Source of the DNA: Nocardioides panacis
Lineage (GTDB): Bacteria > Actinomycetota > Actinomycetes > Propionibacteriales > Nocardioidaceae
Assembly (NCBI RefSeq): GCF_019039255.1
Contig: NZ_CP077062.1
Span: 3,348,001-3,412,000 of the forward strand
Direction: 5' to 3'
Length of the DNA stretch: 64,000 bases
Part shown: piece by piece, positions 1-64,000 of the stretch
Position numbering within the stretch: position 1 is the stretch's first letter
How the letters are laid out: the number at the start of each line of letters is the position of its first letter
Made by a program: the position numbers and the translations under genes
Notes under the pieces: generated by a model
Told to the model about the DNA's origin: nothing
Databases searched by the model: none
Seen by the model: only the letters and a program-made list of their open reading frames with translations

Positions 1-184
1 GCTCGATCGGCGTTCGGCTCGCCGCTCGTGCCCGGTCCCGGGCTGCAGTTGCGTGAGTCCTGCTCCTCGACCGTCGTCCTGCGACGCGCAGTGCTCACCT
101 GTCCTCCCTAGTCTCGGAAGCCCGGACGGGGCGGATGAAGCGCAGCGAGGCAAAGAATCCCGGCGTGCATGTCCGCGTGGTCGA

Positions 185-197
185 CGGGGCACGGTCC
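185..197 (+). promoter_or_regulatory. GGGGCAC-type element upstream of the MetE-like gene
   Basis: The 13-mer CGGGGCACGGTCC lies 36 bases before the start of the MetE-like gene. An identical 13-mer lies upstream of the AAA+/VWA/methyltransferase operon at 8986. A nearby palindrome GGTGACCGTCACC spans about 200-212. A role as operator is inference. No gene was recognised between 1 and 232. Confidence 0.4.
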
Positions 198-232
198 GGG
201 TGACCGTCACCACCGTCCCCGAGAGGCATCCG

Positions 233-1363
233 ATGACCTGGAATGACCGTCCCCCGTTCCGCGCCGACCACGTCGGCAGCCTGCTGCGGCCGCCCGCGCT
301 GCTCGAGGCCCGGTCCCGGTACGCCGCCGGGGAGATCGACGCGGACGCGCTGCGCGAGGTCGAGGACCGGTCCGTCGCGGAGGTGGTCGCGCTGCAGCGC
401 GACGCCGGCCTGGAGACGGCCACGGACGGCGAGCTGCGACGTACCTCGTGGCACATGGACTTCATCTACCAGCTCGAGGGCGTCGGCAGCACCGACGAGA
501 AGCTGCAGGTGCACTTCCGCAACGCCGAGGGCGACCTGGACTTCGAGTCCGCCGCGCTCCAGGTGCACGACAAGGTGACGCTCGGCGAGACGATCTTCGG
601 GGACGCGTTCGCGTTCCTCGCCGAGACCGTCCGGCAGACCGCCGACGGCCTGACCCCGAAGCTGACCATCCCGTCGCCGAGCATGGTGCACTACCGCGGC
701 GGCCGGGCGGCGATCGACGAGGCCGTCTACCCCGACCTCGAGCCGTTCTGGACCGACCTGTCCGCGGCGTACGCCGAGGAGCTGCGCCGGGTCTCGGACC
801 TCGGCTGCACCTACCTCCAGCTCGACGACACGAGCCTCGCCTACCTCAACGACCCCAAGCAGCGCGAGATCGTCGCGGCGCAGGGCGCGGACGCCGAGCA
901 CCAGCACGAGCAGTACATCCGCACGATCAACGCCGCGATCCAGGACCGCCCCGAGAGCCTCCGGGTCACCACGCACATGTGCCGCGGCAACTACCGCTCG
1001 TCGTGGGCGGCGGAGGGCGGCTACGACTTCGTCGCCGAGGCGCTGTTCAGCGAGCTCGCCGTGGACGGGTTCTTCCTGGAGTACGACGACGAGCGCTCGG
1101 GCGGCTTCGAGCCGCTGCGGTTCGTCCCGGAGGGCAAGCAGGTGGTGCTCGGCCTGGTGACCACCAAGAACGGCCGGCTCGAGGACGAGGACACCCTCAA
1201 GCGCCGGATCGACGAGGCGTCGAAGTACGTCCCCCTCGACCAGCTCTGCCTCTCCCCGCAGTGCGGCTTCTCCTCCACGGTCGAGGGCAACGCCCTGACC
1301 CTCGAGGAGGAGCGGGCCAAGCTGAGGCTGATCGTCGAGGTCGCCGCCGACGTCTGGCGCTGA
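233..1363 (+). CDS. MetE-like cobalamin-independent methyltransferase
   Basis: The 376-residue product resembles stand-alone proteins of the C-terminal methionine synthase fold (Meth_synt_2). Members use a zinc-bound thiol and move a methyl group from a folate-type donor; the substrate here cannot be told. The start region reads RADHVGSLLRP, typical of these proteins. Candidate zinc ligands are His248 and Cys250 (HMCRGN) and Cys344 (SPQCGFSS). The ATG at 233 has GAGAGG about seven bases upstream; an in-frame extension to 53 is low-complexity and rejected. It lacks the N-terminal half of full MetE, so it is probably not the housekeeping enzyme. It converges on mftD across a palindromic repeat and shares an upstream 13-mer with the AAA+/VWA operon, which suggests a link to one-carbon or alcohol metabolism (inference). 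Confidence 0.8.
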   Translation: MTWNDRPPFRADHVGSLLRPPALLEARSRYAAGEIDADALREVEDRSVAEVVALQRDAGLETATDGELRRTSWHMDFIYQLEGVGSTDEKLQVHFRNAEGDLDFESAALQVHDKVTLGETIFGDAFAFLAETVRQTADGLTPKLTIPSPSMVHYRGGRAAIDEAVYPDLEPFWTDLSAAYAEELRRVSDLGCTYLQLDDTSLAYLNDPKQREIVAAQGADAEHQHEQYIRTINAAIQDRPESLRVTTHMCRGNYRSSWAAEGGYDFVAEALFSELAVDGFFLEYDDERSGGFEPLRFVPEGKQVVLGLVTTKNGRLEDEDTLKRRIDEASKYVPLDQLCLSPQCGFSSTVEGNALTLEEERAKLRLIVEVAADVWR

Positions 1364-1504
1364 CCCGTCACCCGTGCAGCCCTTTCGGCGGTGTGTCGTT
1401 GCAGAAGTGACGGCTGGGCGGGCGGCGGGCTGCGCCCGGGCGCCCGGCCCGACCCGTCACCCACGCAACGACACACCGCGAGAACTGCTGCACGGGTGAC
1501 GGGT
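1361..1504. repeat. Family A inverted repeat between convergent genes
   Basis: The interval between the MetE-like gene and mftD is almost wholly an interrupted inverted repeat. ACCCGTCACCCGTGCAGC at 1363-1380 is matched in reverse complement at 1487-1504, and a GCGGTGTGTCGTTGC arm near 1388-1402 is matched at 1465-1479. A further forward ACCCGTCACCC copy is at 1452. The left arm begins with the TGA stop of the MetE-like gene. A similar ACCCGTCACCCAC occurs at 8864 just after the mno stop. A bidirectional terminator is likely but there is no U-tract. Confidence 0.75.
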
Positions 1505-1509
1505 GGGCG

Positions 1510-2685
1510 TCAGGTGCCGAGGGGGCGGAAGAACCCCTCCGGCGCCAGTACGTCCTCCGGGGACAGGTCGTGGACCGAGGAGTGGTTCAGCCCCAGCAGC
1601 GCCGAGTCGATGCCGCCGCGCAGCACGTCCAGCACGTTCTCCACGCCGGCCTGGCCGTTGGCGGCGAGCCCCCACAGGTACGCGCGCCCGATCATCACCG
1701 CCCGAGCCCCCAGCGCGACCGCCTTGACCACGTCGCTGCCGCGCCGGATGCCGCCGTCGAGGAGCACCTCGATCTGGTCGCCCACCGCGTCAGCGACCGC
1801 GGGCAGCGCCCGGATCGGCGCCGGGGTGCCGTCGATGTTGTTGCCGCCGTGGTTGGACACCGAGATCGCGGTGACGCCGGCGTCGACGGCCTTGCGGGCG
1901 TCGTCGACCCGGCAGACGCCCTTGAGCATGAACGGGCCGCCCCACTCCTCGCGCATCCAGGCGACGTCCTCCCAGGACGGCGGCTCGGTCTGCATCCAGG
2001 CGCCGTAGGCCCCGAAGAACGTCGGCGGCGGGGTGTCCCCCTCGGCGAGGTTCGGGGTGGTCAGGTCGGGGAAGCCGCCGGACCGGGCGAACTCGGCCAG
2101 CCAGCGCGGCCGGCGCAGGCCCTCCGGCGCGAGCTTCACCATCGTCTTGAGGTCCATCTTCTCCGGGATGGACGGGCTGCCCCAGTCCCGGCCGTGCGAG
2201 AACGACCAGTCCAGCGTGGCGATCAGGCCGACCGCGCCGGCTGACCGGGCGCGCTGCATCCGGGCGCGCATGTCGTCGCGGGAGCCCATCCAGTACATCT
2301 GGAAGAACGTCTGCGGGTTGGCCGCGACCACGTCCTCGACGGGCTTGCTGGCGAACGACGAGAGCCCGATCACCGTGCCCCTCGCCGCCGCCGCGCGGGC
2401 CACCGCGACCTCGCCGTCGGGGTGCACGGCCTGGACGCCGGTCGGCGAGATGATCACCGGCATCGAGATCGGCTGCCCCATCACCGACGTGCCCTGGTCG
2501 CGCTTGGCGGAGGCGCCCGCGACGTGCGGCGCGAAGCCGAGCTGGGCGAACGACGCGGTGTTGTCGGCGTACGACGACCCGCTCTCCGACCCGGCGAGCA
2601 GGGCGCCGTACACGGACGGGGGCAGCCGCTTCTTGGCGCGGCGCTGCGCCTCGGCGACGGACTCGAACCAGGTGCTCTTGCTCAT
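1510..2685 (-). CDS. mftD: Mycofactocin maturation FMN-dependent dehydrogenase MftD
   Basis: MftD is an FMN enzyme of the lactate/glycolate-oxidase type. In mycofactocin synthesis it oxidatively deaminates the aminodihydropyrone core to give the redox-active ketone (known for the family). The 391-residue product carries the FMN/active-site block SNHGGNNIDGTPA and the C-terminal phosphate-binding block LDGGIRRGSDVVKA, both typical of alpha-hydroxy-acid dehydrogenases. The start is ATG at 2685, eight bases after AGGAGAGG, overlapping the mftF stop as ATGA. It is the last gene of the operon; in many mft clusters mftD follows mftC instead, so the order here is shuffled. Transcription would end in the family A repeat. 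Confidence 0.93.
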   Translation of the reverse strand: MSKSTWFESVAEAQRRAKKRLPPSVYGALLAGSESGSSYADNTASFAQLGFAPHVAGASAKRDQGTSVMGQPISMPVIISPTGVQAVHPDGEVAVARAAAARGTVIGLSSFASKPVEDVVAANPQTFFQMYWMGSRDDMRARMQRARSAGAVGLIATLDWSFSHGRDWGSPSIPEKMDLKTMVKLAPEGLRRPRWLAEFARSGGFPDLTTPNLAEGDTPPPTFFGAYGAWMQTEPPSWEDVAWMREEWGGPFMLKGVCRVDDARKAVDAGVTAISVSNHGGNNIDGTPAPIRALPAVADAVGDQIEVLLDGGIRRGSDVVKAVALGARAVMIGRAYLWGLAANGQAGVENVLDVLRGGIDSALLGLNHSSVHDLSPEDVLAPEGFFRPLGT

Positions 2686-4142
2686 GAGGTGCCTCTCCTG
2701 AAGGGAAATCCACGGAACGCGGGGACGAGTGCGCGGGGGCTGCGGGCGCGGGCGGCGCCGGCCCACAGCCCGGTGCCGTAGGCCAGGTCGTCGAGCCGCC
2801 GGGCGAGGACGTACCGGGCCGGGTCGAGGTCGGGACGGACCCGCCGGTGGTCGAGCAGCCCGTCGGCCACCGCCGCCACGAGCAGCGCGCGGCGGGCGCG
2901 GCGGGACCGGGTCGCGGCCAGCACCGCGACCGGCCAGTAGTGCCGGGTCAGCGCCGAGCCGGTCTGCTGCAGCGAGGAGACCGCGCCGAGCGCGGTCAGC
3001 GACGCGGCGGTGCGCACCGGGCGGTCGCCGGCGCGCAGTTTGCGGGCCACCGTCGCGGTGACGCCGAGGCAGACCGCCGCCGCCAGCGGCAGCGACCAGC
3101 GGCGCTGCGCGAGCACCGCCACGGTCAGCACCGTGGTCCACGGGTTCAGCACCAGCGGCGCGACGTCGGAGCCGTGCCGCTCGGCCAGCAGCGCCGCCCC
3201 GGTGCCGTAGAACGCCTTGCGGCGCAGCCAGGGGCCCGGCGTGGTCCGGTGGTCGTGGCGTACGGCGGCCGCGGGCTCGTAGCGCACCCGCCACCCCGCC
3301 TCGTGCACGCGCCAGACCAGGTCGACGTCCTCGGCCACCGGCATGCTGTCGTCGAACCCGGCGATCCGGTCGGGACTGTCGAGCCGGTCGGACCCGTCGG
3401 GGAGCAGCGCGGACCGGCGGGCCAGCAGGGCCGCGCTCGGGAGGTAGGCGACCCGGCCCAGGGGCTGCACCGGCGCGGGCCGGGGACCCAGGTCCAGGGA
3501 GGAGCGGGCCGCCTCGTAGCGGCACAGCCACCCGTCGCCGGGCCGCGGGACGCCGCCGAGCACGCGGGGCCCGACGACACCGACGGCGGGGTCGTCGAGG
3601 TGCCGGCGGAGCAGGCCGAGCCAGCCGGGGACCGGCACCACGTCGGAGTCCAGGAACGCGACGAGGTCGGTGCGCACCCGGGCCAGGCCGGTGTTGCGGG
3701 CCGCCGCCGGCCCGCGGCCGACCGGGTGCCGCAGCAGCCGGGCGCCGAACTCCGAGGCGACCGCCCGGGTCGGCCCGGGGTCCGCGGAGCCGTCGTCGAC
3801 GACCAGCACCGGGAGGGACGGGGGCAGCGCGGAGAGCAGCCGGGCCAGCTGCCGGGGCCGGTCGCGCACCGGGACCACGACGGTGACGTCGGTGACCTCC
3901 TCGTCGGGCGTCGGCGTCGGCCACCAGGGGTCGGCCAGCCCCCGGTCCATCAGCAGCCGCGCCACCGTGGAGGAGTCGGCGTCGCGGGCCACGAGCGTGC
4001 CGCCGTGCAGCATCTCCTGGGCCCGGGGGCGCAGGTGCAGCACCGACCCGGAGCCGCCGACCAGGGTGCGTCCGCCGTCGCAGGCCCGGGTGTCGTCGCC
4101 GAGCCGGACCGTGAACCCGGCCGGGAGACGTGGCGCGCTCAC
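2682..4142 (-). CDS. mftF: Mycofactocin glycosyltransferase MftF
   Basis: A GT2-family glycosyltransferase of 486 residues that in mycobacteria attaches a glucose chain to premycofactocin. The N-terminal ~110 residues resemble the small PqqD-like domain seen at the front of MftF; the catalytic domain follows with VVDDGSADP and the metal-binding FLDSDVVP. The C-terminal third is rich in hydrophobic and arginine-rich stretches, suggesting membrane association. Start is GTG at 4142 overlapping the SDR stop (GTGA); its own stop overlaps the mftD start. The much longer open frame upstream is a shadow of the SDR gene. Product identity is supported by position inside the mft operon. Confidence 0.9.
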   Translation of the reverse strand: MSAPRLPAGFTVRLGDDTRACDGGRTLVGGSGSVLHLRPRAQEMLHGGTLVARDADSSTVARLLMDRGLADPWWPTPTPDEEVTDVTVVVPVRDRPRQLARLLSALPPSLPVLVVDDGSADPGPTRAVASEFGARLLRHPVGRGPAAARNTGLARVRTDLVAFLDSDVVPVPGWLGLLRRHLDDPAVGVVGPRVLGGVPRPGDGWLCRYEAARSSLDLGPRPAPVQPLGRVAYLPSAALLARRSALLPDGSDRLDSPDRIAGFDDSMPVAEDVDLVWRVHEAGWRVRYEPAAAVRHDHRTTPGPWLRRKAFYGTGAALLAERHGSDVAPLVLNPWTTVLTVAVLAQRRWSLPLAAAVCLGVTATVARKLRAGDRPVRTAASLTALGAVSSLQQTGSALTRHYWPVAVLAATRSRRARRALLVAAVADGLLDHRRVRPDLDPARYVLARRLDDLAYGTGLWAGAARARSPRALVPAFRGFPFRRGTS

Positions 4143-4930
4143 GAGCGGAACCCGCCGTCCGCGTGCAGCACGGACCCGTGCACGACCGGCCCGGCGGTGG
4201 CGGCGAACTCCACGACGGCGGCGACCTCGTCGGCGGTCAGCGGACGCCCCGAGGACTGCGACGCCGCAAGCTCGTCGACCTCGACGTCGTAGATCGCGGC
4301 GGTCGCGCGGAGCATCGCGGTGTCGGTGGAGCCCGGGGACACCGCACTCGCGGTGACCGGGGTGCCGACCAGGTCGGCGGCCAGCCCGCGGACGATCCCG
4401 ACGACGGCGTGCTTGGCCATGCAGTAGGCCGCGAGGTGGAACAGCCCGTGCTCGCCGGCCGCCGACGCGACGCCCACGAACGCCGGGGACGCCGGGGACC
4501 GGAGCAGGTGCGGGACGGTGGCGTGCGCGGTGTTCCAGACCCCGAGCGCGTCGGTCTCCCAGAGGATCCGCAGGTCGGCCGGGTCGGTCTCCCACAGCGG
4601 CGCTCCCCCGGCCATCACCGCGGCGCCGGCGACCACCACGTCGAGCGACCCGTGCGCGTCCACGGCGGCCTGCGCGGCCCGGTGCAGCGCGGCGAGGTCG
4701 CGGACGTCGGCGACGACCGGCACCACCCGCGCCGGGTCGAGCGCGACGACGGCGTCCAGGTCGGCGGGCGAGGCGAGCGGGTACGCCGTACCCCCGTCGG
4801 CGCCGGCGCACGCGTCCAGGGCGTGCACGACGAAGCCCCGGTCGAGCAGGCGGCGTACGACGGCCGCGCCGATGCCCCGGGCGGCACCCGTGACCAGGGC
4901 TGTCGGCGGGGCGACCGGTGGAGCGGTCAT
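4139..4930 (-). CDS. Mycofactocin-coupled SDR oxidoreductase
   Basis: A 263-residue short-chain dehydrogenase embedded in the mft operon. It has the nucleotide-binding TGAARGIG (residues 14-21), catalytic Ser156 and the YxxxK pair Tyr169/Lys173. SDRs that co-occur with mycofactocin usually hold NAD(H) tightly and pass electrons to mycofactocin rather than to free NAD; that property is inferred here from context. Its ATG at 4930 overlaps the mftE stop as ATGA, and its stop overlaps the mftF GTG, so it is translationally coupled on both sides. The substrate, probably an alcohol or terpenoid alcohol, cannot be read from sequence. Confidence 0.88.
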   Translation of the reverse strand: MTAPPVAPPTALVTGAARGIGAAVVRRLLDRGFVVHALDACAGADGGTAYPLASPADLDAVVALDPARVVPVVADVRDLAALHRAAQAAVDAHGSLDVVVAGAAVMAGGAPLWETDPADLRILWETDALGVWNTAHATVPHLLRSPASPAFVGVASAAGEHGLFHLAAYCMAKHAVVGIVRGLAADLVGTPVTASAVSPGSTDTAMLRATAAIYDVEVDELAASQSSGRPLTADEVAAVVEFAATAGPVVHGSVLHADGGFRS

Positions 4931-5703
4931 GGGGTGCCGAGCGGCTCGCGGGACAGGGTGGGGCCCGCCAGCCGGCCGTTGGCGGTCACGTCGAGGGCGG
5001 TCAGCTCGGCCACCAGGTTGCGGACCAGCCGCTCGAACAGCTCGCGGCCCCGCTCCGCGCTGCTGGTCGTCGGGTCGCCGAGCACGCCGTTGGGAGACAC
5101 CCCGCGGACGCCCTCGTCGCGCAGCCGCGGCATCAGCTCCTGGACCGGGGCGGTCGCGCCGGCGGCCATCAGGTCGACGCGCACCGACCAGGGCGCGAGG
5201 TAGCGCAGGATCGAGGTCTCGGTCTCCCCCGCGTGCGCGTCCGCGTCCGGCAGCGCCGTCGAGGTCCACGCCACCGACCGGCCCTCGAAGCGCAGCAGGT
5301 CGACCACCTTGGTCACCGTCGCGGTGTTGCCGCCGTGCCCGTTGACGAAGATGACCCCGGAGGCCCAGTGGCTCGCGGAGCGGCCGTACTCCGCGAGCAG
5401 CAGGTGCAGCGCCTCGTGGCCGATCGAGATGGTGCCCGGGAAGCCCTCGTGCTCGCCGCTGGCCCCGTAGTTCACCGACGGCGCGACCAGCACCTGGGCA
5501 CCGGTCGCGTCGAGGCGCTCGGCGGCCGCCCGGGTCACCGCGTTGGCGATCATGGTGTCCGTGGCGAGCGGGAGGTGCGGGCCGTGCTGCTCCACCGACC
5601 CGACCGGCACGAGCAGCAGCACCTCACCGGGGCGGACCTTGGGCCACCGCTGCTGGCCCAGCCCCAGCGACGTCGCCGGGGGCACGGCCGTCCCGCGCGC
5701 CAC
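4927..5703 (-). CDS. mftE: Mycofactocin precursor peptide peptidase MftE
   Basis: A creatininase-family metallopeptidase of 258 residues that releases the C-terminal Val-Tyr-derived core from the modified MftA peptide. Metal-ligand regions are all visible: SVEQHGPHLPLATDT, HEGFPGTI, NGHGGN and the late HAGETETS. The start is taken as GTG at 5703, preceded by GAGGCGGG and eight bases after the mftC stop; no in-frame ATG gives a complete N-terminus. It is followed by the SDR gene with an ATGA overlap. Confidence 0.92.
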   Translation of the reverse strand: MARGTAVPPATSLGLGQQRWPKVRPGEVLLLVPVGSVEQHGPHLPLATDTMIANAVTRAAAERLDATGAQVLVAPSVNYGASGEHEGFPGTISIGHEALHLLLAEYGRSASHWASGVIFVNGHGGNTATVTKVVDLLRFEGRSVAWTSTALPDADAHAGETETSILRYLAPWSVRVDLMAAGATAPVQELMPRLRDEGVRGVSPNGVLGDPTTSSAERGRELFERLVRNLVAELTALDVTANGRLAGPTLSREPLGTP

Positions 5704-5711
5704 GACCCGCC

Positions 5712-6938
5712 TCAGCTTCCCGCGCGCAGGCCGGCGAGCGGGTTCTCGTCGCAGGCCTTGTCGGGCGGACGGCGGGTCAGCGTCAGCGGCACCGGCGCGT
5801 TGCGGACCGTCCCGGTGTGCGAGTGGTCGCCGGAGGACTGCGGTCGCTCGACCACCACCTCGCCGGCGTTGCCCTTCACGCACTCGGGGTCCGGGCCGTC
5901 GAGCGGCAGGCCGGTGAAGAACTTCGCCGCCATGCAGCCGCCCCGGCACGAGTCGTAGGCCGAGCACTTCGTGCACGCGCCGCCGGTCTGCGGGCTGCGC
6001 AGCTCGGTGAACAGCTCGGAGTGCTTCCACACGGTGTCGAAGTCGGTCACCGCACCCGGGGTGTCGCGCACGTTGCCGGCCTTGAACCGGTCGTGGATCG
6101 CGAACGGGCAGGCGTAGACGTCGCCGACCGGGTCGACCAGGCAGACCACCCGGCCCGCGCCGCAGAGGTTCAGGCCGGGCAGCGCCTCTCCGTAGGCGGA
6201 GAGGTGGAAGAACGAGTCGCCGGTGAGCACCTGGTCGCCGTTGGCGATCAGCCAGTCGTAGAGCTCGCGCTGTTGCTCCGGGAGCGGGTGCAGCTCCTCC
6301 CACACGTCCGCCCCGCGACCCGAGGGGCGCAGCCGGGTCAGCCGCAGCTGGGCGCCGTACCGGTCGGCGATGGCCTTGAAGTCGTCGAGCTGGCCGATGT
6401 TGTGCCGGGTGCAGACCACCGACATCTTGAAGTCCTTCATGCCGGCCGCCTGGAGGTTGGCCATCGCCCGCATCGCGGCGTCGTAGGTGCCGGCGCCGCG
6501 GACGTGGTCGTTGACCTCGGCGGTCGCGCCGTCCAGCGAGATCTGTACGTCGACGTAGTCGGTCGCCGCGAGCTTGGCGGCCCGCTCCGGGGTGATCCGG
6601 AACCCGTTGGTGGAGAACTTCACGCCGACGTGGTGGTCCACGGCGTAGTCGAGCAGCTCCCAGAAGTCCGGCCGCACGGTGGGCTCGCCGCCGCCGATGT
6701 TGACGTAGAAGATCTGCATCCGCTCGAACTCGTCGATGAGCGCCTTGCACTCGTCGGTGGACAGCTCGTCGGGGTCGCGCCGTCCGGAGGAGCTCAGGCA
6801 GTGCACGCACGCCAGGTTGCAGGCGTAGGTCAGCTCCCAGGTCAGGCAGATCGGCGCGTCCAGGCCCTTCTCGAACTGGTCGATCAGCCGGCCCGGAGCG
6901 GGCGGCGGCGAGGCGGGTCGTTGGGCGAGGATCGTCAT
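5712..6938 (-). CDS. mftC: Mycofactocin radical SAM maturase MftC
   Basis: A 408-residue radical SAM/SPASM enzyme that acts on the MftA C-terminus, oxidatively decarboxylating the terminal tyrosine and then joining it to the preceding valine. The SAM-binding cluster motif CNLACVHC gives Cys40, Cys44 and Cys47, followed by the GGEP motif (NIGGGEPTVRP). The C-terminal SPASM region holds further cysteines in CGAGRVVCL, YACPFAIHD and CTKCSAYDSCRGGC, for auxiliary iron-sulfur clusters. ATG at 6938 overlaps the mftB stop (ATGA). This is one of the best-supported calls of the window. Confidence 0.96.
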   Translation of the reverse strand: MTILAQRPASPPPAPGRLIDQFEKGLDAPICLTWELTYACNLACVHCLSSSGRRDPDELSTDECKALIDEFERMQIFYVNIGGGEPTVRPDFWELLDYAVDHHVGVKFSTNGFRITPERAAKLAATDYVDVQISLDGATAEVNDHVRGAGTYDAAMRAMANLQAAGMKDFKMSVVCTRHNIGQLDDFKAIADRYGAQLRLTRLRPSGRGADVWEELHPLPEQQRELYDWLIANGDQVLTGDSFFHLSAYGEALPGLNLCGAGRVVCLVDPVGDVYACPFAIHDRFKAGNVRDTPGAVTDFDTVWKHSELFTELRSPQTGGACTKCSAYDSCRGGCMAAKFFTGLPLDGPDPECVKGNAGEVVVERPQSSGDHSHTGTVRNAPVPLTLTRRPPDKACDENPLAGLRAGS

Positions 6939-7216
6939 GCGGGGTCCCTCCTGCTGATCATGCCGCCGGTCGCGAGACCCTCCAGCGCGGCGACGTACGC
7001 CGGCCAGTGCGGCTCGGGCACGCCGGCGTCGGTGAGGGCCGCCTCGACCGACGGGCTCTGCTCGAGGCGCCGGACGACGTCGACGAGCTCGGGGGTCTTG
7101 AGGAAGCTGAGCTTGCGGGTGCCGAAGTGGTAGGCGAGCGCGCCGAACGGCTCGGGGCGCAGCGCCACCGAGCCGTCCAGCCGCCACTGCTCGGCGAGCA
7201 TGGTGGAGGTCGGCAT
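6935..7216 (-). CDS. mftB: Mycofactocin precursor chaperone MftB
   Basis: A 93-residue RiPP recognition element protein of the PqqD type. It binds the MftA leader and presents the peptide to MftC. The sequence around WRLDGSVALRPEPFGALAYH matches the family's beta-strand-rich N-terminus, and the C-terminal half is the helical part. The start ATG at 7216 uses the last base of the mftA TGA (TGATG), and the stop overlaps mftC, so A, B and C are translationally coupled. Confidence 0.93.
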   Translation of the reverse strand: MPTSTMLAEQWRLDGSVALRPEPFGALAYHFGTRKLSFLKTPELVDVVRRLEQSPSVEAALTDAGVPEPHWPAYVAALEGLATGGMISRRDPA

Positions 7217-7323
7217 CAGTAGACGCCGCACATCCCGTCGATGGACACCTCTTCGACCAGCGCGGTCTCGGCGAGGTCGGCCTCGGGGGTGGTGGTGTCG
7301 GCCTGGGGCTGGGGGTCGGTCAT
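7216..7323 (-). CDS. mftA: Mycofactocin precursor peptide MftA
   Basis: A 35-residue peptide, too short for most gene callers. Its C-terminus IDGMCGVY is the hallmark of MftA; the final Val-Tyr becomes the cofactor. The leader is acidic and rich in Asp, Thr and Pro (DTTTPEAD), and LVEEVSIDG is probably the MftB-binding part. Start is ATG at 7323, with only a weak AGAGAG-type site upstream. The TGA stop at 7216-7218 overlaps the mftB start. It is the first gene of the mft operon; no MftR-type TetR regulator gene lies upstream as in many mycobacteria. Confidence 0.96.
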   Translation of the reverse strand: MTDPQPQADTTTPEADLAETALVEEVSIDGMCGVY

Positions 7324-7563
7324 GGGGCACCGCTCTCTCTGGTCAGCTGGGTGGAACCGGTGACCTCACGCTAGGTGCGCGACCCCGGGGTCCACACCCC
7401 TCGGCAGGACGCGGGATACCTGTCCGGGAGGAGAGGTACGACCCCACGTCCGGACAGCACCGGGACGGGACCGACGGGCCGTTTCCCGATCCTCGTCTGT
7501 GCCTCGGCCCACCTGGCTCCTACGTTCGCAACGACCAGACGAACCGCCCCGCAGGAGGCCAGG
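7324..7563. promoter_or_regulatory. Divergent control region between mftA and mno
   Basis: This 240-base gap must hold promoters for the mft operon (leftward) and mno (rightward). Read on the minus strand, 7396-7410 is GTCCTGCCGAGGGGT, nearly the same as GTCCGCCGAGGGGCAC at 17599-17614 in the other divergent dehydrogenase promoter. A GGTGACCTCAC stretch is near 7359. The mno ribosome site AGGAGG is at 7553-7558. A shared binding site for the MnoR-like regulator is inference. Confidence 0.5.
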
Positions 7564-8856
7564 ATGCAGGTTGACGAGCTACTCAAACCGTTCCCGATCA
7601 AGGAGTTCCACCCGTTCCCGCGGGCCCTGATGGGTCCCGGTGCCCACGAGATGATCGGGCCGGAGGCACTCAAGCTGGGGTTCAAGAAGACCCTGGTGAT
7701 GACGTCCGGCCTGCGCGGCTCGGACATCGTGCACAAGATCGTGGAGTCGATGAAGTACCACGGCCTCGACGTCGTGGTCTACGACAAGGTCGAGTCCAAC
7801 CCCAAGGACTACAACGTCATGGACGCGGTCGGTCTCTACAACGAGAACGCCTGCGACTCGTTCGTCTCGATCGGCGGCGGCTCCTCGCACGACGCCTGCA
7901 AGGGCGCCCGCGTCTCGGTCGCGCACGACGGCCGCAACGTGAACGAGTTCGAGGGCTTCAACATGTCCGAGAACCCGAAGAACCCGCCGCACATCGCGGT
8001 GTCCACGACGGCCGGCACCGGCTCGGAGACCTCGTGGGCCTACGTCATCACCGACACCACGACGGACCCGGACAACCCGCACAAGTACGTCGCCTTCGAC
8101 GACGCCTCGGTGACGACCCTGGCGATCGACGACCCGGTGCTCTACTACTCGTGCCCGATCGACTACACCGCGCAGTGCGGCTTCGACGTCCTGGCGCACG
8201 CCAGCGAGCCCTACGTCTCCAGGCTGAACTTCCAGCCCTCGCTGGGCAACGCGCTGCACGCGATCAAGCTGACCAACGAGAACCTCCGGGCGGCCGTCTG
8301 GAACGGCGAGGACCTCGCCGGCCGCGAGGGCATGATGTACGCGCAGTACATCGCCGCCCAGGCGTTCAACTCCGGCGGTCTCGGGATCATCCACTCGATC
8401 TCGCACGCGGTCAGCGCGTTCTACGACACCCACCACGGCCTGAACAACGCCGTCGCGCTGCCCCGCGTGTGGGCGTTCAACATGCCGGTCGCCTACAAGC
8501 GGTTCGCCGACATCGCCCGGGCGATGGACATCGACACGCACGGCATGAACGACGTGCAGGCCGCCGAGGCCGCGCTCGCTGCGGCGATCCGGCTGCTGCG
8601 CGACGTGGGCATCACCGAGAAGTTCACCGACGTGACCGCCGACAGCTACTCCAAGAACCGGCTCGGGCAGGGCCCGACGAAGTTCTACGAGAACTCCAAG
8701 GTGATCACCGGCGACGACGCCGACGTCGACCGGATCACCAAGCACGTGCTCGGCGACGCCTGCACCCCGGGCAACGCCAAGGAGTGCACGTTCGAGACCG
8801 TGCGTCCCGTCGTGGACCACTGCATGAACGGCGACCTGGACGACCTGCTCGGCTGA
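7564..8856 (+). CDS. mno: NDMA-dependent (nicotinoprotein) methanol dehydrogenase
   Basis: A 430-residue iron-family alcohol dehydrogenase of the actinobacterial methanol:NDMA oxidoreductase type. Such enzymes keep NAD(P) bound and need an external acceptor, in vivo thought to be mycofactocin. The sequence shows the cofactor-binding block SIGGGSSHDACKGAR, STTAGTGSE, and metal-ligand regions CGFDVLAHASEPYVS, HSISHAVSAFYDTHHG and GLNNAVALPRV. Start is ATG 7564 with AGGAGG five bases ahead. It faces mftA directly and precedes an AAA+/VWA pair, the arrangement known in mycobacteria. Substrate range (methanol versus other short alcohols) cannot be fixed from sequence. Confidence 0.92.
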   Translation: MQVDELLKPFPIKEFHPFPRALMGPGAHEMIGPEALKLGFKKTLVMTSGLRGSDIVHKIVESMKYHGLDVVVYDKVESNPKDYNVMDAVGLYNENACDSFVSIGGGSSHDACKGARVSVAHDGRNVNEFEGFNMSENPKNPPHIAVSTTAGTGSETSWAYVITDTTTDPDNPHKYVAFDDASVTTLAIDDPVLYYSCPIDYTAQCGFDVLAHASEPYVSRLNFQPSLGNALHAIKLTNENLRAAVWNGEDLAGREGMMYAQYIAAQAFNSGGLGIIHSISHAVSAFYDTHHGLNNAVALPRVWAFNMPVAYKRFADIARAMDIDTHGMNDVQAAEAALAAAIRLLRDVGITEKFTDVTADSYSKNRLGQGPTKFYENSKVITGDDADVDRITKHVLGDACTPGNAKECTFETVRPVVDHCMNGDLDDLLG

Positions 8857-9053
8857 CCAGTCCACCCGTCACCCACGGGCCCGCACCACCCGCACCACCA
8901 GCACTGCCAGCACCACCCCTCGCACCCGTGTGCTCCGACGACGGTGACCGGACGTGACCGGAAGGTCACTCTTCGTCACCGTTGTCGGGGCACGGTCCAC
9001 GGGGGGGACAGTGGAGAGACGACGCACAGCACCCGCACCCACGAAGGAGCACC
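8857..9053 (+). promoter_or_regulatory. mno 3' region and AAA+/VWA operon promoter region
   Basis: Right after the mno stop lies ACCCGTCACCCAC (8864), related to the family A repeat. At 8942-8980 there are two GTGACCGG direct repeats and a reverse GGTCAC. The 13-mer CGGGGCACGGTCC at 8986-8998 is identical to that upstream of the MetE-like gene. AAGGAG at 9044-9049 serves the GTG at 9054. Regulatory meaning is inferred. Confidence 0.45.
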
Positions 9054-10232
9054 GTGACCGACGACGACTTCGCCGACGTGGCAGCCACCAAGGACCAGCT
9101 CGCCGAGTTCGGCTACCTGTCCGACGACCGGCTCGCCACCACGGTGTTCCTGCAGTCCCGGCTCGGCAAGCCGCTGCTGCTCGAGGGGCCGGCCGGCGTC
9201 GGCAAGACCCAGCTGGCCACCACGCTGGCCCAGGCCACCGGGCGCCGGCTGCTGCGGCTGCAGTGCTACGAGGGTCAGGACGAGTCCAAGGCGCTCTACG
9301 AGTGGGACTACGGCAAGCAGCTGCTCTACACCCAGATCCTGCGCGAGAAGATCGGCCAGGTCGTCGAGGACGCCGTCGACCTCAACGAGGCCGTCGAGCG
9401 GATCGCCAAGCAGGACAGCGTGTTCTTCTCCGAGCGCTTCCTGGCACCCCGGCCGCTCCTGGAGGCCATCACCTCCGAGCAGCCCGTCGTACTCCTGATC
9501 GACGAGGTGGACCGCGCCGACGAGGCCCTCGAGGCGGTGCTGCTCGAGCTCCTGTCGGAGTGGCAGATCTCGATCCCCGAGATCGGCACGGTCACGGCGA
9601 AGGTGCTGCCGTACGTCGTCCTGACCTCCAACAACACCCGCGACCTGTCGGCGGCGCTCAAGCGGCGCTGCCTGCACATGTTCCTGGACTACCCGACCGC
9701 CGAGCGCGAGCTGGCGATCGTCCGCTCCAAGGACACCGGGCTGCCCGAGGCGCTCGCGGTCCGGCTCGTCGAGATCGTCCGCGGTTTGCGCGAGCTGGAG
9801 CTGCGCAAGGCGCCGAGCATCTCCGAGACCATCGACTGGGCCCGCACGCTCGCGGTCCTCGGGGTCAGCGAGCTCGACGGCGAGGTCCTCGGCCAGACCC
9901 TCAACGTGGTCGTGAAGTACGAGCGCGACCTGCGCCGGGCGACCGAGGCGCTGCCCCGCCTGGTCGACCCGAACGCCACCGTCCCGGACTCCGTGGGCGG
10001 TCACGGCCACGGCCACGGCCACGGGCACAGCCACGACGACGGCGACGTGGACGGCCGCGCCAAGCGGGCCGCCAAGGACGAGCCGGGCCGGCACGACGAG
10101 AACTACTACGGCGCCCCCCGGCGGCGGGCCGGCGGTCCGCACCTCGGTCAGCGCCGAGAAGGGCCAGCGGTCGTTCGCGCGCGGCGCCCGCAAGCGGCCG
10201 GTGTGACCACGGCACCGAGGGGCGGGAGGTGA
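9054..10232 (+). CDS. MoxR-type AAA+ ATPase with His-rich segment
   Basis: A 392-residue MoxR-family ATPase. Walker A is GPAGVGKT (45-52) and Walker B is VVLLIDEVDR (Asp150/Glu151). MoxR proteins act with VWA partners as chaperones that insert metals or cofactors, as CoxD/CoxE do for CO dehydrogenase. Unusually, residues 317-327 form an alternating HGHGHGHGHSH run with six histidines, a likely metal-binding tail. The last ~60 residues are low-complexity and arginine-rich. The GTG start has AAGGAG at good spacing, and the VWA gene follows after five bases. Position behind mno suggests activation or metal loading of that dehydrogenase; this is inference. Confidence 0.88.
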   Translation: MTDDDFADVAATKDQLAEFGYLSDDRLATTVFLQSRLGKPLLLEGPAGVGKTQLATTLAQATGRRLLRLQCYEGQDESKALYEWDYGKQLLYTQILREKIGQVVEDAVDLNEAVERIAKQDSVFFSERFLAPRPLLEAITSEQPVVLLIDEVDRADEALEAVLLELLSEWQISIPEIGTVTAKVLPYVVLTSNNTRDLSAALKRRCLHMFLDYPTAERELAIVRSKDTGLPEALAVRLVEIVRGLRELELRKAPSISETIDWARTLAVLGVSELDGEVLGQTLNVVVKYERDLRRATEALPRLVDPNATVPDSVGGHGHGHGHGHSHDDGDVDGRAKRAAKDEPGRHDENYYGAPRRRAGGPHLGQRREGPAVVRARRPQAAGVTTAPRGGR

Positions 10233-10237
10233 GCTAG

Positions 10238-11767
10238 GTGGAGGGAGCACTGCACCGGTTCGTCCGGCTGCTACGGCTGAGCGGGATGCGCGTCAGCGTC
10301 TCGGAGGCGATCGACGCCATGCACGCGACCGCGCAGCCCGGCGTGCTCGCCGAGCGGGAGCTGCTGCGCTCGGCGCTGACCGCGACCCTGGTCAAGGACC
10401 GCCGCGACGTGGAGACCTTCGACCGGGTCTTCGACCGGTTCTTCGGGCTCAGGGCGGTCGTGCCCGCCGAGGAGGAGGGCCACTCCCACGCCCACGACGA
10501 CCTGTCCGACGACGGCGAGCTCGAGCAGTTCACGCTCTCCGACAACCCCGGCGACAACCCCGAGCAGGGCCACTCGCACGGCAAGCCCAGCGACCTGAAG
10601 GAGTACTTCGACCCCGAGGACATGGCCCAGCAGTACAACCTGCACCAGGAGGCCAACCGCCTCGACATGTCCGCGCTCACCGACGAGATCGTGCTGTCGA
10701 ACGACACCAAGGACAGCCGGGGCGAGGCGGCCCGGGTGCAGCTGTCCACCAACCGCATGCGCAACCCGGGCAACCCCGGCGACCTGACCGCGAGCCCGGG
10801 GCTGGAGATCGACACCGAGCTGAGCGTCGCCGAGGAGATGGCGCTGTTCGACTGGCTGGCCGACAACCTGCCCGACGAGGCCGACATCGACGTACCGGAG
10901 AACATCGCCGCCCTACGCGCCGCCCTCGCGCCGCTGCTCGCCGGCCTCCCCGAGCGGCTGCGCGACCACCTCCAGCGGCTGCTGTCGGTGGAGAAGGAGA
11001 TCGAGACCCGGCAGATCGAGGCGGCCCGTGCCGAGACCCTCGACGAGGCCGAGCGCGCCGACCTCGAGGAGTCGCTGCGCCGGCTGCTGCGCAGCCTGCA
11101 CGGCGCGCCGCGTCCCAAGCGCGCGATCGCCGCGCAGGGCGTGGTCGACGGACGGCGCACGATGCGCGCGAACATGAAGTACGACGGGGTGCCGTTCCGC
11201 CCGGTGACGGTGCGCAAGGTCGAGGACCGGCCGCGGCTGCTGGTGCTGTGCGACGTCTCGCTCTCGGTCCGCAACACCGCCCGCTTCACGCTGCACCTCG
11301 TGCACAGCCTGCAGTCCGTCGCCGCCCAGGTGCGCAGCTTCGCGTTCGTCAAGGACATGGTCGAGATCACCGACCTGTTCGCCGAGCACCGGATCGAGGA
11401 CGCGCTGTCGCTGGTGCTCGCCGGGTCCCCCGCCGGCGGGATGCTCGACGTCGACGCGGACTCCGACTACGGCACCGCCTTCGAGCAGTTCCTCGAGCAG
11501 TACGGCTCGGCCGTCACCCGTCGTACGACGCTGCTGGTGCTCGGCGACGGCCGCGGCAACGGCAACGACCCGCGGGTGCCGGTGTTCGAGGAGCTCGCCC
11601 GGCGGGCCCGGCAGACCGTGTGGCTCACCCCCGAGCCGCGCTACTCCTGGGGGCTCGGCCGGTGCGACCTGCCGGCCTACGAGGAGTACTGCGACCGGGT
11701 GCAGGTGGTCCGCAACCTGCACGGGCTGGAGAAGGCGACCACCTCGATGTCGGGGGGCGGCGGATGA
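10238..11767 (+). CDS. CoxE-like VWA-domain protein with His-rich patches
   Basis: A 509-residue VWA protein that would partner the preceding MoxR ATPase. The C-terminal VWA domain has a MIDAS motif DVSLS (Asp339, Ser341, Ser343). The N-terminal half includes an acidic low-complexity stretch with two histidine clusters, GHSHAHDD (His82, 84, 86) and GHSHGK (His112, 114). This mirrors the His run of its ATPase partner and points to metal handling. Start is GTG 10238 after GGGAGGTGAG; its stop overlaps the methyltransferase ATG (ATGA). Function as a dehydrogenase maturation factor is inferred from CoxE/MoxR precedents. Confidence 0.87.
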   Translation: MEGALHRFVRLLRLSGMRVSVSEAIDAMHATAQPGVLAERELLRSALTATLVKDRRDVETFDRVFDRFFGLRAVVPAEEEGHSHAHDDLSDDGELEQFTLSDNPGDNPEQGHSHGKPSDLKEYFDPEDMAQQYNLHQEANRLDMSALTDEIVLSNDTKDSRGEAARVQLSTNRMRNPGNPGDLTASPGLEIDTELSVAEEMALFDWLADNLPDEADIDVPENIAALRAALAPLLAGLPERLRDHLQRLLSVEKEIETRQIEAARAETLDEAERADLEESLRRLLRSLHGAPRPKRAIAAQGVVDGRRTMRANMKYDGVPFRPVTVRKVEDRPRLLVLCDVSLSVRNTARFTLHLVHSLQSVAAQVRSFAFVKDMVEITDLFAEHRIEDALSLVLAGSPAGGMLDVDADSDYGTAFEQFLEQYGSAVTRRTTLLVLGDGRGNGNDPRVPVFEELARRARQTVWLTPEPRYSWGLGRCDLPAYEEYCDRVQVVRNLHGLEKATTSMSGGGG

Positions 11768-12679
11768 CCAGCGACGTGGTCGCGCCGATCGACCCGCTGA
11801 CCCCGACCGTGGGGGGCCGCTACGAGGACCCGCTCGTGGTCGTCGAGGCCGCGCACGGCGCGCGCCGGCCGGCCACCGGTCGGACGGTCCGCACGGGGCA
11901 CTTCGACCTGACCCCGCGGGACGGGCGGGCGCACGTCACCCACGTCGTCCCCGCCGAGGCCGTCGACGACGACCTGGCCGGGCTGCTCCAGGACGAGCTG
12001 TTCGGGCCGGGCTGGCTGCGCGGCGCCGACCTCTTCGAGCGGGTGTTCACCGGCGTCGTACGCACGAGTGCGCCGGACCCGCTGGACAGCTGGGAGCTGT
12101 TCTACCGCAACACGCTGCGCCGTCTCGCGGACGCCGGGCCGGCAGCCACGGCGGACGGCCCGCGGGGCTCGCACGGCTCGATCGCGGGCTACGCCCCGGT
12201 GCACGACCACGTGCTGGAGCTGCTGGCGCCCGGCTCGGTGCTGGAGCTCGGCTGCTGCTTCGGCTTCCTCGCGCTGCGGATCGCCGCCACCGGGCGGACG
12301 ACGAAGGCCTCCGACGTCTCGCCCGGGACGGTGCAGCTGCTCGCCAGCATCGCCCCGCGGCTGGGGCTGCGTCTCACCACCGAGACCGCCGACGCGGCAC
12401 GGTTCCCGGCCGAGGACGGGTGCGCCGACACGGTGTTGGCGATCCACCTGCTCGAGCACCTCGAGCCCGGCCACGGCAGCCAGGTGGTCGCCGAGGCGCT
12501 GCGCCTGGCCGCGCGGCGGGTGGTGATCGCCGTACCCCCTGGAGGACGAGGCCAACGAGACCTACGGGCACGTGCGCACGGTGAGCCTCGACGACCTGCA
12601 CCGCTGGGGCCGCAGCACCGGCCGCCCCTACGACGTGCACGAGTTCCACGGCGGCTGGCTGGTCATCGACGCCCCCTGA
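11764..12679 (+). CDS. mftM: MftM-like mycofactocin methyltransferase, frame broken by one C
   Basis: A SAM-dependent methyltransferase whose position beside mno, the AAA+/VWA pair and a MnoSR-like system matches mftM of mycobacteria, which methylates the mycofactocin glucose chain. The SAM-binding motif is VLELGCCFGFLALR, followed by DTVLAIHLLEHLEP. The reading frame is lost at the C5 run 12535-12539: with one C removed, translation continues as VPLEDEANETYGHVRTVS and ends at the TGA 12677-12679, giving 304 residues. As given, the downstream frame is not typical coding sequence. Either a sequence error, a recent mutation, or +1 slippage at CCC-C. The stop codon is the first three bases of repeat family B. 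Confidence 0.78.
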
Positions 12680-12830
12680 CCCGGCGCCTCCGGCGGCCGA
12701 GAACCCGCCGACCCGGCGACTCTGGTCGCGCTCCTGCCCGCCACCGCCGCCAAAGGCGCCGGGTGGGCGGGGTTCCGGCAACCAAAGGCGCCGGGTGGGC
12801 GGGGGTTTGGGCGCCAGAGGCGCCGGGTCA
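12677..12830. repeat. Family B stop-codon repeat cluster, copy 1
   Basis: Five units related to TGACCCGGCGCCTCTGGCG fill the gap between mftM and larA: two forward (12677 and about 12709) and three reverse (about 12751, 12783 and 12811-12830). The outermost forward unit begins with the mftM TGA; the outermost reverse unit begins with the larA TGA. Forward and reverse units can form strong hairpins. The same architecture recurs at 30682-30793. A bidirectional terminator is the simplest function. Confidence 0.85.
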
Positions 12831-14111
12831 GGCTACGTAGGGGATGGTCTGGGGGCCTTCGGGGAGGACGCAGACGCGGGCGTCGGGACCACCTCGGTGC
12901 AGCGCCTCGAGCACCGTCTCCGCGACGTCCTCGGTGTGCCCGAGGTGCGCGGTGGCGAGGTCGGCGGCGGACAGGTAGGAGGAGCGCACGACCACGTCGG
13001 CGTGCGACTGCACCTTGGCCTGCACCTGGACCTGCCACTGGTCGGGGACGGTGCGCTCGCGGGCCGCGATGGTCGCGAGCAGCGCCTGCGGGGAGGCCTC
13101 CGAGGCGAGCACCTCGCGGTAGGAGCCGTGGTCGGGGAACCCGTCGCGGCACTCGGCCGCGCAGACGATCGTGCCGCCGCGCTTCACCACCGTCATGCCC
13201 GCCGACATGCCCTTCACCGCCTGGTAGAGGTTCTGGTCGAGCGGGAAGCCCGCGTTGGTGGTGACCACGACGTCGAACAGCGCCGGCACGGGCTGCATCG
13301 CCAGCCGCTGCGACGCCGCCCGGGCGGCCGCGTGCATCGCGGACAGCGTGCCGCCGAACGCCTCGACGATGCGCTGCTCGCGGTTGAGCACCACGTCGAG
13401 CCCGAAGTCGACCTTGCCGACCGCCGCGACCACGGCCCGGATGTCGTCGTGCACCGGGTTGCCCTCGACCACCGCCCAGGTCGCGCGCGGGTCGCCGATC
13501 CGTCGGGCGTCGTGCAGCGTCAGCACGGTCTCGAGCCCCGCGAGGCCGGGCGCGACCAGCTTGGGGCCGCCGCTGAAGCCGGCGAAGAAGTGCGGCTCGA
13601 CGAAGCCGGTGGTGATCCGCACGTCGGCCTCGACCCAGAGCCGGTTCAGGAAGACGGGTACGTCGCGGCCGTGCCGCCCCAGCCACACCAGCGACGCGTC
13701 GTCGCGGGCGTCGTGGTTGACCACCCGGACCCGGTCGGCGGCGTCGCCGAGCATCTGCCGGACCTCCGCGTCGCTGTTGCCCCGGTGCGTGCCGGTCGCG
13801 ACCAGCACGACGACGTCGTCGGGCGACACGATGCCGTCGAGCTCGTCGAGGACCGCCGGGATCATCAGGTGCCGGGGCTGCGGGCGGGTGCCGTCGCACA
13901 TCGAGATCGCGACCGTCTGGCCCGGCTTCACCAGCTCGCGCAGCGGCGGGCCGTCGACGGGGTTCCGCAACGCGTCGCGCAGCAGCCCCGCCTGGTCCTC
14001 GGCCGCCTCGACGTAGGTCGGCTCCACGACCGTCGTACGGTCCGCGGGCAGCTCGACCTCCAGCCCGCTCTCGCCGTAGGCCAGCCGGACGGTCACCGTG
14101 TCCCGAGTCAT
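12828..14111 (-). CDS. LarA-type (nickel-pincer) lactate racemase family protein
   Basis: A 427-residue member of the LarA/DUF2088 family. LarA uses a nickel-pincer nucleotide to interconvert lactate isomers by hydride transfer; many homologues act on other 2-hydroxyacids. Visible family blocks are CDGTRPQPRHLMIPAVLDEL, ATGTHRGN, NHDARDD and HFFAGFSGGPKLVAPGLAG. ATG 14111 is chosen over GTG 14120 because GGTGGAG precedes it at proper distance. It lies 20 bases after the response regulator, on the same strand, suggesting one operon with the two-component system. No larB, larC or larE was seen here for pincer synthesis, so they would have to be elsewhere. Confidence 0.85.
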   Translation of the reverse strand: MTRDTVTVRLAYGESGLEVELPADRTTVVEPTYVEAAEDQAGLLRDALRNPVDGPPLRELVKPGQTVAISMCDGTRPQPRHLMIPAVLDELDGIVSPDDVVVLVATGTHRGNSDAEVRQMLGDAADRVRVVNHDARDDASLVWLGRHGRDVPVFLNRLWVEADVRITTGFVEPHFFAGFSGGPKLVAPGLAGLETVLTLHDARRIGDPRATWAVVEGNPVHDDIRAVVAAVGKVDFGLDVVLNREQRIVEAFGGTLSAMHAAARAASQRLAMQPVPALFDVVVTTNAGFPLDQNLYQAVKGMSAGMTVVKRGGTIVCAAECRDGFPDHGSYREVLASEASPQALLATIAARERTVPDQWQVQVQAKVQSHADVVVRSSYLSAADLATAHLGHTEDVAETVLEALHRGGPDARVCVLPEGPQTIPYVA

Positions 14112-14131
14112 GCTCTCCACCCTTGCACGGC

Positions 14132-14809
14132 TCAGATGACCCCGAGCTTGCTGGCCTCGTAGACCGCCTCCGCGCGGCGGGAGACGCCGAGCTTGCGCAG
14201 GATGTTCCCGACGTGGAACTTCGCGGTCGTCTCGGAGATGTAGAGCCGGGCGCCGATGTCGCGGTTGGACAGGCCGCGGGCGAGCAGGCTGAGCACCTCG
14301 CGCTCGCGGGCGGTCAGCTGCTTGGTCTCCTCCACCGGCGGGGCGTTCAGGCCGCGGACCATGGCGGCGGCGCTGCGGGCGTCGAACGCGCTCTCGCCGC
14401 GGGACACGTCGCGGATCGCCCGGATCAGCGCGGAGGTGTCGACGTCCTTGACGACGTACCCGCGGGCGCCGGCGCGGATGGCCTGCAGCACCAGGTGCTC
14501 GTCGAGGAACGTGGTCAGCACCAGCACCCCGATCTCGGGGTGCTTGCCGGTCAGCTCCTGGCAGAGCTCGAGGCCCTCGCTGTCGGAGGACGTGGAGAGC
14601 TTGAGGTCGAGCAGCACGATCTGCGGGTCCGCGCGGCCGACGACGGCGAGCGCCTCGCTGGCGCTGGACGCCTCGGCGACGACCCGCAGGTCGTCCTCGC
14701 GCTCCAGGATCGAGCGCAGGCCCTGCCGGACGATCGCGTGGTCGTCGACGAGCATGATGCCCACGACGTCGCTACGGGCACTTCGCTGGGACGGGGCGAG
14801 CGTGGCCAT
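14132..14809 (-). CDS. MnoR-like NarL/LuxR-type response regulator
   Basis: A 225-residue response regulator. The receiver domain has the acidic pair Asp22/Asp23, phospho-acceptor Asp68 (VLLDLK), Thr99/100 and Lys121. The DNA-binding LuxR helix-turn-helix spans about 166-210 (LTAREREVLSLLARGLSNRD). Its ATG at 14809 is preceded by GGAGGCC overlapping the kinase stop, so the pair is coupled. In Mycobacterium smegmatis an adjacent kinase/regulator pair (MnoS/MnoR) activates the mno alcohol dehydrogenase; synteny suggests the same role here. Candidate target motifs are described upstream of four transcription units of the island. Confidence 0.87.
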   Translation of the reverse strand: MATLAPSQRSARSDVVGIMLVDDHAIVRQGLRSILEREDDLRVVAEASSASEALAVVGRADPQIVLLDLKLSTSSDSEGLELCQELTGKHPEIGVLVLTTFLDEHLVLQAIRAGARGYVVKDVDTSALIRAIRDVSRGESAFDARSAAAMVRGLNAPPVEETKQLTAREREVLSLLARGLSNRDIGARLYISETTAKFHVGNILRKLGVSRRAEAVYEASKLGVI

Positions 14810-14810
14810 G

Positions 14811-16223
14811 TCAGGCCTCCAACTGGTCGGTGTCGCGGTGCTCGTCGACGGGGTCGCCGACGAGCTCGGTGACCAGGCCCGGAGGGGTCAGGGTCAGCGG
14901 GAGCGGGATGCGCATCTCGACGCGGACGCCGCCGAGCCGGGCGCGGCGGAACGCCAGGCTGCCGCCGAGGTCGGCGATCCGGCTCTCCATGTTGACCAGG
15001 CCGCGGTGCCGTCCGTCGACCATGGTGGCGCGCTCGAGCCGCAGCTTGCGGCTCAGGTCGGTGGGGTCGCCCTCGCCGTCGTCGGCCACGGACACGGTCA
15101 TCTGGTCGGGCCGGTAGCGCAGCCGGACGATCGCCCGGGTCGCCTGCGCGTGGGTGGCCACGTTGAACAGCGCCTCGCCCACGGTCCGGGCGATCTCGTG
15201 GTCGGCGTCGTTGGGCAGCCGGATCACGTCCCCCTCGACGCGCAGCTGCACCTGCAGGTGCGGCTTGTGCTGGTGGGCGACCTCGTGGAGCAGCTCGGGC
15301 AGCGTGGAGACCGTGTCGCGGTGCGGCTGGTGCAGCGCGTAGATCGCCCGGCGGAGCTGCTCGACGGCGTCCTGCGACAGTTTCTTGGCGGTCGCCAGCC
15401 GGGCCAGGATCGAGGACCCCGGCCGTCCCAGCGCCTCCGCCTCGCCGCGGGCGATCTCCACCGCCATCCCGGCGGAGAGGACGTACTGGGTGACGCTGTC
15501 GTGCAGCTCGCGGGCGATCCGGTGCCGCTCGCCGTCGATCAGCTCGCGCTGGTGGGCCAGCAGCAGCCGCTCCTCGACCTGGCGCAGCTCGGCGGTCCGG
15601 TCCGCGAGGTTGCGGGCCTGGGCGGTGGCCTCGTCGTACAGGTGCTGGGCGCGGCGGTGCAGGGCCAGGCCGGCCTGGTACTGCTCGGAGGTGTGCAACG
15701 AGACCGCGGCCTGGTTGGCCAGGATCCGCAGCACCGACAGGTCGCCGGGCTCGGGGTCGACCTGGAGCCGGTGCTGGGCGACCAGGCTGCCCACCGTGCG
15801 GCCCTCGAGGGTCATCGGCACCCGGATCCAGCCGTTCTTCTCGATCACCGGCCGGGTGTGCCCGGCCCGGATCGACTCGAGCTCGAGCTTGACCGGGGTG
15901 GGCAGGTCGTCCTCGTCCACGGTGATGTCGCCGTGCGCGTCGGAGGCCAGGAAGCGCGGCCGGGCGCCGCGCAGGTGGCCGTCGGAGAGCGCCAGCACCG
16001 TCCACTCGGCGTTCAGGTGCGCGGCCGCGGCCCGGACCACCTCCTCGAGCAGCCCGCGGGGGCCCTCGACGGTGCGCACCAGCGCCCGGGAGATCGAGTC
16101 CATCGCGCGCACCGCGTGCTGCATCCGCTCGTCGGAGCGGACGTAGGCGCGGTAGTAGGACGTCTTGCCGGAGCGCACCCCGGTGAGGGTGGCCAGGTCG
16201 ATGCGCTGGCGACGGGGGCTCAT
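14811..16223 (-). CDS. MnoS-like soluble sensor histidine kinase
   Basis: A 470-residue kinase with no membrane segment. A GAF-like sensor domain covers about residues 45-180, then a coiled helix and a HisKA_3 domain with phospho-acceptor His241 (RHRIARELHDSVTQYVL). The ATPase domain has an N-box around ALFNVATHA and the G-box VADDGEGDP. Cytoplasmic GAF sensing fits detection of a small internal signal such as an alcohol or redox state (inference). It overlaps closely with the response regulator downstream and lies 16 bases after the iron-family dehydrogenase, so all are likely co-transcribed. Confidence 0.87.
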   Translation of the reverse strand: MSPRRQRIDLATLTGVRSGKTSYYRAYVRSDERMQHAVRAMDSISRALVRTVEGPRGLLEEVVRAAAAHLNAEWTVLALSDGHLRGARPRFLASDAHGDITVDEDDLPTPVKLELESIRAGHTRPVIEKNGWIRVPMTLEGRTVGSLVAQHRLQVDPEPGDLSVLRILANQAAVSLHTSEQYQAGLALHRRAQHLYDEATAQARNLADRTAELRQVEERLLLAHQRELIDGERHRIARELHDSVTQYVLSAGMAVEIARGEAEALGRPGSSILARLATAKKLSQDAVEQLRRAIYALHQPHRDTVSTLPELLHEVAHQHKPHLQVQLRVEGDVIRLPNDADHEIARTVGEALFNVATHAQATRAIVRLRYRPDQMTVSVADDGEGDPTDLSRKLRLERATMVDGRHRGLVNMESRIADLGGSLAFRRARLGGVRVEMRIPLPLTLTPPGLVTELVGDPVDEHRDTDQLEA

Positions 16224-16239
16224 CGGGGCGTCAGCGGCA

Positions 16240-17469
16240 TCAGAGTGCCGCCAGGAAGAGCTTCTCCACGTCGCCGGAGGACGCCGCCCGAGGGTTGGTC
16301 GTCAGGCACGCGTCGTCGAGGGTGTTCAGCGCGAGGCGCGGGATCGCGCTCTCGTCGACGCCGAGCTCCCGCAGGCCCCGGGGTACGCCGACGTCGTCGG
16401 CCAGCTCGCGCACGTGCACGGCGAGCATCTCAGCCGCCTCGCCCGCCGGCACCCCGTCGACCTGCAGGCCGGCGGACCGGGCCAGCTCGACGAACCGCTC
16501 GGGGCTCTCCTGGGCGTTGTAACGGATCACGTGCGGCAGCAGCACCCCGTTGACCACCCCGTGCGGGGCGTCGAGCAGCCCGCCGACCTGGTGGCTCATC
16601 GCGTGGGTGGCGCCGAGGATCGCGTTGGTGAACGCGAGCCCCGCGTTGAGGCTGGCCTGCGCCATCTTGGAGCGCGCGGCCTCCTCCGTGGGACGCAGGA
16701 TCGTGGTGCGCAGGTTCGCGCAGACCAGGCCGACGGCGTTCAGGGCGTGGATGTCGGCCAGCGGGTTGTGGGCCAGCGACACGAACGACTCGATGCCGTG
16801 GGTGAGCGCGTCCAGTCCGGTCGCGGCGTTCAGCCACTCCGGCATCGTCATCAGCAGCCGCGGGTCGGTGATCGAGATGTCCGGCACCAGGGCCCGGCCC
16901 ATGATGGTGATCTTCACCGACCGCTCGGTGTCGGTGACGATGCAGAACTGGGAGACGTCGGCGCCGGTGCCGGACGTGCTGGGGATCATCAGCAGCGGCG
17001 GGATCGGCTTGGCGACCAGGTCGACGCCGCCGTAGTCCAGGATCCGGCCGCCGTTGCCGGACAGGATCGCCACGCCCTTGGCCGCGTCGATGCACGAACC
17101 GCCGCCGAGCGCGATCAGGACGTCGCAGCCCTGCTCGACGTACCGCTCGTAGGCGGCGTGGATCTCGTGGTCCTTGGGGTTCGGCGTGACGGCGGACCAG
17201 ACCACCGGGGCCAGCCGGGCCTCCCGAAGGTGGCCGAGGAGCTCGTCGCACCAGCCGGCCTCGATGATGCCGGGGTCGGTGACGACCATCGGTCTGCGGG
17301 CCCCGAGACGGGCGGCGGAGAAGCCGGCCTCGCCGAGCGAGCCGAGGCCGAACACGACCTCGGGGGCGTGGAACTTGACCAGCGGGGGACGGGGAGCCGG
17401 GGGCTGGGGCTCGTCGTCGCGCTGGGTCGGCAGGTCTGGTTCCGCGATCGACTGCACGGCGCCTCCCAT
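16240..17469 (-). CDS. Iron-family alcohol dehydrogenase (1,3-propanediol dehydrogenase-like)
   Basis: A 409-residue group III alcohol dehydrogenase. It shows the nucleotide-binding ALGGGSCIDAAKG, STSGTGADVSQF, and metal-ligand regions TGLDALTHGIESFVS and HAMSHQVGGLLDAPHG. Start is ATG 17469 with GGAGG seven bases ahead; the upstream TTG at 17472 is rejected. A comparable gene sits next to mnoS in M. smegmatis. Whether it uses free NAD or is a nicotinoprotein feeding mycofactocin is not visible. It heads the minus-strand unit dehydrogenase-kinase-regulator-LarA and is divergent from the zinc dehydrogenase. Confidence 0.88.
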   Translation of the reverse strand: MGGAVQSIAEPDLPTQRDDEPQPPAPRPPLVKFHAPEVVFGLGSLGEAGFSAARLGARRPMVVTDPGIIEAGWCDELLGHLREARLAPVVWSAVTPNPKDHEIHAAYERYVEQGCDVLIALGGGSCIDAAKGVAILSGNGGRILDYGGVDLVAKPIPPLLMIPSTSGTGADVSQFCIVTDTERSVKITIMGRALVPDISITDPRLLMTMPEWLNAATGLDALTHGIESFVSLAHNPLADIHALNAVGLVCANLRTTILRPTEEAARSKMAQASLNAGLAFTNAILGATHAMSHQVGGLLDAPHGVVNGVLLPHVIRYNAQESPERFVELARSAGLQVDGVPAGEAAEMLAVHVRELADDVGVPRGLRELGVDESAIPRLALNTLDDACLTTNPRAASSGDVEKLFLAAL

Positions 17470-17711
17470 CAAGACGCCTCCAAACTACACGCGGGTGGGC
17501 GACACCGGCACCGGTGCGCCGTGACGCGCGCCCGCCGCCGGCGCCATCGTCGTACGCCGATGGCCACACGGTAGGTGGCGGTGCGGGCCGGGTCCCCCGT
17601 CCGCCGAGGGGCACCCACCTGACCGGACGGGTAGGTGCGTCGTCCACCAGGCGGGACCAGACTGCGAGGACCGGTCGAGACGACCTCCCCTGTGCTTGCG
17701 AGGAGCAGCCC
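17470..17711. promoter_or_regulatory. Divergent promoter region of two dehydrogenase operons
   Basis: A 242-base gap between leftward and rightward dehydrogenase genes. It contains GTCCGCCGAGGGGCAC at 17599-17614, closely matched (inverted) in the mftA/mno control region. ACCGGACGGGTAGGTGCG follows at 17622-17639. AGGAG at 17700-17704 is the ribosome site of the zinc dehydrogenase. Operator function for the MnoR-like regulator is inferred. Confidence 0.5.
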
Positions 17712-18827
17712 ATGAAGACCACCGCAGCCGTCGTGTACGAAGCGGGCAAGCCCATCGAGATCGAGGAGCTGGACCTCGACGGGCCCAAGGAGGGCGAGGT
17801 GCTGATCCGCTACACCCACGCCGGGCTGTGCCACTCCGACGTGCACGTGGCGCACGGCGACCTCGAGGCCCGGTTGCCGATGGTGCTCGGCCACGAGGGC
17901 GCCGGGATCATCGAGGAGGTGGGCCCGGGCGTCACCCGGGTCAAGGCCGGCGACCACGTGGTCTGCTCGTTCATCCCGAACTGCGGCACCTGCCGCTACT
18001 GCGCGAGCGGCCAGCAGTCGATCTGCGACATGGGCGCCACCATCTTGGAGGGCTACCTGCCCGGCGAGCGCTTCCCGTTCACCGGCCCGCGCGGCAACTA
18101 CGGCGCGATGTGCATGCTCGGCACCTTCAGCCAGTACGGCGTCATCCACCAGAACTCCGCGGTCAAGGTCGACGACGACCTGCCGCTGGAGAAGGCGGTG
18201 CTCGTCGGCTGCGGCGTGCCCACCGGCTGGGGCGCCGCGGTGAACACCGCGAACGTCCGGCCCGGCCAGACCGTGATGGTCTCCGGGATCGGCGGCATCG
18301 GCATCAACGCCGTCCAGGGCGCGCGGTACGCCGGCGCGAAGTACGTCGTGGCCGTCGACCCGCTGGAGAACAAGCGCGAGAAGGCGATGGAGCTCGGCGC
18401 CACGCACGCGTTCGCCACCGTCGAGGAGGCACAGGAGGTGATCACCGACCTGACCCGCGGCCAGATGGCCGACTCCGCGATCCTCACCCCGGGCCTGATG
18501 ACCACCGAGATCGTGACCGGCGGCTTCAACGCGGTCGGCAAGGGCGGCGTGGTCGTGCTGACCGGCCTGAACAAGGTCATGGAGCCGAACATCCAGCTGC
18601 CCGGCACCGTGATGACGCTCTACCGCAAGTCGCTCAAGGGCAGCCTGTTCGGCGACTGCAACCCGACCGTCGACATCCCGAAGATCCTCGGGCTCTACCA
18701 GTCCGGCGACCTCAAGCTCGACGAGATCATCACCCGCACCTACACCCTGGACCAGGTCCAGGAGGGGTACGACGACCTGCTCGCGGGCAAGAACGTGCGC
18801 GGCGTCGTCGTGCACTCGCACAACTGA
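17712..18827 (+). CDS. NDMA-dependent zinc alcohol dehydrogenase, mycofactocin-linked
   Basis: A 371-residue medium-chain zinc dehydrogenase of the NDMA-dependent class that co-occurs with mycofactocin. The catalytic zinc region is GLCHSDVHVAHGD with GHEGAG; the structural zinc site is CGTCRYCASGQQSIC; the Rossmann turn is GIGGIGINAVQGAR. These enzymes keep NAD bound and cannot use free NAD well. Start is ATG 17712 after AGGAG. An AAA+/VWA pair begins two bases after its stop, echoing the mno locus. Confidence 0.9.
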   Translation: MKTTAAVVYEAGKPIEIEELDLDGPKEGEVLIRYTHAGLCHSDVHVAHGDLEARLPMVLGHEGAGIIEEVGPGVTRVKAGDHVVCSFIPNCGTCRYCASGQQSICDMGATILEGYLPGERFPFTGPRGNYGAMCMLGTFSQYGVIHQNSAVKVDDDLPLEKAVLVGCGVPTGWGAAVNTANVRPGQTVMVSGIGGIGINAVQGARYAGAKYVVAVDPLENKREKAMELGATHAFATVEEAQEVITDLTRGQMADSAILTPGLMTTEIVTGGFNAVGKGGVVVLTGLNKVMEPNIQLPGTVMTLYRKSLKGSLFGDCNPTVDIPKILGLYQSGDLKLDEIITRTYTLDQVQEGYDDLLAGKNVRGVVVHSHN

Positions 18828-18829
18828 TC

Positions 18830-19718
18830 TTGGTCGCTCCCGGACCCGTCCTGGACCGGGCCCGCGAGGTCGAGCTGCTCACCGCCGCGCTGGACGGCGG
18901 TGCGCACGTCCTCCTCGAGGGCCCGCCAGGGACGGGCAAGTCGACGCTGCTGCGGGCCGTCTCCACGGCCCGCTCGGCGCCGTTCCACCTCGTCGAGGGC
19001 AACGCCGAGCTCACGCCCGCGCGGCTGGTCGGGCACTTCGACCCGGCGCAGGTCCTCGCGCAGGGCTACTCCCCCCGACGTGTTCGTCGACGGCCCGCTG
19101 GTGCTGGCGATGCGCGCCGGCGGCCTGCTGTACGTCGAGGAGATCAACCGGGTCCCGGAGGAAACGCTGAACGTCCTGATCACGGTGATGTCGGAGGCCG
19201 AGCTGACGGTCCCCCGGCTCGGGCTGGTGCACGCCGAGGCGGGCTTCCGGCTGGTCGCGGCGATGAACCCGTTCGACGCGGTCGGCACCGAGCGGATCTC
19301 CTCGGCGATCTACGACCGCACCTGCCGGATCTCGATGGACTACCAGTCCGCGGCGACCGAGGCGCAGATCGTCGCGCTGCGGGCCCCCGCCGCCGGGGTG
19401 GCCGACGACTGGCGTGCGCTGGTCGTCGAGCTGGTCCGTCGTACCCGCTCGCACCCGGACGTCCGGATCGGCTCCTCGGTGCGCGGCGCCATCGACATCG
19501 TCGCGATCGCCGGCCGGCTCTGGTCGATGCGCGGCGTGGCTCCCGGGGACTGGCACGCCGGGCTGGACGCGGCGCTGGTCTCGCTGTCGGGACGGATCCG
19601 GATGCACGAGTCGGCCGGGCGGCGTCCCGAGGACGTCGTCCGCGAGCTCTACGAGGCGGTCTTCGGGCCGCCCCCGTCCGACGAGGAGCCCGGCGGGTCC
19701 GACCCGGGGGAAGCCTGA
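18830..19718 (+). CDS. AAA+ ATPase (MoxR/ChlI-like), frame broken by one C
   Basis: An AAA+ ATPase starting two bases after the zinc dehydrogenase, probably at TTG 18830 (no good ribosome site, so the start is uncertain). Walker A is GPPGTGKS at residues 31-38; after the break the Walker B is LLYVEEINRVPEE. The frame shifts at the C6 run 19071-19076: removing one C joins GYSP to DVFVDGPLV and gives about 295 residues ending at TGA 19716-19718. It resembles the I subunit of magnesium chelatase or other MoxR-type chaperones and would act with the VWA protein downstream. Context suggests maturation of the zinc dehydrogenase. Confidence 0.75.
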
Positions 19719-20653
19719 GCCCGCCTCCTCCCCAGCAGGCGGGCCGGCCCCAGCAGCGCAGCAACCCCAAGCAGGACGCGTCGCGCAACCGGACCGTCGG
19801 CCGGTCGACGCTGGCCAAGCACGCCCGGTTCGCCGAGGTCTCCCCCGAGGTCGGGGTGCTCGACGAGCAGGCCCTGGACCGGGCGCTGGCCGCCGACCCG
19901 GACGGCACGCTGGCGCTGGTCGCCGACCTGGTGCACGCCACCGACGAGTCGCTGCGCGCCCGGGCCCGGAAGCTGGCGGCCCGGCTGGTCCTCGACCGGT
20001 CGCGGTCCGGACGCCCGGTGCGCAGCGGCACCGCCCGGCCCCGGCTCGTCCCGGCCGGCCAGGGCGGGGACCTCGACGTCGACGCCTCCCTGGACGGGAT
20101 CCTCACCGCGCGCGGCGAGCGGCGGCCGGCCGACCTCGACGAGCTGGCCGCCCGGGACTGGGGCCGCCAGGACCTCGCGGTGTGCCTGCTGGTCGACGCC
20201 TCGGGCTCGATGAGCGGCGAGCGGCTCGCGGTGGCCGCGACGGTGGCGGCGGCCTGCGCGCTGCGCGCCCCCGGCCAGCACGCCGTGATCGCGTTCGCCG
20301 GCGACGTACGCACGCTGCGGCACCTGCACGGTCAGGACCCCGCGGCCAGCGTCGTCGACCGGGTCCTCGCGCTGCGCGGGCACGGCGTGACCCAGCTGGC
20401 CGACGCCCTGCGCGCGGCGTCGGCCGAGCTGGCCGGGGCCCGGGCCCAGCGCCGGGTCGTGGTGCTGCTCTCGGACTGCCGGCACACCGACGAGGACCCG
20501 CTGCCGGTGGCCCGCACCGTCCCGGACCTGGTGGTGCTTGCCCCGCGCGACGACGCCGAGCAGGCGCACGCGTTCGCGGCGGCGGCCGGGGCCCGGTGCG
20601 CCGAGCTCGACGGGGCCGACAGCGCCCCCGCGCTCCTGCGCGACCTGCTGTGA
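19715..20653 (+). CDS. VWA-domain protein (ChlD-like) partner of the AAA+ ATPase
   Basis: A VWA protein of the magnesium-chelatase D type. The MIDAS motif DASGS is at Asp161 if translation starts at CTG 19715, which would overlap the ATPase stop as CTGA; a GTG at 19856 is the alternative and gives 265 residues, but sequence before it (STLAKHARFAEVSPEVG) looks conserved-like. The C-terminal half is a complete VWA fold. It differs clearly from the CoxE-like VWA at 10238, so the two dehydrogenases have different AAA+/VWA chaperone classes. It ends seven bases before the convergent CPBP gene. Confidence 0.78.
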   Translation: MSPPPPQQAGRPQQRSNPKQDASRNRTVGRSTLAKHARFAEVSPEVGVLDEQALDRALAADPDGTLALVADLVHATDESLRARARKLAARLVLDRSRSGRPVRSGTARPRLVPAGQGGDLDVDASLDGILTARGERRPADLDELAARDWGRQDLAVCLLVDASGSMSGERLAVAATVAAACALRAPGQHAVIAFAGDVRTLRHLHGQDPAASVVDRVLALRGHGVTQLADALRAASAELAGARAQRRVVVLLSDCRHTDEDPLPVARTVPDLVVLAPRDDAEQAHAFAAAAGARCAELDGADSAPALLRDLL

Positions 20654-20660
20654 GGCCGGG

Positions 20661-21407
20661 TCAGAACAGCAGCGGCAGCGCGAACAGCATCACCGTGGAC
20701 CAGGTGACGTGGGTGAGCACCGGGGCCAGCACGCCGCCGGACGCCCGGCGCTCGAGGCCGGTGACGACGCCCAGCAGGATCGCCGCGAAGGCCAGCATGA
20801 AGTTGCCGGTGGCCAGGGTCGCGACGACGTAGGCGACGGTGCTGACCGCGACCGGGTGCCGGGGTACGGCGGCGTAGAGCGCGCCGCGGAAGAACAGCTC
20901 CTCGGCGATCCCGTTCACCACCGTGATCAGCACCAGCATCGGGGTGACGCCGGCGTTCGCGTGGCTCAGGACGCTGGAGATCTGCCGGTCCACGAGCGGG
21001 ATCTCCCGCACCACCAGGGCCCCGACCACGAAGATGCCGGCGAGCAGCAGGCCGAGCACGATCGCGCCCACGACGGGCCGGCGCAGGTCGTCGTGCCGCT
21101 CCGGGTGCGCGATCCGGCCGAGGTAGAGCGGGCCGGACGCGAACGCGCCGATCGTCCAGATCGACGCCAGCACCAGGGTCGCGACGTAGAACGTCGAGTC
21201 GCCGGCCTCGATCTGCAGCGACCAGCCGAGCACCACCGCGCCGATCACCACGAAGACACCGGTGACCACCCGACGGACCAGGAAGGGGCGCGGGTCCTGC
21301 CGGTGGTTGCGCGGCACCTTGTCCCACAGCAGGCCGCGCAGGGCACGCTCGGCGGAGGTGCGCAGCCCGCCGCGTCCGGTGCCCGTGCCTCGCACTCCTT
21401 CGCCCAC
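20661..21407 (-). CDS. CPBP family intramembrane protease, copy 1
   Basis: A 248-residue polytopic membrane protein of the CPBP (CAAX protease/Abi) family. The first catalytic motif is NGIAEELFFRGALY (EExxxR), and a second motif region HVTWSTVMLF lies near the C-terminus. Six to eight hydrophobic segments are visible. GTG 21407 lies four bases after the epimerase stop and is taken as start; the longer open frame overlaps that gene. The substrate is unknown. A paralogue at 33009 also directly follows an epimerase gene. Confidence 0.8.
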   Translation of the reverse strand: MGEGVRGTGTGRGGLRTSAERALRGLLWDKVPRNHRQDPRPFLVRRVVTGVFVVIGAVVLGWSLQIEAGDSTFYVATLVLASIWTIGAFASGPLYLGRIAHPERHDDLRRPVVGAIVLGLLLAGIFVVGALVVREIPLVDRQISSVLSHANAGVTPMLVLITVVNGIAEELFFRGALYAAVPRHPVAVSTVAYVVATLATGNFMLAFAAILLGVVTGLERRASGGVLAPVLTHVTWSTVMLFALPLLF

Positions 21408-21411
21408 CCGC

Positions 21412-22488
21412 TCAGACCAGCCGGTCCGGTTCGGTGCGCTCGGCGCGGCGGGTGCGGACGCCGAGCAGCACGGCGGCGAGCACGGTCCGGGGCGCCTGGA
21501 GGATCCGCGAGCCACGCACGGTGACCGACCCGCCGGACCAGCCGGGGTCGGTCGGCGCGGGGGCCTGCGGGTCCGCGTCCGGCTCGGTGCCGTCGGGCAC
21601 CGGGCTCAGCGAGCGGCGCAGCGCCTCCTCGAGCGGCAGGAAGGTGTGGTCGCCGCCGGCCAGCTCGGTGCGGGCGTCGTCCTCCTCGCAGACCATGTCG
21701 TGCGCGAGGCTCTCCACGAGCGCCGAGACCGTCCCGCGCGGCATCCCGGTGATCGCCGACACCACCCGTCCGACCAGGGCGGACGGCACGAGCGGCACGA
21801 ACACCTGGCGGCGCCGGAGCCCGGCGACGCGGGCGAACAGCCGCAGCAGCTCGGGGTAGGTCACCTGCTCCTCGCCGCCGACGTCGTAGTGCCGGTTGCG
21901 GGGCTCGCCGCGCAGCGCGCAGGCCAGCAGGTGCACCACGTCCTGGACCGCGACCGGCTGGACCCGCCGGCGCATCCAGGTCGGCACCGGCGTGACCGGG
22001 ACCCGCTCGCTGAGCCGGCGCAGCAGCTCGAAGGACGTGGAGCCGGCGCCGATCACCATCGCGGCGCGCAGCACGACGGCCGGCACCGCCCCGTCGAGGA
22101 ACACCTCCTCGACCTGGAGGCGCGAGCGCAGGTGGTCCGACAGGTCGCCGGCGGGGACCAGGCCGGAGAGGTACACCAGCCGGGTGACGCCCGCCTGCTC
22201 CGCGGAGCGGGCGACGAGCTGCGCGGCCTCGCGGTCCTTGGCGACGAAGTCCCCGGAACCCATCGAGTGCACCAGGTAGAACACCGCGTCGACGCCCGCG
22301 ACGGCGGAGCGGACCAGGTCGGGCTCCTCGATGTCGAACAGCGTCGTGTCGACGTCGTCGACCCACGCGAAGGCGTCGACGTCGCCCTCCTTGCGGATGG
22401 CCGCCACGACGTCGTACCCCTGGGCGAGGAGCGTCGGGATCAGCCGGGAGCCGACGTACCCGGTGGCGCCGGTGACGAGAACGCGCAT
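21412..22488 (-). CDS. NAD(P)-binding epimerase/NmrA-like protein, copy 1
   Basis: A 358-residue atypical SDR beginning MRVLVTGATGYVGSRLIP, with the dinucleotide motif TGATGYVG. It resembles complex I NDUFA9-like or YbjT-like proteins that bind NAD(P)H without clear catalysis. A mid-region YLSGLVPAGDLSDHLRSR matches the second copy (YLGGLGSEADELSTHLRSR). The C-terminal ~80 residues are a charged extension absent from copy 2. It is followed by the CPBP gene as one unit. Confidence 0.8.
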   Translation of the reverse strand: MRVLVTGATGYVGSRLIPTLLAQGYDVVAAIRKEGDVDAFAWVDDVDTTLFDIEEPDLVRSAVAGVDAVFYLVHSMGSGDFVAKDREAAQLVARSAEQAGVTRLVYLSGLVPAGDLSDHLRSRLQVEEVFLDGAVPAVVLRAAMVIGAGSTSFELLRRLSERVPVTPVPTWMRRRVQPVAVQDVVHLLACALRGEPRNRHYDVGGEEQVTYPELLRLFARVAGLRRRQVFVPLVPSALVGRVVSAITGMPRGTVSALVESLAHDMVCEEDDARTELAGGDHTFLPLEEALRRSLSPVPDGTEPDADPQAPAPTDPGWSGGSVTVRGSRILQAPRTVLAAVLLGVRTRRAERTEPDRLV

Positions 22489-22582
22489 GGGGGACTCGGC
22501 TTCCTGGGTGGGGACCCGGGGGTGGGACACGCGGCCACGGGCTGAGCCGTCCACGGTACCGGGGCACCCCAGCGCGCCCGGC

Positions 22583-22870
22583 TCACCGCGACAGCCGGCC
22601 CCGTACGACGGACAGGGTGCCGAGCACCACCAGTCCGGCCAGCGCGAGCACGCCGAGGAGGACCCGGCCCAGCAGCACCGCGACGACCAGCAGGGCGAGG
22701 CAGGCGACCGCGCCCTTCGAGGCCCGCCGGGCGCCGGCCGCGTGCTCCCGGCGCCGGGCCACCGGGTCACGGGCGGCGCGCCGGTTGGCGAACCCGTTCA
22801 GCACGAGCAGCGCCGCCACCAGGCCGACGACGAGGAGCGCGATCAGCTCGAGGGTCGCGGAGTCGGGCAC
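22583..22870 (-). CDS. Small hypothetical membrane protein
   Basis: An unrecognised 95-residue product with hydrophobic segments near 8-24, 54-72 and 73-88, separated by an arginine-rich loop (NRRAARDPVARRREHAAGARR). GTG 22870 is the only good start; the ribosome site is weak. The hydrophobic pattern suggests a real membrane protein, but coding potential alone is modest. It sits between the epimerase gene and the thioesterase tail remnant. Confidence 0.45.
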   Translation of the reverse strand: MPDSATLELIALLVVGLVAALLVLNGFANRRAARDPVARRREHAAGARRASKGAVACLALLVVAVLLGRVLLGVLALAGLVVLGTLSVVRGRLSR

Positions 22871-22874
22871 GACG

Positions 22875-22941
22875 TCAGCCTGGCACGAGCAGCGCGCGGT
22901 GGAGGGTGCCGAGTCCCACCTGCCGGTCGCCGACGGTGGCC
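22875..22941 (-). pseudogene. Duplicated 3' tail of the hotdog thioesterase gene
   Basis: On the minus strand this reads ATVGDRQVGLGTLHRALLVPG then stop, matching the end of the thioesterase at 24242 (ATVGDRLVGLGTHHRALLRA). No upstream thioesterase sequence is present in this frame; instead the membrane-protein gene abuts it. It is therefore a remnant or duplication, not a gene. Confidence 0.8.
22887..22941. repeat. 55-bp direct repeat, copy A
   Basis: Matches 24259-24313 at 51 of 55 positions in the same orientation. The two copies are 1372 bases apart and flank the membrane-protein gene. Copy A begins five bases after that gene's stop. Confidence 0.85.
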
Positions 22942-22945
22942 GGGG

Positions 22946-24211
22946 TCAGGTCCGGGACGGGCCGGCCCCCGCACCGGCGACTGCCGCCTCGGACTCCCGC
23001 TCCGCGGGCCCGTCGCCTCGAGCGTCCGTGGTGGCGCCGCTGGCTCGTCGGGTCCGGGCCACGCCGGAGGCCAGCCCGAGCGCGAAGACGATGCTCACCG
23101 CGTCCCAGCGTTCCGCGTTGTTCGGCTCGTACAGGAACGGGAGCGCCAGGCAGCCGAACGCGACCGCACACAGCAGCCAGTCCCTCGTCATGACCATCAC
23201 CAGCAGGTACAGCGCCAGAGCCACCAGGCCGAGGAGCACGAAGCTCGTGCCCACCGGAGCGGGCAGCTGGATCTCCTGGGTGCCGTCGTTGCTCAGCCAC
23301 CCGGTCAGCCAGCGGGAGGAGTACGCGACGTAGTCGCGGAACCATGTCACCCAGCCGCGCCAGTACTTGTCGTTGAAGATGCTGTAGAACAGCTTCTCGT
23401 AGGGCACCTTCGCCACGTAGCCGCTCCGCAGCATCAGCCAGATCAGCGCTCCTGGCAGGACGAAGACGGCCGAACCCAGCGCGACGGCTCGCGCCCGCGT
23501 GGTCCCGAGGGCCGTGGGACGCAGCAGCGCGACCAGGCCCCACGGGACGAGGCCGATGAGCAGGATGAGCATGTACTGCGTGTGCCACAGGCCGAGGACG
23601 GTAGAGCTCAGGACCACCGCGAGCAGCCAGGCACCGCGACGCGCGGCCGCTCGGTGGAACCCCAGGATGCACAGCGTGGTGACCAGGAACAGCATCACCC
23701 CGATCCACTTCTCGTCCGCGCGGGTGGCCATGGTGCGCATCGCCGGCGACAGGCCGAGGTAGGCGACGGCGACGGTCGCCGACCCGGCACCCCCGCCCCT
23801 GAGGAAGGCGAACCCGACGACGAGCACGACGACGAGCACGACCGCCACGGACAGGAGCAGGAACCAGCCGGACGCCGGGGTCAGCCCGCCCGGAGGCTGG
23901 AAGTGACAGTCCCACCGCTGGATCAGCGCATTGCCCAGCGGGTGGGCCGAGTCACCCATGCCCTTGACGATCCACTGGCCCCCGCAGGGCGCGGCGGCGC
24001 GGGCGATGAACGTGTCCGTGTCCAGGTCGGGGACCGCGTGGTGCCAGATCAGCGAGATCTGGGACACGAGGGTCAGGAAGCCGATCGCCACGAGCACGAC
24101 GAGGTCGGGCGCCCACCGGGGCCGCTCCCCCCGCCGCCGTCGGGTCGAGAGCCCCGAGCGCCTGGGACCAGCAGGCTCTGAGCCCATGTCGGTGGTTCTG
24201 CCTGAGTACAT
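22946..24211 (-). CDS. Polytopic membrane protein of unknown function
   Basis: A 421-residue protein with about nine hydrophobic segments, beginning near WAPDLVVLVAIGFLTLVSQ. A large outer loop holds aromatic and Cys residues (CGGQWIVKGMGDSAHPLGN, WDCHFQPPGG). The overall plan resembles integral membrane glycosyltransferase-like or exported-polymer proteins of actinobacteria, but no diagnostic motif was seen, so no function is given. Start is ATG 24211, with ATG 24187 as alternative; neither has a strong ribosome site. The gene lies exactly between two copies of the thioesterase 3' tail, so it may have been inserted there. Confidence 0.72.
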   Translation of the reverse strand: MYSGRTTDMGSEPAGPRRSGLSTRRRRGERPRWAPDLVVLVAIGFLTLVSQISLIWHHAVPDLDTDTFIARAAAPCGGQWIVKGMGDSAHPLGNALIQRWDCHFQPPGGLTPASGWFLLLSVAVVLVVVLVVGFAFLRGGGAGSATVAVAYLGLSPAMRTMATRADEKWIGVMLFLVTTLCILGFHRAAARRGAWLLAVVLSSTVLGLWHTQYMLILLIGLVPWGLVALLRPTALGTTRARAVALGSAVFVLPGALIWLMLRSGYVAKVPYEKLFYSIFNDKYWRGWVTWFRDYVAYSSRWLTGWLSNDGTQEIQLPAPVGTSFVLLGLVALALYLLVMVMTRDWLLCAVAFGCLALPFLYEPNNAERWDAVSIVFALGLASGVARTRRASGATTDARGDGPAERESEAAVAGAGAGPSRT

Positions 24212-24241
24212 GGGGAGAGAGTCTGCACACTGCGGGGCTAG

Positions 24242-24756
24242 GTGTCCACGCGCGCCCGGAGCAGGGCGCGGTGGTGGGTGCCGAGTCCCACCAGCCGGTC
24301 ACCGACGGTGGCCCGGCAGGTGAACACCGCCCGGCGTCCGGACACGGACGCGGCGGCGCACTCGACGGTGACGGTGTCCCCCACGTCGGCGCGGCCGAGG
24401 TGGTGCACGAGGATCCCGGCCCCGACGTGGGTCAGCTCCGGGGTGGGCGGTGGCAGCAGGTCGCAGGTGACCAGCTCGAACCAGAGCGCGAGTCGCGGCG
24501 ATCCCAGCACCTGCACGTCCGCGTCCGGGTGGCCCATCGCCGCCGCGGTGTCCTCGGCGCCGACCGCGAGGTCTCGGACCACCGACGCACCGACCGCCGG
24601 CCACGCGGGGTGCGGGTCGTCGATGACCGGCGGGGCGAGGGCGGCCGCGGCGCGGGCCAGCGACGCGAGCCGCTGCTCGTCGACGTCGCCGGCCGCGGCG
24701 GCCAGGGACACCCGCAGGGTCTCGGTGACGATCGCGCTCTGCGCAGGGGTCAGCAC
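24242..24756 (-). CDS. Hotdog-fold thioesterase-like protein
   Basis: A 171-residue protein. The C-terminal ~95 residues resemble fluoroacetyl-CoA thioesterase-type hotdog proteins: WFELVTCDLLPPP, VGAGILVHHLGRADVGDTVTVE and VGDRLVGLGTHHRALL. The N-terminal ~70 residues are helical and not recognised. Start is GTG 24756. The 3' end is the source of, or partner to, the repeat at 22887. Likely acts on an acyl-CoA, but catalytic residues are not certain. Confidence 0.72.
24259..24313. repeat. 55-bp direct repeat, copy B
   Basis: Lies within the 3' end of the intact thioesterase gene. It matches 22887-22941 at 51 of 55 positions, same orientation; similarity drops sharply on both sides. Confidence 0.85.
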
Positions 24757-24773
24757 CCGGCCAGCCTAGGACG

Positions 24774-26423
24774 CTAGGCGGTGAGGTCGGCGGCGGCGTC
24801 GCGCGCGTCCTTGTCGTCGTACAGGCTCACGTCCGCCTCCCGGTAGAGCCGGTCCGCCGCGGCGCGCTCGTGCGGACCGAGCACGCCGACGGCCACGCCG
24901 ATGCTCAGCCGGACCGCGAGCCCGGGAGCGATCCGCTCCCAGTCGGTGGCCACCACGGCCTCGCGCAGCGCCCGGGCACGGGCCTCCGCGGTCGCGCGCA
25001 GCCGGTCGAGCACGCCGGGGCTGGCCGTGCCGTCCCCGTCGGTGACGATCACCGCGAACTCGTCGCCGCCCAGCCGGAGCGCCAGGTCACCGGGCCGGAC
25101 GTGGCCGGCGACCACCCGGGCCACCCGGCGCAGCGCCTCGTCGCCGACCGCGTGCCCGTGCAGGTCGTTGACCACCTTGAAGGCGTCCAGGTCGATCAGG
25201 AGCAGCGCGGTCGCCCGTGCGGACTCCGGGACCTCCTGGCGCCAGTCGTCGAAGACCCGGCGGTTGGACAGCCCGGTCAGCGGGTCCAGCAGGACGTCGC
25301 GGGAGAGCACGGCGTGCTCGGCGCTGAGCCGCTCGGTGGCGATCGTGGCGCGGGCCGCGGCGAGCACCGCCCGGCGCGCGGACCACCGGGCGCGGGAGAC
25401 CAGCAGGCCGTAGGCACGGTGCGCGTCGACGGTCTCGCCGGGACCCGTCGTACCGGCGGACTCGGCCAGCACCCCGGCCCGCACCCAGGCCGGGAAGGAG
25501 CGGGCGCCGGTCGAGGACGAGTCAGGCACCGCAGGCCGCAGCCGCGCCCGGGCCTCGGCCCCGCGGCCCAGCCTGAGCAGCGCGAACCCGACCAGCGCGT
25601 CGAGCAGCGGCAGCACCTCGACGTCCTCGATGGCGACAAGTGTCTCGCGGTGTGCGTCGAGCACGGCGAGCGCGTCGTCGACCGGCGGGGCTCCCTCGAC
25701 CGGCTCCCCGCAGGCGGCCAGCACGAACGGCACCAGGTCGTGGCAGGCCAGCACGTCGAGCCGCCACAGGTCCTCGGGCAGGTCGGCGGCGACCGCGAGC
25801 CGGACCGCGTCGCCGGCCCGGTGCAGCTGGTCGAGGGCCTGCCGCTCCTCGCCGAGCTCGAGCAGCGCGGTCGCCCACTCCAGCCGGAGCAGCACCCGGT
25901 CGACGGTGACCGCGGGCTGCAGCATCGGCTGCTCGCAGGCGGGCGCCAGGTCGGTGGCCCGGTCGTAGAGCTCGTCGACCAGCTCCCACAGCGAGAGGGT
26001 GTTGTACGCCGCGGCGGACACCACGAGCGCGCAGCACCGGTCCAGGGCGGGCAGCGACTCGTCGTCGACGAGCACCACGGCCCGGCCGGCGTCGGCGAGC
26101 AGCGCGGCGCTGTCCTCGCGGCGGGCCGCGGTGACCGCGCGCAGCGACAGCGCGATCCCGCGCAGCGCCGGGGTGCCGACCGCCTCGGCGCGCTCCACCA
26201 GGTCCTCGACGAGCCCCTCGGCGACCGGCCGCTCGCGTCGCACGATCGCGTGCACCGTCCGGCCGGCCGCGGCCAGGAACGCCGCGTGCTCCCAGCCCTG
26301 GCGGCTCGCCTCGGCCTCGAGGGTCACCAGCGCGGCGAGGGCGTCCTCCGGGGCGTGACCCTGGGCTGCCTCGAGCAGGGAGTAGGCCTGCAGCCGAGCC
26401 GCCGCTGCAGCGTCAGTGGGCAT
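24774..26423 (-). CDS. Diguanylate cyclase with N-terminal helical-repeat region
   Basis: A 549-residue protein. The C-terminal GGDEF domain begins around LLDPLTGLSNRR, has the intact signature GGDEF near 453-457 and should make cyclic di-GMP. No inhibitory RxxD was evident just before the signature (RPGDLALRLGGDEF). The first ~370 residues are Ala/Leu/Glu-rich helices, probably TPR-like repeats acting as a sensory platform. No membrane segment is seen, so the protein is cytoplasmic. ATG 26423 is used; no strong ribosome site, possibly leaderless. YajQ at 54749, a proposed c-di-GMP binder, is the only other candidate of this signalling type in the window. Confidence 0.85.
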   Translation of the reverse strand: MPTDAAAAARLQAYSLLEAAQGHAPEDALAALVTLEAEASRQGWEHAAFLAAAGRTVHAIVRRERPVAEGLVEDLVERAEAVGTPALRGIALSLRAVTAARREDSAALLADAGRAVVLVDDESLPALDRCCALVVSAAAYNTLSLWELVDELYDRATDLAPACEQPMLQPAVTVDRVLLRLEWATALLELGEERQALDQLHRAGDAVRLAVAADLPEDLWRLDVLACHDLVPFVLAACGEPVEGAPPVDDALAVLDAHRETLVAIEDVEVLPLLDALVGFALLRLGRGAEARARLRPAVPDSSSTGARSFPAWVRAGVLAESAGTTGPGETVDAHRAYGLLVSRARWSARRAVLAAARATIATERLSAEHAVLSRDVLLDPLTGLSNRRVFDDWRQEVPESARATALLLIDLDAFKVVNDLHGHAVGDEALRRVARVVAGHVRPGDLALRLGGDEFAVIVTDGDGTASPGVLDRLRATAEARARALREAVVATDWERIAPGLAVRLSIGVAVGVLGPHERAAADRLYREADVSLYDDKDARDAAADLTA

Positions 26424-26472
26424 GGCAGAAGTATGGAGGCCGAACGTCCCGGGCGGGAGAGTTCGCACCGAT

Positions 26473-27066
26473 TCATCCGTTGGGCGTCCACACCCCGGAC
26501 GAGCCGCGCCGGTGGCTGTCGACCAGGTGCGTGTCGACGATGCCCACCGCCTCCATCAGCGCGTACATCGTGGTCGGCCCGACGAACGCGAACCCGCGCC
26601 GCTTGAGCTCCTTGGACAGCGCCAGCGACTCCGCGGACCGGGTCGGCACGTCGGCGTACGTCGACGGGGCCGGCGTGGCCGCGGGGCGGAAGGACCACAC
26701 CAGGTCGACGAGTCCGCCGTCCGTGCGCAGCGCCAGCGTCGCGCGGGCGTTGGTGATCGTCGCGTCGACCTTGCGGCGGTTGCGGACGATCCCGGCGTCC
26801 GCCATCAGCCGTTGCACGTCGGCGTCGCCGTAGGCCGCCACCCGGTCCGGGTCGAAGTCGTCGAACGCCGTGCGGAACGCCGGCCGCTTGCGCAGGATCG
26901 TGGCCCAGGACAGCCCGGACTGGAACGCCTCGAGGCTGAGCCGCTCGAACATCCCCCGCTCGTCGCGGACCGGCATCCCCCACTCGGTGTCGTAGTACTC
27001 CTGCATCAGCGGGTCCGAGGCCGCCCACGTGGGCCGCGCCAGACCGTCGTCACCCAGCACCGTCAT
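26473..27066 (-). CDS. tag: DNA-3-methyladenine glycosylase I (Tag)
   Basis: A 197-residue Tag family enzyme that removes 3-methyladenine from alkylated DNA. Family blocks are YYDTEWGMPV, FERLSLEAFQSGLSWATILRKRPAFR and FVGPTTMYALMEAVGIVDTHL. The usual N-terminal Cys of the zinc site (RCPWA in E. coli Tag) is replaced here by RPTWA, and the C-terminal Cys is also absent (HLVDSHRRG), so the structural zinc is probably lost, as in some other actinobacterial homologues. ATG 27066; divergent from the formylglycine-generating enzyme. Confidence 0.88.
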   Translation of the reverse strand: MTVLGDDGLARPTWAASDPLMQEYYDTEWGMPVRDERGMFERLSLEAFQSGLSWATILRKRPAFRTAFDDFDPDRVAAYGDADVQRLMADAGIVRNRRKVDATITNARATLALRTDGGLVDLVWSFRPAATPAPSTYADVPTRSAESLALSKELKRRGFAFVGPTTMYALMEAVGIVDTHLVDSHRRGSSGVWTPNG

Positions 27067-27109
27067 GGGCCGAGTCTGTCAGGAACCGGGTCTCCACTAG
27101 CGTGGGCGC

Positions 27110-28054
27110 ATGGAGGGACCCGCCTGCTGCGCACCGGCAGCCGAGACGCCGGCCCGGCCGCGCGCCGTCCCCGCGCGCAGCGACCGCCGTCCCCGGGGGC
27201 AGGTCCCGGTTCCCGCGGGCCGCTTCGAGATGGGCGACGCGTTCGGCGAGGGCTACCCCGCCGACGGCGAGACGCCGGTGCACGCCGTGCACCTGGAGGC
27301 GTTCCGGATCGACGCGACCGCCGTCACCAACGCGCAGTTCGCCACCTTCGTCAAGGACACCGGCCACCTCACCGGCGCCGAGGAGTTCGGCATCTCCGCG
27401 GTGTTCCACCTCGCCTGGGAGCGCAACACCGACCGACGGGAGCGCGACCTGGTCAACCGCGCCGACGGGGTGCCGTGGTGGCTGGCCATCCACGGCGCCG
27501 ACTGGCGCTCCCCCGAGGGACCCGGCTCCGACGTCAGCCGGCGGCAGAACCATCCCGTCGTGCACGTCTCCTGGTACGACGCGCAGGCCTACGCCGCGTG
27601 GGCCGGCAAGCGGCTGCCCACCGAGGCGGAGTGGGAGCGGGCCGCACGGGGCGGCCTGTCGCGCCAGCGGTTCGCCTGGGGCGACGAGCTCACCCCGCGC
27701 GGCCGCTGGGCGTGCAACATCTGGCAGGGCGAGTTCCCGACCCGCAACACCGAGGACGACGGCTTCCTGACCACCGCGCCGGTGAAGTCCTACGCCCCCA
27801 ACGGGTTCGGGCTGTGGTGCACCGCCGGCAACGTGTGGGAGTGGTGCGCCGACTGGTTCGACCCGGGCTACTACGCACGCTCCCCCGAGCACGACCCGAC
27901 CGGCCCGGACGCCGGCGAGCAGCGGGTGATGCGCGGCGGGTCCTACCTCTGCCACGACTCCTACTGCCACCGCTACCGGGTCGCCGCGCGCTCCTCGAAC
28001 ACCCCCGAGTCCACGTCCGGGAACACCGGCTTCCGCTGTGCGGGAGAGGCCTGA
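27110..28054 (+). CDS. Formylglycine-generating enzyme (FGE) family protein
   Basis: A 314-residue FGE-sulfatase domain protein. FGE is a copper oxidase that turns a cysteine in sulfatases (CxPxR) into formylglycine. The two active-site cysteines are present as Cys281 and Cys286 in GGSYLCHDSYCHRYR, with the preceding VWEWCADWF block and the closing GNTGFRC. ATG 27110 follows TAGCGT by eight bases, so transcription may be leaderless. The next gene starts within its stop codon (TGATG). No sulfatase gene lies in this window, so the target is elsewhere. Confidence 0.9.
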   Translation: MEGPACCAPAAETPARPRAVPARSDRRPRGQVPVPAGRFEMGDAFGEGYPADGETPVHAVHLEAFRIDATAVTNAQFATFVKDTGHLTGAEEFGISAVFHLAWERNTDRRERDLVNRADGVPWWLAIHGADWRSPEGPGSDVSRRQNHPVVHVSWYDAQAYAAWAGKRLPTEAEWERAARGGLSRQRFAWGDELTPRGRWACNIWQGEFPTRNTEDDGFLTTAPVKSYAPNGFGLWCTAGNVWEWCADWFDPGYYARSPEHDPTGPDAGEQRVMRGGSYLCHDSYCHRYRVAARSSNTPESTSGNTGFRCAGEA

Positions 28055-28446
28055 TGCCCCGCGTCCGCGAGCTCACCGGCGACCACCTCGAGTTCTGGCG
28101 CGAGCGGCACCTGTGCACGGTGACCACGCTGCGCGGGGACGGGTCGCCGCACGTCGTACCCATGGGGATCGTGGTCGACGTGGACGCCGGCGTCGCCTGG
28201 GGCATCACCTCGACCACCTCGCAGAAGGTCGCGAACCTGCGCCGCGGCACCGACCCGCGGGTCGCGGTGTGCCAGGTCGACGGCCGGCGCTGGTCGACCC
28301 TGGAGGGCACCGCCGAGGTGCGCGACGACGAGGCGTCGGTCGCCGAGGCCGTCCGCCGCTACGCCGAGCGCTACCGGCAGCCGCGCGAGAACCCCGACCG
28401 CGTCGCGATCCGCATCACCCTCACCTCCGTCATCGGCAACGTCTGA
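28054..28446 (+). CDS. F420-type PPOX-class flavin-binding protein
   Basis: A 130-residue split-barrel protein of the pyridoxamine-phosphate-oxidase-like group typical of F420-dependent reductases in actinobacteria. The pattern LCTVTTLRGDGSPHVVPMGIVVD and SQKVANLRRGTDPRVAVCQVDG is characteristic. Substrate unknown. Coupled to the FGE gene by a one-base overlap. Cofactor F420 rather than FMN is inferred. Confidence 0.78.
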   Translation: MPRVRELTGDHLEFWRERHLCTVTTLRGDGSPHVVPMGIVVDVDAGVAWGITSTTSQKVANLRRGTDPRVAVCQVDGRRWSTLEGTAEVRDDEASVAEAVRRYAERYRQPRENPDRVAIRITLTSVIGNV

Positions 28447-28470
28447 CATGGCACCAGGAAAGGCACAGCT

Positions 28471-30684
28471 GTGAAGCAGCACTTCCGGCTCGACACCCAC
28501 CCGATCGCCGACCCGGCCAACGTGGTCCGCGGCGACCGCTACCGGATCACCGTCCTGGACGCCGGCCTGGTCCGGCTGGAGTACGACGAGTCCGGCACCT
28601 TCGAGGACCGGGCGTCCCAGACCGCGGTGAACCGGGCGTTCGCGCCGAGCGACTTCTCGGTGACCGAGACCGAGGACCTGCTGGAGATCCACACCGACCG
28701 GCTGCACCTGATCTACGACAAGGGGCCGTTCACCACGCACGGCCTGTCGGTGCAGGCCAAGGGCGGTTTCCACTCCAACGACTCGGTGTGGCGCTACGGG
28801 CAGAACACCCCCAACCTCGGCGGCACCGCCCGCACCCTCGACGACGTCGACGGCGCGATCCCGCTGGAGGACGGCGTCCTCGCGTTCAACGGCGTCGCGC
28901 TGGTCGACGACTCCGAGACCGTGCTGCTCGACGAGCGCGGCTGGATCGCGCCGCGCCGCCCCGGCACCCTCGACCTCTACCTGTTCGCGTTCGGCCGCGA
29001 CTACAAGCGTGCCCTCAAGGCGCTCTACGAGCTGACCGGCCCGACCCCGCTGCTGCCCCGCTACGCGCTCGGCAACTGGTGGAGCCGCTACCACCCCTAC
29101 ACCGCCGAGGAGTACGTCGCGCTGGTGGACCGGTTCGCCGCCGAGGACGTGCCGCTGTCCGTCGCGGTCATCGACATGGACTGGCACTGGGTCGAGATCG
29201 ACCCGAAGTACGGCAGCGGCTGGACCGGCTACACCTGGAACACCGACCTGTTCCCCGACCCGGCCGGCTTCCTGGCCGACCTGCACGAGCGCGGCCTGGC
29301 CACCTCGTTGAACGTGCACCCGGCCGAGGGCGTGCACGCGCACGAGGCGGCGTACGCCTCCATCGCGAAGCGGATGGGGCTCGACCCGGCCAGCGAGCTG
29401 CCGGTGAGCTTCGACCCCACCGACCCGGAGTTCATCGAGGCCTACCTCGAGGAGCTGCACCACCCGCTCGAGGAGGAGGGCGTCGACTTCTGGTGGCTCG
29501 ACTGGCAGCAGGGCGGGGTCACCAAGATCGCCGGCCTCGACCCGCTGTGGCTGCTCAACCACTTCCACTTCCTGGACTCGGGGCGGGACGGGAAGCGGCC
29601 GCTGACGTTCTCGCGCTACGCCGGGATCGGCAGCCACCGCTACCCGATCGGCTTCTCCGGCGACACGATGATCACCTGGGAGTCGCTGGACTTCCAGCCG
29701 TACTTCACCGCGACCGCGTCGAACGCCGGCTACGGCTGGTGGAGCCACGACATCGGCGGGCACTTCAAGGGCTACCGCGACGACGAGCTCGCCACCCGCT
29801 GGGTGCAGCTCGGCGTGTTCTCGCCGGTGAACCGGCTGCACTCGGGTCTCAACCCGTTCAACACCAAGGAGCCGTGGCGGTTCACGGCCGCCGCCGAGAC
29901 GGTGATGACCGACTTCCTGCGGCTGCGTCACCAGCTGCTGCCGTACCTCGCGACGATGAACCTGCGCGCGCACGCCGAGGGCGAGCCGGTCGTGCAGCCG
30001 ATGTACTACGACCACCCGGACGAGCCCGCGGCCTACGACGTCCCGAACCAGTTCATGTTCGGCAGCGAGCTGCTGGTCGCGCCGATCACGTCGCCGGCCG
30101 ACCCGGCCACCGGTCTCGGCCGGGTCCGCGCGTGGCTGCCCGAGGGCACCTGGACCGACGTGTTCACCGGGCAGACCTACTCCGGCGGGCGCACCCTGCA
30201 CCTGCACCGCGACCTGGCCTCGATCCCGGTGCTGGCCCGGGCCGGCGCGATCGTCCCGATGGTGCCGGCCGAGGAGCTGCCGCGCGGCACGGACCTCGCG
30301 GACGTCGTGGAGCTGAAGGTCTACCCGGGCGCGGACGGCGCGTTCACGCTGGCCGAGGACCGCGACGACGACCGCTGGGCGCGGACCCGGATCACCTACG
30401 ACGACGCGAGCGGCGAGGTGACCGTGCACGACGTCGAGGGCGACGCCGCGACGCTGCCCGCCGGCCGGACCTACCGCGTCGAGGTGGTCCGCTCGCGGCT
30501 CACCGCCGAGGAGCGGGTGTTCGCGCTGCTCGACCGGGCGCAGATCGGCTTCGAGCTCAAGGCAGCGGTGTACGACGCGGTCCGCACCGCGCCCGACGCC
30601 GGTGCCGCGGTCCTCGCGCTGCAGGGCCTCGACGTCTCCCCGGTGCTGCTCGGCGCCCTCAGCGAGATCCTCCTCTCCCCCTGA
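28471..30684 (+). CDS. Glycoside hydrolase family 31 enzyme
   Basis: A 737-residue GH31 protein, likely alpha-glucosidase or alpha-xylosidase. The catalytic nucleophile is Asp344 in WWLDWQQGG and the acid/base is probably Asp398 in GFSGDT. Other family blocks are RYALGNWWSRYHPYTAEEY and VAVIDMDWHW. The N-terminal beta-sandwich and a C-terminal DUF5110-like domain are present. There is no signal peptide, so it should work in the cytoplasm on imported oligosaccharides. GTG 28471 follows AGGAAAGG. The stop codon is the first unit of repeat family B. Confidence 0.9.
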   Translation: MKQHFRLDTHPIADPANVVRGDRYRITVLDAGLVRLEYDESGTFEDRASQTAVNRAFAPSDFSVTETEDLLEIHTDRLHLIYDKGPFTTHGLSVQAKGGFHSNDSVWRYGQNTPNLGGTARTLDDVDGAIPLEDGVLAFNGVALVDDSETVLLDERGWIAPRRPGTLDLYLFAFGRDYKRALKALYELTGPTPLLPRYALGNWWSRYHPYTAEEYVALVDRFAAEDVPLSVAVIDMDWHWVEIDPKYGSGWTGYTWNTDLFPDPAGFLADLHERGLATSLNVHPAEGVHAHEAAYASIAKRMGLDPASELPVSFDPTDPEFIEAYLEELHHPLEEEGVDFWWLDWQQGGVTKIAGLDPLWLLNHFHFLDSGRDGKRPLTFSRYAGIGSHRYPIGFSGDTMITWESLDFQPYFTATASNAGYGWWSHDIGGHFKGYRDDELATRWVQLGVFSPVNRLHSGLNPFNTKEPWRFTAAAETVMTDFLRLRHQLLPYLATMNLRAHAEGEPVVQPMYYDHPDEPAAYDVPNQFMFGSELLVAPITSPADPATGLGRVRAWLPEGTWTDVFTGQTYSGGRTLHLHRDLASIPVLARAGAIVPMVPAEELPRGTDLADVVELKVYPGADGAFTLAEDRDDDRWARTRITYDDASGEVTVHDVEGDAATLPAGRTYRVEVVRSRLTAEERVFALLDRAQIGFELKAAVYDAVRTAPDAGAAVLALQGLDVSPVLLGALSEILLSP

Positions 30685-30793
30685 CCCGGCGCCTCCGGCG
30701 GCGAAAAGCCCGCCGACCCGGCGCCTCTGGCGGACCGTCCGTCGCCAGAGTCGCCGGGTCGGCGGCGTTCTCTGCGCCAGAGTCGCCGGGTCA
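30682..30793. repeat. Family B stop-codon repeat cluster, copy 2
   Basis: Four units related to TGACCCGGCGCCTCTGGCG: forward at 30682 and about 30716, reverse at about 30740 and 30773-30793. The outer forward unit starts with the GH31 TGA, the outer reverse unit with the SDR TGA. The first ~48 bases match copy 1 (12677) with few changes, including the linker between units. Confidence 0.85.
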
Positions 30794-31759
30794 GCGGGAC
30801 AGTGCGGTCGCGTCCAGGACGTAGGCCCACAGCCGGGCGAGCTCGTCGGCGCTCTCCCGGGTCCGGGGCAGGTAGTGCTCGGGGCGCGGCGCGCGGTCGT
30901 GCCAGAACTGGCCGCCCCCAGGCGCCGGCTCGGTCGCGGCGAGCCACACGACGGTGTCTGCGCCGGTCTCCGCGTCGCGCAGCACCGGCCCCATCACCTT
31001 GTGGAAGCCGGGCAGCGACGTCACCACGCCGGGGGTGTCGGCCCAGCCGGGGTGCATCGTGTGCACGGCGATCCCGTCGGCGGCCCAGCGCTCCTGCATC
31101 AACGGCGCCAGCGCGACCTGCATCCGCTTGGTGCGCGCGTAGGCGGTGGTGCCGCGGTACTCCCCGTCGCGGTACTCCGGGTCGTCGGCCGGCAGCTTCT
31201 GGGCGTACATCCCACCGGAGGACACCACCACCACCCGCGACCGACCGGCCGCGGCCAGCAGCGGGCGCAGCAGCTCGGTCATCAGCAGCGGGCCGAGCAC
31301 GTGGGTCGCGAAGGCGACCTCGTGCCCGTCGGCGGTCTCGGTGCGCTCGGGCGGCAGCACCCCCGCGTTGTGCACGAGTACGTCGACCCGCTCGGCCGAC
31401 CCGCGCAGCGCGGCCGCGAAGGCCCGCACCGAGGCCAGGTCGGACACGTCGCAGCGGTGCAGGTGGACCTCGGCCCCGGGCACCTCGCCGCGGATCGCGG
31501 TGACCGCCGTGCGGCCCTTGGCCAGGTCGCGCACGACGAGGTGCACCGTCGCGCCGAGACGGGCGGTCGCGGTGGCGGTGGCCTGGCCGAGGCCGGAGCT
31601 CGCGCCGGTCACCACGACCGTCTTCCCGGTCAGCGACCCGGGCCGCGGGTCGTCGGCGTCCCAGGAGGGACGGCGCAGCCAGTACCCGATCTTGCTGTAG
31701 CCGGGGACCACGGTGCGGTCCAGGGCGGTGTCGAGGGCGCGGGTGAGCAGGTGGGTCAT
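30791..31759 (-). CDS. Short-chain dehydrogenase (retinol-dehydrogenase-like)
   Basis: A 322-residue SDR with [11 protein letters not shown] ([10 protein letters not shown]), catalytic Ser (VVSSGGMY) and YxxxK (AYARTKR). The ~45-residue N-terminal extension ([14 protein letters not shown]) is typical of the membrane-peripheral SDRs found near carotenoid or lipid genes. ATG 31759 overlaps the stop of the FAD oxidoreductase. Last gene of the operon that begins at 35803. Confidence 0.85.
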
Positions 31760-33012
31760 GCGGGCACCTTCAGGTCGGCGAGCACGGCGTGCGCGGCGCG
31801 GCGCCCGGAGACGAGGGCGCCCTGGATCGAGCTGGTGTCGCGGTGGTCGCCGGCGACGTACACCGTCTCGCCGCCGCCGGTGAGCCGGACCGCCCGGCGC
31901 AGCGGGTGCGGGGCGGGCATGCCGGGCAGCGCGTGCGGCAGGTCGTAGGTCGCGACCAGCTCCCAGCCCGAGGTGTCGACGCCGTGCAGCCGGGACAGCG
32001 CACGGCGTACGACGGGCCCGTCCGGGTCGTCGGGCACGGTGCCGTGCACCATCGAGGTGGAGACCAGCGCGCGTCCCGCGGGGGCGTACTCCGGCGCCGC
32101 GGCCGACAGCACGATGCTGTTGGCGATCGGCGAGGAGCCGGCGTCGAGGAGCAGCCGCGCGGACGACTCCGGGAAGGCCGGCGCCGCGTGGTAGACGGTG
32201 GTGACGCCGCGCGCGACCGGCTCGGTGAGCACGTTCGGGAGCAGCCGGGACGCGGTCCAGGCGTCGGTGGCGACGACCACGGCGCGCGCGCCGAACCCGC
32301 CGACGGCGGTCTCCACCTGGTCGCCCGCGAGCCGGTGCGCCGCGGTGCCGAGACGGACGGTGCCGGCGGGCAGCCGCCCGGCGAGCTGCTCGGGGAGGCT
32401 CTGCATGCCGCGGGCCGGGACGGTGGAGACGCCGCGCGCGAACATCCGCAGCATCAGGTCGGTGAAGCGACGGGAGGTGGACAGGTCCTGCTCCAGCAGC
32501 ACCCCGGAGAAGAACGGCCGCAGCAGCCCGTTGACCAGGTCGGGCGGGATGTGCGCGCGCCGCCACGCCTCGGCGGAGCTCACGTCCGGACGCTCCTTGA
32601 GTCCGGCGACGGGCCGGGTCGCGCACAGCCCGGCGTACAGCCCGAGGGCCGCCTTGCCGCGGACCCCGCCGACCGGCAGCCCGAGCGCACCGGCCGCGCC
32701 GGAGAGCTTCTGCGCCGGGTTGGTGATCCGCTGCCGCTCGCCGTTGAGCAGCACCTCGACCGTCGCGTCGAAGGGGCGCAGGTCGAGGGCGTCGAGGTCG
32801 ACCGCCGACCGGAGCGCCGGGTAGCCGGTGTTCAGCACCTGGAAACCACGGTCGAGGGTGTAGCCGTCGACGTGGTCGGTGCGCACCCGGCCGCCCACCG
32901 CGTCGCCGGCCTCCAGCACGGTCACCTCGACGCCCCGGTCGGTCAACTCGCGCGCGCACGCGAGCCCGGCCAGGCCGGCCCCGATCACGACGACGTCGGT
33001 GGTGCGGGTCAT
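31756..33012 (-). CDS. FAD-dependent amine-oxidase/phytoene-desaturase-like protein
   Basis: A 418-residue flavoprotein. The N-terminal dinucleotide motif is [20 protein letters not shown] and the C-terminal FAD block is [27 protein letters not shown]. This places it with protoporphyrinogen-oxidase, amine-oxidase and carotenoid-desaturase relatives; the substrate cannot be told. ATG 33012 overlaps the CPBP gene end. Translationally coupled within the MerR-divergent operon. Confidence 0.85.
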
Positions 33013-33758
33013 GGGGTCTCCTGGTGGGCGTGCCGGAACAGGGGCGGAAGGTAGCGCACCATCAGCGTGGACCACGTGAGGTGGGTGATCACCGGGGCCT
33101 GCAGGCCGCCGGAGGCCCGCCGCTGGAGGCCGAAGAGCGTGCCCATCACCGCGGCGGCGAGCATCAGCGCGGGGTTGCGGGTGGACGCGGTGGCCAGCGT
33201 GTAGACCGCGGTCGAGGCGGCCACCGCGCGGTCCGCGTCGAGGGTGGCGTACATCGCGCCGCGGAAGAACACCTCCTCGCCCAGGCCGTTGGCCAGCGTG
33301 GTCGCGACGACCAGCGGGCCACTGCCCTCCTCCGCGAACACCAGCACCTTGCCGATCGCGCGGTCCAGGACCGGGATGCTGCGGGCCACCAGCGCGCAGC
33401 CGTAGAAGAACCCGAACGCACCGACACCCGTCGCGACCGGGGTGAGCACCGGTCGGCGCAGGTGCTGGTCACGGCCCTGGATCCAGCCGAGGTGCAGCGG
33501 CCCGGACAGCAGCCCGCCGGCGGTCCACGTCGCGGCCACCGCCGCGGTCAGCCCGTAGAACTCCTTGGAGTTCGGCTTCGTGGACAGCGAGAGACCGAGC
33601 AGGCCGGTGCCGAGCAGCGACACCCCCGCGACCACCCGGCGCCGGCGCCGTACGACGGGCGCGGTCTCGGTGTGCTGCACCGGCACCACGTGGGTGATCG
33701 GCATCGGCAGCCGCGCCTCGACCTGCGCGCGGGTCCGCCGCCACCAGGCCGACCCCAT
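33009..33758 (-). CDS. CPBP family intramembrane protease, copy 2
   Basis: A 249-residue polytopic protein with the CPBP motif [14 protein letters not shown] and the second-motif region [16 protein letters not shown]. Much of its core parallels copy 1 at 20661 (RRASGG-APVI/LTH). ATG 33758 overlaps the epimerase stop by one base (TGATG). The long open frame reaching 34811 is a shadow. Confidence 0.82.
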
Positions 33759-34675
33759 CAGGCGGGCTCCGGGGCGTCGTGCTCCGCGAGCGCGACGCGC
33801 ACCGCCTCGTCGTACCCCATCGGCTCGAACGGCACCACGCCGCGGATGCTGTCGTCCTGGACGACGACCTCGTTGGCCATCGAGTCCACCAGCGAGCGGC
33901 CGGCCTGGGTGTCGACGTCGGTGACCAGGGCCAGCCAGCGCGAGGAGAGCCCGGGGGTGAGCAGGGGCACCGGGACGACCAGCAGCCGGCGCTCCTTGAT
34001 CGCCGCGACCCGGCGCATCATCGTGACGTACTGCAGGACCTCGGGGCCGCCGATGTCGAAGACCCGGCCGATCGCCTGGTCCTCGTCGAGCACCCCGACG
34101 AGGTAGCGCACCACGTCCGCGACCGCGATCGGCTGGGTCTTGGTGCGCACCCAGCGGGGCGTGACCATTGCCGGCAGGTGGTCGACGAGCTGGCGGGTCA
34201 TCTCCCAGGAGATGCCGCCGCTGCCCACGATGATGCCCGCGCGCAGCACGGTGACCGGGACTCCGGCGGCGCCCAGCAGGCCTTCGACCTCGCGGCGGCT
34301 GCGCAGGTGCGTGGACAGCTCGTCGGCCTCGCTGCCCAGTCCGCCGAGGTAGACGATCTGGCGCACCCCCGCCTCGGCGGCCGCCCGCCCGAAGGACGTC
34401 GCGGCCTGCGCGTCGAGGCGCTCGAAGTCCTTGGAGTCCAGCGAGTGCACGAGGTAGTACGCCGCCCGGCAGCCGGCCAGCGCGGCCGGCAGCGAGTCGG
34501 CGTCGTGCACGTCGCCGAACACCGCCTTGCCCTCGCCCTCGTAGGTGTCCGGGTGCCGGGTCATGGCGCGGACCTCGTGACCGGCCCCGGTGAGCGCGCG
34601 GACCAGCCGCCGTCCCACGAAGCCTGAGGCTCCCGCGACCAGGACCGGTCCGGATGCCGACTCGGGTGATGTCAC
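33758..34675 (-). CDS. NAD(P)-binding epimerase/NmrA-like protein, copy 2
   Basis: A 305-residue atypical SDR with the motif VAGASGFVGRRLVRAL. The block AAYYLVHSLDSKDF parallels copy 1 (AVFYLVHSMGSGDF). GTG 34675 is chosen: GAGGAG lies five bases ahead and it overlaps the FHA gene stop (GTGA). As at 21 kb, a CPBP gene follows at once. Confidence 0.82.
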   Translation of the reverse strand: MTSPESASGPVLVAGASGFVGRRLVRALTGAGHEVRAMTRHPDTYEGEGKAVFGDVHDADSLPAALAGCRAAYYLVHSLDSKDFERLDAQAATSFGRAAAEAGVRQIVYLGGLGSEADELSTHLRSRREVEGLLGAAGVPVTVLRAGIIVGSGGISWEMTRQLVDHLPAMVTPRWVRTKTQPIAVADVVRYLVGVLDEDQAIGRVFDIGGPEVLQYVTMMRRVAAIKERRLLVVPVPLLTPGLSSRWLALVTDVDTQAGRSLVDSMANEVVVQDDSIRGVVPFEPMGYDEAVRVALAEHDAPEPA

Positions 34676-35574
34676 TCGTTCTCCTCGTGCTGCGTCTGGT
34701 TCCACTCGTCCCGGGTGCGGGCGGTGGGGCGGGTGGGCTGGGGCCGCTGGTGCCCGATCTCGCCGCCGGCGCGACCGCCGTAGGGGCGGCCGTGGTCGGC
34801 GTACTCCTCACGGTAGAACGACAGCGTGTGGTCGCCCAGGTCCACCCGGGACGCGGTGCGCAGCACCGAGGAGTCGACAGGCGCGCCGTTCACCCGCGTG
34901 CTGCCCGGCCGGCCCCGCCGGACCAGGACGTACTCGTCGGCGTCGTCGTGCCGGACCTCCGCGTGCAGCGGTTCCAGGCCGGCCAGCACGACGTCGCAGC
35001 CCGGGTCGGAGCCGAGGGTGGTGACGTCCGCGCGCAGACCGAACACCTCCTGTCGGTCGCCGGGCCACGGGTCGGGCCGCGGCGCCATGATGAGTCGGGG
35101 GTTCCCGCCGCCGGGCAGAGCATGCGTGGTGGTCACCGTGCGACGGATCCGGCGCGCGAAGGTGGGCGCGATCGGGAACAGCGTGGCGGGCGGGGCGAGG
35201 TCCGCGGCCGGCAGCGCGCCCCCGCTCGGCGCCTGGGCGCGCCCCCGGGCCAGCGACCACAGGCCGGCCCCGCGCAGCACGCGGATGTGCCGCGACCCGG
35301 TGACCCGGCGCTGCAGCCAGGAGGCCCGCCGGACGCCCAGCGTGACCAGCGGCCCCGAGGGGGCGACCACCGTCAGCGACAGGCCCTGCCGGGCGAGCAG
35401 GGCGGCGAGGCCGCGGACGGCACCCGCGTCCGACCGGCCCGCGAACAGGAACGGGTCGCTGACCCGGAGCCGGAGCTCCGTGCCGGAGCCGGTCAGCGAG
35501 CCCGTCACCGTGCGCGATCCGGGCAGGTCGACCGAGAACTCCAGGTCGGCGTCGACGGTGAGGTCCAGGGACAT
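34672..35574 (-). CDS. FHA-domain protein
   Basis: A 300-residue protein with a C-terminal FHA domain at about 178-256 (TTLGSDPGCDVVL, HAEVRHDD, STRVNGAPV). FHA domains bind phosphothreonine, so it may link this operon to a Ser/Thr kinase. The N-terminal 150 residues are unrecognised. The last ~40 residues are disordered and charged. The start is ATG 35574, four bases after the small upstream gene. Confidence 0.78.
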   Translation of the reverse strand: MSLDLTVDADLEFSVDLPGSRTVTGSLTGSGTELRLRVSDPFLFAGRSDAGAVRGLAALLARQGLSLTVVAPSGPLVTLGVRRASWLQRRVTGSRHIRVLRGAGLWSLARGRAQAPSGGALPAADLAPPATLFPIAPTFARRIRRTVTTTHALPGGGNPRLIMAPRPDPWPGDRQEVFGLRADVTTLGSDPGCDVVLAGLEPLHAEVRHDDADEYVLVRRGRPGSTRVNGAPVDSSVLRTASRVDLGDHTLSFYREEYADHGRPYGGRAGGEIGHQRPQPTRPTARTRDEWNQTQHEENE

Positions 35575-35578
35575 CGGC

Positions 35579-35803
35579 TCAGGCGTCCGAGGTGGCGGCG
35601 TTGTCCCGGGTGGTGACCTGCAGGGTGCCGTTCAGCTTCCAGGTCGCCCGCGGCGCCTCGGCGCCGGTGTCGCGGGGCACCTCGACGGCCATGTCGATGA
35701 ACCGGTAGTTGATGGCCGCCTCCCGGCCGGTCAGGAAGGACCACATCTCGCGGCCGAGGTCGGTCCAGTCGACGACCTCTTGCTGGTGGATGTCGTGGGT
35801 CAT
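35579..35803 (-). CDS. Small conserved-looking hypothetical protein
   Basis: A 74-residue product (MTHDIHQQEVVDWTDLGREM at the start) with no recognised domain. A strong ribosome site GAGGAG precedes ATG 35803. It is the first gene of the operon facing the MerR/DICT regulator. Two central blocks (MWSFLTGREAAINYRFIDMA and ATWKLNGTLQVTTRD) look like a compact beta fold. Function unknown. Confidence 0.65.
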   Translation of the reverse strand: MTHDIHQQEVVDWTDLGREMWSFLTGREAAINYRFIDMAVEVPRDTGAEAPRATWKLNGTLQVTTRDNAATSDA

Positions 35804-35891
35804 GGCGGGTTCTCCTCGTGTCGGTGGGGCGGGGCGGACCGTCCGGAAACTTCAACACTTTCCTCAACGGCTTGTTTAGGTTTACCCTGCC
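35804..35891. promoter_or_regulatory. AT-rich divergent promoter of the MerR/DICT gene and its operon
   Basis: An unusually AT-rich patch (35847-35886). It has a direct repeat TTCAAC at 35851 and CTCAAC at 35862. TAGGTT at 35877-35882 sits nine bases before the MerR ATG, fitting a leaderless start. A 20-base spacer from TTCAAC to TAGGTT would be the long kind favoured by MerR activators. Confidence 0.5.
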
Positions 35892-36770
35892 ATGGTGAAC
35901 CTCAACCCCGCCACCGCGCAACCCCCCGGCCTCACCATCGGCGAGCTCGCCACCCGCACCGGGCTGGCCCCGGCGACCCTGCGGATGTGGGAGTCCCGGC
36001 ACGGCTTCCCCCGACCCCAGCGCCTGGACAGCGGGCACCGCCGCTACGACGAGCACGACGTCGACCTGGTCCGCCAGGTGGTGCGCCGGCGCGACGGCGG
36101 CGCCCGCCTCGAGGTCGCGATCGCCGGGGTGGTGCTGGCGGAGGCGACGGTCGGGAGCGCCCCGGGGGCCCCCTCGGTGTACGCCGCGATGCGCCGACAG
36201 CACCCGCAGCTCCAGCCGCAGCGGCTGCGGAAGTCGACGCTGCTGGCGCTGTCCTGGGCGATCGAGGACGAGTGCTGCGTGCGTGCCGAGCGGCCGATGA
36301 TCTTCGGGGCGTTCCAGAAGGAGCCCTACTACCGGGCCGCCGAGGAGCGCTGGACCGAGCTGGCCCGGGTCTCGCGCGCCACGATCGTCTTCGCCGACTT
36401 CGGGGCCGAGCCGGCGCCGGTCGAGCGCACCACGTTCGTCGACCTGCCCGAGGACGCCCCGATGCGGCGCGAGTGGGCGGTGGTCTGCGACGCGGCCGAC
36501 CATCCCGCGATGCTCACCGCCTGGGAGCTCCCGGGCCAGTCGACGGTGCCGGACCGGCAGCGGCTGTTCGAGTCGATCTGGACCGTCGAGCCGGCCGCCG
36601 TACGCGACGCGGCCCGGGCCTGTGCCCAGGTCGCCCAGCAGCTCGGGCACCCCGAGGGCGCGCCGCTGCTCTACGAGCTCGCCGAGGACCCGGCCCCGCC
36701 GCCGGCCGGGCTGCTGTCGGCGACCTCGCTGCTCAACCGGGTCGTGGCGTACGTCGACCGGGCGCGCTGA
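35892..36770 (+). CDS. MerR-family regulator with DICT sensory domain
   Basis: A 292-residue regulator. The MerR helix-turn-helix occupies about residues 13-80 (TIGELATRTGLAPATLRMWESRHGFP). The rest matches the DICT domain, proposed to sense light or redox-linked ligands. No Cys metal-binding pattern of classic MerR is seen, and there is no cobalamin-binding domain. ATG 35892 is used. It is divergent from the six-gene operon and probably controls it. Confidence 0.83.
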   Translation: MVNLNPATAQPPGLTIGELATRTGLAPATLRMWESRHGFPRPQRLDSGHRRYDEHDVDLVRQVVRRRDGGARLEVAIAGVVLAEATVGSAPGAPSVYAAMRRQHPQLQPQRLRKSTLLALSWAIEDECCVRAERPMIFGAFQKEPYYRAAEERWTELARVSRATIVFADFGAEPAPVERTTFVDLPEDAPMRREWAVVCDAADHPAMLTAWELPGQSTVPDRQRLFESIWTVEPAAVRDAARACAQVAQQLGHPEGAPLLYELAEDPAPPPAGLLSATSLLNRVVAYVDRAR

Positions 36771-36776
36771 GCCGGG

Positions 36777-37259
36777 CTACGGCGTGTCGGTGACGACCAT
36801 CTGCGCGAGGTACTGCGGCAGGCCGACGCGGTCGACCGCGTCGAGCTGACCCTCGAACCAGTCGGCGTGCCGCTCCTCGTCGCGGACCATCTCCTCGAAG
36901 ACCGCGGCGGTGCCGTGGTCGCCGAGGGCGTGGCACTCGTGCGCGCTCGCGTTGAACTCCGCGACCGCGGCGTTCTCCGAGGCGAGCGCCAGCCGGAGCA
37001 TCTCGTGCGCGTCCTCCCCGACGGTGATCCCGCCGAGCTTCTGCACGTTGGGGTGACCCCCGAACATCAGGATCCGGTTGATCAGCGCGTCGGCGTCCTT
37101 CATCTCGTCGATCGACAGGTCGTAGAAGACCTTGCCGAGCCGGCCGAGGCCCCAGTTGTCGAGCATCCGGGCGTGCAGGAAGTAGGTGTTGGTGACGGTG
37201 AGCTCGAACGTCAGCGCCGAGTTCAGCAGCTCGACGACCCGGGGACTAGCTGGCTGCAA
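36777..37259 (-). CDS. bfr: Bacterioferritin
   Basis: A 160-residue bacterioferritin that stores iron as ferric mineral in a 24-mer with haem. The TTG at 37259 is chosen because GGAGG lies six bases ahead; it overlaps the bfd end by 14 bases. Haem-ligand Met53 and ferroxidase Glu19, Glu52 and the late EERH pair are present. By my alignment with E. coli Bfr (IDEMKHAD), the ferroxidase His54 is Asp here (IDEMKDAD), which might change iron binding. Co-transcribed with bfd. Confidence 0.92.
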   Translation of the reverse strand: MQPASPRVVELLNSALTFELTVTNTYFLHARMLDNWGLGRLGKVFYDLSIDEMKDADALINRILMFGGHPNVQKLGGITVGEDAHEMLRLALASENAAVAEFNASAHECHALGDHGTAAVFEEMVRDEERHADWFEGQLDAVDRVGLPQYLAQMVVTDTP

Positions 37260-37440
37260 CGTCGACCTCCGACAGTTCTGGCCGGTGCTCGCACACCAGC
37301 CGCTTGAGCGAGAAGACGCAGGAGCCACAGTCCTGGCCCGCCCCGGTGGAGCGGCAGACCGCCGCGAGGGACCGCGCACCCTCCCGGACGGCGGCGGCGA
37401 CGGCCCGGTCGGTGACGACGCGGCAGTGGCACACGATCAC
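37246..37440 (-). CDS. bfd: Bacterioferritin-associated ferredoxin
   Basis: A 64-residue [2Fe-2S] protein that reduces the haem of bacterioferritin so that stored iron can leave. The four ligands are Cys4 and Cys6 (VCHCR) and Cys38 and Cys41 (DCGSC). GTG 37440 follows GAGGGGAG. It is first in the bfd-bfr operon, directly below two iron-box palindromes. A bfd-bfr pair under iron-box control suits release of iron under shortage (inference). Confidence 0.93.
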   Translation of the reverse strand: MIVCHCRVVTDRAVAAAVREGARSLAAVCRSTGAGQDCGSCVFSLKRLVCEHRPELSEVDVAAS

Positions 37441-37468
37441 GGCGGGCTCCCCTCGCGACGACGGCAGA

Positions 37469-37507
37469 AGTTAGGCGGGCCTAAATTATGTGAGGCATGC
37501 CTAACTT
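37469..37507. promoter_or_regulatory. Tandem DtxR/IdeR-like iron boxes at the bfd promoter
   Basis: Two palindromes of the form TTAGGCNNGCCTAA: TTAGGCGGGCCTAA at 37471-37484 and TGAGGCATGCCTAA at 37491-37504. On the minus strand CATAAT (37485-37490) lies between them and makes a fair -10 box for bfd. The half site TTAGG fits IdeR/DtxR boxes though the spacing is shorter than the 19-bp consensus. Confidence 0.7.
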
Positions 37508-37624
37508 CGCGCAAGTCCCGGTCCCGGTGTGTGGATCGTCGCCTGGGTGGGTACCCGTGGCCCACCAAACCGGGTGAGGCCGGTCGGGGACGGACCACCA
37601 CCCGCCCCCGGCCGGCCTCCGGCG

Positions 37625-39004
37625 TCAGCGGCGGTCGGCGCCCGCGGCCTCCAGCGCGGCGGCCACCCGCAGCAGCAGGTGGTCGGTGCGCGGGCGGCCC
37701 ATGAGCATCGTGCCGACCGGCATCCCGTCGTCGGCGGACCGGCCGCTGGGCACCGAGACGGCGGGCAGGCCGACGAGGTTCGCGACCACCGTCCAGCAGT
37801 CGGTGTACGGCGCCGCCATCGGGTCGGCCAGGTCCTCCGCGCTCGCGTGCCCCTCCAGCAGCGGGGCGGTGGTCGGCATCGTCGGCGAGAGCAGCAGGTC
37901 GCAGCCGTCGAGGGCCTCAGTCACCTGGCCGGCGAGGATCTCGCGGGCCACCTGGGCGACCTCGAGCGGGCTCGGGATCTCCCGCAGCAGCTCCAGGCCC
38001 CACGCGTAGCGGCGCTCCACCTCCGCGCCGGCGAGCCCGGTCCGGACGTACGGCGCGAGCACCGGCACGCTCGCCGCCGAGGTGACCGTGAGGTACGTCG
38101 CCAGCGCCCGCCCCGCCGCCGGGGCCGAGACCGTGACCACCTCGGCGCCCAGCTCCCGCAGCAGCTCGACGGTCGCGTCCAGCCGGGCCAGGACGCCGAC
38201 CTCGTTGCGGGAGGTGCGCAGCTCGGCCGGCACCCCGACCCGCAGGCCGCGGACGTCCGGGTCGGCGGTGGCCGCGGCCAGCCCGGGACGCCCGCCGATC
38301 ACGCTGAGCAGCAGCGCGGTGTCCTCGACGGTGCGGGCCAGCGGGCCGACCCGGTCCAGGCCCGGCGCGAACGGCACCACGCCGCGCATCGGCACCAGCC
38401 CGGGGGTAGGCGCCATCCCGACGACGCCGCACTGGGAGGCCGGCTCGCGCACCGAGCCGCCGGTGTCGGTGCCGATCGACAGCGGCACCTGGTGGGCGGC
38501 CAGGGCCGCGGCCGACCCGCCGCTCGAGCCGCCGGCGCTGCGCCGCGGGTCGTGCGGGTTGTGGGTGCGCCCGTAGGCCGACGTCTGGGTGGAGGCGCCC
38601 ATCGCGAGCTCGTCCATGTTGGACCGGCCGACGACCACCGCGCCCGCCGCGCGCAGCCGGTGCACCACCTCGGCGTCCACGCGCGCGGCGGCCCCGAAGG
38701 CCTTCGAGCCGCAGGTGGTCTGCTGCCCGCGCACGTCGACGTTGTCCTTGACCACGACGGGCACGCCGGCCAGCGGCCCCAGGTCGGCCCCCTCCGCCCG
38801 TCGTACGTCGAGCCGGCGGGCCCGGTCCAGGGCGTCGGCGCCGTCCACGTGCACCAGGGCGCGGACGGTCGGCTCGGTCGCGGCGATCCGGTCCAGGTGC
38901 GCCTGCACGACCTCGACGACGGAGACCTCGCGGGCGGTCACCAGCGCCGCGAGCCGGGTCGCGCCCAGGTCGGTCAGCGGCGCGGCGTACGTCGGAGGGC
39001 TCAT
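37625..39004 (-). CDS. Amidase signature family enzyme
   Basis: A 459-residue amidase with the Ser-cisSer-Lys triad: Lys86 (VVVKDN), a Ser in GGSSGGS (about 160-161) and Ser184 (DTGGSVREPAS). It resembles GatA and aryl/indole amidases, but it is alone, with no gatB or gatC nearby, so a catabolic amidase is more likely than tRNA amidation. ATG 39004 is used; the ribosome site is weak. Confidence 0.85.
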   Translation of the reverse strand: MSPPTYAAPLTDLGATRLAALVTAREVSVVEVVQAHLDRIAATEPTVRALVHVDGADALDRARRLDVRRAEGADLGPLAGVPVVVKDNVDVRGQQTTCGSKAFGAAARVDAEVVHRLRAAGAVVVGRSNMDELAMGASTQTSAYGRTHNPHDPRRSAGGSSGGSAAALAAHQVPLSIGTDTGGSVREPASQCGVVGMAPTPGLVPMRGVVPFAPGLDRVGPLARTVEDTALLLSVIGGRPGLAAATADPDVRGLRVGVPAELRTSRNEVGVLARLDATVELLRELGAEVVTVSAPAAGRALATYLTVTSAASVPVLAPYVRTGLAGAEVERRYAWGLELLREIPSPLEVAQVAREILAGQVTEALDGCDLLLSPTMPTTAPLLEGHASAEDLADPMAAPYTDCWTVVANLVGLPAVSVPSGRSADDGMPVGTMLMGRPRTDHLLLRVAAALEAAGADRR

Positions 39005-39163
39005 GCCGGGAGGCTAGGCGGTCGATGTTTCACCGGTGTGACCCGCTGTAACGCGGGGTTATGGACGCTCCACCCACGGCACACCGCGGGCGGACCGTCC
39101 ACGCCGCGTGCGGAGCCGGCTCGCCGGAGCCGCTGTCGGCGCCAGCGCCTAGGCTGGGCGTCG

Positions 39164-40210
39164 ATGTCTCCTCGTGTCCTGCTCGCCGTCGACGGCAACT
39201 CGCTGCTGCACCGGAGCTTCCACGCGTCCGCGCGCACCGGGTTCCGGACGCCGGACGGCCGGCCGATGTGGGCGGTGCGGGGCCTGCTCTCCCAGCTCGT
39301 CGCGGCCGTCGACCGGGTCTGCGCCGACGCCGTCGTGGTGGGGTTCGACGACCGGGAGGCCAGCTCGCGGCGGGAGCGCTGGCCCACCTACAAGGCGCAC
39401 CGCGACCCCAAACCCGAGTCGCTCGAGGAGCAGCTGGACACCGCGATCGACGTACTGCGGGCGCTCGGCGTCGTGGTCGCGGTGCCCGAGGGCCTGGAGG
39501 CCGACGACGTGCTGGCCAGCGCGGCCGCCTACGCGCCGACGGTGGGGGCCCGGACCGTCGTGGCCACCTCCGACCGGGACTCCTTCGCGCTGATCGACCG
39601 GCACACCCGGATGCTGCGGATCCTCAACGGCGGCGTCGACGCCTCTCCCCTGCTCGACCCGGAGCGGCTGGTGATGGTGACCGGCGTGCGCCCCGAGCAG
39701 TACACCGACTTCGCGGCGCTGCGCGGGGACACCTCCGACAACCTCCCGGGGGTCAGCGGGATCGGGCCCAAGACGGCGGCCCGGCTGCTCGCGGAGTTCG
39801 GCTCCGCGGCCGCCGCGTTCGACGACGCGGCCGGCGACGGCGAGCGGTGCACCCGGGTGCTCGGCCGCTCGACGGCCCGCAAGCTCGCCGACCCGGAGGC
39901 GCGGGCCCGCTGGGCGCTGAACTGCCAGGTGATGACGATGCACACCACGGCGCCGCTCGGCCTGGACCTGGACGCCGGGATCGGCTGCCTGCCCCTCGAC
40001 GAGGCGGCGGTGCGGGCCACCTTCACCCGCCTGGAGCTGCACGTCCCGACCGCGGTCCGGGCGCTGACCGGCAAGGAGTCCGTCGGCCCCCAGCCGGTAG
40101 ACGTCGACGCCGGGTGGGTGCCCCGGCCGCGCCCTCAGCCGATGCGGCACCCGCCGCTGCGCAGGCCGGTCGAGCCCGAGCCCGCCTCGGTGCAGGGCAC
40201 CCTCTTCTAG
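39164..40210 (+). CDS. 5'-3' exonuclease (Pol I N-terminal domain type)
   Basis: A 348-residue stand-alone 5' nuclease resembling the N-terminal domain of DNA polymerase I. Acidic metal ligands are in LLAVDGNSLLHRS, VVVGFDDRE, EGLEADDVLA and ATSDRDSFAL; the helix-hairpin-helix is LPGVSGIGPKTAARLL. The C-terminal ~50 residues are proline-rich. TAGGCT sits about eight bases before ATG 39164, so it may be leaderless. Roles could be RNA-primer removal or flap processing. It converges on the esterase with overlapping stops (CTAG). Confidence 0.87.
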   Translation: MSPRVLLAVDGNSLLHRSFHASARTGFRTPDGRPMWAVRGLLSQLVAAVDRVCADAVVVGFDDREASSRRERWPTYKAHRDPKPESLEEQLDTAIDVLRALGVVVAVPEGLEADDVLASAAAYAPTVGARTVVATSDRDSFALIDRHTRMLRILNGGVDASPLLDPERLVMVTGVRPEQYTDFAALRGDTSDNLPGVSGIGPKTAARLLAEFGSAAAAFDDAAGDGERCTRVLGRSTARKLADPEARARWALNCQVMTMHTTAPLGLDLDAGIGCLPLDEAAVRATFTRLELHVPTAVRALTGKESVGPQPVDVDAGWVPRPRPQPMRHPPLRRPVEPEPASVQGTLF

Positions 40211-40839
40211 TGCTCCCGGGCCGTCGCGGTCAGCCAGGCCGTGAGGACCGCGAGGGTCCCGGCCGAGATGCCGTGGCCACCGGGGTCGCGGTGCGCGGTG
40301 AGCGTCGCGCCCGACTCGTCGTGCAGGTAGGTCCAGGTGCGGTCCAGCAGCTCGCGCGGGATCACAGTGTCGGCGTCGCCCTGCGCGACCAGCACCGGTA
40401 CGCCGGACAGCCGGCCGGGACCGGTCGGGACGCCGGCGTCGAACGGCAGGGTGCCGAGCAGGATCGCGGCGCCCGCCCAGCGCGCCGGTTCGGCCAGCAG
40501 CAGCCCGCCGGCGAACGCCGCGCCGCCGCTGAACCCGACCAGCAGCACGTCCCGTCCGGCGTGCTCGGCGTCCAGCCAGGCCCGGAACCAGGCCGTCGTC
40601 TCGGCGAGCGAGGACGCGACCGGCCGGCCGATGCCGCGGTTCGCGAACCAGGCGTACCCGCCGCCCTCGGCGATCGGCGCGCGGACCGCGGCGTAGGCCA
40701 GCTGCTGCGGCAGGTGGTCGGCCAGCGCGGCGATCTGCTGCTCGTCGGACCCGCGGCCGTGCAGCAGCACCACCAGCGGGGCGTCCGGGTCCGTCGAGCC
40801 GCGGTACGTCGCGACCGGCTCGCCGAACGCGGCGCTCAC
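40207..40839 (-). CDS. Phospholipase/carboxylesterase-type alpha/beta hydrolase
   Basis: A 210-residue small hydrolase. The oxyanion region is LLHGRGSDEQQ, the nucleophile motif is GFSGGAA, then GDADTVIP gives the acid and GGHGIS the histidine. It resembles MhqD and other carboxylesterase-2 proteins. GTG 40839 overlaps the VOC gene stop (GTGA). The pairing of VOC dioxygenase with this hydrolase recalls quinone-response genes (mhq) of Bacillus; that role is inference. Confidence 0.83.
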   Translation of the reverse strand: MSAAFGEPVATYRGSTDPDAPLVVLLHGRGSDEQQIAALADHLPQQLAYAAVRAPIAEGGGYAWFANRGIGRPVASSLAETTAWFRAWLDAEHAGRDVLLVGFSGGAAFAGGLLLAEPARWAGAAILLGTLPFDAGVPTGPGRLSGVPVLVAQGDADTVIPRELLDRTWTYLHDESGATLTAHRDPGGHGISAGTLAVLTAWLTATAREH

Positions 40840-41342
40840 GCGTCCTCGACGATCCGGCCCGCCGTCCGGCGGCCGCCCCATCGACGTACCTCGTCGGCGA
40901 GGTCGAGCCGCTCGGTGGTCGCACTGGCGGCCATCTCGCCCCACGACGCCCGCGGCAGCATCCACATCACCTCGAACTCGTTGCCGTCCGGGTCGACGCC
41001 GTACACGCTCTTCGTGGCGCCGTGGCTGGACTCACCGGTGAAGGCGTCGAGGTTCGCCAGGGTCAGCCGGGCCTGCTCGAGGTCCTCGATCGTGTCGACC
41101 TGCCAGGCCAGGTGGTAGAGCCCGACCGTCCCGGGTCGGCGCGGCGGTGCGTCCGCGCCGATCCCGAACAGGCCGAGGTCGTGGTGGTTCTCCGAGCCCG
41201 GCATCCGCAGGAAGGCGGCGTTCGCGCGGGGCTCGCGGGCGACCACCTCGGTGCCGAAGGCGCGGACGTAGAAGTCCAGCGCCCGCTCCAGGTCGGAGAC
41301 GAAGAGCACCGCGTGGTTCAGGCGTACGGCGGAGATGGTCAT
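40836..41342 (-). CDS. VOC family (glyoxalase/extradiol dioxygenase-like) protein
   Basis: A 168-residue vicinal-oxygen-chelate protein. A likely His-His-Glu metal triad is formed by LNHAVLFV, LYHLAWQV and FEVMW. It is close in length and plan to short ring-cleaving dioxygenase-like proteins. It is followed by, and overlaps, the esterase gene. The substrate is unknown; a role with quinones or catechols is guessed from the pair. Confidence 0.8.
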   Translation of the reverse strand: MTISAVRLNHAVLFVSDLERALDFYVRAFGTEVVAREPRANAAFLRMPGSENHHDLGLFGIGADAPPRRPGTVGLYHLAWQVDTIEDLEQARLTLANLDAFTGESSHGATKSVYGVDPDGNEFEVMWMLPRASWGEMAASATTERLDLADEVRRWGGRRTAGRIVEDA

Positions 41343-41366
41343 GTCACTCCTCGAGGGAAGAGAGGG

Positions 41367-42017
41367 TCAGGAGGCGGCGGGCACGGCGATGGCCGACACG
41401 TCGAACTCCAGCTTGATCTTCTCGCTGACCAGCACGCCACCGGTCTCCAGCGCGGCGTTCCAGGTCAGGCCCCAGTCCTTGCGGTTGATCGAGGTGCTGC
41501 CCTCGAAGCCGACCCGCAGGTTGCCGAAGGGGTCCTTGGCCGAGCCGGTCGACTCGAAGTCGATCGAGACGGGGTGGGTGACGCCCTTGATGGTGAGGTC
41601 GCCGGTGACGGCCCAGGTGGTGGCGTCGGCGCGGCGTACGTCGGTCGTGACGAAGGTCAGCTCGGGGAAGGTCTCGGCGTCGAAGAAGTCGGCGGAGACG
41701 AGGTGCCCGTCGCGGTCGGCCTGGCCGGTGGAGATGCTGGCGGCGCGGATGTTGACCTTGGCCGAGGAGGCCGACGGGTTCGCGGTGTCGAGGTGCGCGC
41801 TGCCCTCGAACTCGGTGAACTGGCCGCGAACCGTGGTGACCATCGCGTGGCGGGCCGAGAAGCCGATGCGGGTGTGGGTGATGTCGAGGGTGTAGTCGCC
41901 GGCGATGTCGTCGACGGCCGTGGTGCCGGCGTCGAAGAACGCGGCGGCCGGAGCAGCGGTCGCGGGGGCGGCGGCGGTGACCGGCGCGGTCTTGGTGGAG
42001 CGGTTGAACAGACCCAT
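41367..42017 (-). CDS. YceI-family lipocalin-like protein
   Basis: A 216-residue YceI protein. YceI folds bind isoprenoid chains such as polyprenols or quinones. Core blocks are GDYTLDITHTRIGFSARHAMV, FTEFEGSAHLD, HLVSADFFDAETFPELTF and GDLTIKGVTHPVSIDF. There is no signal peptide; instead an Ala/Pro/Thr-rich N-terminal ~30-residue linker (MGLFNRSTKTAPV) precedes it, so it should stay in the cytoplasm. ATG 42017; a clear promoter lies upstream. Confidence 0.88.
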   Translation of the reverse strand: MGLFNRSTKTAPVTAAAPATAAPAAAFFDAGTTAVDDIAGDYTLDITHTRIGFSARHAMVTTVRGQFTEFEGSAHLDTANPSASSAKVNIRAASISTGQADRDGHLVSADFFDAETFPELTFVTTDVRRADATTWAVTGDLTIKGVTHPVSIDFESTGSAKDPFGNLRVGFEGSTSINRKDWGLTWNAALETGGVLVSEKIKLEFDVSAIAVPAAS

Positions 42018-42057
42018 GATGACTCCCAGAAAGTTGTAGGTTCAAGCGATGACCCTG

Positions 42058-42088
42058 ACTCTACACCTCTTTAGTTGAACTATCAACT
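42058..42088 (-). promoter_or_regulatory. Promoter of yceI with MarR-type palindrome
   Basis: On the minus strand, TTGATA (42081-42086) and TAGAGT (42058-42063) are 17 bases apart, a near-ideal housekeeping promoter. The palindrome AGTTGAACTATCAACT at 42073-42088 overlaps the -35 box. Its form fits a MarR-family operator, so repression by an unseen MarR protein is likely. Confidence 0.7.
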
Positions 42089-42112
42089 GTCATCTAGATC
42101 TCACCCCACGTG

Positions 42113-42175
42113 GATAGTCCGTGACGTTCTTGCTGTTCCGGGTACCGGAACAGCGCAAGAACGTCACGGACTATC
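42113..42175. repeat. Family C 63-bp palindrome, copy 1
   Basis: Arms of 20 bases, GATAGTCCGTGACGTTCTTG (42113-42132) and its exact complement at 42156-42175, enclose a second stem (CTGTTCCGG, GTA loop). It lies nine bases beyond the stop of the lactate permease. The same arms, same total length, recur at 57725. Probably a terminator hairpin, without a U-tract. Confidence 0.88.
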
Positions 42176-42184
42176 TCGGGAGGG

Positions 42185-43945
42185 CTAGGGGACCATCCAG
42201 CCCAGCACCGGGGTGGACTGCAGGCCGACGATCACGCACATCAGCACCAGCAGCGCGAGGCTCCAGCCGATCACCTTGCGGAAGATGTCGCCCTCCTTGC
42301 CGGCCATCCCGACGGCTGCCGCCGCGATCGCCAGGTTCTGCGGGCTGACCATCTTGCCGAGCACGCCACCCGAGGAGTTCGCGGCCGCCATCAGCAGCGG
42401 GTCCAGGCCGGCGTCCTTGGCCGTCTGCACCTGCAGCGCCCCGAACAGCGCGTTCGCGGACGTGTCGGACCCGGTCACCGCCACCCCGATCCAGCCGAGG
42501 ATCGGCGAGAGGATCGCGAAGGCCCCGCCCGCACCGGCGAGCCAGGCGCCGAGCGAGGTGGTCTGCCCGGACAGGTTCATCACGTAGGCCAGCGCCAGCA
42601 CCGCCATCACGGTGACGATCGCCGACTTGAGCTCGACGTAGGTGCGCACGTAGGTCCGCGCGGCCTGGGCCGGGGACACCTTGAGGATCGCCGCGGTGAT
42701 GATGCCGGCGAAGATCATCAGCGTGCCGGCCGCGGGCAGCCAGTTGAACTTGAAGACCGTGGCGACCGGGTCGCCGGAGGGGTTGGTGATGTCCAGGCCG
42801 GGCCAGTTGAACGAGTAGGTGAACGGCTCCTTGGCCAGGAAGTCGACGACCGCCGGGATGTTGACGATCGAGAAGATCACGATGATGACGAGGTACGGCG
42901 CGTAGGCCTTCGCGATGTCCGCACCGCTGTCGCGCGGCACCTCCGGCGAGGTCGAGGCCGAGGCCACGGCCCCACTGCCGGCGCCGCGACCGGTCGAGCC
43001 GGTGACCGACGTCGAGATGCCGTGCGGCGAGCGCCGGGCCGCGCGACCCTGCGCGCGGCCGCTCTCGAGCTCGTCCTCCTCGGCACCGGCCTGCTCGGCG
43101 GTGAGCACCTCGGCCGGCGTCCACACGCGCAGCAGCAGGACCACCGAGGCGGCCGAGACCAGCGCAGCGACGATGTCGGCCAGCGGCACCGAGACGTAGT
43201 TGGCGGCGACGAACTGGGCGAGGCCGAACGCCACGCCGCAGACCAGGGCCGGGAGCCAGGTGGCCTTGACCCCGCGACGGCCGTCGACCACGAAGACCAG
43301 GATCAGCGGCACGATCACCGCGAGCAGCGGGGTCTGGCGGCCGACCATGCCACCGATGCCGTCCACGGTGAGGCGGGGGTCGCTGTTCACCGCGGAGGTC
43401 ACCGACGCCAGCGTGACGATGGGGGTGGCCAGGGCGCCGAAGGCCACCGGCGCGGTGTTCGCGATCAGCGCCACCGCCGCGGCCTTCACCGGACGGAAGC
43501 CCAGCGCCATGAGCATCACCACGGTGATCGCGACCGGCGTGCCGAAGCCCGCGAGCGCCTCGAGGAGCGCACCGAAGCAGAACGCGATGATGATCGCCTG
43601 GATGCGCTGGTCGGGGCTGACCTTCTCGAACGACCGCCGGAGCACGTCGAAGTGGCCCGAGGCCACGGTCAGGTTGTAGACCCAGATCGCGTTGATCACG
43701 ATCCAGAGGATCGGGAAGAAGCCGAACGCGGCGCCGTCGGTGCCGGCGAGCAGCGCCTGCCCCAGCGGCATCCCGAACAGCACGACGGCGACCACGAGCG
43801 CGACGACCAGCGAGATCAGGCCGGCCACCCACGCCTTGAGCCGCAGACCGCCGAGCAGCACGAACAGGGTGACGAGGGGGACGGCTGCACAGAGCGCGGT
43901 GAGGGCGAGCGAGTCGCCGACCGGTTGGAGGTCCTGCTGGAACAT
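42185..43945 (-). CDS. L-lactate/glycolate permease (LldP/GlcA family)
   Basis: A 586-residue polytopic permease of the lactate permease family, importing lactate and often glycolate with protons. Hydrophobic segments run through most of the protein, with family blocks FGALLEALAGFGTPVAI and GSDTSANALFG. A hydrophilic, Ser/Gly-rich cytoplasmic insert covers about residues 285-345, longer than in E. coli LldP as I recall it. ATG 43945 has GGGAGAAG ahead. As last gene of the glc operon it most likely works as GlcA. No lldD homologue is here. Confidence 0.87.
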   Translation of the reverse strand: MFQQDLQPVGDSLALTALCAAVPLVTLFVLLGGLRLKAWVAGLISLVVALVVAVVLFGMPLGQALLAGTDGAAFGFFPILWIVINAIWVYNLTVASGHFDVLRRSFEKVSPDQRIQAIIIAFCFGALLEALAGFGTPVAITVVMLMALGFRPVKAAAVALIANTAPVAFGALATPIVTLASVTSAVNSDPRLTVDGIGGMVGRQTPLLAVIVPLILVFVVDGRRGVKATWLPALVCGVAFGLAQFVAANYVSVPLADIVAALVSAASVVLLLRVWTPAEVLTAEQAGAEEDELESGRAQGRAARRSPHGISTSVTGSTGRGAGSGAVASASTSPEVPRDSGADIAKAYAPYLVIIVIFSIVNIPAVVDFLAKEPFTYSFNWPGLDITNPSGDPVATVFKFNWLPAAGTLMIFAGIITAAILKVSPAQAARTYVRTYVELKSAIVTVMAVLALAYVMNLSGQTTSLGAWLAGAGGAFAILSPILGWIGVAVTGSDTSANALFGALQVQTAKDAGLDPLLMAAANSSGGVLGKMVSPQNLAIAAAAVGMAGKEGDIFRKVIGWSLALLVLMCVIVGLQSTPVLGWMVP

Positions 43946-43981
43946 GGCTTCTCCCGAACGAGGCTGAGGTGAGTGGACGGA

Positions 43982-45361
43982 CTAGGCGGGGAGGAACGTG
44001 CTCACCGGGGCACCCCGGATGGAGGCGTCGAGCACCTCGATGGTGTGCGCCATCCCCATCGGGTGCCCCGACCGCTGGATCGCCGAGGTGACCTGCATCA
44101 GGCAGCCGGGGTTGGCGGTGACCAGCACCTGGGCCCCGGTCGCGACGATGTTGGCGGCCTTGCGGTCGCCGAGCTCGCGGGCCGGCTCGGGGTTGACGAT
44201 GTTGTAGATGCCCGCCGAGCCGCAGCACAGCTCGGGCTCCGCGATCTCCTTCAGCGACAGGCCGGGGATCGCCTCGAGCAGCCGGCGCGGCTGGGCCCGG
44301 ACGCCCTGGGCGTGCGCGAGGTGGCAGGCGTCGTGGTAGGCGATCGTCATGTCGAGCGGGTGCCGCGGGGCCACCGTCCCGAGCTCGTCGAGGATCTCCG
44401 AGACGTCGCGGACCTTCTCGGCGAAGGCGCGGGCCCGGGCGGCGTACGCCGGGTCGTCGGCCAGCAGGTCGGCGTACTCCTTCATGGTGGAGCCGCAGCC
44501 GGCGGCGTTCACCACGACCCGCTCGACGCCGGAGGACTCGAAGGAGTCGACCAGCCGGCGGGCGAACCCCTGCGCCTCCTCCTCGCGGCCGTTGTGCACC
44601 GACAGCGCGCCGCAGCAGCCCTGGGACGCCGGCACCACGACGTCGCAGCCCTCGGCCTGCAGCACCCGCGCGGTCGCGGAGTTCACGCCGGGGAAGAACG
44701 CGCCCTGCACGCAGCCGGTGAGCAGGCCGACGACGGCCCGGCGCTCACCGCTGGCGTGGATGTACGGCGGCAGCGGCTCGGGCCGGCCCAGCCGCGGGGC
44801 GAGGCTCTCCATCGCGGCGAGCTGCGGGGACAGCCGCTCCAGCAGGCCGGTGCGGCGCATCGCGCGGTCGAGGCCGGTGGCCTGCAGTGCCCGTAGCGGC
44901 CCGCGGAGCAGCCGGAGCCGCTTGGGGTGCGGGAACAGCGAGAAGATCAGCCCGCGCAGCGCCCGGTCCTTCGGCGACCGCTCGTGGTGGCGCTCCACCT
45001 GGGCGCGGGTCTGCTCGATGAGCGTGTCGTACTGCACGCCCGAGGGGCACGCGGTGACGCAGGCCATGCAGCCGAGGCAGGCGTCCCAGTGCGACACCAT
45101 CGAGTCGCTCATCGGCTCGCCCTCGAGACCCTCCTTCATCAGGTAGATCCGGCCGCGCGGGGAGTCCATCTCCTCGCCCCACAGCACGTAGGTCGGGCAG
45201 GTCGGCAGGCAGAACCCGCAGTGCACGCAGTCGCCGATCAGCGCCGCGTCGGGCGGGTTGTGGTCGTCGAAAGCGCCGCCGGGTGCGGGCATGCCGAGGT
45301 CGACGATGCCCCCCATCTCCCCGAGGGTGCCGCTGGTGTCGTGCTCGGACGTGTCGGTCAT
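43982..45361 (-). CDS. glcF: Glycolate oxidase iron-sulfur subunit GlcF
   Basis: A 459-residue protein with two 4Fe-4S motifs, Cys45/48/51/55 and Cys95/98/101/105, followed by two CCG domains (CGSTMKEYADLL and CCGSAGIYNIV are the visible centres). GlcF takes electrons from the flavin subunits to the respiratory chain. ATG 45361 directly follows the glcE stop (TGAATG). Part of the glycolate operon. Confidence 0.92.
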   Translation of the reverse strand: MTDTSEHDTSGTLGEMGGIVDLGMPAPGGAFDDHNPPDAALIGDCVHCGFCLPTCPTYVLWGEEMDSPRGRIYLMKEGLEGEPMSDSMVSHWDACLGCMACVTACPSGVQYDTLIEQTRAQVERHHERSPKDRALRGLIFSLFPHPKRLRLLRGPLRALQATGLDRAMRRTGLLERLSPQLAAMESLAPRLGRPEPLPPYIHASGERRAVVGLLTGCVQGAFFPGVNSATARVLQAEGCDVVVPASQGCCGALSVHNGREEEAQGFARRLVDSFESSGVERVVVNAAGCGSTMKEYADLLADDPAYAARARAFAEKVRDVSEILDELGTVAPRHPLDMTIAYHDACHLAHAQGVRAQPRRLLEAIPGLSLKEIAEPELCCGSAGIYNIVNPEPARELGDRKAANIVATGAQVLVTANPGCLMQVTSAIQRSGHPMGMAHTIEVLDASIRGAPVSTFLPA

Positions 45362-46618
45362 TCAGATGCCTCCCACGAAGCGGCCCGGCGCGAGCCGGTG
45401 GTCGGGGTCGAACTGGTCCTTGACGCGGCGCATCAGGTCGAGCGCCGGGATCGGGCCCCACACGTCCACGCCGGCCTTGACGCCGGCCGGTGCGTCCACG
45501 ACGACGGTGCTGCCGCCGTGCCGGGTGCAGACCTCGCGCAACCGGGCGAGCGTCGCGGCGACGGCCTCGACGGGGGTGCCGGCCGGGACCGCGGCGTAGG
45601 CCACGCCCGCGCCGGCCGAGCCCCGCAGGGCCACGCCGGTCTCCCCCGCCGCGGCCAGCACGTCGGCCAGCCCGGAGAGCACGAACGTCAGCTTGAGGGC
45701 GGTGGCCCGGTCGTCGCCGGTGGCCCCGAGCTCCCACGGGTACGTCGACCCGCCGCCCGGGGCGTCGTCCGCGTCCGTCGAGGTCTCGCCGAGCAGGGCG
45801 CGGACCATCGCGGTCCGGCCGGCGACGCCGTCCTCGCGGCCCTCGAGGAGCACGCTCACCGTCCCGTGCCCGTGGGCCCAGCCGACCTCGACCGCGGAGG
45901 GCACGGCCTGGCCGTGCACGACCGCCTGCGCGAGCCGCTGGGCCTGCGCGGGGTCGTCGCACGGGGCGTGCACCCAACGGTGCGCGGCCGGTACGGGGTG
46001 CAGGCGGAACGTCGCGTCGGTGATCACGCCGAGCGTGCCGGCCGAGCCGATCAGCAGCTTGCCGAGGTCGTAGCCGGCCACGTTCTTCACCACCCGGCCA
46101 CCGGCCTTGGCGACCACACCGTCGGCGCGGACCAGCGTGATGCCGATCAGCAGGTCGCGCGCGGTGCCGGTGGCGACCCGACGGGGACCGCTGGTGTTGG
46201 TGGCGAGCAGGCCGCCGATGCTGGTGCCGGGGACGGTCTCGTCGAGGACGAGGCGCTGGCCGCCGCGGCCGACGACGTCCTGGACGTCGCGGAGCCGGGC
46301 GCCCGCCTGGGTGGCCACGATCAGGTCGCCGGCGGCGTGGTCGAGGACCTGGTCGAGGGCGCTCACGTCGAGCAGCACGTCGGCGCCGGCGGGCGGGGTG
46401 CCCCAGGTCATCTTGGTGCCGCGGCCGCGCGGCACGACGCTCAGCCCGTGCGCCGTGGCCGCCCGCAGCACCTCGGCGACCTGCGCCGTGTCGGCCGGTC
46501 GGGCGACCAGCCCGGGGACGACCCCGTCGACGTGGTCGGCGGGCTGCGGGTCGTGCACGTCCGCGCAGGCCGAGGCGATCGCCTCGCGCGCCGTGCGGTC
46601 GAGCGTTCCGGTGCTCAT
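45362..46618 (-). CDS. glcE: Glycolate oxidase FAD-binding subunit GlcE
   Basis: A 418-residue FAD-binding (PCMH-type) subunit. The FAD block is VVPRGRGTKMTWG and TVPGTSIGGLLATNTSGPRR; the C-terminus is FDPDHRLAPGRFVGGI, typical of GlcE. ATG 46618 overlaps the glcD stop by one base (TGATG). It forms the membrane-associated complex with GlcD and GlcF that oxidises glycolate to glyoxylate. Confidence 0.92.
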   Translation of the reverse strand: MSTGTLDRTAREAIASACADVHDPQPADHVDGVVPGLVARPADTAQVAEVLRAATAHGLSVVPRGRGTKMTWGTPPAGADVLLDVSALDQVLDHAAGDLIVATQAGARLRDVQDVVGRGGQRLVLDETVPGTSIGGLLATNTSGPRRVATGTARDLLIGITLVRADGVVAKAGGRVVKNVAGYDLGKLLIGSAGTLGVITDATFRLHPVPAAHRWVHAPCDDPAQAQRLAQAVVHGQAVPSAVEVGWAHGHGTVSVLLEGREDGVAGRTAMVRALLGETSTDADDAPGGGSTYPWELGATGDDRATALKLTFVLSGLADVLAAAGETGVALRGSAGAGVAYAAVPAGTPVEAVAATLARLREVCTRHGGSTVVVDAPAGVKAGVDVWGPIPALDLMRRVKDQFDPDHRLAPGRFVGGI

Positions 46619-48111
46619 CAGAAGACCTCCGCGAGGCCGGCTTCCTGCGCCGGGTGCGCCCCCTTGTGACGTCCGGGCACCTCCCCGCAGAGCCGGGGGG
46701 TGGGGAACACCTTGCCGGGGTTGGAGATGTTGTCGGGGTCGAAGGCGCAGCGCACCATCTGCATGGTGTCCAGGTCGTCGTCGGTGTACATCCGGGGCAT
46801 GTACTTCGCCTTGTCCATGCCGACGCCGTGCTCGCCGGTGATCGAGCCGCCGTGCTCGATGCACAGGTCGAGGATCGCGCCGCTGACCTTCTCGGCGGCC
46901 TCGCCCGCGCCCTCGACGGCGTCGTCGAAGAGCACCAGCGGGTGCAGGTTGCCGTCGCCGGCGTGGAACACGTTGGCGACCCGTACCCCGGACGAGCTCG
47001 ACAGGTCGGCGATCGCCTTGAGCACCTGCGGCAGCGCGGTGCGCGGGATCACGCCGTCCTGGACGATGTAGTCGGGGCTGATCCGGCCGACCGCCGCGAA
47101 CGCGGACTTGCGGCCCTTCCAGATCAGCGCCCGGTCGACCGGGTCGGTGGCCAGCCGCTGCTCGAAGGCGCCGTTCTCGGCGCAGAGCCGCTCGACCTCG
47201 GCGTACTCCTGCTCCACCTCGACCGACGCGCCGTCGAGCTCGATGACCAGCACCGCACCGGCCCCGTCCGGGTAGTTGCAGTGCACGGCGGCCTCGGCGG
47301 CCTCGATCGCGAGCGCGTCCATCATCTCGATGGCGGCCGGCACGATCCCGGCCGAGATGATCGCCGACGTCGCCGCACCGGCCTGGTCGGTGGACTCGAA
47401 GCCCACCAGGATCGTGCGCACCTCCTCGGGCAGCCGGACCAGCCGGACCGTCGTAGAGGTGACGATGCCGAGCGTGCCCTCGGAACCGACCACCGCGCCC
47501 AGCAGGTCGTAGCCGGGGCTGTCCGGCGCGGCCCCGCCGAGCGCGACCGTGTCGCCGTCGGCGGTGACGAAGTCCGCGCCGACCACGTGGTTGGTGGTGA
47601 AGCCGTACTTCAGGCAGTGCGCGCCGCCGGAGTTCTCCGCGACGTTGCCGCCGATCGAGCAGATCTGCTGGCTCGACGGGTCCGGCGCGTAGTAGTAGCC
47701 GTACGGGGTCGCGGCCCGGGTGACGTCGAGGTTGATCACGCCGGGCTCGACGACCGCGCGCTGGTCCTCGGGACGCATCGCGGTGATCGCCCGCATCCGC
47801 GAGGTCACGATCAGCACGCCCTCCGCGTGCGGCAGGGCGCCGCCGGACAGGCCGGTGCCCGAGCCGCGGGCGACGTACGGGACCAGGTGCTCGGCGCACG
47901 CCCGGACCACGGCCGCGAGCTGCGCCGCGTCCTCCGGTACGACGACCAGGGCCGGCGTCACGCGGTAGTGCGCGAGCCCGTCGCACTCGTAGGTGCGCAG
48001 CCGGGCCCGGTCGGTGATCACGCCCGCCTCCGGCAGCAGCCGGCGCGCGACGGCGGCGACCGCCTCGATACCGGGGGTCGTGGCCGGGACCTCGCTCTCC
48101 TGCGCCGCCAT
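46618..48111 (-). CDS. glcD: Glycolate oxidase catalytic subunit GlcD
   Basis: A 497-residue FAD-linked 2-hydroxyacid dehydrogenase. FAD contacts lie in PYVARGSGTGLSGGALP and SIGGNVAENSGG; the C-terminal active-site region includes NVFHAGDGNLHPLVLFD and SITGEHGVGMDKAKYM. Such proteins also accept D-lactate. ATG 48111, one base after the glcG stop. Neighbours confirm GlcD rather than a stand-alone D-lactate dehydrogenase. Confidence 0.93.
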   Translation of the reverse strand: MAAQESEVPATTPGIEAVAAVARRLLPEAGVITDRARLRTYECDGLAHYRVTPALVVVPEDAAQLAAVVRACAEHLVPYVARGSGTGLSGGALPHAEGVLIVTSRMRAITAMRPEDQRAVVEPGVINLDVTRAATPYGYYYAPDPSSQQICSIGGNVAENSGGAHCLKYGFTTNHVVGADFVTADGDTVALGGAAPDSPGYDLLGAVVGSEGTLGIVTSTTVRLVRLPEEVRTILVGFESTDQAGAATSAIISAGIVPAAIEMMDALAIEAAEAAVHCNYPDGAGAVLVIELDGASVEVEQEYAEVERLCAENGAFEQRLATDPVDRALIWKGRKSAFAAVGRISPDYIVQDGVIPRTALPQVLKAIADLSSSSGVRVANVFHAGDGNLHPLVLFDDAVEGAGEAAEKVSGAILDLCIEHGGSITGEHGVGMDKAKYMPRMYTDDDLDTMQMVRCAFDPDNISNPGKVFPTPRLCGEVPGRHKGAHPAQEAGLAEVF

Positions 48112-48112
48112 G

Positions 48113-48541
48113 TCAGTCCGCCTGGGCGGTGAGCCCGGCGCCCTCGATGCCCGCGACCGCAGCCGCCTCGTCGTTGTCCGAGGTGTCGCCGGTGACGCCG
48201 ACCGCCCCGAGCAGGGCGCCTCCCCCGTCGCGGACCAGCACCCCGCCGGGCACCGGCACCATCGACCCGCCGACGGCCGAGGTGACCGCGGCGATGAAGT
48301 ACGGCTGCTGCTCGGCGCGGCCCATGATCGACCGGGAGCCCATGCCGAGCGACAGGGCGCCGTAGGCCTTGCCGAAGCCGATCTCGAAGCGCTTCATCGA
48401 CGAGCCGTCCTCGCGCTCGACGGCCACCACGTGCCCGCCGGCGTCCAGGACCACGACGGTCATCGGCTTGAAGCCCGCGCCGGCCGCGTGCGCACGCGTC
48501 CCGGCGATGATCGTGCGGGCGGTGTCCAGGTCGAGGCTCAT
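48113..48541 (-). CDS. glcG: GlcG/HbpS family protein
   Basis: A 142-residue protein of the GlcG/HbpS fold, with the family blocks MTVVVLDAGGHVVAVERED, KAYGALSLGMGSRS and GGVLVRDGGGALLGAVGVTG. GlcG is encoded in glycolate operons of many bacteria but its task is unclear; HbpS in Streptomyces binds haem. ATG 48541 overlaps the malate synthase stop (TGATG). Confidence 0.88.
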   Translation of the reverse strand: MSLDLDTARTIIAGTRAHAAGAGFKPMTVVVLDAGGHVVAVEREDGSSMKRFEIGFGKAYGALSLGMGSRSIMGRAEQQPYFIAAVTSAVGGSMVPVPGGVLVRDGGGALLGAVGVTGDTSDNDEAAAVAGIEGAGLTAQAD

Positions 48542-50716
48542 CAGGAGCGTCCCTTCTCGTGCAGCTTCCGGCTGGCGCGGCGGCGGTGCAGGATCGGCTC
48601 GGTGTAGCCGCTGGGCTGCTCGAGGCCCTCGAAGACCAGCGCCCGTGCCGCCAGGAACGCGTCGCCGTCGAAGTCCGGCGCCATCGCGTCGTACGTCGGG
48701 TCGCCGGCGTTCTGCTCGTCGACCACGGCGGCCATCCGGCGCAGCGTCTCGTCGACCTGGTCGGCGCTCACCACGCCGTGGTGCAGCCAGTTGGCGACGT
48801 GCTGCGCGGAGATGCGGCAGGTCGCGCGGTCCTCCATCAGCGGCTCACCGGTGATGTCGGGGACCTTGGAGCACCCGACGCCGGCGTCCACCCAGCGCAC
48901 GACGTACCCGAGCAGGCTCTGGAGGTTGTTGTCGATCTCGGCCTGCCGGTCCTCGGCGCTCCAGGAGTCCGGGTCGCCGAGCGGGATCGTCAGCAGGTCG
49001 GCCCGGGTGGCGCGGCGGCCGCCCCGGAGCTCCTCCTGCCGGGCCCGGACGTCGACCTGGTGGTAGTGCAGCGCGTGGAGCGTGGCGGCGGTCGGCGACG
49101 GCACCCAGGCGCAGCTCGCGCCGGCCTTCGGGTGGCCGATCTTGGCCTCCATCATCGCCGCCAGGCTGTCCGGCGCGGCCCACATGCCCTTGCCGATCTG
49201 GGCGCGGCCGAGCAGCCCGCAGGCCAGCCCGATGTCGACGTTGGAGTCCTCGTAGGCCTTGATCCAGGTCTCGCCCTTCATGTCGTTCTTCCGGACGACC
49301 GGGCCGGCCAGCATCGAGGTGTGGATCTCGTCGCCGGTGCGGTCCAGGAAGCCCGTGTTGATGAAGGCGACCCGCTCCCGCGCGGCCTCGATGCAGGCCT
49401 TGAGGTTCAGCGTGGTCCGCCGCTCCTCGTCCATGATCCCGACCTTGATGGTCAGCGGCGGCAGGCCGAGGACCTGCTCGACCAGGGTGAACAGCTCGAC
49501 GGTGAACGCGACCTCGTCCGGGCCGTGCATCTTCGGCTTGACGACGTACATCGACCCGGTGCGCGAGTTGGCCAGGCCGGACTCGCCGCGCAGGTCCTTC
49601 ATGGAGCCGAGCCCGGTGACCAGGGCGTCCAGGATGCCCTCGGGCACCTCGTTGCCGTCGCGGTCGAGGACCGCGTCGGTGGTCATCAGGTGGCCGACCT
49701 GGCGGATGAACAGCAGCGAGCGGCCGGACAGCGTCACCTCCCCGCCGTCGGGGGCGGTGTAGACCCGGTCCGGGTTCATCGCCCGGGTGAAGGTCCTGCC
49801 GTTCTTGGTGACCTCCTCGGCGAGCCGTCCGTCCATCAGGTGCAGCCAGTTGCGGTAGCCCACGACCTTGTCGTCAGCGTCGACCGCGGCCACGGAGTCC
49901 TCGAGGTCCATGATCGTGGAGACGGCGGCCTCGACCAGCAGGTCCTTGACCCCGGCGGCGTCGGTCGAGCCGATCGCGTCCTCGCGGTCGACCTGGATCT
50001 CGACGTGCAGCCCGTGGTGCACCAGCAGCACCGCCTCGGGGGCTGCGGCGTCGCCGCGGCTGCCGACGAGCTGCGCCGGGTCGGCCAGCCGGACGACGGC
50101 GTCCTTGACGGTGACGGCCAGGCCCTCGTCGTCCAGGGCGTAGGCCGTGGCGTCCACGTGCGAGCCGTCGGCCAGCGGGAAGTGCGCGTCGAGCAGCGCG
50201 CGTCCCCGGGCGATGACCTCGTTGCCCCGCACGGTGTTGTAGCTCTCGCCGGGTGCCAGGTCGCCCTCGCGGGGGATCACGTCGGAGCCGTAGAGCGCGT
50301 CGTACAGCGAGCCCCACCGGGCGTTCACGGCGTTCGTCGCGAAGCGGGCGTTCAGCAGCGGGACCACCAGCTGCGGGCCGGCGATCCGGGCCACCTCGTC
50401 GTCCACGCCGGCGGTGCTGACCTCGAAGTCGGCCGGCTCGTCGAGCAGGTAGCCGATCTCGGTCAGGAAGGCGGTGTAGGCCTCCGCGTCGGGCACACCG
50501 GGGTGCTCCCGGTGGAACTCGTCGATGCGGGCCTGCAGCTCCTCGCGCCGGGCGAGCAGCTCCCGGTTGCGGGGGGGCCAGGTCGTGGACGACCGCGTCC
50601 GCCCCGGCCCAGAACGCCTCGGGGTCCACGCCCGAGCCGGGCAGGGCCTCCTCGACGATGAAGCGATGGAGGCTCTCCGCGACGGAGAGCCCTCCGACCT
50701 GTACGCGCTCGTCCAT
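48541..50716 (-). CDS. glcB: Malate synthase G, frame broken near the N-terminus
   Basis: Malate synthase G condenses glyoxylate with acetyl-CoA to malate. The product would be 724 residues, the usual length for the G type (E. coli GlcB 723). Family blocks include [30 protein letters not shown] and [21 protein letters not shown]. The true start is ATG 50716 ([19 protein letters not shown]); the frame is lost at the G7 run 50571-50577 (C7 on the coding strand) and regained if one base is dropped, joining HDLAP to [10 protein letters not shown]. First gene of the glc operon, so a real mutation would block glyoxylate use through this enzyme. Confidence 0.88.
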
Positions 50717-50827
50717 GCCACTCCCTTGCCTGGGTTTTCGTATTGTGGAAGTGTTTATCTTCATCTTGGAAACTAGGCGTCGCACCCACGGCTGTCAACC
50801 AGGTGCCCGAGAAAGGACGGTGCTCGC
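50717..50827. promoter_or_regulatory. Divergent glc/iclR control region
   Basis: An AT-richer gap between glcB and the IclR gene. An inverted repeat GAAG-N7-CTTC at 50748-50762 lies in TGGAAGTGTTTATCTTCA, and TTGGAAA follows at 50766. IclR proteins bind such palindromes, so this is the likely operator (inference). AAGGA at 50813-50817 is a possible ribosome site for the regulator. Confidence 0.5.
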
Positions 50828-51604
50828 GTGCCCGATCCGGAGAACGTCAAACGCCGGGACGGCGGCGTCCAGTCGGTGCACCGGTCGCTGGACCTCGTGG
50901 AGGTCGTGGCGGCCCGCGGCGGGCACCTGACCATCGGCGAGATCGCCGCGGCCGCCGACGTACCGCTGCCCACCGCGCACCGGCTGCTCCGCACGCTCGT
51001 CGACCGCGGCTACATGCGGCAGATGCCCAACCGCCGCTACGCGCTCGGCTTCCGGCTGGTCCCGCTCGGCGCGACCGCCAGCTCGATGGTGGGCGCGGAC
51101 ACCGAGGCCGTGCTCGGGCGGCTCGTCGACGCGCTCGGCGAGACCGCCAACCTCGCGATCCTCTCCGGCTCCCACGCGGAGTACGTCGCCCAGGTGCCGT
51201 CGCGGCACACCATGCGGATGTTCACCGAGGTCGGCCGCCAGGTCGACCTGCACTGCACCGGCGTGGGCAAGGCGCTCCTCGCCCAGCTCGACGACGCCCG
51301 GGTCCGCAGCATCGTCCGCCGGGTCGGGCTCACCGCGCAGACCGAGCACACCCTGGTCACCGAGTCCGCGCTGCTGGCCGACCTGACCGGGGTCCGGGAG
51401 CGCGGCTACGCCCTCGACGAGCAGGAGCAGGAGGCCGGGGTCCGCTGCGTCGCCGTCCCGGTGGGCCCGGAGCCGATGTCCTGGATGGCGGTGTCCGTGT
51501 CCGGACCGGTCACCCGGATGACCGACGACCTGGTCGCCCGCGCGGTGCCGCTGCTGCACGAAGCCGGGCGGCAGCTGACCAGCCGGATGCTCAGCCCGGA
51601 CTGA
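50828..51604 (+). CDS. IclR-family regulator of the glc operon
   Basis: A 258-residue IclR protein with a winged helix at about 15-75 (LTIGEIAAAADVPLPTAHRLLRTL) and the effector domain after residue 90 (TGVGKALLAQLDD, ERGYALDEQEQEAGVRCVAVPV). GTG 50828. Divergent placement from glcB suggests it controls glycolate genes, with glyoxylate or glycolate as likely effector (inference). It converges on the ABC transporter genes. Confidence 0.87.
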   Translation: MPDPENVKRRDGGVQSVHRSLDLVEVVAARGGHLTIGEIAAAADVPLPTAHRLLRTLVDRGYMRQMPNRRYALGFRLVPLGATASSMVGADTEAVLGRLVDALGETANLAILSGSHAEYVAQVPSRHTMRMFTEVGRQVDLHCTGVGKALLAQLDDARVRSIVRRVGLTAQTEHTLVTESALLADLTGVRERGYALDEQEQEAGVRCVAVPVGPEPMSWMAVSVSGPVTRMTDDLVARAVPLLHEAGRQLTSRMLSPD

Positions 51605-51623
51605 CCGGGCTCAGGACAGCCCC

Positions 51624-52420
<797 letters not shown>

Positions 52421-52421
<1 letters not shown>

Positions 52422-53380
52422 CACGCACCGCCCCCGCTGCCCGGCAGCCGCAGCCAGGCCGGCGCCTTGCGCTCGGCCCGGTCGGTGCTGCGCCGGGTGC
52501 CCCGCGCGTAGCGCCGCTCCAGGTAGTGCTGGCCCACCATCAGCACGCTGGTCATCGCGAGGTACCACAGGCAGGCCGCGACCAGCATCGGGAAGAGCTG
52601 GAAGGTGCGCGCGCCGATCGACTGCAGCTGGAAGAACAGCTCGTAGTAGGGCACGAACGCGACCAGGGAGGTGTCCTTGATCATCGCGATCGTCTCGTTG
52701 CCGGTCGGCGGGACGATGACCCGCATCGCCTGCGGCAGCACGATCCGGCGCATCAGCCGGCCCCGGGACATGCCGAGCGCCTGCGCCGCCTCGGTCTGCC
52801 CCTCGTCGATCGAGGAGATCCCGGCGCGCACGATCTCCGCCATGTACGCCGCCTCGGACAGCGCGAGGCCGAGGAGGGCGGCGACGAACGCGGTGAGGAT
52901 GGTGTTGGCGCTGACCCCGAAGAACCGGCCGTCGAAGCTGAGCCCGGTCAGGGCGGCGATCTGCCGGTCGAAGGGGATCCCGACGTCGTACCGCGCGTAG
53001 AGCACGCCCAGGTTGCCGAACAGGATCAGCAGCACGACGCGCGGCACTGCGCGGAAGAACCAGACGTACACCCAGGCGCCGCCGGAGAGCACCGGGTTCG
53101 GCGACAGCCGCATCACCGCGAGCACGATGCCGAGCAGCACGCCGATGACCATCGACAAGATGGTGAGCACCAGGGTGTTCTTCGCGCCGTTGATCACCGG
53201 CGCGGAGAACGCGTTGGCCCGGATGAACGACCACTGGAACGCCGGGTTCGTGACCAGCATGTGCACGAACATGGCCGACAGCAGCAGCACGACGGCGCTG
53301 GCGACCCAGCGGCCCGGGTGTCGGACCGGGATCGCGGTGACCTCCGCGCCGGTCCGGGACGGCGAGCTGGTGGTGGTCAT
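52421..53380 (-). CDS. Polar amino-acid ABC transporter permease
   Basis: A 319-residue inner-membrane permease of the His/Glu/Gln family. The EAA-type loop that docks the ATPase is [22 protein letters not shown]. Several transmembrane segments are visible; ATG 53380 is preferred to GTG 53383. A single permease gene is present, so it probably forms a homodimer. Ligand unknown. Confidence 0.9.
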
Positions 53381-53392
53381 CACGCCGCCCGC

Positions 53393-54331
53393 CTACTGGG
53401 CGGCCGGCGGGTTGACCTGCGGCTTGGCGATCGCGCCGAACCCGACGTGCCACGAGTCGAGGACCTTCTTGTACGTGCCGTCCGCGATCAACGACGCGAC
53501 GGCGTCCCGGACTGCGCCGGAGAACGCGGTGTCCTTCTTGGCCACCACCATGCCGTAGGGCGCGGAGTCGTAGACCTTGCCGAGCAGCTGCAGCTGCCCC
53601 TTGGTCTGGATGGTGGCGTAGGCGATCACCGGCGAGTCGGCGAGCATCGCCTGGTCCTTGCCCGAGACCACGGCCGCGGTCGCCTGGTCCTGGCCCTGGT
53701 ACTGGTCGATCTGGATGGCCGGCTTGCCGGCGGACGTGCACTTCGCGGAGCGCGCGGTGACGTCGTCGGCCTGCACGGTCGCCTTCTGGACGGCGACCTT
53801 GGCGCCGCAGGCGTCGTTGGGGTCGACCTTGGCCGGGTTGCCGCGCTTGGTCCCCCACAGCGTGCCCGCGCTGAAGTAGCTCACCATGTTGGCCTGCTTC
53901 TCGCGGTCGCTGTTGATGGTGAAGGACGAGACGCCGATCTCGTACTTGCCCGAGCTGATGCCCGGGATGATCGACCCGAACGGGGTGGGCACGTAGGTCG
54001 CCTTCAGCCCCAGCTTGGCGGCCACCGCGTCGAACAGGTCGACGTCGAAGCCGATGACGGTCTTGCCGTCCTGGGCGAGGAACTCGTTGGGTGCGTACGT
54101 CGCGTCGGTGCCGACCGTGATCTTCCCGTCGGAGGAGATCGCCGAGGGGACCTTGGCGGCCAGGGCGGCGTCCTTGGTCACGTGGGCGGCCGGTTTCGAG
54201 GACCCGCCGGCCGCGCCGCCGGTGGTGCCCGAGCTGGTCGTGCCGCTCGACCCGCCGCAGCCGGCCAGCGCGAGGGCGAGCACGGGAGCCGTGGCGAGGA
54301 GGGCGAGCCGACGAGGGTGGGAGTGTCGCAT
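53393..54331 (-). CDS. Amino-acid ABC transporter substrate-binding lipoprotein
   Basis: A 312-residue periplasmic-type binding protein anchored as lipoprotein at Cys25 (LALAGC lipobox). The SBP family-3 pattern [19 protein letters not shown] and [17 protein letters not shown] follows a Ser/Gly/Thr linker. ATG 54331 has GGAGG ahead. It is the first gene of the three-gene operon. Which amino acid is bound cannot be read safely. Confidence 0.92.
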
Positions 54332-54506
54332 CGAGGTCCTCCACGGCGAGTCGTTCGCGCTGCGGCCCCACCGGGGCCCGGGAGGTCGCAGTCCGCTGCT
54401 TGGTGTCAGCGTCGGTCCGCCCCGCGAGCAGATCCCAGGGCCGAACGGCCCCGCTGTCCGGGCCCAACGGCCGGGACCGATCGGCCGAAGTGGCCCCAGA
54501 CGCACG

Positions 54507-54529
54507 AAAACCCCCGCACGAGGCGGGGG
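54507..54529 (-). terminator. Rho-independent terminator after tRNA-Tyr
   Basis: On the minus strand CCCCCGC, loop CTCGT, GCGGGGG, then TTTT. It lies 26 bases beyond the tRNA 3' end. It is the one classical hairpin plus T-tract I could find in the window. Confidence 0.85.
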
Positions 54530-54555
54530 TCGCATGCCTGGTGGATGCACACCAG

Positions 54556-54637
54556 TGGCAGGTGAAGGATTCGAACCTTCGAAGGCTAAGCCGACGGATT
54601 TACAGTCCGCTCCCATTGGCCACTCGGGCAACCTGCC
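54556..54637 (-). tRNA. tRNA-Tyr (GTA anticodon)
   Basis: Minus-strand sequence starts GGCAGGTTGCCCGAGTGG and ends with the paired ACCTGCC plus discriminator A. The anticodon loop is CTGTAAA (GTA). The T loop region GGTTCGAATCC is standard, and a long variable arm marks it as class II. CCA is not encoded. 82 bases. Confidence 0.96.
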
Positions 54638-54748
54638 GTGGATCCCCGGATTGTCTCCGGCTCACCGAGTGACGAGAATAGCGCAGCAGCATCCGAGACT
54701 TAAATCCGCCCGCACCACCCATGCAGCAACCCAGGAGGACCCACCCCC

Positions 54749-55240
54749 ATGGCCGACTCGTCGTTCGACATCGTCAGCAAGCTCGACCAGCAGGAGATCG
54801 ACAACGCGATCAACCAGGCCCAGCGCGAGATCAGCCAGCGGTTCGACTTCAAGAACACCGGCGCGACGATCGAGCGCTCCGGCGAGCACGGTGTGGAGAT
54901 CTCCGCGAACGCCGACGACCGGGCCAGCGCGGTGCTCGACGTGTTCAAGGACAAGCTGATCAAGCGCCAGCAGTCCCTCAAGGTCCTCGAGGCCGGGGAG
55001 CCGCGGCAGTCCGGCCGGGAGTCCAAGATCTCGGTGGAGCTGAAGGAGGGCATCTCCCAGGAGCAGGCCAAGAAGGTCGGCAAGCTGATCCGCGACGAGG
55101 GCCCCAAGGGCATCAAGGTCCAGGTCCAGGGCGACGAGCTGCGGGTGACCAGCAAGAAGCGCGACGACCTCCAGGAGGTCATCGCCCTGGTCAAGGGCCA
55201 GGACTACGACTTCCCCGTCCAGTTCCAGAACTACCGCTGA
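54749..55240 (+). CDS. yajQ: YajQ family nucleotide-binding protein
   Basis: A 163-residue YajQ protein with SSFDIVSKLDQQEIDNAINQ, QRFDFKNTGATIE and the C-terminal VIALVKGQDYDFPVQFQNYR. Homologues have been reported to bind cyclic di-GMP in Xanthomonas and Pseudomonas. ATG 54749; a possible site AGGAGG is 14 bases ahead. Short intergenic gap; next gene convergent. Confidence 0.93.
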   Translation: MADSSFDIVSKLDQQEIDNAINQAQREISQRFDFKNTGATIERSGEHGVEISANADDRASAVLDVFKDKLIKRQQSLKVLEAGEPRQSGRESKISVELKEGISQEQAKKVGKLIRDEGPKGIKVQVQGDELRVTSKKRDDLQEVIALVKGQDYDFPVQFQNYR

Positions 55241-55288
55241 GTGGTCGGCCCGGGTCCCCCGGCAGGGTGACCCGGGCCTCCCGCCCGC

Positions 55289-57655
55289 TCAGCTCAGGTG
55301 CTCGGGCTGCGGGTGCGACTTGTGGCCCGCGTCCTCGCCCTGCTCGCCGCCGCGACCGGTGCTGCCGCTGGCCCCGTGGCCGTTCGGGTCGAGCCGGATG
55401 ATCACCGACTTCGACGTGGGGCAGTTGCTCTGCAGCGCGACCGAGTCCAACGGGATCAGCGCGTTCGTCTCGGGGTAGTACGCCGCCGCGCAGCCGCGGG
55501 GCTGGTGGTAGGAGACGATCCGGAAGCCCTTCGCGGTGCGCTCCGACCCGTCGGTCCACTCGCTGACCAGGTCCACGACCTGGTCCGGCTCGAGGCCCAG
55601 CTCGGCGATGTCGAGCGGGTGCACGAACACCACCCGGCGACCTCCGGAGACCCCGCGGTAGCGGTCGTCGAGGCCGTAGATCGTGGTGTTGAACTGGTCG
55701 TGCGAGCGGAGCGTCTGCATCAGCAGCCGGCCCTCGGGCACGTGCAGCACGTCGAGCGGGCTCACCGAGAACACCGCCGCACCCTCCGGGGTGTCGAACG
55801 TGCGGGAGTCCCGCGGCGGGTGCGGCAGCACGAAGCCACCGGGCCGGTCGACCTTCTCGTCGTACGCCTCGCAACCGGGGACCACGTGCGCGATCCGCTT
55901 GCGGATCTCGGTGTAGTCGTCCCGGAACGACCGCCACGGGATGCCGTGCCGGTCGCCGAGGGTCGCCTCGGCGATCGAGCAGACGATGTCGGTCTCCGAG
56001 CGCAGGTGCGGGGAGGCCGGCTCGAGCGGTCCCTGGGAGGCGTGCACCGCGCACACCGAGTCCTCCACGGTGATCCGCTGGGTGCGGCCGCCGGTGCGGT
56101 CCTTCTCGGTGCGGCCCAGGGTCGGCAGGATCAGCGCCTGGCGGCCCGGGACCATGTGCGAGCGGTTCAGCTTGGTGGAGATCTGCACGGTGAGGTCGGC
56201 GTTGCCCAGCGCCTCCTCGGCGATGTGGGTGTCCGGCGCGGCGGCGACGAAGTTGCCGCCCAGCCCGACGAAGACCTTGGCCTCGTGGTCGCGGAACGCC
56301 CGGATCGCGTTCACCGTGTCCAGCCCGTCCTCGCGCGGCGGGTTGAACCCGAACTCCTTCTGGATCGAGTCGAGGAAGCTCTGCGGCGCGCGCTCCCAGA
56401 TGCCCATCGTGCGGTCGCCCTGCACGTTGGAGTGGCCGCGCACCGGGAACAGCCCGGCGCCCGGGCGGCCGATGTTGCCCTGCAGGAATGCGACGTTGCT
56501 GATCTCCTTGATCGTCGCGACCGCGTTGCGGTGCTGGGTGACGCCCATCGCCCAGCAGGTCACCGTGGCCGGGGAGTCCCGGAACATCCCGGCGGCCTCC
56601 TCGATCTGCGCCCGGGAGAGGTCGGTGGCCTTCTCGACGGCCGTCCAGTCGAGCTCGCGGACGTGCGTGGCCCACGCCTCGAAGCCGACCGTGTGCCGCT
56701 CGATGAAGTCGCGGTCCAGGCAGCCCCACTCGAGCAGCAGCGAGCCGATCGCCTGCATCAGCGCCAGGTCGCCGTTGATCCGGACCGGCAGGTGCAGGTC
56801 GGCGAGCTCGGTGCCGGGGCCGGCGACGCCGCGCGGCGACTGCGGGTTCTTGAACCGGGTGAACCCGGCCTCCTTGAGCGGGTTGATCGCGAGGATCTTC
56901 GCGCCGTTCTTCTTGGCGGCCTCCAGCGCGGTCAGCATCCGCGGGTGGTTCGTGCCCGGGTTCTGCCCCATGATCACGATCAGCTTGGCGTCCAGGACGT
57001 CCTGGTAGGAGACGCTGGCCTTGCCGATGCCGATGACCTCCTGCAGCGCGATCGAGGTCGACTCGTGGCACATGTTCGAGCAGTCCGGCAGGTTGTTGGT
57101 GCCGTAGGCGCGGGCGAACAGCTGGTAGCTGAACGCGGACTCGTTGGACGCCCGGCCGGAGGTGTAGAACACCGCCTGGTCGGGGCTGGCCAGCCCGTTC
57201 AGCGTGCCGCCGACGAGCGCGAAGGCGTCGTCCCAGCTGATCGGCTCGTAGTGCGTCGCGCCCTCGCGCAGCACCATCGGCTCGGTGATCCGGCCCTGCT
57301 TGCCCAGCCAGAACTCGCTGCGCTCGCGCAGGTCGGCCAGCGAGTGCTGCCGGAAGAACTCCGGGGTGACGCGGGCCGTGTCGGCCTCCTCGGCCACCGC
57401 CTTCGCGCCGTTCTCGCAGAACTCGGCGGTGTGCCGGTGGTCCGGATCCGGGTCCGGCCACGCGCAGGACATGCAGTCGAAGCCGTCGGCCTGGTTCAGC
57501 TTGAGCAGGGTCTTCGCGGTGCGGACCGGGCCCATCTGCTCCAGCGAGCGCTTCATCGACACCGCCACGGCGGTGATCCCGGCCGCGGCGTGCTTCTGGT
57601 CGTGCACCTCGACGTTCTGCTCGTCCACATCTCGGTCACGGGTCCAGCGGGTCAT
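55289..57655 (-). CDS. FdhF/YdeP family molybdopterin oxidoreductase
   Basis: A 788-residue molybdopterin-dependent enzyme of the YdeP type. Blocks are FDCMSCAWPDPD (N-terminal cysteines), FYTSGRASNESAFSYQLFAR, NNLPDCSNMCHEST and NPGTNHPRMLTALE. It lacks the N-terminal 4Fe-4S pattern of true formate dehydrogenases. The substrate is not established; in E. coli YdeP is linked to acid resistance. No fdhD or Mo-cofactor genes nearby. The last ~30 residues are charged and Gly-rich. ATG 57655 has GAGAGG ahead. Confidence 0.88.
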   Translation of the reverse strand: MTRWTRDRDVDEQNVEVHDQKHAAAGITAVAVSMKRSLEQMGPVRTAKTLLKLNQADGFDCMSCAWPDPDPDHRHTAEFCENGAKAVAEEADTARVTPEFFRQHSLADLRERSEFWLGKQGRITEPMVLREGATHYEPISWDDAFALVGGTLNGLASPDQAVFYTSGRASNESAFSYQLFARAYGTNNLPDCSNMCHESTSIALQEVIGIGKASVSYQDVLDAKLIVIMGQNPGTNHPRMLTALEAAKKNGAKILAINPLKEAGFTRFKNPQSPRGVAGPGTELADLHLPVRINGDLALMQAIGSLLLEWGCLDRDFIERHTVGFEAWATHVRELDWTAVEKATDLSRAQIEEAAGMFRDSPATVTCWAMGVTQHRNAVATIKEISNVAFLQGNIGRPGAGLFPVRGHSNVQGDRTMGIWERAPQSFLDSIQKEFGFNPPREDGLDTVNAIRAFRDHEAKVFVGLGGNFVAAAPDTHIAEEALGNADLTVQISTKLNRSHMVPGRQALILPTLGRTEKDRTGGRTQRITVEDSVCAVHASQGPLEPASPHLRSETDIVCSIAEATLGDRHGIPWRSFRDDYTEIRKRIAHVVPGCEAYDEKVDRPGGFVLPHPPRDSRTFDTPEGAAVFSVSPLDVLHVPEGRLLMQTLRSHDQFNTTIYGLDDRYRGVSGGRRVVFVHPLDIAELGLEPDQVVDLVSEWTDGSERTAKGFRIVSYHQPRGCAAAYYPETNALIPLDSVALQSNCPTSKSVIIRLDPNGHGASGSTGRGGEQGEDAGHKSHPQPEHLS

Positions 57656-57724
57656 GGCAGTCCTCTCGTCGACGTACGTCAGGAATCCTGTACCACGCTG
57701 CCAACTTCTCAAGCGTCCCCCCGC

Positions 57725-57787
57725 GATAGTCCGTGACGTTCTTGCTGCTGGACCGGCCGTGGGGCAGCAAGAACGTCACGGACTATC
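57725..57787. repeat. Family C 63-bp palindrome, copy 2
   Basis: Perfect arms of 24 bases beginning GATAGTCCGTGACGTTCTTG (57725-57748 and 57764-57787) around a 16-base loop different from copy 1 at 42113. The nuoN stop codon TAG (57783-57785) is the TAG in GATAGTCC, so the hairpin begins within the gene's end. Confidence 0.9.
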
Positions 57788-59261
57788 GGAGGATGGCGAG
57801 GACCGGGTCGAGCAGCCAGCCGGGGAACACCGAGAACAGCACGCCGGCGGTGGTGGTCATCCCGATCGCCGCCGCGAGCCCGTTGGGTACGTCGTAGGCC
57901 TGGCCGTGCTCCACCGCGGGCGGCCGGAACAGCTCGGCGAGCCAGCGCGCGTAGTAGACCAGCCCGATCGCCACGTTCACCGCCATCACCACGGCCAGCC
58001 AGGTCGCCGGGCCGGCCGCCGCGTCGATCACCACGACCTTGGCGAGCAGGCCCACGATGCCCGGCGGCAGCCCGGCCAGGGCCACCAGTGCGAACGCCAG
58101 CGCCCAGCCGGCGCCCGGCTCGTCGCGGACCAGCCCGCGGTAGTCCGTCAGCCGCTGCGCCGGGTAGCGGCTGCCGACCAGCGCCGCGACCGAGAACGCC
58201 GCGAGGTTCACGAAGGCGTAGACCGCGAGGTAGGCCATCGACGCACCGAGGACCCGGTCGCCGGACGCGGCGGCGCCGAACGGCACCAGGATGTAGCCGG
58301 CCTGCGCCACCGACGACCAGGCGAGCAGCCGGACCGCGTGCCGCTGGCGCAGCGCGAGGACGTTGCCGACCGTCATCGTCAGCGCGGCGAGCACCCCCAG
58401 CACCGGCGACCAGACGTCCGCCACCGAGCCGAGGCCGTAGGCCAGCACCAGCATCAGCCCGACGAAGCCGGCCGCCTTCGAGACCACCGAGAGGTACGCC
58501 GCCACCGCGACCGGGGCGCCGACGTAGGTGTCGGGCACCCACATGTGGAACGGGACGGCGGCGACCTTGAACGCCAGTCCGACCACCGTGAGCAGGGTCC
58601 CGGCGACCGCGACCTGGCGCGCTGCGACGCCGCCGGCCAGCGCGGCGTCGATGTCGGAGAGGAACACCGACCCGGTCGCGCCGTACACCAGCGAGACGCC
58701 CATCAGCATCACCGCCGTGGAGACCACCGAGACCAGGAAGAACTTCACGGCGGCCTCGGCGGCCCGCCGGTCCCCGCGGCGCAGGCCGGCCATCGCGAAG
58801 GCCGGCAGCGAGACCACCTCGAGGGCCACGACGAGCGTGACCAGGTCGCGGGAGCCGGCGATCACCAGCGCACCGGTGGCCGAGCAGAGCAGCAGGAAGT
58901 TCCACTCCCCCAGCGGCGTGCGGCCCTCGGCGACCGAGACCGTGCCGATCAGCGCGACCACCGCCGTGCCGAACAGCGCGACGCCCCAGAACACCAGCGT
59001 GAACCGGTCGACCACGAACGAGCACGGCACCGGTCCGTCGAGCGGGCGGACCACGCAGAACGTCGCGCGGGGCCGGTCCCAGAGCCGGACCGCGAAAGCG
59101 CCGGCGACCACCACCGCGGTCACGGTGAGGGTGGCCGGGACGAGCGCGGCGCGACGGCTGCGGGGCAGCCCGACGATGGCGTCCGTGAGCAGCACGACCA
59201 TCGCGCCGATCGCCAGCGCGAGGGGCGCGGCGACCGCGGACCAGTCGATGTCCTGGGTCAT
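57783..59261 (-). CDS. nuoN: NADH-quinone oxidoreductase subunit N
   Basis: A 492-residue antiporter-like proton-pumping subunit of complex I. Around fourteen hydrophobic segments, with the conserved EVVSLPAFAMAGL glutamate region and KVAAVPFHMWVPDTYVGAP. ATG 59261 overlaps the nuoM stop (ATGA). It ends the nuo operon in the family C palindrome. Confidence 0.94.
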   Translation of the reverse strand: MTQDIDWSAVAAPLALAIGAMVVLLTDAIVGLPRSRRAALVPATLTVTAVVVAGAFAVRLWDRPRATFCVVRPLDGPVPCSFVVDRFTLVFWGVALFGTAVVALIGTVSVAEGRTPLGEWNFLLLCSATGALVIAGSRDLVTLVVALEVVSLPAFAMAGLRRGDRRAAEAAVKFFLVSVVSTAVMLMGVSLVYGATGSVFLSDIDAALAGGVAARQVAVAGTLLTVVGLAFKVAAVPFHMWVPDTYVGAPVAVAAYLSVVSKAAGFVGLMLVLAYGLGSVADVWSPVLGVLAALTMTVGNVLALRQRHAVRLLAWSSVAQAGYILVPFGAAASGDRVLGASMAYLAVYAFVNLAAFSVAALVGSRYPAQRLTDYRGLVRDEPGAGWALAFALVALAGLPPGIVGLLAKVVVIDAAAGPATWLAVVMAVNVAIGLVYYARWLAELFRPPAVEHGQAYDVPNGLAAAIGMTTTAGVLFSVFPGWLLDPVLAILR

Positions 59262-60829
59262 CCCGGCCCCCCGAAGAACGCCCGTGCGGCCTCGCCGACC
59301 GGACCGAGCAGCAGGCCGGGCGCGACGCCGAGCACCACGGTGAGCACGACCAGCGGCGACCAGGTCAGCCACTCCGCGGCGTCCACGTCCGCTCGCGACG
59401 CCCCCGCCATCGGGGTGCCGGGGTCGACCTCGGCGGTCGCCAGCTCGATGGAGTCCACGTCCTCGTTGACCGGGCGTACGGCGGCCGGGGTGCCCTGGAG
59501 CATCCCGCGCATCAGCTGCAGGAAGTAGGCCGAGGTCAGGATCACGCCGAGCGCCGCGATCACCGCGAGCACGGTGTAGGTGGCCGCGGGCAGCGCCGCG
59601 TCGGGGTAGAGCGCCGACCGGATCGACAGCATCTCGCCCCAGAACCCGGCCAGCCCGGGGAGCCCGAGCGAGGCCATCGCCGCGAACGCGAACAGCGCCC
59701 CCAGGTGCGGGACCGTGCCGTAGAGCGCGCTCAGCCGGTCCAGCTCGCCGGTGCCGAAGCGGTCCTTGATCGCCCCGGCCAGGAAGAACAGCAGCCCGGT
59801 GATCAGCCCGTGCGCGACGCTGGCGAAGACCGCCGCCTGCACGCCGCCGACGGTGAACGTGGTGACCGCGAGCACGACGAAGCCCATGTGGCCGACGCTG
59901 GAGTAGGCGATCAGCCGCTTGACCTCGGTCTGCGCGAGGCAGGCCAGCGCGGCGTACACGATGCCGACGACGGCGAGCCCGGCGACGAACGGCGCGAGCA
60001 CCCGCCAGTGCGGGTCGGCGACCGGCAGCCAGAACCGGACCAGTCCGTAGGTGCCCAGCTTGAGCAGCACCGCCGCCAGCACGACCGAGCCGACGGTCGG
60101 CGCCTTGGAGTGCGCGTCCGGCAGCCAGATGTGCAGCGGCCACAGCGGCGTCTTGACCGCGAGCCCGAGGACCACGAGCACCGCGGCGGTGACCCCGGTC
60201 GCGCCCGAGGGCTGGTACGTCGCAGCGATCCGGACGATGTCGAACGTCCCGGCCTGGGACCGGACGAGCACGAAGCCGACCAGCATCAGCGCGGAGCCGA
60301 GCACGGTGAACACCAGGAACCGGGTCGCGGCACGGGCCCGGCCGGGCTCGTCGTGCCGGTCGCCCCAGCCGTTGATCACGAACCACATCGGGATCAGCGC
60401 GACCTCGAAGAACACGAAGAACAGCACCAGGTCCAGGGCCAGGAAGCTGCCGAGCACGCCGGCCTCGATCAGCAGCAGCAGCGCCGCGAGGTCGCCGCGG
60501 GCCCCGCCGACGGGGTCGTGGCGGACCAGGGACACCAGGCAGAGCGCGATGACCAGGGTGCTCATCAGCACGAGCGGGCCGCTGATCCCGTCCAGGCCGA
60601 GGTGCCAGCGCACGCCGAGCCCGGCGATCCAGGGGTGGTCGACGGCGGTCCCGTCCAGGACGGCGGAGCTGTCGACGTACGCCCAGACCGACCAGGCGAA
60701 GGTCAGCACCCCGCCGAGGACCGCGACGCCGAGCGCGGCGGTCCCGCGGCGGTCGAGCAGGCGGGTCAGCACGGCGAACCCGAACGGCAGCGCGACCAGG
60801 CCGTTGAGGAGCACGGCGCTCAGGCTCAT
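59258..60829 (-). CDS. nuoM: NADH-quinone oxidoreductase subunit M
   Basis: A 523-residue antiporter-like subunit. The conserved FFEVALIPMWFVI glutamate, TPLWPLHIWLPDAHSKAPT and KRLIAYSSVGHMGF blocks are present. A hydrophilic insert (NEDVDSIELATAEVDPGT) lies near the C-terminus. ATG 60829 overlaps the nuoL stop. Confidence 0.94.
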   Translation of the reverse strand: MSLSAVLLNGLVALPFGFAVLTRLLDRRGTAALGVAVLGGVLTFAWSVWAYVDSSAVLDGTAVDHPWIAGLGVRWHLGLDGISGPLVLMSTLVIALCLVSLVRHDPVGGARGDLAALLLLIEAGVLGSFLALDLVLFFVFFEVALIPMWFVINGWGDRHDEPGRARAATRFLVFTVLGSALMLVGFVLVRSQAGTFDIVRIAATYQPSGATGVTAAVLVVLGLAVKTPLWPLHIWLPDAHSKAPTVGSVVLAAVLLKLGTYGLVRFWLPVADPHWRVLAPFVAGLAVVGIVYAALACLAQTEVKRLIAYSSVGHMGFVVLAVTTFTVGGVQAAVFASVAHGLITGLLFFLAGAIKDRFGTGELDRLSALYGTVPHLGALFAFAAMASLGLPGLAGFWGEMLSIRSALYPDAALPAATYTVLAVIAALGVILTSAYFLQLMRGMLQGTPAAVRPVNEDVDSIELATAEVDPGTPMAGASRADVDAAEWLTWSPLVVLTVVLGVAPGLLLGPVGEAARAFFGGPG

Positions 60830-62658
60830 GCCAGCAACCCGGCAGCGACGGCGACCGCGGCGGCCCCGACGACGACGACCATCAGGTAGCCCTGGACGCT
60901 GCCGTTCTGGGCCCGGCGCAGCAGCCACCCGAGCCCGCGGGTGGAGGCGGCGGCCCCGTCGGCGTACGCGTCGATCACGTCGCGGTCGCCGGCCCGGGCC
61001 AGCAGGGCCCCCCGGCGCACGGGCCGGACGATCGCGACCTCCCAGAGCCGGTCGACCGGCGGGTGCGGCACGACGACCGGACGCCACATCTCGCGGCCGC
61101 GGCGCCGGTAGAGCACCAGCACGACCGCGGCCGAGGCCAGGGCGACCAGCGTCATCAGCAGCGCCGTTGACCAGTGGAAGAGCCCGTCGCCGGCGCGGTC
61201 CGGGCCGAGGACCGCCGGCACGGCGACGACCAGGCCGCCGAGCGCGGTGGGCACCGCGAGCACCAGCAGCGGCACCCGCATGGTGGCCGGCGCATCGTGC
61301 ACCGAGGAGGCGTCCGGACCGGCGCCGAGGAACACCAGCAGCCAGACCCGCAGGGAGTAGGCCACGGTCAGCGCCGCGGTCACGACCATCGAGGCGAGCA
61401 GCAGCCAGGCCACCCAGGGCCACACGAGGTTGCCGTGCGCGGCCTGCTCGTAGGCGCCGTGCACGATCGCGTCCTTGGTGAAGAACCCCACCAGGGGTAC
61501 GACGCCGGCCAGCGCCCCCAGCCCGAGGGTCATCGTCACGAAGGTCACCGGCAACTTGTCGCGCAGGCCGCCCATCGAGCCCATCGAGGTGGCTCCGCCG
61601 ACGGCGTGCACCACGGACCCGGCGGCCAGGAACAGCAGCGCCTTGAACGCGCCGTGCGCCAGCAGGTGCAGCACCGCGGCGGACCAGGCGCCGGCGGACA
61701 GCGCGCCGAACATGTACGCGAGCTGGCTGACCGTCGACCAGGCCAGCACCCGCTTCAGGTCGTCGGCGACGCTGGCGTAGAGCGCGGCGATCAGCATCGT
61801 CACCGCGGCGACCAGCGCGAGCAGGGTCAGCGCGACCGGCGCGGACAGGAACAGCGGGTAGGCGCGGGCGACGAGGTACACCCCGGCCGCGACCATCGTG
61901 GCCGCGTGGATCAGCGCGGAGATCGGCGTCGGGCCGGGCATCGCGTCCGGCAGCCAGGTGTGGAACGGGAACTGCGCGGACTTGCCGGCCACCGCGACGA
62001 CCAGCAGGACCGCCGGCAGCCACAGCTCGTCGCGGGTCAGCGCCCCGTCGGTGATCGCGGCCATCACCGTGCTGATCCGGTAGGACCCGAACCGCTCGCC
62101 GAGCACCAGGATCGCGAACAGCAGCCCCAGGTCGGCGGTCCGGGTGATCAGGAACGCCTTCACCGCCCCGGCACGCGCTTCGGCGAGCTCCCAGTGGTGC
62201 GCGATCAGGAAGTAGGAGCAGGCCCCCATCAGCTCCCACCCGACGAGCAGCACCCACAGGTCGTCGGCGGTCACGACGGTGACCATCGCGCCGGTGAACA
62301 GCGACACCAGCGCGGCGTACGACGGGTAGCGCGGGTCGTCGGCGAGGTACCCCAGGGAGTACACCTGCACCAGGAACGCGACCGTCGTGGCCAGCAGCAG
62401 CATCGCGCCGGACAGCGGGTCGACGTACGACGCGAGCTCGACCGGCGGACCCACGGTGCGGCTCGCGGCGAACACGTGCGCGAGCGGCTGGGCGTCACCG
62501 AGGTGCGCGACCGCCAGCAGCCCGGCGAGCAGCAGGCCCAGCCCCGAGCCGCCGACCGCGATCCCCTTGGTCACCCCGGCCGACCGGTGCCCGGCGACAA
62601 GGGTGAGGAGAGAGGTGAGAAAGGGAACGAGGACAACGAGGAGCAGCAAGGAGGTCAC
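60826..62658 (-). CDS. nuoL: NADH-quinone oxidoreductase subunit L
   Basis: A 610-residue antiporter-like subunit with [37 protein letters not shown] and [19 protein letters not shown]. The C-terminal region beyond residue ~500 holds the lateral-helix part, with the linker [14 protein letters not shown] 62658 overlaps the nuoK stop (GTGA). Confidence 0.94.
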
Positions 62659-63035
62659 CCCCGCACCTCCGAGTTGTCAGGCGCTCGATCGGCCGGGACC
62701 GACTCAGCGCCTGACAAGTCGCCGGGGTCGCGGTCGGCGAGCTCGCGCAGGTCGTCGACGTCGATGTGCCCGTGCGTGCGGAACACCAGCAGCACGATCG
62801 CCAGGGCCAGCCCGATCTCGGCGGCCGCGATCACGATCACGAACAGCGCGAACGTCTGGCCGCCGTGCAGCACGTCGCGCAGCTGCGCGTCGAACGCCAC
62901 GAAGTTGAGGTTCACCGCGTTCAGCATCAGCTCGACGCCCATCAGCACCAGCACCGCGTTGCGCCGGGCCAGCACGCCGTACACCCCGATCGCGAACAGC
63001 AGGCTGGCCACCAGCAGCGGCCACCACAGCGGCAT
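62655..63035 (-). CDS. nuoK: NADH-quinone oxidoreductase subunit K
   Basis: A 126-residue three-helix subunit with [31 protein letters not shown] (shown in parts: the [13 protein letters not shown] glutamate and [17 protein letters not shown]). It has a ~30-residue hydrophilic C-terminal extension ([18 protein letters not shown]) beyond the usual ~100 residues. ATG 63035 overlaps the nuoJ stop by one base. Confidence 0.93.
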
Positions 63036-63601
63036 CAGCGCCTCCCCCTCACCGGGTCGTCAGCCGGAGCCGACGTCCCCGCGAGGTCGGCGGCTGACGG
63101 GTCGGCGCGGAGCCGGGAGAGCGCGATCGCGCCGACCAGGGCGGCGAGCAGCAGCACGCTGAGCACCTCGAACGGCAGCACCCACATCGTGAACACCGTG
63201 GTGCCGGTGGTCTCGGCGGAGCCGACGACGGTGTGCGCCAGGTCCAGGCGTACGTCGCGGAAGCCGGCCACCACGGTCACCGAGAGCAGCACGCCCACGA
63301 GGCCGGCCACCACCGCCGCGGGCAGCGCCCGCCGCACCGTGAGGTCGTCGGTGCGCCCGGTCGGCGCCCGGGTCAGCATCAGCGCGAACAGCAGCAGGAC
63401 GACCACGGCGCCGACGTAGATCAGCACCTGGACCCAGGCCACGAACTCCGCCGCGAGCACCAGGAAGAGCCCGGCGACCGAGCCGAGCGTGACCACCAGC
63501 CACAGCGCGGCGTGCACCAGGTGCGTGGTGGTCACGACGAGCAGCCCCGAGCCGAGCGCCACCAGGGACAGCAGCACGAAGATCGCCTGGACCCAGGTCA
63601 C
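63035..63601 (-). CDS. nuoJ: NADH-quinone oxidoreductase subunit J
   Basis: A 188-residue subunit with five hydrophobic segments. The pi-bulge region is [23 protein letters not shown] 63601 overlaps the nuoI stop (GTGA). The C-terminal tail is hydrophilic. Confidence 0.92.
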
Positions 63602-64000
63602 GGCTGCGGCCCGTCCGGTCGTGCGGCGGCCCGGTCGGCTGCCTTCTGCGCGGTCCCGATCTCTTTGGCGGGCTCGGCGTGCTCGTCGAGCGCGACCGGC
63701 GCGGGGACGGTCCACATCCACTCGCGGAGCCGGTCCTTCTCGTGCGTGAGCTCGCGGATGTCGAGCTCGGCGTACTCGAACTCGGGGCTCCAGTGCAGCG
63801 CGTCGAAGGGGCAGACCTCGATGCAGATCGAGCAGTACATGCAGATCGAGAAGTCGATGGCGAACCGGTCGAGCACGTTGCGGGTCTTGTCCTTGCCGCC
63901 CTCGGCGGTGGCCGGCACGACGTCCTTGTGGGAGTCGATGTAGATGCACCACGACGGGCACTCGCGCGCGCAGAGCATGCAGGACGTGCAGTTCTCCTCG
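63598..64000 (-). CDS. nuoI: NADH-quinone oxidoreductase subunit I, 5' end outside window
   Basis: The N-terminus lies beyond the window edge. The visible 133 residues carry both 4Fe-4S motifs, [11 protein letters not shown] and [11 protein letters not shown], which pass electrons to NuoB. The C-terminal tail ([20 protein letters not shown]) is a charged extension. Earlier nuo genes are presumably upstream, to the right. Confidence 0.94.

Follow-up and report, generated by a model that had tools for sequence, protein, structure and literature searches.

Two AAA+/VWA systems behind nicotinoprotein-type dehydrogenases in Nocardioides panacis: a candidate frameshifting remodeller and a plausible metal-handling pair

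A 64,000-nucleotide stretch of the Nocardioides panacis genome (the window) carries two different AAA+/VWA systems, and a survey of other genomes supports the association of each with its own class of dehydrogenase. In our main reading, to which we give a probability of about 0.6, the system behind a zinc alcohol dehydrogenase (pair 2) would be a frameshifting, ATP-driven remodeller of mycofactocin nicotinoproteins, and the system behind the methanol dehydrogenase mno (pair 1) would more likely provide metal help for mno-type enzymes. A more specific proposal, which we place just short of even odds, takes pair 2 as a dedicated activase in which an AAA+ motor and an AAA+-VWA fusion, both made from one gene, would pry open a zinc dehydrogenase or SDR and reset its NAD or mycofactocin in the manner of CbbQO. 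Found in our sample only together with mycofactocin synthesis and behind its dehydrogenases of either fold, pair 2 is a concrete candidate for the assembly, resetting or mycofactocin coupling of dehydrogenases with buried NAD.

Methods

Co-occurrence was surveyed in 296 Actinomycetota genomes. A pair-2 AAA+ was called at 300 bits, a threshold that marks a gap in the scores and was picked after inspection. A contig scan, restricted to the best 80 of 229 matches, provided named loci, of which 52 were used after removal of six duplicating others. Pair-2 counts include related genomes and near-duplicates, such as L068 and L193. Junctions were analyzed in 62 loci, corresponding to 63 unfused rows minus the first copy of the L189 tandem, which is not a true junction.

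Gene content

The features of the window, with coordinates and strand, are:

1510..7187 (open-frame extent), -, neighbouring mycofactocin cluster with MftD, MftF, mycofactocin SDR (subfamily 4), MftE and MftC
7564..8856, +, mno, NDMA-dependent methanol dehydrogenase, an iron-ADH family nicotinoprotein (ATG start; TIGR04266 662 bits, cut-off 625)
8982..10232, +, MadB-type AAA+ ATPase (NF047784 370 bits, below the cut-off of 475)
10238..11767, +, MadC-type VWA protein, CoxE-like (PF05762 over cut-off; NF047783 279 bits, below the cut-off of 600)
17712..18827, +, NDMA/mycofactocin-type zinc alcohol dehydrogenase (ATG start; TIGR03989 516 bits, cut-off 440)
18830..19718, +, pair-2 AAA+ (MoxR-class) ATPase, read in the 0 frame of the putative frameshift gene (AAA_5 hits split over two frames)
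19706..19712, +, putative heptamer for the -1 slip, G_GGG_GAA, lying 3 nt ahead of the AAA+ stop codon
19718..20653, +, pair-2 VWA domain, -1 frame (PF13519, PF05762; MIDAS-like DASGSM, T and SDC motifs)
19719..19744, +, proposed stimulatory hairpin with an 8-bp stem, GCCCGCCT/AGGCGGGC, beginning 6 nt past the heptamer

All profiles of the mycofactocin cluster (TIGR03966, TIGR03965, NF040491, TIGR03964, TIGR03962) score over cut-off, with MftC at 5865-6884. The zinc dehydrogenase is the only protein of the source genome over the TIGR03989 cut-off. Both dehydrogenases contain the expected motifs, which we take to carry the iron-ADH family metal ligands in mno and the zinc ligands in the zinc enzyme. 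The MadB start is uncertain, with an alternative GTG at 9054, and the pair-2 AAA+ frame opens 2 nt past the dehydrogenase stop, probably with a TTG start.

A sequence-only reading of this DNA had placed a MoxR-type AAA+ and a CoxE-like VWA protein behind mno, which the profile scores bear out (TIGR04266 662 bits, NF047784 370, NF047783 279). Its second arrangement, an ATPase and a VWA protein behind the zinc dehydrogenase, holds for the order of the genes but not for two ordinary intact genes, given a broken AAA+ frame and a VWA domain in the -1 frame. That the two pairs are clearly different is confirmed: window MadB aligns with the intact pair-2 AAA+ of locus L013 at 31% over 136 aa (E 2e-10), and window MadC matches the window pair-2 VWA at E 0.97.

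The label of ChlI/ChlD-like, also proposed for pair 2, proves loose. The closest solved relatives of its AAA+ by sequence are midasin, NorQ, CbbQ and CobS (NorQ 9qh4, E 2e-16; CbbQ 6l1q, E 5e-13), and it carries the Walker A and B motifs of the MoxR/NorQ/CbbQ group, with GPPGTGKS and YVEE invariant in three intact relatives. The adjoining VWA conserves the DxSGS, T and D of a MIDAS partner, and follows the AAA+ in 50 of the 52 named loci among the matches listed; the two exceptions, L083 and L090, run out shortly past the AAA+. Chelatase models, by contrast, stay far under their cut-offs in L058 (TIGR02031 44 of 500 bits, TIGR02442 56 of 779) and in the C-terminal AAA+ piece of the window (25 and 26 bits); all eight fused proteins match both models, the scores covering only the first of them.

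The window AAA+ is not a single open frame: a surplus base in the C-run at 19071-19076 puts Walker A in one frame and the remaining domain in another. One relative from the same genus (G004) and another from the same family (G011) lack this base and are in frame. Differences between the window and the same-genus relative lean to third codon positions, more weakly in the VWA part (13, 15, 26), a pattern that does not suggest an old pseudogene and would fit sequencing error or recent mutation alike.

The methanol dehydrogenase pair

Pair 1 tracks the mno-type clade of iron-ADHs, an mno-like gene being present in all 16 MadC genomes of the 296-genome sample. Because MftC is absent from 9 of these 16, pair 1 is not mycofactocin-specific, and it would belong with the mno-type clade whether mycofactocin is present or absent. 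The link to mycofactocin that had been proposed for both pairs stands for pair 2, which in this sample is confined to MftC genomes when scored at 300 bits or above, and not for pair 1. The window proteins match nearly the full length of the NCBIfam MadB and MadC models behind mno, but both miss the curated cut-offs (370/475 and 279/600 bits); that for MadC is passed in only 3 of the 296 genomes. G299 and G311 share the gene order of the mno operon. The AAA+/CoxE-type VWA architecture (PF05762) resembles that of CoxD/CoxE, whose client, unlike that of pair 1, is described as a molybdenum-copper CO dehydrogenase (PMC3471820, PMC4240915).

A metal role for pair 1 appears plausible, and the pair would more likely aid metal acquisition by the mno-type enzyme. 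Window MadB carries a C-terminal His stretch, HGHGHGHGHSHDD, compatible with metal handling, and window MadC contains a short HSHAHDD segment. Of 12 MadB orthologues inspected, 10 have His-rich ends, six of them with 6-11 His per 20 residues and four with 4; MadB of L204 has no such end, though the MadC of its genome is over the NCBI cut-off. MadC itself shows 2-6 His per 20 residues, little more than the 3 of pair 2. The corresponding M. smegmatis operon is described as zinc-responsive, with MSMEG_6240-6242 shifting jointly with zinc status (PMC7174638), where MSMEG_6241 and MSMEG_6240 are taken as MadB and MadC from their annotation and place in the operon rather than from sequence. MadB/MadC could instead remodel the nicotinoprotein cofactor of mno and bring no metal, a reading that deserves weight though we think it the less probable one: mno is a nicotinoprotein, the TIGR04266 name referring to its NDMA dependence, and midasin and NorQ are among the solved relatives of MadB as well, but the His-rich ends of the MadB orthologues and the reported covariation of MSMEG_6240-6242 with zinc (PMC7174638) speak against it.

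The zinc dehydrogenase pair and its clients

Within the 296 genomes, MftC is found in 46 overall and in all 25 with a pair-2 AAA+ of at least 300 bits (P 5e-24, relatedness ignored), and 19 of these 25 have a pair-2 copy no more than 25 kb from MftC; weaker pair-2 AAA+ matches do occur without MftC. All 28 cassettes in the 25 genomes lie directly 3' of a curated mycofactocin dehydrogenase, which is zinc-type in 22 cases and, in the other six, an SDR identified as mycofactocin-coupled by scores over curated cut-offs. A TIGR03989 protein over cut-off stands directly upstream in 22 of the 25 genomes, with gaps of 23-147 bp. Among the matches listed, 38 of the 52 named loci have a zinc dehydrogenase ahead of pair 2 (37 of them at most 300 bp away and one at 356 bp), detected by tblastn at 45-88% identity to the window enzyme and not scored with TIGR03989. 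Five have an SDR, of which those of L065 and L071 reach no mycofactocin cut-off. The remaining nine show no dehydrogenase reference match directly upstream, L045 lying at a contig edge and L072 having an intervening acyltransferase.

The co-occurrence check suggested with the sequence-only reading thus finds both arrangements in other genomes, each with its own dehydrogenase class, while the dedication of pair 2 to the zinc enzyme is contradicted by the 6 of 28 cassettes behind SDRs. Client type tracks AAA+ ancestry, with a minimum of two Zn/SDR changes in a quick tree of 74 labelled rows (rows under 200 aa left out, tandem second copies labelled SDR). Linked dehydrogenases did not come out as one clade, since at least eight linked/unlinked changes are required in a tree of 61 linked and 20 unlinked rows, hand-picked from 15 genomes and with 8 second copies. 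Two unlinked dehydrogenases (L219, L221) nest in clades of linked ones, and there the enzyme therefore evidently manages without pair 2. MftC is present in all 43 genomes with TIGR03989 over cut-off, but pair 2 is missing from 18 of them, including all ten f7 genomes with TIGR03989, so it is not universally required.

We take the client of pair 2 to be the mycofactocin dehydrogenase directly upstream, zinc-type in the window, an SDR in certain other genomes; gene order and co-occurrence are observed, and physical interaction is what we infer from them. The SDR fold has no catalytic metal. With SDRs ahead of 6 of the 28 cassettes, metal loading would not account for pair 2 in general, and a zinc-specific role is rejected on the same clients; of the metal- or cofactor-loading step suggested for each dehydrogenase, a metal role is kept as plausible for pair 1 and given up as the general role of pair 2. 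Mycofactocin SDRs, where studied, are reported to bury a non-exchanging NAD (PMC5264612), and the zinc enzymes, as nicotinoproteins, would do likewise. Because the clients differ in fold and metal and would share a buried NAD, the likeliest work of pair 2 would be an ATP-driven opening of the dehydrogenase that seats or replaces NAD, clears dead-end complexes or admits mycofactocin. The activase proposal would parallel the re-activation of Rubisco by CbbQO.

An unlikely alternative is that pair 2 acts on mycofactocin or its makers, in biosynthesis or transfer, and adjoins dehydrogenases through a common cluster. The 25 of 25 co-occurrence with MftC would follow from it, as would the loci with pair 2 within or beside mft genes (L056, L061, L068, L074, L142-L144), but 21 of the 46 MftC genomes have no pair 2. 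In G088, G108 and G264, moreover, pair 2 is distant from MftC yet behind a dehydrogenase, and G108, G264 and G317 keep separate copies, one for the zinc dehydrogenase and others for SDRs. We find it more doubtful still that pair 2 inserts zinc into the zinc dehydrogenase, as NorQD inserts iron into NO reductase. The six cassettes that serve SDRs tell against this, as do the 18 of 43 genomes that have the zinc enzyme without pair 2 and the maximum of 3 His per 20 residues in pair 2, counted in the matched AAA+ and VWA regions and not in whole proteins, with other metal ligands uncounted; its appeal lies in the 22 of 25 genomes that have pair 2 directly 3' of the zinc enzyme and in NorQ, among the nearest solved relatives of the AAA+, acting in a complex described as inserting metal (PMC13036017, PMC9976466).

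Expression of motor and adaptor

Pair 2 has the appearance of a single gene read through a programmed -1 frameshift. The VWA lies in the -1 frame relative to the AAA+ in 63 of 63 unfused rows, which rules out two ordinary genes, and the window VWA frame has no ATG, GTG or TTG within 60 nt of the AAA+ stop. An in-phase GGGAAAA falls within the AAA+/VWA overlap in 45 of 62 loci, compared to 1 in 16,778 body codons elsewhere, and the VWA frame is open at all 45 sites. Fourteen further loci have GGGGGAA, CCCAAAA or TTTTTTC, a heptamer list picked after inspection. None of the sought heptamers was found at L062, L076 or L080, the last with a stop misplaced too late; L080 does show GGGAAAA once this placement is considered. 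The window heptamer, GGGGGAA, departs from the canonical X_XXY_YYZ, which is present in the overlap at the level of the family. Among relatives with an intact gene, Amycolatopsis jejuensis (L042) shares GGGGGAA and Geodermatophilus sp. DSM 45219 (L082) has GGGAAAA.

A stem starts exactly 6 nt from the heptamer in 46 of 59 loci (background 9.3%), and a stem of at least 5 bp starts at 5-8 nt in 56 of 59 (background 24.6%), as expected of a stimulatory structure; the 6-nt position fits the 5-8 nt spacing given in PMC4066793. This stem-position test, devised after structures were inspected, is sharper than folding energy, which is weakly unusual past the heptamer (median percentile 0.18 over 59 loci, 22 at or below the 10th percentile; 0.65 in the window). 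AAA+ and VWA are fused in one frame at 15 loci, including L075, where the frame ends within the VWA part; a 16th fused label is an artefact of the broken frame in the window.

Under the proposed frameshift, a ribosome staying in frame would yield the AAA+ motor only, and one slipping back one base at the heptamer ahead of the AAA+ stop would yield the AAA+-VWA fusion. By analogy with NorQD and CbbQO, both forms would probably assemble together into a single AAA+ ring, in which the VWA part would serve to grip the client as an arm. If the activase proposal is true, the slip rate would fix the motor:adaptor ratio in the ring. Separate translation of the VWA by re-initiation at a CTG overlapping the AAA+ stop is very improbable, for although the window and several relatives have CTGA at that stop, L107 has ATGA, and some ATG, GTG or TTG precedes the VWA match in its frame in 21 of 62 loci, a number of loci have no overlapping NTG because their AAA+ ends with TAG or TAA, 15 loci join AAA+ and VWA in a single frame, and the heptamer, phase, spacing and stem would jointly go unexplained.

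Comparison with described systems

The pair-2 AAA+ comes from the same sequence neighbourhood as the MoxR-class NorQ/NorD and CbbQ/CbbO systems, and shares with them an adjoining VWA with MIDAS-like motifs; it differs in its putative clients, mycofactocin dehydrogenases of two folds, and in a motor and VWA that seemingly derive from one frameshifting gene. In the latter respect it resembles fs-chlD, where one gene is described as giving the AAA+ alone and an AAA+-VWA fusion through a mostly -1 frameshift (PMC9227772, PMC5009743). The fs-chlD sites described there are AT-rich, such as A_AAA_AAR, whereas pair 2 uses G_GGA_AAA with a GC stem and scores far under the chelatase cut-offs. Genes of the fs-chlD kind are also reported from actinobacteria and from genomes that lack chelatase pathways, and these may include members of the pair-2 family. 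If true, the frameshift would extend the chelatase-type scheme of one gene for two subunits to a further AAA+ family whose slippery site differs, and pair-2 VWA parts may be mis-annotated or overlooked. An open-access literature search did not find mycofactocin together with MadB and MadC, or with von Willebrand.

Below pair 2, the next tier of AAA+ matches (230-272 bits; G099, G089, G347, G312) comes from genomes with no MftC. Two members of this tier, L197 and L198, are single long frames with matches to AAA+ as well as VWA, and the gene that follows them resembles, as judged by eye, a molybdenum hydroxylase.

Layout of the two AAA+/VWA pairs

The window lies in a 4.9 Mb, single-contig genome of high GC content, and carries one AAA+/VWA pair behind mno, an NDMA-dependent methanol dehydrogenase (pair 1), and another behind a zinc dehydrogenase (pair 2):

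1510-7187, minus strand: mycofactocin cluster (MftD, MftF, mycofactocin SDR, MftE and MftC, each above its curated cut-off)
7564-8856, plus strand: mno, followed by an AAA+ protein and then a CoxE-like VWA protein
behind mno, plus strand: these AAA+ and CoxE-like VWA proteins, matching the NCBIfam MadB and MadC models, both under cut-off
after pair 1, minus strand, in this order: LarA, MadR-type regulator, MadS-type kinase, ErcA-like iron alcohol dehydrogenase (Fe-ADH)
17712-18827, plus strand: Zn dehydrogenase (TIGR03989)
from 18830, plus strand: second AAA+, 3′ of the TIGR03989 Zn dehydrogenase
ending at 20653, plus strand: VWA frame of pair 2, behind the second AAA+

This order bears out the sequence-only reading that each dehydrogenase is followed by its own pair and that the two differ clearly in sequence: MadB and the intact second AAA+ of a relative share 31% identity over 136 residues, and comparison of MadC with the second VWA gave no significant match. 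LarA (nickel-dependent lactate racemase; 12828-14120, 523 bits against a cut-off of 460) adjoins the MadR/MadS regulators and recurs as a neighbor in locus L040. The ErcA-like Fe-ADH (16240-17472, 463 bits against a cut-off of 550) adjoins MadS, an arrangement shared with the mno operons in genomes G299 and G311.

In the second AAA+ of the window, Walker A lies in one frame and the remaining domain in another because of one extra base in the C-run at 19071-19076, as judged against the in-frame genes of a same-genus (G004) and a same-family (G011) genome. The surplus C arose either from a sequencing error or by recent mutation; the dehydrogenase frame and the VWA frame of pair 2 are both open.

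A predicted frameshift within pair 2

Comparison of rows with both AAA+ and VWA domains suggests that pair 2 is one gene yielding two proteins by a predicted -1 frameshift. All 63 unfused rows have the VWA in the -1 frame relative to the AAA+; 16 rows were labelled as fused, one being an artefact of the window and 15 confirmed by open frames, and the fused frame of L075 ends early. Among the 62 junctions analyzed for a slippery heptamer, 45 carry GGGAAAA in phase within the AAA+/VWA overlap and none carries it there in another phase, against a background of one occurrence in 16,778 codons of AAA+ bodies. At each of these 45 heptamers, the VWA frame is open. Fourteen other junctions hold in-phase GGGGGAA, CCCAAAA or TTTTTTC, a list drawn up after looking, and none of these four heptamers was found in L062 or L076. 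L080, misread in this count, carries GGGAAAA in addition to the 45. From 30 nt before the AAA+ stop to the VWA match, the VWA frame contains no ATG, GTG or TTG in 41 of 62 junctions and contains one of them in 21.

A stem of at least 5 bp begins exactly 6 nt past the heptamer in 46 of 59 cases (background 9.3% per position) and within 5-8 nt in 56 of 59 (background 24.6%), its pairing kept as the letters vary (GCCCGCC/GGCGGGC, CCCACC/GGTGGG, ACCCCGC/GCGGGGT, GCCGGACG/CGTCCGGC); published stimulators of X_XXZ_ZZN motifs are described as generally beginning 5-8 nt past the motif (PMC4066793). Counting against a frameshift, total folding energy after the heptamer is only mildly unusual, the loci counted are related and some near-identical (L068, L193), and the heptamer of the window (GGGGGAA, 19706-19712, plus strand) would re-pair imperfectly. 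In the high-GC DNA of three Actinomycetospora and Pseudonocardia loci (L084, L087, L089), an apparent slip site, T_TTT_TTC at -43, is followed by a 6-7 bp stem.

Frameshifted chlD genes (fs-chlD) likewise yield AAA+ and AAA+-VWA proteins, their slip sites being AT-rich, and some are described from actinobacteria and from genomes that lack chelatase pathways (PMC9227772, PMC5009743). The pair 2 gene misses the cut-offs of the chelatase models by a wide margin, which makes the earlier ChlI/ChlD-like label a loose one; we therefore class the gene as one that probably works like fs-chlD without being a member. Among the open-access papers searched, with wider searches covered in part, we found no paper joining mycofactocin with von Willebrand or with MadB and MadC.

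Distribution and putative clients of pair 2

The second AAA+ was sought in 296 genomes with a profile (A1) built from three intact relatives. At a threshold of 300 bits (the next tier reaching at most 272) it occurs at 30 places in 25 genomes. All 25 encode MftC, present in 46 of the 296 (hypergeometric 5e-24, relatedness ignored), and MftC is absent from all four genomes of the 230-272-bit tier. All 25 also encode TIGR03989 above cut-off, which is found in 43 of the 296 genomes, every one among the 46 with MftC (hypergeometric 1e-48, relatedness ignored). In 19 of 25, a copy of pair 2 lies within 25 kb of MftC.

TIGR03989 stands immediately upstream of pair 2 on the same strand in 22 of 25 genomes, with 23-147 bp between matches. 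Elsewhere the cassette follows an SDR: in G303, G156 and G327, and in extra copies carried by G108, G264 and G317. These SDRs all exceed curated cut-offs for mycofactocin-coupled SDRs; a mycofactocin dehydrogenase therefore precedes 28 of 28 cassettes in the 25 genomes, tandem copies counted once, and G108, G264 and G317 have distinct copies for Zn-ADH and for SDRs. Two loci behind mycofactocin SDRs (L189, L190) have two second-type AAA+ genes in tandem, the second copy of L189 being fused to the VWA. Distant relatives at L197 and L198 match both AAA+ and VWA in single frames beside a gene that appears by eye molybdenum hydroxylase-like, possibly an ancestor-like setting.

The proposed co-occurrence beyond this genome holds from the pairs to their dehydrogenases (pair 1 with mno-like enzymes in 16 of 16 genomes, pair 2 with TIGR03989 in 25 of 25), but not in reverse for pair 2, which is absent from 18 of 43 TIGR03989 genomes. 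A tree of 61 linked dehydrogenases, 20 unlinked ones and 8 second copies requires 8 or more linked/unlinked changes, and unlinked enzymes nest in linked clades; pair 2 is therefore not required by every TIGR03989-type enzyme.

A scan of one genome from each of 84,980 species was examined through the best 80 of 229 loci, of which 52 are actinobacterial (50-68% identity) and the other 28 reach at most 37%. The matches listed include Amycolatopsis jejuensis, Geodermatophilus, Modestobacter, Blastococcus, Pseudonocardia, Kribbia, Leekyejoonella, Aciditerrimonas and several Acidimicrobiia. Upstream of the 52 lie a Zn-ADH in 38 (tblastn, 45-88% identity, TIGR03989 not being the yardstick), an SDR in 5 and another setting in 9 (L045, at a contig edge; L056, behind MftE; L072, with an intervening acyltransferase gene; L069, L070, L074, L081, L084 and L087). 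The SDRs of L061, L089 and L068 are curated mycofactocin SDRs; those of L065 and L071 passed no mycofactocin cut-off among the curated models. L061, from a record titled Bifidobacterium breve MAG (probably a mislabel), holds mftE, mftF and a mycofactocin SDR with the pair 2 gene. Two Zn dehydrogenases in tandem precede a single AAA+/VWA gene at L046, L049, L050, L064, L121, L124 and L125. Over 74 labelled rows, a quick AAA+ tree needs a minimum of 2 changes between Zn and SDR, with SDR-linked rows in a few groups, which suggests that client type tends to be inherited along with the machine.

Putative function of pair 2

By sequence, the AAA+ of pair 2 lies near midasin, NorQ, CbbQ and CobS; its VWA gave weak solved-structure matches only, including a 'conserved protein' and CobT, and no NCBIfam model came near its cut-off on the fused L058 protein. 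CbbQO re-activates Rubisco, and SDRs are not known to use a catalytic metal. Because its putative clients include SDRs, remodelling around NAD or mycofactocin is a more likely shared function of pair 2 than metal insertion, the activity described for NorQD (PMC13036017, PMC9976466), and the metal loading first proposed is unlikely as its common job. Mycofactocin SDRs are described as burying NAD, whose release would take a large conformational change (PMC5264612). The machine would act on its dehydrogenase client, Zn-ADH or SDR; its AAA+ and AAA+-VWA forms may share one mixed ring, and it might remodel the client around NAD or mycofactocin.

Pair 1 and the Fe-ADH clade

In 296 Actinomycetota genomes, MadC scores at least 200 bits (a score gap picked after looking) at 18 places in 16 genomes. 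All 16 encode an mno-like Fe-ADH, that of G221 being a 112-residue fragment at a contig end; leaving it out, mno and MadC are close on the same contig in 14 of 15. In the exception, G182, mno and MadB lie together on one contig, MadC lies at the end of a different contig, and none was found in the 5 kb behind mno/MadB. Since 9 of the 16 lack MftC (7 have it), MadB/MadC tracks the Fe-ADH clade, not mycofactocin, and the supposed mycofactocin linkage of both pairs survives for pair 2 (25 of 25 with MftC) but not for pair 1. TIGR04266 is above cut-off in 7 of the 296 genomes, every one with MftC. The order mno-MadB-MadC-ErcA-kinase-regulator of G299 and G311 is also that described for the mno operon of M. 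smegmatis (PMC11303327).

Among 12 MadB proteins, six have 6-11 His within some 20-residue stretch, in four the short His-bearing end has 4, and such an end is absent from L204 and L200; 12 MadC proteins have 2-6 His by this measure. By position and annotation only, we take MSMEG_6240, MSMEG_6241 and MSMEG_6242 to be MadC, MadB and mno. The three are reported to go down together in M. smegmatis zur and smtB mutants and under zinc excess, 6240 being annotated as 'hypothetical' and 6241 as 'ATPase AAA' (PMC7174638); in mft mutants, 6241 is reported up along with 6242 (PMC8406134). The His counts and this behavior make metal handling plausible for pair 1, the part of the metal-loading proposal that we retain. 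At L203 (8939-12167), two tandem MadC genes follow a single mno and a single MadB.
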